A DNA stretch of 21,343 bases from a virus. Numbering within the stretch: position 1 is the first letter of the stretch; each line of letters opens with the position of its first letter. The translations under genes were made by a program, and so were the position numbers. The stretch is from positions 1-21,343 of IMG/VR virus record IMGVR_UViG_3300024357_000039. One strand, 5' to 3'. Below are positions 1 through 21,343 of the stretch, one piece after another. The notes beneath the pieces were generated by a model. The model was given only the letters and a program-made list of their open reading frames with translations. It had not been told where the DNA came from and searched no databases.

Positions 1-1
1 C

Positions 2-154
2 CGCCTTCGGGAATGGCTCAACAGCTTTGAGGTCAATGAAACCCAGGCCGATGAACCACAACCTCAGTCGTCGTTATCCGATGAGCTACTAGCCACTGGC
101 TTTGGCCCTGAATGCCATGACGTCGACAACGACAACACACGCACAATCATCTGA
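2..154 (+). CDS. C-terminal end of an unidentified gene (5' end outside window)
   Basis: An open frame enters from the left edge and runs 50 codons to TGA at 152-154. The stop overlaps the start of the exonuclease gene as ATGA (stop at 152-154, start at 154), the usual sign of translational coupling. That makes this the preceding gene of the same plus-strand unit. The visible tail begins RLREWLNSFEVNE, is rich in Asp, Glu, Asn and Gln, and ends in three isoleucines. There is not enough sequence to identify a family. By T7 order it could be a replication gene, but the tail does not match any replication protein I recognise. The frame call is fairly secure because of the coupled junction. Confidence 0.6.
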   Translation, partial: RLREWLNSFEVNETQADEPQPQSSLSDELLATGFGPECHDVDNDNTRTII

Positions 155-906
155 TGACCCTTCTCGTTGATGCCGATTGGCTGATCTACTCAGCCTGCGC
201 TGCCTGTGAAACCGACATCCGCTGGGATGAATGGATCAATACCCTGCACCTGGAGCAGGCGGACGTCAAAGACTTCATCTCCTCCAAGCTCGCCTATTGG
301 ATGGACCTCACTGGTCACAGTGACGTCGTCATGTGCCTGTCTGATTACCCCTCCTTCCGGCACACCATCTACCAGGACTACAAGGCAACACGCATTGGCA
401 AACGCAAACCCCTTGGCATCAGAGACATCAGGCTCTACATCGAACAGACCTACACCACTCGCACCATGATCAACCTGGAGGCTGACGACGTCCTCGGGTT
501 GCTCGCTACTGGTGGTCAATACCGCGACCCGATCATCGTCTCTATCGACAAGGATCTCCGCACCGTGCCATGCCAACTGCTGGCCAATGACACCGTCGAA
601 ACTATCCATCCCGTTGATGCCAACCGTACCTGGATGACACAGGTCCTGACAGGCGACACCTCCGATAATTACGCCGGTCTCAAAGGCCATGGCCCTGTCA
701 CTGCAGCAAAGACCTTGGCTGATGCCGTCACCCTCCCAGACCTATGGGACAAGGTGGTCGCTGCTTACAAGAAAGCAGGTAGGCCCTACAGCGAGGCACT
801 ACTCAATGCACGCCTGGCTCGCATCCTGCGCCACGGCGACTACGACTACGACACCACCCAGGTCAGGCTTTGGGACCCTGATCAAGACCCGCAGATGAAG
901 CCATAG
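154..906 (+). CDS. T7 gp6-like 5'-3' exonuclease (FEN/PIN-like nuclease)
   Basis: A 250-residue protein of the flap endonuclease/5'-3' exonuclease superfamily, as in T7 gp6 (300 residues), which removes primers and degrades host DNA. The expected acidic clusters are present in order: D6 and D8 in LVDADWLIY, YKATR at 76-80 (helical-arch region), E109-A-D-D112, D132-K-D134 in SIDKDL, and D168 and D171 in LTGDTSDN. A helix-three-turn-helix DNA clamp follows at about 175-188 (GLKGHGPVTAAK). All the metal-binding acids seem intact, so an active enzyme is expected. The ATG overlaps the preceding stop (ATGA), and no clear Shine-Dalgarno site lies upstream, consistent with coupled translation. It is the only complete plus-strand gene in the window. 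Its last 44 bases overlap the end of the converging minus-strand gene. Confidence 0.9.
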   Translation: MTLLVDADWLIYSACAACETDIRWDEWINTLHLEQADVKDFISSKLAYWMDLTGHSDVVMCLSDYPSFRHTIYQDYKATRIGKRKPLGIRDIRLYIEQTYTTRTMINLEADDVLGLLATGGQYRDPIIVSIDKDLRTVPCQLLANDTVETIHPVDANRTWMTQVLTGDTSDNYAGLKGHGPVTAAKTLADAVTLPDLWDKVVAAYKKAGRPYSEALLNARLARILRHGDYDYDTTQVRLWDPDQDPQMKP

Positions 907-1078
907 GCATCCCAAGGGTCTGGTAAATCTGCACCAACCTTGGATCTTGCATTGGCACCTTGCCTTGCGGGATGTCCTCCTGCGCAATGCGCATGCCGGT
1001 AAAGGCCTCGGTCAATCCAGTGCCAAGGCCTTCTCCGACACCTGCAGCACCACCACCAGTCATTGCAGGTGAGCACAT
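863..1078 (-). CDS. Small Gly-rich phage protein, last gene of the late unit
   Basis: A 71-residue frame, MCSPAMTGGGAAGVGEG onward, with a Gly/Ala-rich start and a more polar C-terminus (MRIAQEDIPQGKVPMQDP). It starts one base after the stop of the upstream 53-codon gene, with GGAAGGG about 10-15 bases before the ATG. It is the most distal gene of the minus-strand unit and overlaps the exonuclease gene tail to tail by 44 nt (863-906). I do not recognise the family. The case for it being real rests on tight packing, the possible ribosome binding site, and the lack of any other use for this DNA. A competing frame at 882-1076 has no comparable start signal. Confidence 0.55.
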   Translation of the reverse strand: MCSPAMTGGGAAGVGEGLGTGLTEAFTGMRIAQEDIPQGKVPMQDPRLVQIYQTLGMPMASSAGLDQGPKA

Positions 1079-1079
1079 C

Positions 1080-1241
1080 TCAACGACCCTTCCGCTTCTT
1101 TGCCATACCAGCTTCGCTCAAAGCAATCGCCAAAGCCTGCCGAGGGTTCTTCACCACACGACCACCCTTGCCGCTATGTAGCTGGCCTTGCTTGTACTCC
1201 CGCATGACGGCAGCAACCTTCTTCTCACCCTTGCCTTTCAT
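1080..1241 (-). CDS. DUF6496-like 53-residue basic phage protein
   Basis: A 53-residue protein beginning MKGKGEKKVAAVMREYKQG and continuing through GKGGRVVKNPRQALAIALSE. From memory this pattern, a Lys/Gly-rich start, 'VMxEYKxGxLHSG' and 'VKNPxQAxAIALSEA', is that of the small conserved proteins named DUF6496, found in phages and bacteria. No function is known to me. It is strongly basic at both ends, so nucleic-acid binding is a guess only. Its ATG overlaps the stop of the upstream gene as ATGA (1238-1241), and its own stop is one base before the next ATG, so it sits in a coupled string. It is short enough to be missed by automatic callers. Confidence 0.8.
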   Translation of the reverse strand: MKGKGEKKVAAVMREYKQGQLHSGKGGRVVKNPRQALAIALSEAGMAKKRKGR

Positions 1242-1468
1242 TGCTTGACCCTCTTGGAAACGACACCAGCCAGGATCTCAACCACTCGATAAACCCGAGC
1301 AACCAACCTGCTGTACTTATCCAGCCGCTCGTTGTCCTTAGGAGTGGGGGTCATGTTCACCCACACCAATGCCGCGCCATGCAGGGCTACTGCAAGCGCA
1401 ACGTAATCAGCAACCCGATCCATCATGTTCAGGGCGTTGGCCTCTACTAGCCTGCCAGGCCTCGCCAA
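1238..1468 (-). CDS. Small hydrophobic phage protein with TPTP motif
   Basis: A 76-residue protein. After a short polar lead it has a hydrophobic stretch at about 18-38 (RVADYVALAVALHGAALVWV), the motif NMTPTPKDNE, and a second amphipathic stretch near the end (VARVYRVVEILAGVV). I recall small phage proteins of unknown function with 'NALNxxDRVADYVALAVALHG...NLTPTPKDD' and place it with them. A membrane protein or small holin is possible but not shown. The longest frame starts with TTG at 1468 and overlaps the upstream gene by 62 nt, with GGGAGG about 12 bases before it. ATG at 1426 is an alternative with less overlap but no ribosome binding site, and it would cut off the NALN residues I consider conserved. 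Confidence 0.7.
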   Translation of the reverse strand: MARPGRLVEANALNMMDRVADYVALAVALHGAALVWVNMTPTPKDNERLDKYSRLVARVYRVVEILAGVVSKRVKQ

Positions 1469-1652
1469 GATTGTCCGCTGCCTCCCTCGCTAGCCATCGG
1501 CTGATCGTTGATTGCTGATGCCACGCTGCATTCAACACCTCAGCAGCAGCTAACAATCCCTTCCAATCCTCTTTCTCGTAGAGATCCAATAACAGGCGCT
1601 GCGTCGTCTCCTGCCTTAACGACAACTCCAGTGGGATCTCCAGCTGGTTCAT
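1407..1652 (-). CDS. Conserved-looking small helical phage protein
   Basis: An 81-residue, mostly helical protein. It starts MNQLEIPLELSLRQE, has a Leu/Ala-rich middle (WKGLLAAAEVLNAAWHQQ) with several Trp residues, and ends in a polar tail. There is no membrane segment. The opening 'LPLELSLxQE' faintly recalls NblA-type phycobilisome degradation proteins, which cyanobacteria and some cyanophages encode. The rest does not match NblA well, so I assign no function. Its ATG overlaps the stop of the upstream gene (ATGA at 1649-1652), and its end overlaps the start of the next gene. Confidence 0.65.
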   Translation of the reverse strand: MNQLEIPLELSLRQETTQRLLLDLYEKEDWKGLLAAAEVLNAAWHQQSTISRWLAREAADNLGEAWQASRGQRPEHDGSGC

Positions 1653-1903
1653 TCCGGGTGCAATGTCCGGGCTTCCAACATCGTGACCCGCTGCTCCACA
1701 CTGTTCAAGCGGCTAAAGGTTTCTTTCCGATCAGCCTTGATGTCGACATGCAGTTGCTCCAACCTGGTTGCCACGTTGTCCACACTCGCAGCCAACCGGA
1801 TCACAGCATCACGTCCTTCCCTGCTGCGACTGCCAACAGTCCCTAAACCCATTGCCCCAACGGTGATAGCTGCACCAATAACAGCTGCTGCTACTTCAAC
1901 CAC
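1649..1903 (-). CDS. Membrane-anchored small protein with coiled-coil tail (lysis-type topology)
   Basis: An 84-residue protein with one N-terminal membrane segment at about 3-24 (VAAAVIGAAITVGAMGLGTVG), then a charged helical region with heptad-like hydrophobic spacing (VDNVATRLEQLHVDI and RLNSVEQRVTMLEA). This layout is shared by XhlA-type membrane proteins, some small holins and inner-membrane spanins, and sequence alone does not separate these. It starts with GTG at 1903, with GAGGTG about 13 bases upstream, and its end overlaps the next gene by ATGA. A second membrane-plus-helix protein lies at 2179-2424, so the pair may be a lysis set, though that is an inference from topology only. Confidence 0.65.
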   Translation of the reverse strand: MVEVAAAVIGAAITVGAMGLGTVGSRSREGRDAVIRLAASVDNVATRLEQLHVDIKADRKETFSRLNSVEQRVTMLEARTLHPE

Positions 1904-2003
1904 GGCTGGATCGACACCTCAGCAGCAGCGTATCTCCCGCTGCCATGCCATGCACATCCAATGAATGGGCAGGTGGTTGGTCCTCCCGAGGTGCCAACCT
2001 CAC
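1896..2003 (-). CDS. Possible 35-residue gene filling the 1904-2057 gap
   Basis: The 154-nt gap between the 43-codon gene and the GTG-started membrane protein holds a minus-strand frame starting with GTG at 2003, with AGGA five bases upstream. It ends in TGA at 1896-1898, overlapping the next start by 8 nt. The predicted peptide includes PPAHSLDVHGMAAGDTLLL. A TTG at 2039 would extend it by 12 codons. Neighbouring genes here are equally short and overlapping, which favours a real gene, but I do not recognise the peptide and the frame is short enough to be chance. No other signal is visible in the gap. Confidence 0.3.
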   Translation of the reverse strand: MRLAPREDQPPAHSLDVHGMAAGDTLLLRCRSSRG

Positions 2004-2057
2004 CGCGTCCTGCCAAAGCGGACTACCCGTTCCCCTCAAAGAAGAACGGCGCAAATC

Positions 2058-2189
2058 CTAGCGACCCTGGCCCCTGCTCTTCTTCCGGCCCCTCGGCTTG
2101 CTCCTGACGGAATTGCCGATGCTCGTCTTTTTGAACTTGGCCCTGGACTGGAACTCCTTGGCGGAAGGTGCCTTGCTCTTAACAGCCAT
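2058..2189 (-). CDS. 43-residue very basic phage protein
   Basis: A 43-residue protein, MAVKSKAPSAKEFQSRAK onward, ending in an Arg/Lys/Gly-rich tail (KPRGRKKSRGQGR). About a third of the residues are Lys or Arg. I recall tiny cyanophage proteins with 'PSAKEFxxRAK...TSIGxS' near the tail fibre and lysis genes, and this fits that pattern, but no function is known to me. The tail could bind nucleic acid. Its ATG at 2189 lies inside the end of the upstream gene (overlap 2179-2189), another sign of coupled translation. The gene is too short for most automatic callers, yet its composition and position argue that it is real. Confidence 0.75.
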   Translation of the reverse strand: MAVKSKAPSAKEFQSRAKFKKTSIGNSVRSKPRGRKKSRGQGR

Positions 2190-2424
2190 CGCGTAGTTGC
2201 TGCTGCAGGTACTCCCGCAGCGCTTTATCCGCTGGGGACTTGTTCGCTTTCAAGTCCAGCTCAAAGATCCGATCACGCAAGAGCTGCTTCCGTGCCTGGC
2301 AGAACTGCTTCTGCACTTCCTCGCTTTTGGCGTACCGACTGTCAATGGCCACCGTGGTGCCAACGACAGCTGTAAGGACAGCGATCGCAGCACCAATGAA
2401 GGACAGGCGGTCAGGCAAGTCCAA
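2179..2424 (-). CDS. Membrane-anchored small protein with charged helical tail (spanin- or holin-like)
   Basis: An 81-residue protein with an N-terminal membrane segment at about 8-27 (SFIGAAIAVLTAVVGTTVAI), then a charged helical domain (SRYAKSEEVQKQFCQARKQ, then a Lys/Glu/Leu-rich stretch with SPADKALREYLQQQL). The N-in membrane helix with a long periplasmic helix suits an inner-membrane spanin (Rz-like) or a small phage membrane protein. No lipoprotein partner was found nearby. It starts with TTG at 2424, chosen because AAGGAG sits four to five bases upstream inside the end of the preceding gene and no ATG precedes the membrane segment. It overlaps both neighbours. Confidence 0.7.
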   Translation of the reverse strand: MDLPDRLSFIGAAIAVLTAVVGTTVAIDSRYAKSEEVQKQFCQARKQLLRDRIFELDLKANKSPADKALREYLQQQLRDGC

Positions 2425-2614
2425 ACAGCTCCTTCAGCTCCGCCACGGTCAACCCAGCGGCTTCCAGCTTCTGCTCAGTGGTGAGCACTGGAGCGGGTTC
2501 GGGTTCAGGGGCAGGTTCGGGCTGCGGGCGGGATTGGATCTCCGCAATTTCTTCGGCGGTCAGTTCGACGATTTCCTGCTCGCCGGTTTGTACGTCAACA
2601 ACAATGCGGTGCAT
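2411..2614 (-). CDS. Small acidic Pro/Glu-rich phage protein
   Basis: A 67-residue acidic protein in three parts: a short N-terminal strand segment (MHRIVVDVQTGEQEIVELT), a helix and a Pro-Glu repeat linker at about 30-44 (PQPEPAPEPEPAP), and a C-terminal helix (EQKLEAAGLTVAELKELF). Small proteins of this design follow tail fibre genes in many phages. An accessory or chaperone role is possible but unproven. GAGGG lies seven bases before the ATG. The gene follows the last fibre-tip gene by three bases, and its end contains the ribosome binding site and TTG start of the next gene. Confidence 0.7.
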   Translation of the reverse strand: MHRIVVDVQTGEQEIVELTAEEIAEIQSRPQPEPAPEPEPAPVLTTEQKLEAAGLTVAELKELFGLA

Positions 2615-2617
2615 GGC

Positions 2618-3211
2618 TTAGCCCTCGTAAAGAATGTTGATCGACCCGGCGTCAAAGGTGTCGGTGCCGTTGACGGTAGTGATGCGGACGCGATCTAAGG
2701 TGGCGGAAAGAGCTTTTGAACCACCTAGCCAAATCATGTAGGGACTTGCCGTGTTTCCACCAAGCACCCCAGAACATGCCCATAAATTAGTGGTGCCATT
2801 CAGCAAACATAATTGCAAAATACCGTCTCGAATAACAGAAGCATTGCCTTGTCCAGTCGGATCAATTTGAAAAGCTGCAGAAAAAGAGGAATTTGTAGTT
2901 ACTACTTGTGTAGCACCAGAATAGCCCGATGTTTCTATTCCGCCTGAATCGCCTATTTGCATTTGAACAGGGCTAGTTCCGTTTGTACTCACCCCGCTAA
3001 ACATCACCGTCACCCGTTTCGCCCAGCTTGGGATCGAAGTGAAGTCAATCGACGTGCCACTGGTCGAAGCAACTGCAGTACCAGATTTAATCGTGCCTTG
3101 AATCGTAGTTGCAGTCAGCGTAGAAATGGTAGTACTTCCATCTGCCGCCAGGACAATATTGTTCGTTGTCGAACTGGGATTAAGGATGTTTGTCGTTTTT
3201 AAACTACTCAT
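2618..3211 (-). CDS. Fibre-tip/adhesin-like protein, paralogue of the neighbouring 3214-3840 gene
   Basis: A 197-residue Ser/Thr/Gly-rich protein, probably an all-beta trimeric fibre or tip protein. Residues about 51-103 (SGTSIDFTSIPSWAKRVTV, then GDSGGIETSGYSG) and 170-197 (VRITTVNGTDTFDAGSINI) are closely related to the same regions of the next protein upstream. The middle, about 104-169, differs. The N-terminal 40 residues (KTTNILNPSSTTNNIVLAAD) resemble a short attachment module seen in phage fibres. A strong site, GGAGGG, lies six bases before the ATG. The centre (about 2740-2960) is AT-rich against GC-rich ends, which suggests an exchanged binding segment. No enzymatic motif is seen. 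Receptor binding is inferred from position, composition and variability. Confidence 0.75.
   Translation of the reverse strand: MSSLKTTNILNPSSTTNNIVLAADGSTTISTLTATTIQGTIKSGTAVASTSGTSIDFTSIPSWAKRVTVMFSGVSTNGTSPVQMQIGDSGGIETSGYSGATQVVTTNSSFSAAFQIDPTGQGNASVIRDGILQLCLLNGTTNLWACSGVLGGNTASPYMIWLGGSKALSATLDRVRITTVNGTDTFDAGSINILYEG
2646..2689. repeat. Direct repeat copy A (fibre-tip C-terminal domain)
   Basis: This 44-nt stretch matches 3242-3285 at 41 of 44 positions by eye. It encodes the shared RITTVNGTDTFDAG segment of two adjacent fibre proteins. The two copies are in direct orientation 596 nt apart. They could recombine and delete or shuffle the intervening tip gene. Confidence 0.85.
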
Positions 3212-3213
3212 GA

Positions 3214-3840
3214 TCAGCCCTCCAGAAGCAGGTTGACAGAACCGGCGTCAAACGTGTCGGTGCCGTTGACGGTGGTGATGCGAACTTGGGTAAGAGTGTC
3301 AGAAAGAGTTTTCTCGCCCATTGTGCTCGCATAAGTATTGGTGTTTGTCTTGACCCATCCGCTACCGTGCCAAGAATTAGATCCGAAATAAGTAAATTGG
3401 ATCGGACCGTAATGAGCACCAGCAGCTGCGTTAACCTCGATTATAAATCCAGCTGTAGAACTTGCTGTATTTATGCTAGTGCTACCAGCATAAATTGTTC
3501 CACTGTTGTATCCGGTGGTTTCGACTCCACCAGAATCACCAAGCTGAATTAAAAATCGACTTGTCCCACTCGTACTCACCCCATTGAACATCACCGTAAT
3601 CTTCTTCACCCAACTCGGAATCCCGGTGAAGTCCACGCTGGTGCCACTGGTCGTTGCCTGAGCGGTTTCAAGCACCATCCGCCCGCGATCAACAAAGCTC
3701 AGCGTGCCAGAGCCATTAGTAGACAGCACCTGATCGGCACTGCCATTCCCCGTCGGCAGGACAAGCGTGTTGCTACCAGCGGTTGCCGGTGCATCAACTT
3801 CCACATAACCGGATGTGGAACCGTTAAGTCTTAGGGGCAT
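3214..3840 (-). CDS. Fibre-tip/adhesin-like protein with cyanophage fibre N-module
   Basis: A 208-residue beta-rich protein. Residues about 6-50 (STSGYVEVDAPATAGSNTLV, then GNGSADQVLSTNGSG) form a module I associate with many cyanophage tail proteins. Residues about 65-113 and 183-208 match the neighbouring 2618-3211 protein (FTGIPSWVKKITVMFNGVS, VRITTVNGTDTFDAGSVNL), while the middle, about 114-182, is unrelated. It has a strong ribosome binding site (GGAGGT, about six bases upstream), and its ATG lies inside the end of the preceding gene (10-nt overlap). The central DNA, about 3360-3560, is AT-rich. The variable centre within a conserved frame suggests a host-range tip, but binding is inferred, not shown. 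Confidence 0.75.
   Translation of the reverse strand: MPLRLNGSTSGYVEVDAPATAGSNTLVLPTGNGSADQVLSTNGSGTLSFVDRGRMVLETAQATTSGTSVDFTGIPSWVKKITVMFNGVSTSGTSRFLIQLGDSGGVETTGYNSGTIYAGSTSINTASSTAGFIIEVNAAAGAHYGPIQFTYFGSNSWHGSGWVKTNTNTYASTMGEKTLSDTLTQVRITTVNGTDTFDAGSVNLLLEG
3242..3285. repeat. Direct repeat copy B (fibre-tip C-terminal domain)
   Basis: Second copy of the 44-nt repeat at 2646-2689, with three mismatches counted by eye. It encodes the same conserved C-terminal motif in the upstream paralogue. Weaker nucleotide similarity also joins about 2990-3070 with about 3576-3655, the start of the shared domain, so the duplication covers both ends of the domain but not its middle. Confidence 0.85.
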
Positions 3841-4151
3841 TGGGTTACCTCCGGTTTGGGGTACTTAGCCTTCACAGCACCACAAGCGGCGTAGTAGGCA
3901 TCGAGCTTGGTGGTGTCACCAGTAGACGCCCAGTAAAGAGCGTCAGCCAATTCAGCCAATGAGGGGTACTCAGGTTGGCGTTGGCGTTGGTAGGCGGTAG
4001 CTGCTTGTTCTGCGGCGATTACAGCAGCAGCGGCATCGACTAGGGATTGATCCAGTTGGATCTGGTTGCCGTCTGCGTCGAAGGCTCCAGTGCCGTCGTC
4101 GATAGTGACCGCGTTGGAGTATGCGCGGCGAATAGCTTCGTGGTTAAGCAT
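3831..4151 (-). CDS. Tail-fibre-associated small protein (possible fibre chaperone or accessory)
   Basis: A 106-residue, mainly helical protein lying between two fibre-tip genes. The N-terminal half has an Asp/Gly segment (TIDDGTGAFDADGNQIQLD) and an Ala-rich helix. The C-terminal half carries YPSLAELADALYWAS, then DAYYAACGAVKAKYPKP, which resembles the 'YPsigdqLDALyh...vKakYPK' segment found in many phage fibre-associated proteins. Chaperone or assembly roles have been suggested for such proteins, but I cannot confirm that here. It starts one base into the upstream stop (TGATG at 4151), so it is translationally coupled to the 199-residue tip protein, which would be its natural partner. It overlaps the next gene by 10 nt. 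Confidence 0.7.
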   Translation of the reverse strand: MLNHEAIRRAYSNAVTIDDGTGAFDADGNQIQLDQSLVDAAAAVIAAEQAATAYQRQRQPEYPSLAELADALYWASTGDTTKLDAYYAACGAVKAKYPKPEVTQCP

Positions 4152-4750
4152 CAGCCTGCCACCTCGATTGCGGTAATGGTGGAAATAGCCAGCGGAATGC
4201 CGTCATTGTCAGCGTCATAACCCATTCTATTTATAGTTGCAGTTGACGAAGCCTGAGTGGAACAATACACTTGATACGTTAAAGAGCTAGTAGAGCTAGG
4301 TGAGTCGAGATACGATAGATTTGCAGGGGCAGCGTGATATGTAGCATAAAGTTTTACAGCAGCAGAACATCTTGCTCTGTTACCGTTCGCGTCGCCTCTG
4401 GCACCAGTGATAATTGTGCCACCTTTAGCCAAATATATATATGAGGAATAATCGTTAGTCTGGTTGCCAACTGCACCAACGTTCACTAAAACCAAAATCT
4501 TGCTGGACGTAGACGAAGGGGTAATAGTTGCAGACAACCCCGTAACGGCTGCAGGACTGGAAGCAGTTGCTGTTGTAGTAAATGTATCAGTTTTAGTCGT
4601 ACTCACCACCTGCAAAATTGCACCGGCGTAGCCGATCTTCGCCGCAGTGACAGCATTAGCCGCAATGTCATCCGTGGTGATGCTTCCATCAGGCAGTCCA
4701 CCTGCTGAAAGCCCCGTAACTGTTCCTGATCCGTTGATCGTGATTGGCAT
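4151..4750 (-). CDS. Tail fibre/tip-like protein, third member of the fibre cassette
   Basis: A 199-residue Ser/Thr/Ala-rich protein. The N-terminus (MPITINGSGTVTGLSAGGL, then GSITTDDIAANAVTAAKIG) is a repeat-like fibre segment common in phage tail proteins. From about residue 42 it has a beta-rich domain (GAILQVVSTTKTDTFTTTA, then SATITPSSTSSKILVLVNV) that I recall from cyanophage and marine phage fibres. Its C-terminal domain is not related to the two paralogues downstream. It has the best ribosome binding site in the window (AGGAGG, five bases before the ATG) in a 12-nt gap after the long fibre gene, suggesting independent strong expression. The central DNA, about 4200-4600, is AT-rich. 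A receptor-binding or accessory fibre role is inferred. Confidence 0.75.
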   Translation of the reverse strand: MPITINGSGTVTGLSAGGLPDGSITTDDIAANAVTAAKIGYAGAILQVVSTTKTDTFTTTATASSPAAVTGLSATITPSSTSSKILVLVNVGAVGNQTNDYSSYIYLAKGGTIITGARGDANGNRARCSAAVKLYATYHAAPANLSYLDSPSSTSSLTYQVYCSTQASSTATINRMGYDADNDGIPLAISTITAIEVAG

Positions 4751-4755
4751 GGGTT

Positions 4756-4761
4756 CCTCCT
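4756..4761 (-). promoter_or_regulatory. Strong Shine-Dalgarno site before the 199-residue tip gene
   Basis: AGGAGG on the minus strand, five bases before the ATG at 4750. Other genes here rely on partial sites or overlapping stops, so this gene probably starts efficiently on its own. Confidence 0.75.
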
Positions 4762-4762
4762 G

Positions 4763-7459
4763 TTAAACAATCACCCAGGCAGAACCTGAGGGGATGGTCA
4801 CCGTGACGCCGGAGTTGATCGTGATTGGACCAGCAGTCATAGCGTTCTTGCCTGCAGTCAAAGTGTAGTTAGAGGTGACGGTCTGACTGTTCTCATAAAA
4901 CACATCATCCGTTCCTCCGCCAGTAGCTCCGCCAGCAGTACCCCAGCTCAGATTCCCAGCAGCATCGCTCTTCAGTGCATGCCCTGAGACCGTCGCATCA
5001 GCAGCAGGCAGCGTCCAGGTGACATTGGCAGCAATAGTCCCAGGTGCCTGGAAGGCGACCCAGTTCCCGCCATGCCCTGTTGCTTCGCCAAACCGCAGGT
5101 CACTTTGGTTGTCCAAGGTGACGTTGCCAGTCAGCGTGCCGCCAGTCAGGTTCAGCTTTCCGCCAAGACCTGTATCGACATAGCTCTTGGTGGCAGCGTC
5201 CTGAGCAGCAGTGGGATCTGTGACGTTGACGATCTTGTGGCTATTGAGATCGACCTGGTCGTCTAATACGACGCTGCCTGTGCTGCTGCTGATCGTCCGG
5301 TTCAGGACATCAAGGTTGCCGCCAAGCTGTGGCGTCAGGTCAGATGCCAGATCAAAAGCAATCGACCCGCTGGGGATGGTCACATAACCAGTCCGCTGGT
5401 CGACCGTCAAAGTCGAACCAACCTTGAACTTGCCGTTGTGGTCAGTGCTTGAGATCCAAACCCGACCATCGTTCAGGTCAACGACTTGGTTCGCCTCAAC
5501 AGGAACACCACCGTTCTCAGGCAGTGCGCCGTAGTTGGTGCCACTGCCCACGTATTCCATGGTGTGGCCACTGGTCGAGATCATCGACCGCAGGAAGAAA
5601 CTGACTGCATCACCCGTCGTGATGCCAGCTGCTAGGCCCAGGTTTTCAGATTGGTTGACTGGGTTGGGGCGGCTGATCGTTACCGTCCATCCACCACCAG
5701 AAGCAACAGCAGACAGGATCGGATAGGTGTTGGCGCCGACCTGGACCAGCATGTTTTCAGCAGGCCTAGTCGCATCACCAAACCAAGTGCCAGCAGCAGT
5801 TGGTGCGCCAATGGTGAAGGTCAGGTCGTTGGTGGCTGCATTGGCCGCTGCTGTCGCCGTAAAGATGGCAGTCGTTGAGCGACCATCAGCAATCAGGCCA
5901 TAGCGACCAAAGTCAGTGGTGCTAGCGCTGAGGTTGACCTGGCCACCATTCAGTGCCTTGACGTGATAGTGGTTGAAGAAGCCATAGGACGACGTCAGCT
6001 GGCCATAGCCGTTGTTGCAGACCAACATGCCCGGACCATCCAGGCAGATCTGCGTGAAGCTATCGACCAGGAACGACCGCAGTGGTGAAGCAGTAGCAGG
6101 CAGCGAGCCGTCGACGATGATGCCGCCACCTGTTGGAGCAGACGTCAGATCACCTGCAGTGCCAGGCAGGCTGTTGGGATTGAAGCTGCTGTTGTCGATC
6201 CCAGAGTCTGCGATGTTCGTGCAGTTCTGGATGTAAGGCGACTTGACGATGGTCGCATTGGGGAAGAAGCCAGCAACCCAGCCCTGTGCAGCAGGCAGGC
6301 CGAAGGTGGCGTCGTTGTCGATGGCATGGCCACCACGAACGCCAGTGGCCTTCAAACCAGCAAAGGTGAAGTTGGCGATGTAGGTGCCGCTGTTGCAACG
6401 GAAGATGATCGACGTCTCCGTCGCTGCTGTTGGGTGGATGAAGCAGCTACGGATGGAATCACCAACGATGGACAGGTTGGCCACCGTGATGTCGATTGGC
6501 AGCGTCTCTTGGTAGACGCCAGGTGCTACGCGAATGATGTCCCCTGCATTGGCAGAGGCCACAGCATTTTTGATGGTCTTCTTGGGGCTGATGATTCGGT
6601 GACCGTCATTGGCGTCATTGCCATTGGCGGCATCGACATAGATGACAGTGGCCTGGGCGTTGAAGGTGCCGCCCGAGGTGATGCCAGACCATGCACTACC
6701 AGTCCAGTAGGACAGGGTTTTGTTGACGTCGTTCTGCAGCCAGGTCTTGCCAACCTGCCAGCCACCGGCTGGGGCAGTAGGCAGGGTGGGGCTGACCACC
6801 ATGGTGTGACGACTGTCGTGAGCAGCAGTCGTGCCGATCTTGTCGTTAGCGCTGACCCAGGTTTCACCTGAGTCAATGGTGTCAGTGGTGTTATCCCAGA
6901 AGTTGGTATCGACGTAGCCCTTGGTGGCTGCATCCTGTGCATCAGTCGGAGTGCCAAGGCCGGTGACCTTGTTGTTCGACATGGCCAGGTTGCCAGTCAT
7001 GGTGTCGCCAGCTGAGGCGACCGTCGTCGTATCTACGTAGTTCTTGGTTGCTGCATCTTGAGCAGCAGTTGGGTTGGCGACATTCGTGATGCGCTGGCCA
7101 TTGGCAGTAGGCAGGCCAGTGGCAGGGTCGATGTAGACCGTTTGCTTGTTGTCATCATCCAGCTCCTGCTCTTTGTAGAGGTGCTGAAGATTGCTGGTAT
7201 CAAGGTCAGCGGCAACCAGGGTGGAGCCATCGGTGTAATCCACCAATGGCAGCAACAGTGGAGTAATGCGCCTGGTCTCAACCCGCACGCCATTGCCAGG
7301 AGCGCTGGCCAGTAGCACGGTGCTGTCGTTGACCCAGGTGTAAGCAGTGTCGACGTAGTTGACGTAGACCTTGACGTGTTCCTTCCTGATGTATGGGAAG
7401 GGAACGGTGAACTGAGTCTGCGAACCGTTGCCGGTGTATAGGGCGTAGGAGTAGGGCAT
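4763..7459 (-). CDS. Long tail fibre protein with T7 gp17-type N-terminus
   Basis: An 898-residue fibre (T7 gp17 is 553). Residues 1 to about 115 (MPYSYALYTGNGSQTQFTVP, then LDTSNLQHLYKEQELD) match the T7 tail fibre N-terminal domain that joins the fibre to the tail. Three 'PTxAQDAATKxYVDT' units lie at about 129-145, 171-187 and 749-764. They are typical spacer repeats of phage fibres. At about 268-310, YVDAANGNDANDG and IIRVAPGVYQE mark the start of a right-handed beta-helix (pectin-lyase-like) that may run to about 600. Residues about 625-710 (SGHTMEYVGSGTNYGALPE, then GRVWISSTDHNGKF) match a segment I know from T4-like cyanophage fibres. The C-terminus is Thr/Gly-rich. It starts one base into the upstream stop (TGATG), so it is coupled to the giant ejection protein gene. 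No intramolecular chaperone domain is visible. Confidence 0.88.
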   Translation of the reverse strand: MPYSYALYTGNGSQTQFTVPFPYIRKEHVKVYVNYVDTAYTWVNDSTVLLASAPGNGVRVETRRITPLLLPLVDYTDGSTLVAADLDTSNLQHLYKEQELDDDNKQTVYIDPATGLPTANGQRITNVANPTAAQDAATKNYVDTTTVASAGDTMTGNLAMSNNKVTGLGTPTDAQDAATKGYVDTNFWDNTTDTIDSGETWVSANDKIGTTAAHDSRHTMVVSPTLPTAPAGGWQVGKTWLQNDVNKTLSYWTGSAWSGITSGGTFNAQATVIYVDAANGNDANDGHRIISPKKTIKNAVASANAGDIIRVAPGVYQETLPIDITVANLSIVGDSIRSCFIHPTAATETSIIFRCNSGTYIANFTFAGLKATGVRGGHAIDNDATFGLPAAQGWVAGFFPNATIVKSPYIQNCTNIADSGIDNSSFNPNSLPGTAGDLTSAPTGGGIIVDGSLPATASPLRSFLVDSFTQICLDGPGMLVCNNGYGQLTSSYGFFNHYHVKALNGGQVNLSASTTDFGRYGLIADGRSTTAIFTATAAANAATNDLTFTIGAPTAAGTWFGDATRPAENMLVQVGANTYPILSAVASGGGWTVTISRPNPVNQSENLGLAAGITTGDAVSFFLRSMISTSGHTMEYVGSGTNYGALPENGGVPVEANQVVDLNDGRVWISSTDHNGKFKVGSTLTVDQRTGYVTIPSGSIAFDLASDLTPQLGGNLDVLNRTISSSTGSVVLDDQVDLNSHKIVNVTDPTAAQDAATKSYVDTGLGGKLNLTGGTLTGNVTLDNQSDLRFGEATGHGGNWVAFQAPGTIAANVTWTLPAADATVSGHALKSDAAGNLSWGTAGGATGGGTDDVFYENSQTVTSNYTLTAGKNAMTAGPITINSGVTVTIPSGSAWVIV

Positions 7460-10400
7460 CAGCGGTTACCGGGAGTGATCGACCAGGACTGAACTCCTGC
7501 CTGTTCTGGTTGGGCGGTAGCCCCACCGTACCGACGCAGGTATTCCTTTTCACCTTTGTCTGCTTGGATCACTGCTTCCTCCTGGGTGATGAGCTGACCT
7601 TTGGGTGTCGTGGCCTTGTAGACAGTCTTGGCCAGTTCCTTGTATCGCTGGATTTCTGCTTGCAAAGCAGCAGCGCGAAGGCTGACGAAACGGTTGGATG
7701 GACCTTCGATTGGCCAGGACTGGTACTGCTGAGAAGTGATCAGCTCCATCGCTGATTGCTGGAAGGTCCGGCCAAACTCATCCTTCACCGTGGCAAAGGT
7801 GATGACGTAGTCCTCCAGCTCGGTGGGGGTAAGACGCATCTCGGCACCGAAGTCAGCAGCACGAGGGCCAAGGAAGCTGCTGCCTTTACCGCTGAGGCGA
7901 GCCATCTCTTCATGTACTGGGGTCAAGGGTTGACGGCCCACCTGCATGGCAGCCATTGGGGTGAACTGCATCAGTGACTGCAGCCATGGCATCTCAGCAG
8001 GGATCTGCTCAGCACCAAGGATCCCGGTGGTCAGGATCGGAGCGCCGGTGATGTAATCCCTGCGAGCAGGCAGGTCGTTCGACCAGCCAGGCACTGCATT
8101 GCGCACTTCATCCAAGGTCTCCTGGAAGAAGCCCATCAGTCCACCGATGTCGCTTGGATCAACGGAGCGGGAGACGGGGTCCACTTCCCGGCGAGCAGCA
8201 CGCAGGGCAGAGCTGTAAGGCACCATGCTGGCTGCCAGGCGGGAGAAGTACCGCGACAGTGCATTGCGCTGGTTGGGACCGCTGATCACCTTGCTGGGGT
8301 TGAAGGCTGCTTCGTACAGCTCGTTGAAGCCCTGGAAGTAGCTCTTGCTCAATACACCACTGGTCGACATGCGGGCCAGGGTCAACACCAAGGAGCCGCC
8401 AAGGCGGTTGCGCTGCTCTGTCGACAGGCTGTTGGCGATGTCGGAGTAATCACCGATGGCACCGAAGAGGGTGGTCAGAGGTTCAAAGGCACGCATGGAG
8501 ATTGGCGTCACCCACTTGCCTTCCTCCTCATTCCAGACCTGGACGGAGTAGGGCAGGCGCCCTTCGATCTCAGTCCACTTCTGCTTGGCAGCAGGATCCA
8601 GGGGACCACCGCCGTTGAAGCGGACGTAGCCCATTGCTGATGCCATGGTTGCCATGGCCAATGCAGCGGAGCCTGTCGCTATCTCGCCAACAGCCCGATC
8701 CCTAGTGAAGGCGTCCTCGCTGGTGATGTCCCGCCAGAAGGTGTCAACGAAAGCAGCAGCAGGCGTATTGCGAGCAGCGGCCTTGATGATGTTGTTCGGC
8801 ACCCGGATGAAGGGTTGGATGAACTTGAAGGCGGGACCCACATAGCGGGCATTGGCCAGGGTATCCATCGCTTCACCAGGCAGGGAGCCGATGCGGCCAA
8901 TGGGCGTGCCTTCCGTCATCCATGCCGCCACCTTGTTCATGGCGGTGCCTTCATCGACGTACTGCTTGGCAAAGTCCTGCAGTTCCTGCTTCTCCAGCCC
9001 CCTTGCCAGGCCCAGCCGCACACCTTCGGCGTAGGTGCGTGGCTCCAGGTCGGCCCATATCGTGTCGGTGAAATTCACGGAATCCATGAACTTCTGAGCG
9101 TGCTGGCTTTCCATGTGAATGTCGGCCAGGTTTTTGCCGTTGATCACGGCATCCTTGACCGACTCTTCAGTCCTGGCCGCGGCGTATTGCTGCGCCCATT
9201 TCCAGGCCTCAGGACTCATGTCCTTCATGCCACGCTCAACTGCCAGCTCCATGCCACGAGGCAGGTGGCGGACATGCTCAAAGGCATAGCCCGCCAAGGT
9301 GGAGTTGAAGGTGTCGATGGTCAGTGCCAGGCGGGTGGCGCCAGTACCCAACACACGCCACAGGTGATTCGCCATTTGCCCGATGGGCTGCTTGGCGTAC
9401 TCCTCACCCATGTTCATGGTGTTGACCGTCCAGCCGGTCATTGAGTCCGGCCCTTGCAGCAGTTCACCTTGGGCTTCCTGCTTGGCAATCCGGTTGAGGT
9501 AATCAACCGTGCTGCTTTCCAGGTTGAACAACGACTGGCCTGCCTTGAACGCATGCCCTGCAGTACGCATGGCATTAGTCAGGTTCATCCAGTACTGCTG
9601 GTACATCAGCAGCGAGTACATCGCCCGCTTCATCTCACCTTGCAGCACACCACCAGCTGCTTGCTGCAGCGGCAGGCGGGCCAGGTTGAGCATGCCGTTC
9701 AGCAGGTTGGTGGTCATCGTTGCGCCACCACTGATCAGGTTGTTGGTGCGGAGCATCAACAAGCCATTGGTGCCAACCGACCTGGTGTCGTCAAAGGTCC
9801 GCCAGAACTTGGTGCGGGCCTGGCTGTCAGCACCAATGCTGACCAGCGTTTGGGCCAACGCATCAGCCGCGGCCTGGGCCTTGGGAGTGATCTCCCCGCC
9901 ATTGATCGCTTCAGTCAGCTCAGGGTCGATCTTGTTGGTGATCGTCTCCTCAATGGGCTTGGCCTGCTCAGCTTCCAGCTCTTGCTTGATCTGAGCGTCG
10001 ACGTCGATCTCCTGGCCAGGCTGCACATCGGTGGCGACAGGAGCCTCGGGGATCTCTGCGTCCTTGACGTTCTGATTGGCAGGGATGTCGTAATCCCTGG
10101 GGATCTGCATCTCCAGGCCTAGCTGACCCCAGGGGCGAGTCACCCGCATGATTGCCTGGTGAGCGGCCCTGCTGGACTCCGCTGCAGACACCAGACGAGC
10201 CAGGCGCTCCGATTCATTGAGGCCGTCGAAGTTGGCGCTGTTCAGCCACAGAGCAGCTTCTTGCGCAGCTTCAACCTGCTTCTTGTCGGCATAGGCCATG
10301 GCCCGGTTCAGGGCGCCTTGCTGGTACTCATCGAAGCCACGGGTCAGTGACTTCAAGCCAGCCATGATCGCTTCGCTGTCTTCACCATGACGGGCAAACC

Positions 10401-13400
10401 AGTTTTGGTTGAAGCGACGCACCTCGTCGGGGCTGAAGATCGGGATGCCGGATTCGGTGGCCCGATCAGGCAGCACCTTGGACATGGCATTCAGGCCATC
10501 GACCAGGTCCTCGCGCTTGGCGGTGTAGACCGTCCGACCAGAGGGTGACTGCACCTTCTGGAAGTTGTTGGCCATGAGGTCTTCCATGGTGACCTCACCG
10601 TCCAGCAGGGCTTGGCGGTTGACCTCCAGCTGCTGAGCAAAGCGACGTACCCAGTCGTCGTTGTTCTCAGGGCCGGCAGGGGGATCAACGGGAACAGGGC
10701 CCTCGGGCTCCTGGGGCATGACGCGAGAGCGGCCAGCAACGCCGGCTTCTTGCATAAAGAGCGATTCGCCGGGGGCACGACCTGCCATTTGGCCTTGGTA
10801 GGTGCGCTCAAAGACGTCCTCCCAGGTCTGGAAGCCATTGCCTTGTGCCCAGTTTTTGGTTGCCTCCAGGAACTTCAAGAACTTGTCAAACAAGCCCTTG
10901 ATGCCAGCGCTGGCCTTGATGGGGATGCCTGCTTTGCGAGACAGGTTGTAGACAGCTGCTGCTTCAGCGATGACCTCAAAGTCATCGGCATCAGCCATCT
11001 CTTCACCACCACGGGCGGCGATCTTCTCCAGCTCGGGGCGTGCCTTGCGGAGGACGGCGTTCTCCTGTGGGGTGAAGATCCGGTCGTTCAGGTAATGGAC
11101 GGCCTCGTGATAGCCAGTACCTCGCAGCTGGTGAGGCGTCTTGCCTGCAAGGGCAATACGGATCAAGTTGAGGGCAGGGTCGTACAGACCAGCTGAGCCG
11201 ATGTCGCTATCGGGCACAGAGTCAGGGATACCCCAATCACGACGAGCAGCAGCAAGCTCCCCAGGGGTCAGCTCGATGCGAGGCTCAAAACTGATCTTGG
11301 CTTCAGGCCCTGCAATGCGCTGAAGTTCAGCGCGTAGGTCATCAAGGATTTCACCTTGGACAACAGTCGGACGACGCGACAGCGGGGTCGTGAAGTCAGC
11401 AATCGCATCACGCATTTCATTGATGAGGCGTGCAACTTCTGGGCCTTCGGCTGCCTTGGCCTGTTCACTTAGGTCACGCAGGCGGCGGATGAGACGGCCA
11501 CCTTCCCCGACGGATCCGTAGTCGGGCATGCCAAGCCGTGCGCGGGCAGCGCCACCAAACCCTTGGTCAGGCAGGTCGATCAGGCCAGGCTGTGCATCCC
11601 TGGCTTGAGCCTTGATGGCAGCACGCACCTTGTCGCCATGGCTAGCAATTTCACGCAGGTCGTAGCCAGCTGCTTCAACAGCAGAGCGGAACTTGGGCGC
11701 AGCCTTGGAGACAGTCTTGACGTCATTGGCCAGGATGTAGGCCGCACGATCCAGGTCACTGGCAAAGCGCAGCTCGAACTGCTTGGAGCCGTAGCTGTAA
11801 CGCGGGGCTGACCGCTGCAGTTCATCCGGCAGACGGAATGCAGTAGGTGCAGCAGCAGGTGCTGTCGCCTCCAGTCGATCCACAAAATCGCGCTGGTTGA
11901 CGCCTGCCTCCTGCAGCTTCTGGAGGACTTCCGCCCGCCGCTCGGGAGGAAGGGTGGCCAGAGCCTTGTCCAGCAAGGCCTTGGTTTCTGCTGTTTGAGC
12001 GGGTGCAGGTTGAGCCTGTGGGGCCGGCGGAGCAGCGGGTTCAGGGGCAGCAGCAGCAGGCTGTTCCAATGGCAGCCGCGGCCCTTGCACCTCATCCTCA
12101 ATCGCCTGGCGCAGGCGGTCGATGTTTTCGTTGACGACGACAGCAGCAGTACGGCGACCCTTCACCTGGGCTGCCATTTCATTCAGCAGATCACGCACCG
12201 GCCCGGTGTAACCGGTGACCCGGTTAAACACCTCAACAGCAGCGGCGGCCTGCTCCCTTGCGGCTTGGCTGCCGGCGACGTCGATCACATTGCCAGCGGC
12301 TTCCAGGATCCCCTTACGACCAGGGCGTGCAGCCGAGGTCAAGGCAATCATTTCTTCCCGCAGAGCCTTGAAGGACTCAGTGCGGATGTCCAGCAGCTGG
12401 TTGAAGTTGGAGGTCCTGAACATGTCCTCCATGCCAGGCAGCACACCACCACCTTCAGGGCCAGAGGTCTGCGCAAACTTGGCCTCTTGCATGGCCTGCA
12501 GGATCTTCTCTGCCGACCACTTGCCCTTGCCAGCCGCTGCTGCGACGTCACGGATGACGGCCTCATCCAGCGGCTCAGAGCCCAGGGCGATGGCCTTGGC
12601 CATGTCCAACTTGCCGGTGACGCCCTTGTCGAAGATTTCCTGGGGCAGGCGGCTCAGGGGGATGGCCTTTTCAGCGACGGGCCCGCGGACATTGATGTTG
12701 CGCTGGGCCAGCTGGGCAGGGTCAATGCCCATGTCGCGCATGATCTTGGCGGCATCCCAGGGCGTACCCATGCCTTCGGCCATGTTTTCCATGGCCCCGA
12801 TCGCCCGAGCCTGCTCGGCAGTAGGGGCCTCGATCTCCCAAGTCAGGATGTTCTGCCGGCCAGAGCGCTGAGCCAGGGCAAGGCGGTTGTGGCCATTGAC
12901 CACATACAGCCGACCGTCGGCGGGATCACGCCAGACGCTGATGATCTTCCCAAACAGTGGGTCGTACTCAGCCGCTTCTTTCAGCGAACCGGAAACGCCG
13001 GTCTTGGTCAGGCGGCCTGCTTCCTTGAACTGGAACCGCTGGGGGTCGGTAGCGATTTCTGCCACCGGAGTTTCCCGCACTTGGGAATAAGAGGGCAGCT
13101 CGACACCACGAACCTCGGGCGGCACAGCGCCTGCGACATCAGGCACGGTGTTGGCTGCACGGGCAACTGCAACCTCGACGTCGTCGATGGCCTTGTTGTA
13201 ATCCGCTTCAGCCTTGGCTACGGGCTCCCAAGGATCAGCGATCTCGGGCATCTTGCCCTGCACTTCAACGCCCGTCTTCTCCCACATGGGAGTGCGGCGG
13301 CGTGCCTCATAGGCCTCAGCCACCTCAACGGCGCGGGGCTTGCCCTTTGGCGCTCCAGGTGCAGCAGCAGGTGGCTCAGCAATAACTTCTGCCGGTGCTG

Positions 13401-14238
13401 CCTTGGCCGTTGCATCAACGACCTGCTCAGCCGCAGGGGTGGCTGCCTGCCTTGCCTTCCACCAGTTGACAGTGGCGCGAGCTGCCAGGCCAAGGGATTC
13501 CACCACTGCATTGGCGGCAGGATCCAGCAGCAGGCCTTCAACGCCGTTCTTCCAACGGGCAGTCGACGCGGTGTCGTCATTCCGGGAGCGGACCAGGTCA
13601 AGCAGCGGGCCGCCAAGAGGCGTTCCGGTTTGTTGCTCCACCCACCGCAATGCGTGATCCGACAGCCGCTGAGGCTCAGGCTTGAAGGCAACGGCGCCAG
13701 TGACGAAACTTGCCGGAGCTTCCCTGACGGTGCCGACTGCCACCCGACCAACAAAGCCCTTTGCGCCAGGCGCTTGCGTCATGCGAGCAGCAGTGGCGCT
13801 CAATGCCTGACGTGCAGGAGCGGCGACTTCAGCAGCGGCTGTTGCACCAGGCAGACGGCTTGCTGCACCAGCCCCAGCACGCATGCCGCGCTTAACCAAG
13901 GCAAAACCCAGGCCACCCTGGATTAAGCCAGACAAGAAGCTCTCTGCAGGGTTGGCTTCTACCTTCGGCAGTGCAGGGAAAAGGCCAAGGATTGGCGCAT
14001 CAGGAGCACCTGGCTTGCGGGGGACACCGCCAAAGGTGCGCAGTTTGGAAAGCTCATCAGCCGGCAGGTTGCCCAGCAGTTCCTGAGCCAGGTCCCGAAC
14101 ACCTTTCGTTAATGCACGACTGGTGCTGAAGGGGATGGGTTGATAGCTGGGGCCAGGCTTCGGGAACTCCTTAGGGACAGAGACGTCGACAATCGACGCC
14201 CCGGTCTTGGGATCAGTAGTGACACCGTTGATGGGCAT
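7459..14238 (-). CDS. Giant gp16-position internal/ejection protein with ParB-like and zincin-like domains (polyvalent type)
   Basis: A 2259-residue protein in the slot of T7 gp16 (1318 residues), which is packaged in the head and ejected into the host. No T7-type N-terminal transglycosylase is visible. Seen in order: an Ala/Gly-rich N-terminus with a hydrophobic stretch at about 95-115; a ParB/Srx-like region at about 370-520 with VVNGHNRLALAQ (G449, H450, R452); a long helical part; a Pro/Ala linker at about 725-755; a small domain at about 795-880 (RYSYGSKQFELRFASDLD); an HEAVH zinc-peptidase motif at 1044-1048 with E1088/E1092 as possible third ligand; a hinge rich in acids; and a large helical C-terminal region, about 1430-2120, with one hydrophobic segment near 1850 and the motif YSSALRAARREVDPVSR. 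The last region resembles large polyvalent-protein-associated domains. The start is supported by AGGGG upstream. Catalytic activity is inferred from motifs only. Confidence 0.85.
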   Translation of the reverse strand: MPINGVTTDPKTGASIVDVSVPKEFPKPGPSYQPIPFSTSRALTKGVRDLAQELLGNLPADELSKLRTFGGVPRKPGAPDAPILGLFPALPKVEANPAESFLSGLIQGGLGFALVKRGMRAGAGAASRLPGATAAAEVAAPARQALSATAARMTQAPGAKGFVGRVAVGTVREAPASFVTGAVAFKPEPQRLSDHALRWVEQQTGTPLGGPLLDLVRSRNDDTASTARWKNGVEGLLLDPAANAVVESLGLAARATVNWWKARQAATPAAEQVVDATAKAAPAEVIAEPPAAAPGAPKGKPRAVEVAEAYEARRRTPMWEKTGVEVQGKMPEIADPWEPVAKAEADYNKAIDDVEVAVARAANTVPDVAGAVPPEVRGVELPSYSQVRETPVAEIATDPQRFQFKEAGRLTKTGVSGSLKEAAEYDPLFGKIISVWRDPADGRLYVVNGHNRLALAQRSGRQNILTWEIEAPTAEQARAIGAMENMAEGMGTPWDAAKIMRDMGIDPAQLAQRNINVRGPVAEKAIPLSRLPQEIFDKGVTGKLDMAKAIALGSEPLDEAVIRDVAAAAGKGKWSAEKILQAMQEAKFAQTSGPEGGGVLPGMEDMFRTSNFNQLLDIRTESFKALREEMIALTSAARPGRKGILEAAGNVIDVAGSQAAREQAAAAVEVFNRVTGYTGPVRDLLNEMAAQVKGRRTAAVVVNENIDRLRQAIEDEVQGPRLPLEQPAAAAPEPAAPPAPQAQPAPAQTAETKALLDKALATLPPERRAEVLQKLQEAGVNQRDFVDRLEATAPAAAPTAFRLPDELQRSAPRYSYGSKQFELRFASDLDRAAYILANDVKTVSKAAPKFRSAVEAAGYDLREIASHGDKVRAAIKAQARDAQPGLIDLPDQGFGGAARARLGMPDYGSVGEGGRLIRRLRDLSEQAKAAEGPEVARLINEMRDAIADFTTPLSRRPTVVQGEILDDLRAELQRIAGPEAKISFEPRIELTPGELAAARRDWGIPDSVPDSDIGSAGLYDPALNLIRIALAGKTPHQLRGTGYHEAVHYLNDRIFTPQENAVLRKARPELEKIAARGGEEMADADDFEVIAEAAAVYNLSRKAGIPIKASAGIKGLFDKFLKFLEATKNWAQGNGFQTWEDVFERTYQGQMAGRAPGESLFMQEAGVAGRSRVMPQEPEGPVPVDPPAGPENNDDWVRRFAQQLEVNRQALLDGEVTMEDLMANNFQKVQSPSGRTVYTAKREDLVDGLNAMSKVLPDRATESGIPIFSPDEVRRFNQNWFARHGEDSEAIMAGLKSLTRGFDEYQQGALNRAMAYADKKQVEAAQEAALWLNSANFDGLNESERLARLVSAAESSRAAHQAIMRVTRPWGQLGLEMQIPRDYDIPANQNVKDAEIPEAPVATDVQPGQEIDVDAQIKQELEAEQAKPIEETITNKIDPELTEAINGGEITPKAQAAADALAQTLVSIGADSQARTKFWRTFDDTRSVGTNGLLMLRTNNLISGGATMTTNLLNGMLNLARLPLQQAAGGVLQGEMKRAMYSLLMYQQYWMNLTNAMRTAGHAFKAGQSLFNLESSTVDYLNRIAKQEAQGELLQGPDSMTGWTVNTMNMGEEYAKQPIGQMANHLWRVLGTGATRLALTIDTFNSTLAGYAFEHVRHLPRGMELAVERGMKDMSPEAWKWAQQYAAARTEESVKDAVINGKNLADIHMESQHAQKFMDSVNFTDTIWADLEPRTYAEGVRLGLARGLEKQELQDFAKQYVDEGTAMNKVAAWMTEGTPIGRIGSLPGEAMDTLANARYVGPAFKFIQPFIRVPNNIIKAAARNTPAAAFVDTFWRDITSEDAFTRDRAVGEIATGSAALAMATMASAMGYVRFNGGGPLDPAAKQKWTEIEGRLPYSVQVWNEEEGKWVTPISMRAFEPLTTLFGAIGDYSDIANSLSTEQRNRLGGSLVLTLARMSTSGVLSKSYFQGFNELYEAAFNPSKVISGPNQRNALSRYFSRLAASMVPYSSALRAARREVDPVSRSVDPSDIGGLMGFFQETLDEVRNAVPGWSNDLPARRDYITGAPILTTGILGAEQIPAEMPWLQSLMQFTPMAAMQVGRQPLTPVHEEMARLSGKGSSFLGPRAADFGAEMRLTPTELEDYVITFATVKDEFGRTFQQSAMELITSQQYQSWPIEGPSNRFVSLRAAALQAEIQRYKELAKTVYKATTPKGQLITQEEAVIQADKGEKEYLRRYGGATAQPEQAGVQSWSITPGNR

Positions 14239-14241
14239 TGC

Positions 14242-16983
14242 TTAAATCCCCTGCCGCAGCAGTCTCATGAGCTGATCGTATCGACTGCCAAAGATTCGTC
14301 TCCCCTCTGCAGCGCTTATCAGTTGCTGCCTGGTGTAACCAAAGACCCCCTCGTATTGGCCTGGCGCTTTGGCGATGTCGACGATGGGTTTGTTGCCTGC
14401 AATCGCAGAACGATTGATCAGGTTGGCCGCCACTTCCAACTTGCCTCGTGTCGTGGGACCAGCCTCCGCCAAAGCAGTAAATGCCAAGGCGCTGAGGTCC
14501 TGCTCAGTCAGCTTGCGAGCCCTGGCAATGGCGCGAGGGACAACCTGTGGATTGAAGTCAAAGAACCAGTTCTCCCGTGGGTCGCTCTGGTAGTCACCAG
14601 GCCGCTTGTTCTTGATCAAGCTGACGCCCCTGAAGGAGTTGGCGCCACGCAGATCCCGGATGACACCAAGGAGGCTGGCCGATCCAGGCGTTATCTGCAT
14701 CGCAGACGCCGGTGGCGCCACCACGTTCAAGGCGGATTCAGTGACACGACGCACTGTCTGGCTTAACCGCATGGCCAGGTTGGCGTTGGGGTTGATCATC
14801 GCCAGGCCCATTGAGGTGCCACCAGATGCCGGTTGAACAGGATCGGCAAAGCTGATCTTCTGCCCATTCAGCTGCTGAACACGACCCTCGTATTCCTTGG
14901 GGAATGGAACGCCTGGATAGACGTTCTTCCATTGATCCAAGAAAAACTGAGCAGGCTTGTTCTGGTAGCCGGCCCGCTTGATCATCAGCTTCATTGGCTC
15001 GCTGAGCTGACCCTTGTCCAGGAAGGTGTTCAGGTTCTGCAGGTAGACGTTGGGTGGGAACAGAATGCCGTTCTGCACCTGCTGCTGCAGTTGGTAGTTC
15101 TTGGCCCGATTGCCGGGACCCATGCGGCCAAGGATCCCAAGGCCATCCGACCAGGACTGGGGCGACTGATAGACGGGCTCAGGCTTGACGCCTGCAGCAG
15201 GTGCCGCCTTGGTGCGCTTGGTCTCGCTGTCTACGAACGAGTCCAGACGTGAGCGCAGCTCAGATACGGGGACATTGCCAGCTGCCCCAGCACGGCGGAT
15301 GCCTTCAATGCTGGCGTCAATCTCAGCCCCGCGTTGCACCAGGCGACGTCGTTCGCCGACGGTGAGGGTCATGCCGCCTTCAGAGCCAGGCCGCTTCATG
15401 GCAGCCATCTCTTCTTGCATCAGCAGCTTCTTGGCTTCCTTCGCTGCATTGACGAAGGGTCGGGCATCAGCTGCTTGCAACTGCCGGTAGTTCTCAATCA
15501 ACCGACGACCTGCCTGTGGATCCATTAGGCCAGCCCGAACCAGCCCCTCGACCCTCGGGATCTCGACGTTGGGGTCCTTGTCGTAGGAGAACAGGTTGTT
15601 CCGCTCTGTTTCGTCCTGCTGAACGCGGGAAACAAAGCGGCCAGCTTCGGATGCCGAGGTGATCGCTGCCCTTGCCGAGGCCTGCTGTTCCTGCGGTAGG
15701 CCATAGGTGGCAGCCATGGCGCTTGCAGCGGCCTGGTCTCTCTCTGCGGGGCTCAGGCTTGGGTCGCCAACCCGGTACTGAGTAACCAGGTCCTGGCCAA
15801 CATCCTGTCCTTCTTCCTTCTGGAAGTAGTCCAGCTTCTCGTTGAAACCTTGGTAGGTCGTCATCAGCTGCTCAGCCAGCTGGATCTGACCCGACACGCC
15901 GCCTTTAGCCCCGAGCTGATCAGTCAGTCGTATGCCATTGGGTCCTGCCGTGAGGCCAGCAAAGACCTGCTGCGCTTCGGCGGACAGGTAAGCCCACCGT
16001 TTGCGATCCAGCTTCCCGTCTGGGGTTAGTGATCCGGCCAGCACCGCATCAGCCATCCACTTGGTCATGTTGCCGACGTGCTCCTGGTACTTGTCGATGC
16101 CCAGGCTTTGGCGAGCAGCAGTCAGCTGCTGGCTGATGTCCGCAATAGCGCCAAGGCGGTCGACCTTCTGCGCATTGAAATGGCTGACGATGTTGTTCTG
16201 CGTAGCGACACTGGCGTTCCGGGATTTCCACGCCAGGTGGTCAGAAGCCTGCTGCCGATTCATCTCGGCGTACTTGGCCTCAATTTGCGGAGCCATCTCC
16301 GCATACAGCACCGGGTCGTTGGGGATGCGGAACAGCGACGTCTGCGCTGATTGCAGCCTTGGGTCACCCAATGGGATCTGATCCCTGGGGACGCCACCGA
16401 TGTCTGCTGTCTGCGACCACTTGCCGACAGCGGTATTGATGTCGTCTCGCAGTAGCGCCTTGTTGTTGTACCGATTGGCGTAGGCCAGCTGTAGCGGGCT
16501 CAACGCCTGGACCTTGGCGTAAGCCTCAGCAGCACCGGCATCACCAGCTTGAGCCTGGCGGTACAGCTGATCACGGAGTTCCGCCAACTGCTGGCCTGGG
16601 TACTTGGCCTGCAGGTCAATGGCAAATTGCTGGCCAATCAGCTGGGCACGCTTGTCGTCAGCTTTCAGCTTCTCGACGTACTGCTCGCCAAAGGACTCAA
16701 GGACTGGGTTGAAGCTACCCAGTGCCTTGGCCAGGTTTGCCATGTCCTGATTGGCGGCAGGTAGTTCAGGCGGAGCGAACATCCGCGGTGCGCCACCAAC
16801 AGTCGGGGCACCGGTCTGCTGGAACAGCTCTACCGGCGCCGCCTGCGGCTGAAGGCCAGGCTGGTTAATCGTCGCCTGAGCCAAGATGCCGGGAGTGGCC
16901 ATCTGCTCAGCGGCACCCATGAGCCGTGCCGGCGTAGCGCGGTCAGTTTCGCCAAAGGTCTGACCGGTAGAAAGACGTGCCAT
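14242..16983 (-). CDS. gp15-like internal virion protein with C-terminal cell wall hydrolase domain
   Basis: A 913-residue protein in the position of T7 gp15 (747 residues), a core and ejection protein that helps form the channel across the cell envelope. Most of it is helical and Gln/Ala-rich, as expected for an ejection protein. The last 85 residues differ: LSALAFTALAEAGPTTRGK, then VAANLINRSA and APGQYEGV, match the pattern of SleB/CwlJ-type hydrolases (Hydrolase_2). E840 is the likely catalytic acid and 874-877 (PGQY) the conserved late motif. That enzyme would cut peptidoglycan during DNA entry, the role that T7 assigns to the N-terminus of gp16. GGGGG lies seven bases before the ATG, and only three bases separate it from both the upstream and downstream genes. 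The order and length make the gp15 call secure. The hydrolase call is good but by eye. Confidence 0.83.
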   Translation of the reverse strand: MARLSTGQTFGETDRATPARLMGAAEQMATPGILAQATINQPGLQPQAAPVELFQQTGAPTVGGAPRMFAPPELPAANQDMANLAKALGSFNPVLESFGEQYVEKLKADDKRAQLIGQQFAIDLQAKYPGQQLAELRDQLYRQAQAGDAGAAEAYAKVQALSPLQLAYANRYNNKALLRDDINTAVGKWSQTADIGGVPRDQIPLGDPRLQSAQTSLFRIPNDPVLYAEMAPQIEAKYAEMNRQQASDHLAWKSRNASVATQNNIVSHFNAQKVDRLGAIADISQQLTAARQSLGIDKYQEHVGNMTKWMADAVLAGSLTPDGKLDRKRWAYLSAEAQQVFAGLTAGPNGIRLTDQLGAKGGVSGQIQLAEQLMTTYQGFNEKLDYFQKEEGQDVGQDLVTQYRVGDPSLSPAERDQAAASAMAATYGLPQEQQASARAAITSASEAGRFVSRVQQDETERNNLFSYDKDPNVEIPRVEGLVRAGLMDPQAGRRLIENYRQLQAADARPFVNAAKEAKKLLMQEEMAAMKRPGSEGGMTLTVGERRRLVQRGAEIDASIEGIRRAGAAGNVPVSELRSRLDSFVDSETKRTKAAPAAGVKPEPVYQSPQSWSDGLGILGRMGPGNRAKNYQLQQQVQNGILFPPNVYLQNLNTFLDKGQLSEPMKLMIKRAGYQNKPAQFFLDQWKNVYPGVPFPKEYEGRVQQLNGQKISFADPVQPASGGTSMGLAMINPNANLAMRLSQTVRRVTESALNVVAPPASAMQITPGSASLLGVIRDLRGANSFRGVSLIKNKRPGDYQSDPRENWFFDFNPQVVPRAIARARKLTEQDLSALAFTALAEAGPTTRGKLEVAANLINRSAIAGNKPIVDIAKAPGQYEGVFGYTRQQLISAAEGRRIFGSRYDQLMRLLRQGI

Positions 16984-16986
16984 GGC

Positions 16987-17724
16987 TTAACCCCCGTACT
17001 GTTTGACGCCTTTGAGCATTTGGTCGAACGAATCCACCTTGGGCGGTTGAGCCGCCTTGAGCTTGCCGATGGATCCAGCAGTGCTGAGGCCAGTGCTGAC
17101 ACCACTGAGAACAGCGGATGCACCTTGAAGGATGTACGGCGTTGCGCTTGGCGCCGCCTGGTAAATCGGTTCAATCGGATCAATGACCGGCTGCTCCAGA
17201 TACGGCTGCTGACTGGCCAACCTGCTGCCACGCTGCGCCGCAGCACCCATCTTCTGTTGCTGCGTTTGCGCTGTGGTGAAGGCCAGGTTGCGCTCAGTGG
17301 CGTAATCAAAGACCGCCTGCTGCCTGTAGTAGTCCGCGATCAGGTTGTCAACCGTGGCGCCCAAGCGGCCAGTTGCCCTGATCTCGCCCATGCCCCTTTG
17401 GGCGGCAAGCCCCGCTTCCCGTTGCTTCTGTGCAGCGGCTTCCTGCTCCTGCAGTAGCCGCAGGTTGAGCTGTGAGATGTCGTTCTCATAGGCCCGGTCC
17501 GCCAAGAACCGGTTCTGTTCCATGATCGCGGACTGCTGCTGAGCCTTCAGCTTTTCAAAGGAGCGGGCTGATCCCGCCTGCATCTGCTGGAACTGATAGC
17601 TCTGCTGCGCCTGCGCATTGGCGGTCGTGACGTTTGCCTGGGCCTGCTGATAGGACGCAACGCTCTGTGCAATGCCAAGGCCAGCCGTCAGGACACCAAG
17701 AGTGATCGAGACGGGTTCACACAT
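16987..17724 (-). CDS. gp14-like internal virion protein
   Basis: A 245-residue protein in the T7 gp14 slot (196 residues). It has an N-terminal hydrophobic segment at about 5-22 (VSITLGVLTAGLGIAQSVA), a long Gln/Ala-rich coiled-coil region at about 25-170, and a second Gly/Ala/Ser-rich hydrophobic segment at about 197-220 (ILQGASAVLSGVSTGLSTA). In T7, gp14 leaves the virion first and inserts in the outer membrane. The two apolar segments flanking helices are consistent with that. The ATG overlaps the end of the gp13-like gene by 8 nt and has a GAGGA site just upstream. Confidence 0.85.
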   Translation of the reverse strand: MCEPVSITLGVLTAGLGIAQSVASYQQAQANVTTANAQAQQSYQFQQMQAGSARSFEKLKAQQQSAIMEQNRFLADRAYENDISQLNLRLLQEQEAAAQKQREAGLAAQRGMGEIRATGRLGATVDNLIADYYRQQAVFDYATERNLAFTTAQTQQQKMGAAAQRGSRLASQQPYLEQPVIDPIEPIYQAAPSATPYILQGASAVLSGVSTGLSTAGSIGKLKAAQPPKVDSFDQMLKGVKQYGG

Positions 17725-18226
17725 GGCTCATCCTCACAAACTCCAGAAACGTCAGGCCCTCATGCCCATAGTTTGAATGCTTTGCGATGAAGGTAAAGCC
17801 CATCCACTGAAGCCATTTGACATGAACGACGTTGCGGGCATCGACGTAATTGAAGAGGACGTCATAGTCCCCCATGACCCGAGCGAGCCAGGTCCTGGCC
17901 TGCCGTAGGAACTGAATGCTATTTGGCTTGTCGTCTACCAGTTCATCTGTGGCCAGCATCCAGACCCTGCCCAGCCGGTCGCCTTGATCAACTACGCCCC
18001 ACATGGCGATTGGGTTGCCGCTTCTGCCAACGATTGTCATGCAAGGACGGCTCTTGAAATAACAGAACAGCAGTGCATCAGTAGGTGTCTGCCCGCAACC
18101 GGCCATAACTTCCGAAACGTCCTCCTGCCGCATGTTGAACGCGACAGGGCGGACGTCCTTAATGTCAGAGCGCCGGCAGTAGCTCGTCACATGCGACCGG
18201 CTCTGGAGTGATACCACCCTTCCCAT
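17717..18226 (-). CDS. gp13-like internal virion protein, GNAT-fold (DUF2833-like)
   Basis: A 169-residue protein in the T7 gp13 position (138 residues), between tail tube B and the gp14-like protein. The C-terminal part (FNYVDARNVVHVKWLQWMGF at 125-144) has the typical last strand-helix of GNAT acetyltransferases, and phage gp13-like proteins belong to a GNAT-like family (DUF2833). Whether it acetylates anything is unknown. In T7 the protein is needed for virion assembly. The longest frame starts at ATG 18226 and overlaps the TTB gene by 40 nt with only a weak GCGGA site. A GTG at 18190 would give a 4-nt GTGA overlap and a 157-residue protein, and may be the true start. Confidence 0.85.
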   Translation of the reverse strand: MGRVVSLQSRSHVTSYCRRSDIKDVRPVAFNMRQEDVSEVMAGCGQTPTDALLFCYFKSRPCMTIVGRSGNPIAMWGVVDQGDRLGRVWMLATDELVDDKPNSIQFLRQARTWLARVMGDYDVLFNYVDARNVVHVKWLQWMGFTFIAKHSNYGHEGLTFLEFVRMSHV

Positions 18227-20613
18227 TCCGCTGACTGCAGTCTGCAGGGTAAGGCGCTGCCATTTGCAATCTGAATCTTGGCGTCAATGTTCTGCGTCAT
18301 CACTGGAACGCGGAACTTGCTGGTCGCAACATTGATGGCCCCAAGCAGGTCCCCGTCACCGGGGTGGATGCCGTTATAGGGATAGGTGAAGGTTGAACGC
18401 CCTTTAGGGGTGACCTTGATTTCAAAGTGCGAGGACTGGTCGAAGATCATCGTCCAGGTCCGCAGTTGCAGGCGCGGGCCGCCAACCACTGCAATGCCAC
18501 CACCAGGCGGCTGCTCCTTGATGTACTGAGTGCTGAACTCATAGAGCATGTCGTACAGCTCACCGACGTAGAACTTGGCGTTGGTGAGATTGCCGCGGAC
18601 TACCAGGGTGCCATTGCCACCAGCTCCACCGGTCAAGGTTTGACTGATCGGCACGATGACCTGGCCGTGCTGGATGGTGTTGCCAGCAAAGAAGCGACCG
18701 ACCACCACCATCGAGCTGTTGGCTGCAATGGGGTACGGCAGGGTGATGGTGCTTTGGACGTCCAGGCCGGCTGGGTTGGTGAGGGCTACGGAGCAGCTGG
18801 CCTCAGTGGTCTTGCGATCCAGCAGCACCTCAATGCCAGTGCCGCTGTCCACGTTCTCGGGGCGGAGGATCACCTTCTCCAGGTAGACCCCATCGCTGTA
18901 CTCAACGATCAGGTACAGGTCGCTGTCGATCATGTCGGCGCCAAGGATCGTCTTATCACCCTTGGCTTCCCAGTAGGACCAAGCGGATTGCAGCTTGGTG
19001 TCGTCCTGGAAGAAGAACTTATAGAGGTAGACCCGCTTGGGCTGGTCTTTGCTGATGGCCAGGATCGTCTCTTCCGACGTGGTCGCCACCAAGGTGCAAA
19101 GGTTCTTCGGCACGAACCGTGGCACCGACGACGTCACTTCCTCGGAGATCGGCACTGGGCCGCTGGCGTCAGGCAGGAAGAACTCCCGCAGGCCGGTGAA
19201 GTCGCCCTTGGGGACGGAGAAGTAAATCGTCCGGCCAACGCCCACCGGATCGACGGAATCGACCATCTCAAAGGATGTCACCGGCGTGATCGTTGCGCTC
19301 TTGGGCGTCAGGGCGATGCCGGTACTGGTGCCGCTGTCCAAACGGAACTGACCATGACGGCTGAAAAGCAGCAGGACATTGGCAAAAGCCAGGCTGCTGA
19401 TCAAGAAGTTGATCTCCCGGCCACCGGTCGTCAGGTCAATCGGGTCGCTGTCGACGATGGTCTGTACGGTTTCCGGCCAGAACCGGTCGTAGCTGTCAGC
19501 TGCAGACAGGATGACGTTCTCATCCGCCAGTAGGCACAGGCGGTTGCGGAACAGATTGACGTTCTGGATGGTGCTGCCAACAAAGCTGGGGTTGGGAGCA
19601 GTGTCGGCGTCACCTGCTACGCGAGCAGACCAATCGAACTTCTTGAAAGTGAAGGTGCCATTGCTTTCCCGCACCAGCACATGAGGCATGGTGGTCGGGT
19701 CGAACTTGTAGGCGATACCTGGGGCAACGGTCTCCCGCCATACGCCATGGCCGGTGCCGCTGCCTGCGTTGGTTTCAAACTTGACGTAGTAGTCATCCAG
19801 CCTGGTGGCAGCAGAGCCCTGGATCTTGATGATGAAGCCATGCTCCGCCCTGGTCGGCAGGTCGGAAAGCGAATCAGCGACGCCCTTGAGAGCAACGATC
19901 ATCTCGCCGCTACGGCTATCAATGGTCGACAAGGTGTAGTCAGTGCCGTCGTTCTTGGTGATCATCACGTTGCTCTCGTAGCTCGTGATGGTCCAGCCAG
20001 CGCCAAGGGCTGCGGAGAGGCTGTTCTTCAGGTTGGTGGCAACTTCAACAACGCTCGGGACAGAGCCACCGGCATTGGCAGTGGTGTAGGTGACGCTGGT
20101 GCTGTTGACCGTGATGGTGTAGGTCGTTGAGTAATCAGCGGCCTTTATGAACACCATTGACTTGGTGCCCCAGGTAGGGGACAAATCGCCGCCACCCGTC
20201 AGCATCGCCACCGTCTTTTCGCGGTTGACGATGAAGGTGTAGTCAGCCACCGATGCCACACGGAACACGGTGCTTGGTTCACCAGTGATGTCCAGGTAGC
20301 CGGTGCCATCAGGCTTGGCAACGGTCTTGACGCTGCCGTCCATCCCAAAGACCTTGATGTCGTTATCCAGGATCAGCACCAGGTACTGGATGGTGCCGTC
20401 ACGGTCGACGATGGTCGTGAAAGGCCGGCCAGTGCCAGCAGTCCCGGAGAACAGCTTGCCGATGTTGTAGCTGGGAGGACGCTTCTTCAGGCCTTCCACC
20501 GGGGAAGGCATGCAGTTGACGACCTGCTCAGCCTGAGAAGCCAGGCGCAAAGCAGCCGGCTGCTGACTGACCCCATTGATCAGGTTGGGGATGGAGCTGC
20601 TGACAAGAGGCAT
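18187..20613 (-). CDS. Tail tubular protein B (T7 gp12-like)
   Basis: An 808-residue protein, close to T7 gp12 (794). The start MPLVSSSIPNLINGVSQQP is the family hallmark (S7-P19), and the rest is a beta-rich propeller-like protein without enzymatic motifs (for example SADSYDRFWPETVQTIVDSD). It forms the nozzle at the tip of the tail tube, to which the fibres attach. It follows the TTA gene by three bases, with no strong ribosome binding site, so coupled translation is likely. No internal stop or frameshift was seen, and the length and order make this call secure. Confidence 0.95.
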   Translation of the reverse strand: MPLVSSSIPNLINGVSQQPAALRLASQAEQVVNCMPSPVEGLKKRPPSYNIGKLFSGTAGTGRPFTTIVDRDGTIQYLVLILDNDIKVFGMDGSVKTVAKPDGTGYLDITGEPSTVFRVASVADYTFIVNREKTVAMLTGGGDLSPTWGTKSMVFIKAADYSTTYTITVNSTSVTYTTANAGGSVPSVVEVATNLKNSLSAALGAGWTITSYESNVMITKNDGTDYTLSTIDSRSGEMIVALKGVADSLSDLPTRAEHGFIIKIQGSAATRLDDYYVKFETNAGSGTGHGVWRETVAPGIAYKFDPTTMPHVLVRESNGTFTFKKFDWSARVAGDADTAPNPSFVGSTIQNVNLFRNRLCLLADENVILSAADSYDRFWPETVQTIVDSDPIDLTTGGREINFLISSLAFANVLLLFSRHGQFRLDSGTSTGIALTPKSATITPVTSFEMVDSVDPVGVGRTIYFSVPKGDFTGLREFFLPDASGPVPISEEVTSSVPRFVPKNLCTLVATTSEETILAISKDQPKRVYLYKFFFQDDTKLQSAWSYWEAKGDKTILGADMIDSDLYLIVEYSDGVYLEKVILRPENVDSGTGIEVLLDRKTTEASCSVALTNPAGLDVQSTITLPYPIAANSSMVVVGRFFAGNTIQHGQVIVPISQTLTGGAGGNGTLVVRGNLTNAKFYVGELYDMLYEFSTQYIKEQPPGGGIAVVGGPRLQLRTWTMIFDQSSHFEIKVTPKGRSTFTYPYNGIHPGDGDLLGAINVATSKFRVPVMTQNIDAKIQIANGSALPCRLQSAEWEGWYHSRAGRM

Positions 20614-20616
20614 GGC

Positions 20617-21225
20617 TCAACGCTGCAGGGCCCGGCTGGGCATATAGGTCATGAATACAGAGGTGTGGTTCGGATTGCCACGCAGCATGTTGTTCTGGCT
20701 GACGTAGGCCTCTTCCTCCAGGAACAGCGCCCGCGCCTCTGCTTCTGCAGTGATGTTGATTTTGCTCAGGTCTGCACTGCCCAGGATTGATTCCTGCAAA
20801 TGCCTGCCGGCCTTGACGGCGATGTACTGGCGGGCGTGCTCAGGCAGTTCGTCCCACTCCAGCATGTAGGTCACATCAGCCTTGAAGGGCTGGGTGAACT
20901 GGTAGGTATTGGCGCGGCGGTCGTAGAGCTTGGCGCCGCGCTGCACCACATCCAGCGATGGGTAGTTATACGGATCGACGACAACACGGCTGACATTGGG
21001 ACCCACGGCCACTTCCTTGGTGGCGGCGTCTGGGGTCATGTCCCGCTCGTAGTCAGTGTTGAAGGACCAGCCGTCGCTTTGCACTTTGCGGCTGATGTCT
21101 TTGAGCATTTCTTCGGCCTGCTGAGCGAGGCCGTATTGCCCAGCAAGACTGTTGACGGGCGCCTCGCCCATCATCTGGAGGACGCGGTTGATCGCTTCCA
21201 GGTAGGTGGTGCGAGCTAAGGCCAT
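20617..21225 (-). CDS. Tail tubular protein A (T7 gp11-like)
   Basis: A 202-residue protein, close to T7 gp11 (196). The N-terminus (TTYLEAINRVLQMMGEAPVN) and the middle (DISRKVQSDGWSFNTDYERD) are typical of tail tubular protein A, which makes the ring joining the portal to the TTB nozzle. Immediately upstream lie the capsid-downstream terminator and a short leader. The start ATG at 21225 has only a weak GAG eight to ten bases before it. The downstream TTB gene begins three bases after the stop. Confidence 0.95.
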   Translation of the reverse strand: MALARTTYLEAINRVLQMMGEAPVNSLAGQYGLAQQAEEMLKDISRKVQSDGWSFNTDYERDMTPDAATKEVAVGPNVSRVVVDPYNYPSLDVVQRGAKLYDRRANTYQFTQPFKADVTYMLEWDELPEHARQYIAVKAGRHLQESILGSADLSKINITAEAEARALFLEEEAYVSQNNMLRGNPNHTSVFMTYMPSRALQR

Positions 21226-21247
21226 CGGTCAACTCGATAAAGGGGAA

Positions 21248-21265
21248 GGGGCCCCGAAGGGCCCC
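21248..21265 (-). terminator. Rho-independent-type terminator after the capsid gene (T7 T-phi position)
   Basis: On the minus strand, a perfect 7-bp GC stem, GGGGCCC and GGGCCCC, encloses a TTCG loop closed by C-G, the extra-stable UUCG tetraloop. It lies 11 bases after the capsid stop. The following bases are TTCCCCTTT, a weak and interrupted U-tract, so termination is probably partial. In T7 the T-phi terminator is in the same place, between gene 10 and gene 11, and lowers expression of the genes beyond it. Confidence 0.75.
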
Positions 21266-21276
21266 CAGGTGAGTGA

Positions 21277-21343
21277 TCAGCTCACATCGGTGTAGATCTC
21301 GATTGCGCAGTCGGGACGCAGCACCGATGTACCCAGCGCCATG
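21277..21343 (-). CDS. C-terminal end of the major capsid protein (partial)
   Basis: The last 21 codons of a minus-strand gene entering from the right edge, ending TGA at 21277-21279. The visible tail, MALGTSVLRPDCAIEIYTDV, has the '(G)xSVLRPEAAxxI' ending typical of T7-like capsid proteins, and the position directly before the terminator and TTA fits T7 gene 10. Only the tail is seen, so the identification leans on order. Confidence 0.65.
   Translation of the reverse strand, partial: MALGTSVLRPDCAIEIYTDVS

Follow-up and report, generated by a model that had tools for sequence, protein, structure and literature searches.

A T7-like phage ejection protein with a ParB-like fold and an exchangeable zincin-like domain

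Introduction

Why should a phage protein in the position of T7 gp16 be 2259 residues long and carry motifs recalling ParB and the zinc peptidases? In T7, gp16 has an N-terminal transglycosylase (PMC8954989) and lacks a ParB or zincin part. Its N-terminal part is periplasmic, and its C-terminal part (gp16-C) extends into the cytoplasm and is DNA-binding (PMC8954989). The protein considered here was first picked out from the letters of the DNA and their open reading frames (the sequence-only reading), and was thought to resemble polyvalent proteins in its C-terminal region. The window analyzed, that is, the whole stretch of 21,343 nucleotides, contains a T7-type operon (Table 1), and its gp16-slot protein was compared with 130 distinct reading frames collected in two IMG/VR scans and one scan using the whole protein.

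Results

Genomic context of the gp16-slot gene

The 2259-residue product of positions 7459-14238 was confirmed, and its gene was placed on the minus strand, a detail not given before. According to Pfam and PHROG matches, the minus-strand order is tube-nozzle-gp13-gp14-gp15-2259-residue protein-fibre. Because of this surrounding gene order, together with homology to T7-like internal virion proteins, the assignment to the gp16 slot made in the sequence-only reading is right. A single-subunit phage RNA polymerase and a T7-type tail fibre (T7 tail-fibre domain) are encoded by all long relatives tested (10/10), which places the group among Autographiviridae-type phages. By tblastn coverage, the nearest named relatives are the Prochlorococcus P-SCSP1 phages. 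Relatives of the ParB region are also carried by three cyanobacterial MAG contigs (L207, L210, L211) and, along with the Prochlorococcus phages, hint at cyanobacterial hosts. Cyanobacteria are said to be poor in polyvalent proteins (PMC5512222).

Elsewhere in the window, a 5'-3' exonuclease (154-906; phrog_107, 1.2e-57) is encoded on the plus strand, against the direction of the structural genes, and three small minus-strand genes past the tail fibre (2618-3840 and 4151-4750) are fibre- or tail-tip-like, two of them matching phrog_29482. A long plus-strand ORF (11995-13926) within the gp16-slot gene is presumably an artefact, an open frame that arises antisense to GC-rich coding DNA.

Table 1. 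Features of the structural operon and of its gp15- and gp16-slot proteins, in window coordinates
Feature	Position	Strand	Evidence
Tail fibre (gp17), T7 N-terminal domain	4763..7459	minus	PF03906 9.9e-42
gp16-slot ejection protein with polyvalent insert, 2259 aa	7462..14238	minus	ORF 7459-14238; operon order
gp16-type internal virion (ejection) half, residues 1200-2259	7462..10641	minus	PHROG 6651 2.8e-27; tblastn to 'internal virion protein D'
Exchangeable cassette region (approximate), residues 745-1180	10699..12006	minus	DNA identity profiles, alignment
Zincin metallopeptidase domain (predicted), residues 963-1161	10756..11352	minus	Model, structural neighbours, profile, conservation
E1088, predicted third zinc ligand	10975..10977	minus	62/63 conserved; on helix after HExxH helix
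HEAVH, residues 1044-1048	11095..11109	minus	
Small conserved module LPDELQRSAPRYSYGSKQFEL..., no assigned function, residues 800-896	11551..11841	minus	
Pro/Ala-rich linker, left edge of swap region, residues 711-760	11959..12108	minus	
ParB/Srx N-domain and helix-turn-helix M-domain (predicted), residues 383-600	12439..13092	minus	Foldseek 6.8e-7; VIA Z 10.8, 2.1 A over 92; phrog_21 6e-39 over 382-553
NGHNR motif at ParB/Srx phosphate-binding box position, residues 448-452	12883..12897	minus	
N-terminal region conserved with backbone, no peptidoglycan-hydrolase match, residues 1-340	13219..14238	minus	
gp15-slot internal virion protein, 913 aa	14242..16983	minus	Position and size
Hydrolase_2-like (SleB-type) peptidoglycan hydrolase domain, residues 812-913 of gp15-slot protein	14245..14550	minus	
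gp14-like internal virion protein	16987..17724	minus	PF24072 3.6e-12
gp13-like protein	17717..18226	minus	PF11090 1.7e-6; phrog_308 2.4e-36
Nozzle (gp12)	18187..20613	minus	PF25675 5.5e-243
Tail tube (gp11)	20617..21225	minus	PF17212 2.3e-42

An ejection protein with an added segment

Sequence and profile searches of the whole 2259-residue protein against Pfam, NCBIfam and PDB returned nothing usable, so that structure prediction and family-built profiles were needed. No transmembrane segment of the protein exceeded the threshold used. In its second half, the PHROG 6651 (internal virion protein) match spans residues 1802-2068, and residues 1715-2220 match by tblastn 'internal virion protein D' and unnamed proteins of roseophages, cyanopodoviruses and a Desulfovibrio phage. 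These sequence matches show the second half to be homologous to internal virion proteins of T7-like phages. The proposed likeness of this C-terminal region to polyvalent proteins did not hold, as Pfam found no LPD domain and the T7-like internal virion match was found instead. Many phage polyvalent proteins end in an LPD38 domain; for this half, LPD38 was considered and found unsupported, its hhalign probability being <1%. Sequence comparison of the C-terminal half and of the gp15-slot protein with solved ejection proteins detected no homology. Related gp16-slot proteins (S-RIP2, 7B11-B, PHROG 6651 profile) are 1320-1375 residues long, which makes the window protein longer by about the size of its ParB-to-zincin segment; its description as far larger than T7 gp16 is therefore correct in kind.

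A ParB-like domain

The fold of the first added domain was predicted with AlphaFold2 for residues 345-745, from an alignment restricted to the window and IMG/VR loci; mean pLDDT was 58, reaching ~70-87 across most of the ParB core. Foldseek matched this model to ParB with a probability of 1.00, and the VIA superposition listed in Table 1 is with Caulobacter crescentus ParB. Noc, KorB, sulfiredoxin (Srx), SerK and SbnI followed among the structural matches, and the alignments to Noc, KorB and Myxococcus xanthus ParB extend to approximately model residue 245, through the helix-turn-helix domain. The stretch VVNGHNRLALAQ, cited earlier as ParB/Srx-type, occurs once, starting at residue 446. NGHNR and N485 occur unchanged in all aligned ParB regions (18/18), and an arginine box (GERR/GxxR type) is present. 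GERR is the canonical box of chromosomal ParB, from which the GHNR box of this domain differs. None of the Pfam ParB models matched, ParB_N (PF02195) and ddrB-ParB (PF18763) giving no match at E<=10, and membership is claimed for the modeled domain at the level of the ParB/Srx superfamily only.

At that level, the ParB/Srx claim of the sequence-only reading is supported by a significant fold match, the kind of check that this reading had itself named. Its more specific proposal of a nuclease/ATPase-like activity is not supported; with the helix-turn-helix of canonical ParB, KorB and Noc, the domain suits a role as an NTP-gated DNA-binding module no less than one as a nuclease. The model suggests binding of NTP and DNA, with nuclease or NTPase activity no more than possible.

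In a 'portal protein' family (PHROG 21), the C-terminal extension is matched by the same region, and in Ruegeria phage 45A6 (L212) it is found inside a giant 3912-residue protein, so the ParB domain recurs in other large phage proteins.

A predicted zincin domain related to those of polyvalent proteins

HEAVH occurs once, at residue 1044, and H1044, H1048, E1088 and E1092 lie where the sequence-only reading had placed them; at the composition of the protein, 0.007 HExxH occurrences would be expected by chance. Among 63 zincin domains (non-redundant at 90%), H1044, E1045 and H1048 are each identical in 63/63, and most columns apart from these and E1088 vary. When very unequal zincins were aligned, including other types with 21-33% identity to that of the window, ten columns were invariant, with H1044, E1045, H1048 and E1088 among them. 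Conservation of catalytic residues across such divergent domains argues for the predicted enzyme activity.

The AlphaFold2 model of residues 930-1170 (pLDDT 74) runs from helices through three strands to the HExxH helix and on to the helix with E1088. The structural neighbours listed by VIA are nearly all HExxH metallopeptidases, led by lethal factor (Z 6.9), PPEP-1 (6.4) and plasmid ArdC (6.4), with a SprT-type protease (6.2), selecase (5.4) and IrrE (5.0) below them. These fold scores are middling, the best Foldseek E-values being 0.15 (PDB) and 1.3e-3 (BFVD). A profile built from the zincins of Pfam-recognized polyvalent proteins matches residues 963-1161 with 69.8 bits (E 1.3e-20 at a database size of 1000) and an hhalign probability of 99.9%. 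Its sources were four polyvalent proteins having LPD38 or LPD39 together with InPase, LPD1/3/5, SNF2 and methylase, or ART-PolyVal domains (up to 2e-21). For the predicted zincin, the sequence-profile evidence is thus stronger than the structural scores, and both agree with the zinc peptidase first proposed. The Pfam model MPTase-PolyVal (PF18818) has no match in the window at E<=10; it also misses two Pfam-recognized polyvalent proteins (L083, L090).

Exchange of the zincin among relatives

ParB was found in 57/60 full-length relatives with an ejection half, and ParB together with a zincin in 54/60. Between them, a small module is kept, also in split-gene forms, for which no usable Pfam match was found and which is swapped independently of the zincin. 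Pairs of close relatives delimit these exchanges. L009 and L014 mostly share 87-99% DNA identity across the gene (81% in one 50-codon block), but only 41-54% (about 45%) over codons ~700-1240, where a HEVVH-type zincin in one stands against a HEAFH-type zincin in the other, the two sharing ~20-25% identity. Between L013 and L022, strong divergence is confined to codons ~900-1200 (39-62%), with the zincin alone swapped, and between L004 and L028 to codons 750-950, with the small module changed and the zincin unchanged. As judged from such comparisons, the zincin is an exchangeable cassette, recombining while the backbone stays nearly identical. This diversity of cassettes could be neutral mosaicism.

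Other relatives have a different enzyme or none in this place. L023 lacks a zincin and has an ADP-ribosyltransferase (ART)-like module (DUF3990, 8e-6; ART-PolyVal, 7e-4; both under curated cut-offs), L154 likewise has an ART-like module (a PARP-type match of 0.007 and an ART-like reading of the sequence), and L153 has neither zincin nor ART, a short linker being all that is present. L018 has an ART in addition to a zincin, and in L114 an ART takes the place of ParB. The segment also occurs apart from the ejection half. In Nohivirus S31C1, ParB (2e-49), the small module and the zincin (7e-33) form a separate gene located between the gp15-slot gene and a 1145-residue gene preceding the tail fibre. 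A Sphingomonadaceae contig lacks the ejection half and has the ParB-small module-zincin unit, and ParB plus ART occur on a Cyanobium contig.

A peptidoglycan-hydrolase-like domain in the gp15 slot

The C-terminal 102 residues of the gp15-slot protein show 76-100% identity among its relatives, even where the remainder is ~32% identical. They match the gp15-slot C-termini of the cyanopodoviruses S-RIP2 (3e-5) and 7B11-B (8e-4), the latter annotated as an endolysin; against Hydrolase_2 (PF07486), these two score 8e-4 and 4e-4, respectively. The S-CAM4 endolysin reaches 6e-8 with PF07486, but just 0.1 with the window domain, and PF07486 has no direct match to the gp15-slot C-terminus of the window; the Hydrolase_2-like label is given because of the matches of the cyanophage relatives. 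In other relatives, this slot contains M23 (5.6e-10), M15 (4e-4), glucosaminidase (1.9e-19) or SLT_3 (8.9e-14) domains. The end of the gp15-slot protein is itself a second swap slot (L014, L017, L029, L036), with Hydrolase_2-like, M23 + DPBB, M15 + DPBB, glucosaminidase and SLT versions. A shift of the gp16 peptidoglycan enzyme to gp15 has already been described (PMC8954989), also for PhiM1 (PMC11440229). The idea that ParB-like and zincin-like motifs stand instead of a transglycosylase is thus right for the gp16-slot gene, where Pfam has no such match, but in the operon a hydrolase-like domain ends the gp15-slot protein.

Discussion

A probable polyvalent protein within an ejection protein

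Several disparate domains are joined in one chain of 2259 residues, namely a ParB fold, a zincin and an ejection half, with an ART-like module in relatives, and the zincin is homologous to those of recognized polyvalent proteins. With moderate confidence, we consider that a polyvalent protein has been fused into a T7-like ejection protein and is delivered into the host, with its middle part in the cytoplasm and its zincin or ART acting on host proteins. An effector segment of ~850 residues would thereby be built into a gp16 ejection protein. Its slot and homology suggest that the protein is packed in the capsid and exits ahead of the DNA. The ParB-zincin part would then reach the cytoplasm, as T7 gp16-C does; since this segment directly precedes the gp16-C-like half, cytoplasmic delivery is the likeliest reading, although the periplasmic location of the N-terminal part of T7 gp16 means that the membrane side reached is not certain. 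The ParB domain would bind nucleotide and DNA, probably the incoming phage genome. The zincin, or the ADP-ribosyltransferase of some relatives, may act on host proteins, most likely defence factors, in the first minutes of infection, and cassette swapping would then track changing host targets.

The zincin could also be a processing protease acting on its own ejection protein, either at assembly or following entry, and so freeing ParB from the channel-forming half. Self-processing has been predicted for the metallopeptidases of polyvalent proteins and of P1 DdrB (Iyer 2017; PMC5512222), and the position of the zincin, right at the junction of ParB part and ejection half and flanked by Pro-rich linkers, would suit it. 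However, Nohivirus retains the zincin though its halves are already separate genes, and L023, L153 and L154 have no HExxH although their ParB is still joined to the ejection half; cleavage is therefore neither the sole reason for the zincin nor required. Changing external targets would more readily account for exchange between zincins of ~20-25% identity, and N4 virion RNA polymerase, with such a domain, is packaged uncut (PMC5512222). We regard this alternative as rather unlikely, yet as one to be taken seriously. An effector is preferred to an obligate self-processing protease because the cassette can be exchanged, can give way to an unrelated enzyme or be missing, and persists in split genes. 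The zincin could be both at once.

A purely structural role, in which the ParB and zincin folds are catalytically inert modules for packing, DNA binding or encapsidation in a larger ejectosome, would agree with the middling structural scores of the zincin and with the finding that the metallopeptidase-bearing region of N4 virion RNA polymerase is needed for encapsidation (PMC5512222). It is improbable, given that the small set of positions invariant at 20-30% identity includes the catalytic residues, a conservation that inert folds do not need, and that the cassette is absent in L153 and replaced by a different enzyme fold in L023 and L154. Least probable is an attack of the zincin on the cell envelope at entry, opening the wall in place of the T7 gp16 transglycosylase. 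The zincin does sit in the protein that carries this transglycosylase in T7 (PMC8954989), but predicted dedicated peptidoglycan enzymes occupy the gp15 slot of this operon and of its relatives, and the zincin groups with polyvalent metallopeptidases.

Comparison with known systems

The closest precedent among polyvalent proteins is P1 DdrB, which combines a ParB-superfamily domain and a C-terminal zincin in one head-packaged protein predicted to be injected (PMC5512222). DdrB, however, has no part in an ejection channel, and its ParB family (PF18763) is not matched by the window protein, which differs further in the helix-turn-helix after the ParB fold, the fusion to a T7-like ejection half and the swapping cassette. 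With T7 gp16 and T7-like internal virion protein D, it shares gene position and the homology of its second half. The N4 virion RNA polymerase of Schitoviridae is also a giant ejected protein with a gp16 role and a HExxH domain (PMC12633501; PMC5512222), but it has an RNA polymerase where the window protein has its ParB domain, and belongs to another phage family. The gp16-slot protein of P-SCSP1 (MPP-C) has the same architecture, with a HESFH zincin, at ~31% identity across the matched parts, and differs in that an SLT-type enzyme ends its gp15-slot protein. From size and position alone, the authors of P-SCSP1 guessed an internal virion role for these genes, which were left unannotated (PMC9860041). 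In the PhiM1 ejectosome, the octameric gp15-role ejection protein has a lysozyme-like domain at residues 718-903, and no ParB-zincin part is described in the accessible text (PMC11440229).

Polyvalent proteins with ParB and zincin (P1 DdrB; PMC5512222) and a HExxH domain in the ejected N4 polymerase (PMC12633501) were thus already known; new is the zincin of an ejection protein as an exchangeable cassette. No paper using 'polyvalent protein' together with 'internal virion protein' was found among the openly licensed papers searched, and an earlier description elsewhere is possible.

Significance

Polyvalent proteins were proposed from sequence in 2017 and are mostly untested; one is now placed within the well-understood T7-type ejectosome. 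The phages concerned include cultured Prochlorococcus isolates, and annotation is gained for large virion proteins that had defied annotation by their authors. Cassette swaps that occur in nature, along with cassette-free and split versions, are ready-made comparisons for asking whether ejected enzymes fight host defences. More tentatively, the ejection protein may be a modular delivery chassis in a widespread T7-like lineage. Its backbone, with a ParB-type domain for NTP-gated DNA binding, would be fixed, and recombination would refill its slot with one or another unrelated zincin or ADP-ribosyltransferase against host defences, in the manner of polymorphic toxins but within the ejectosome. 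If so, protein effectors of these phages would enter the host ahead of any phage gene expression.
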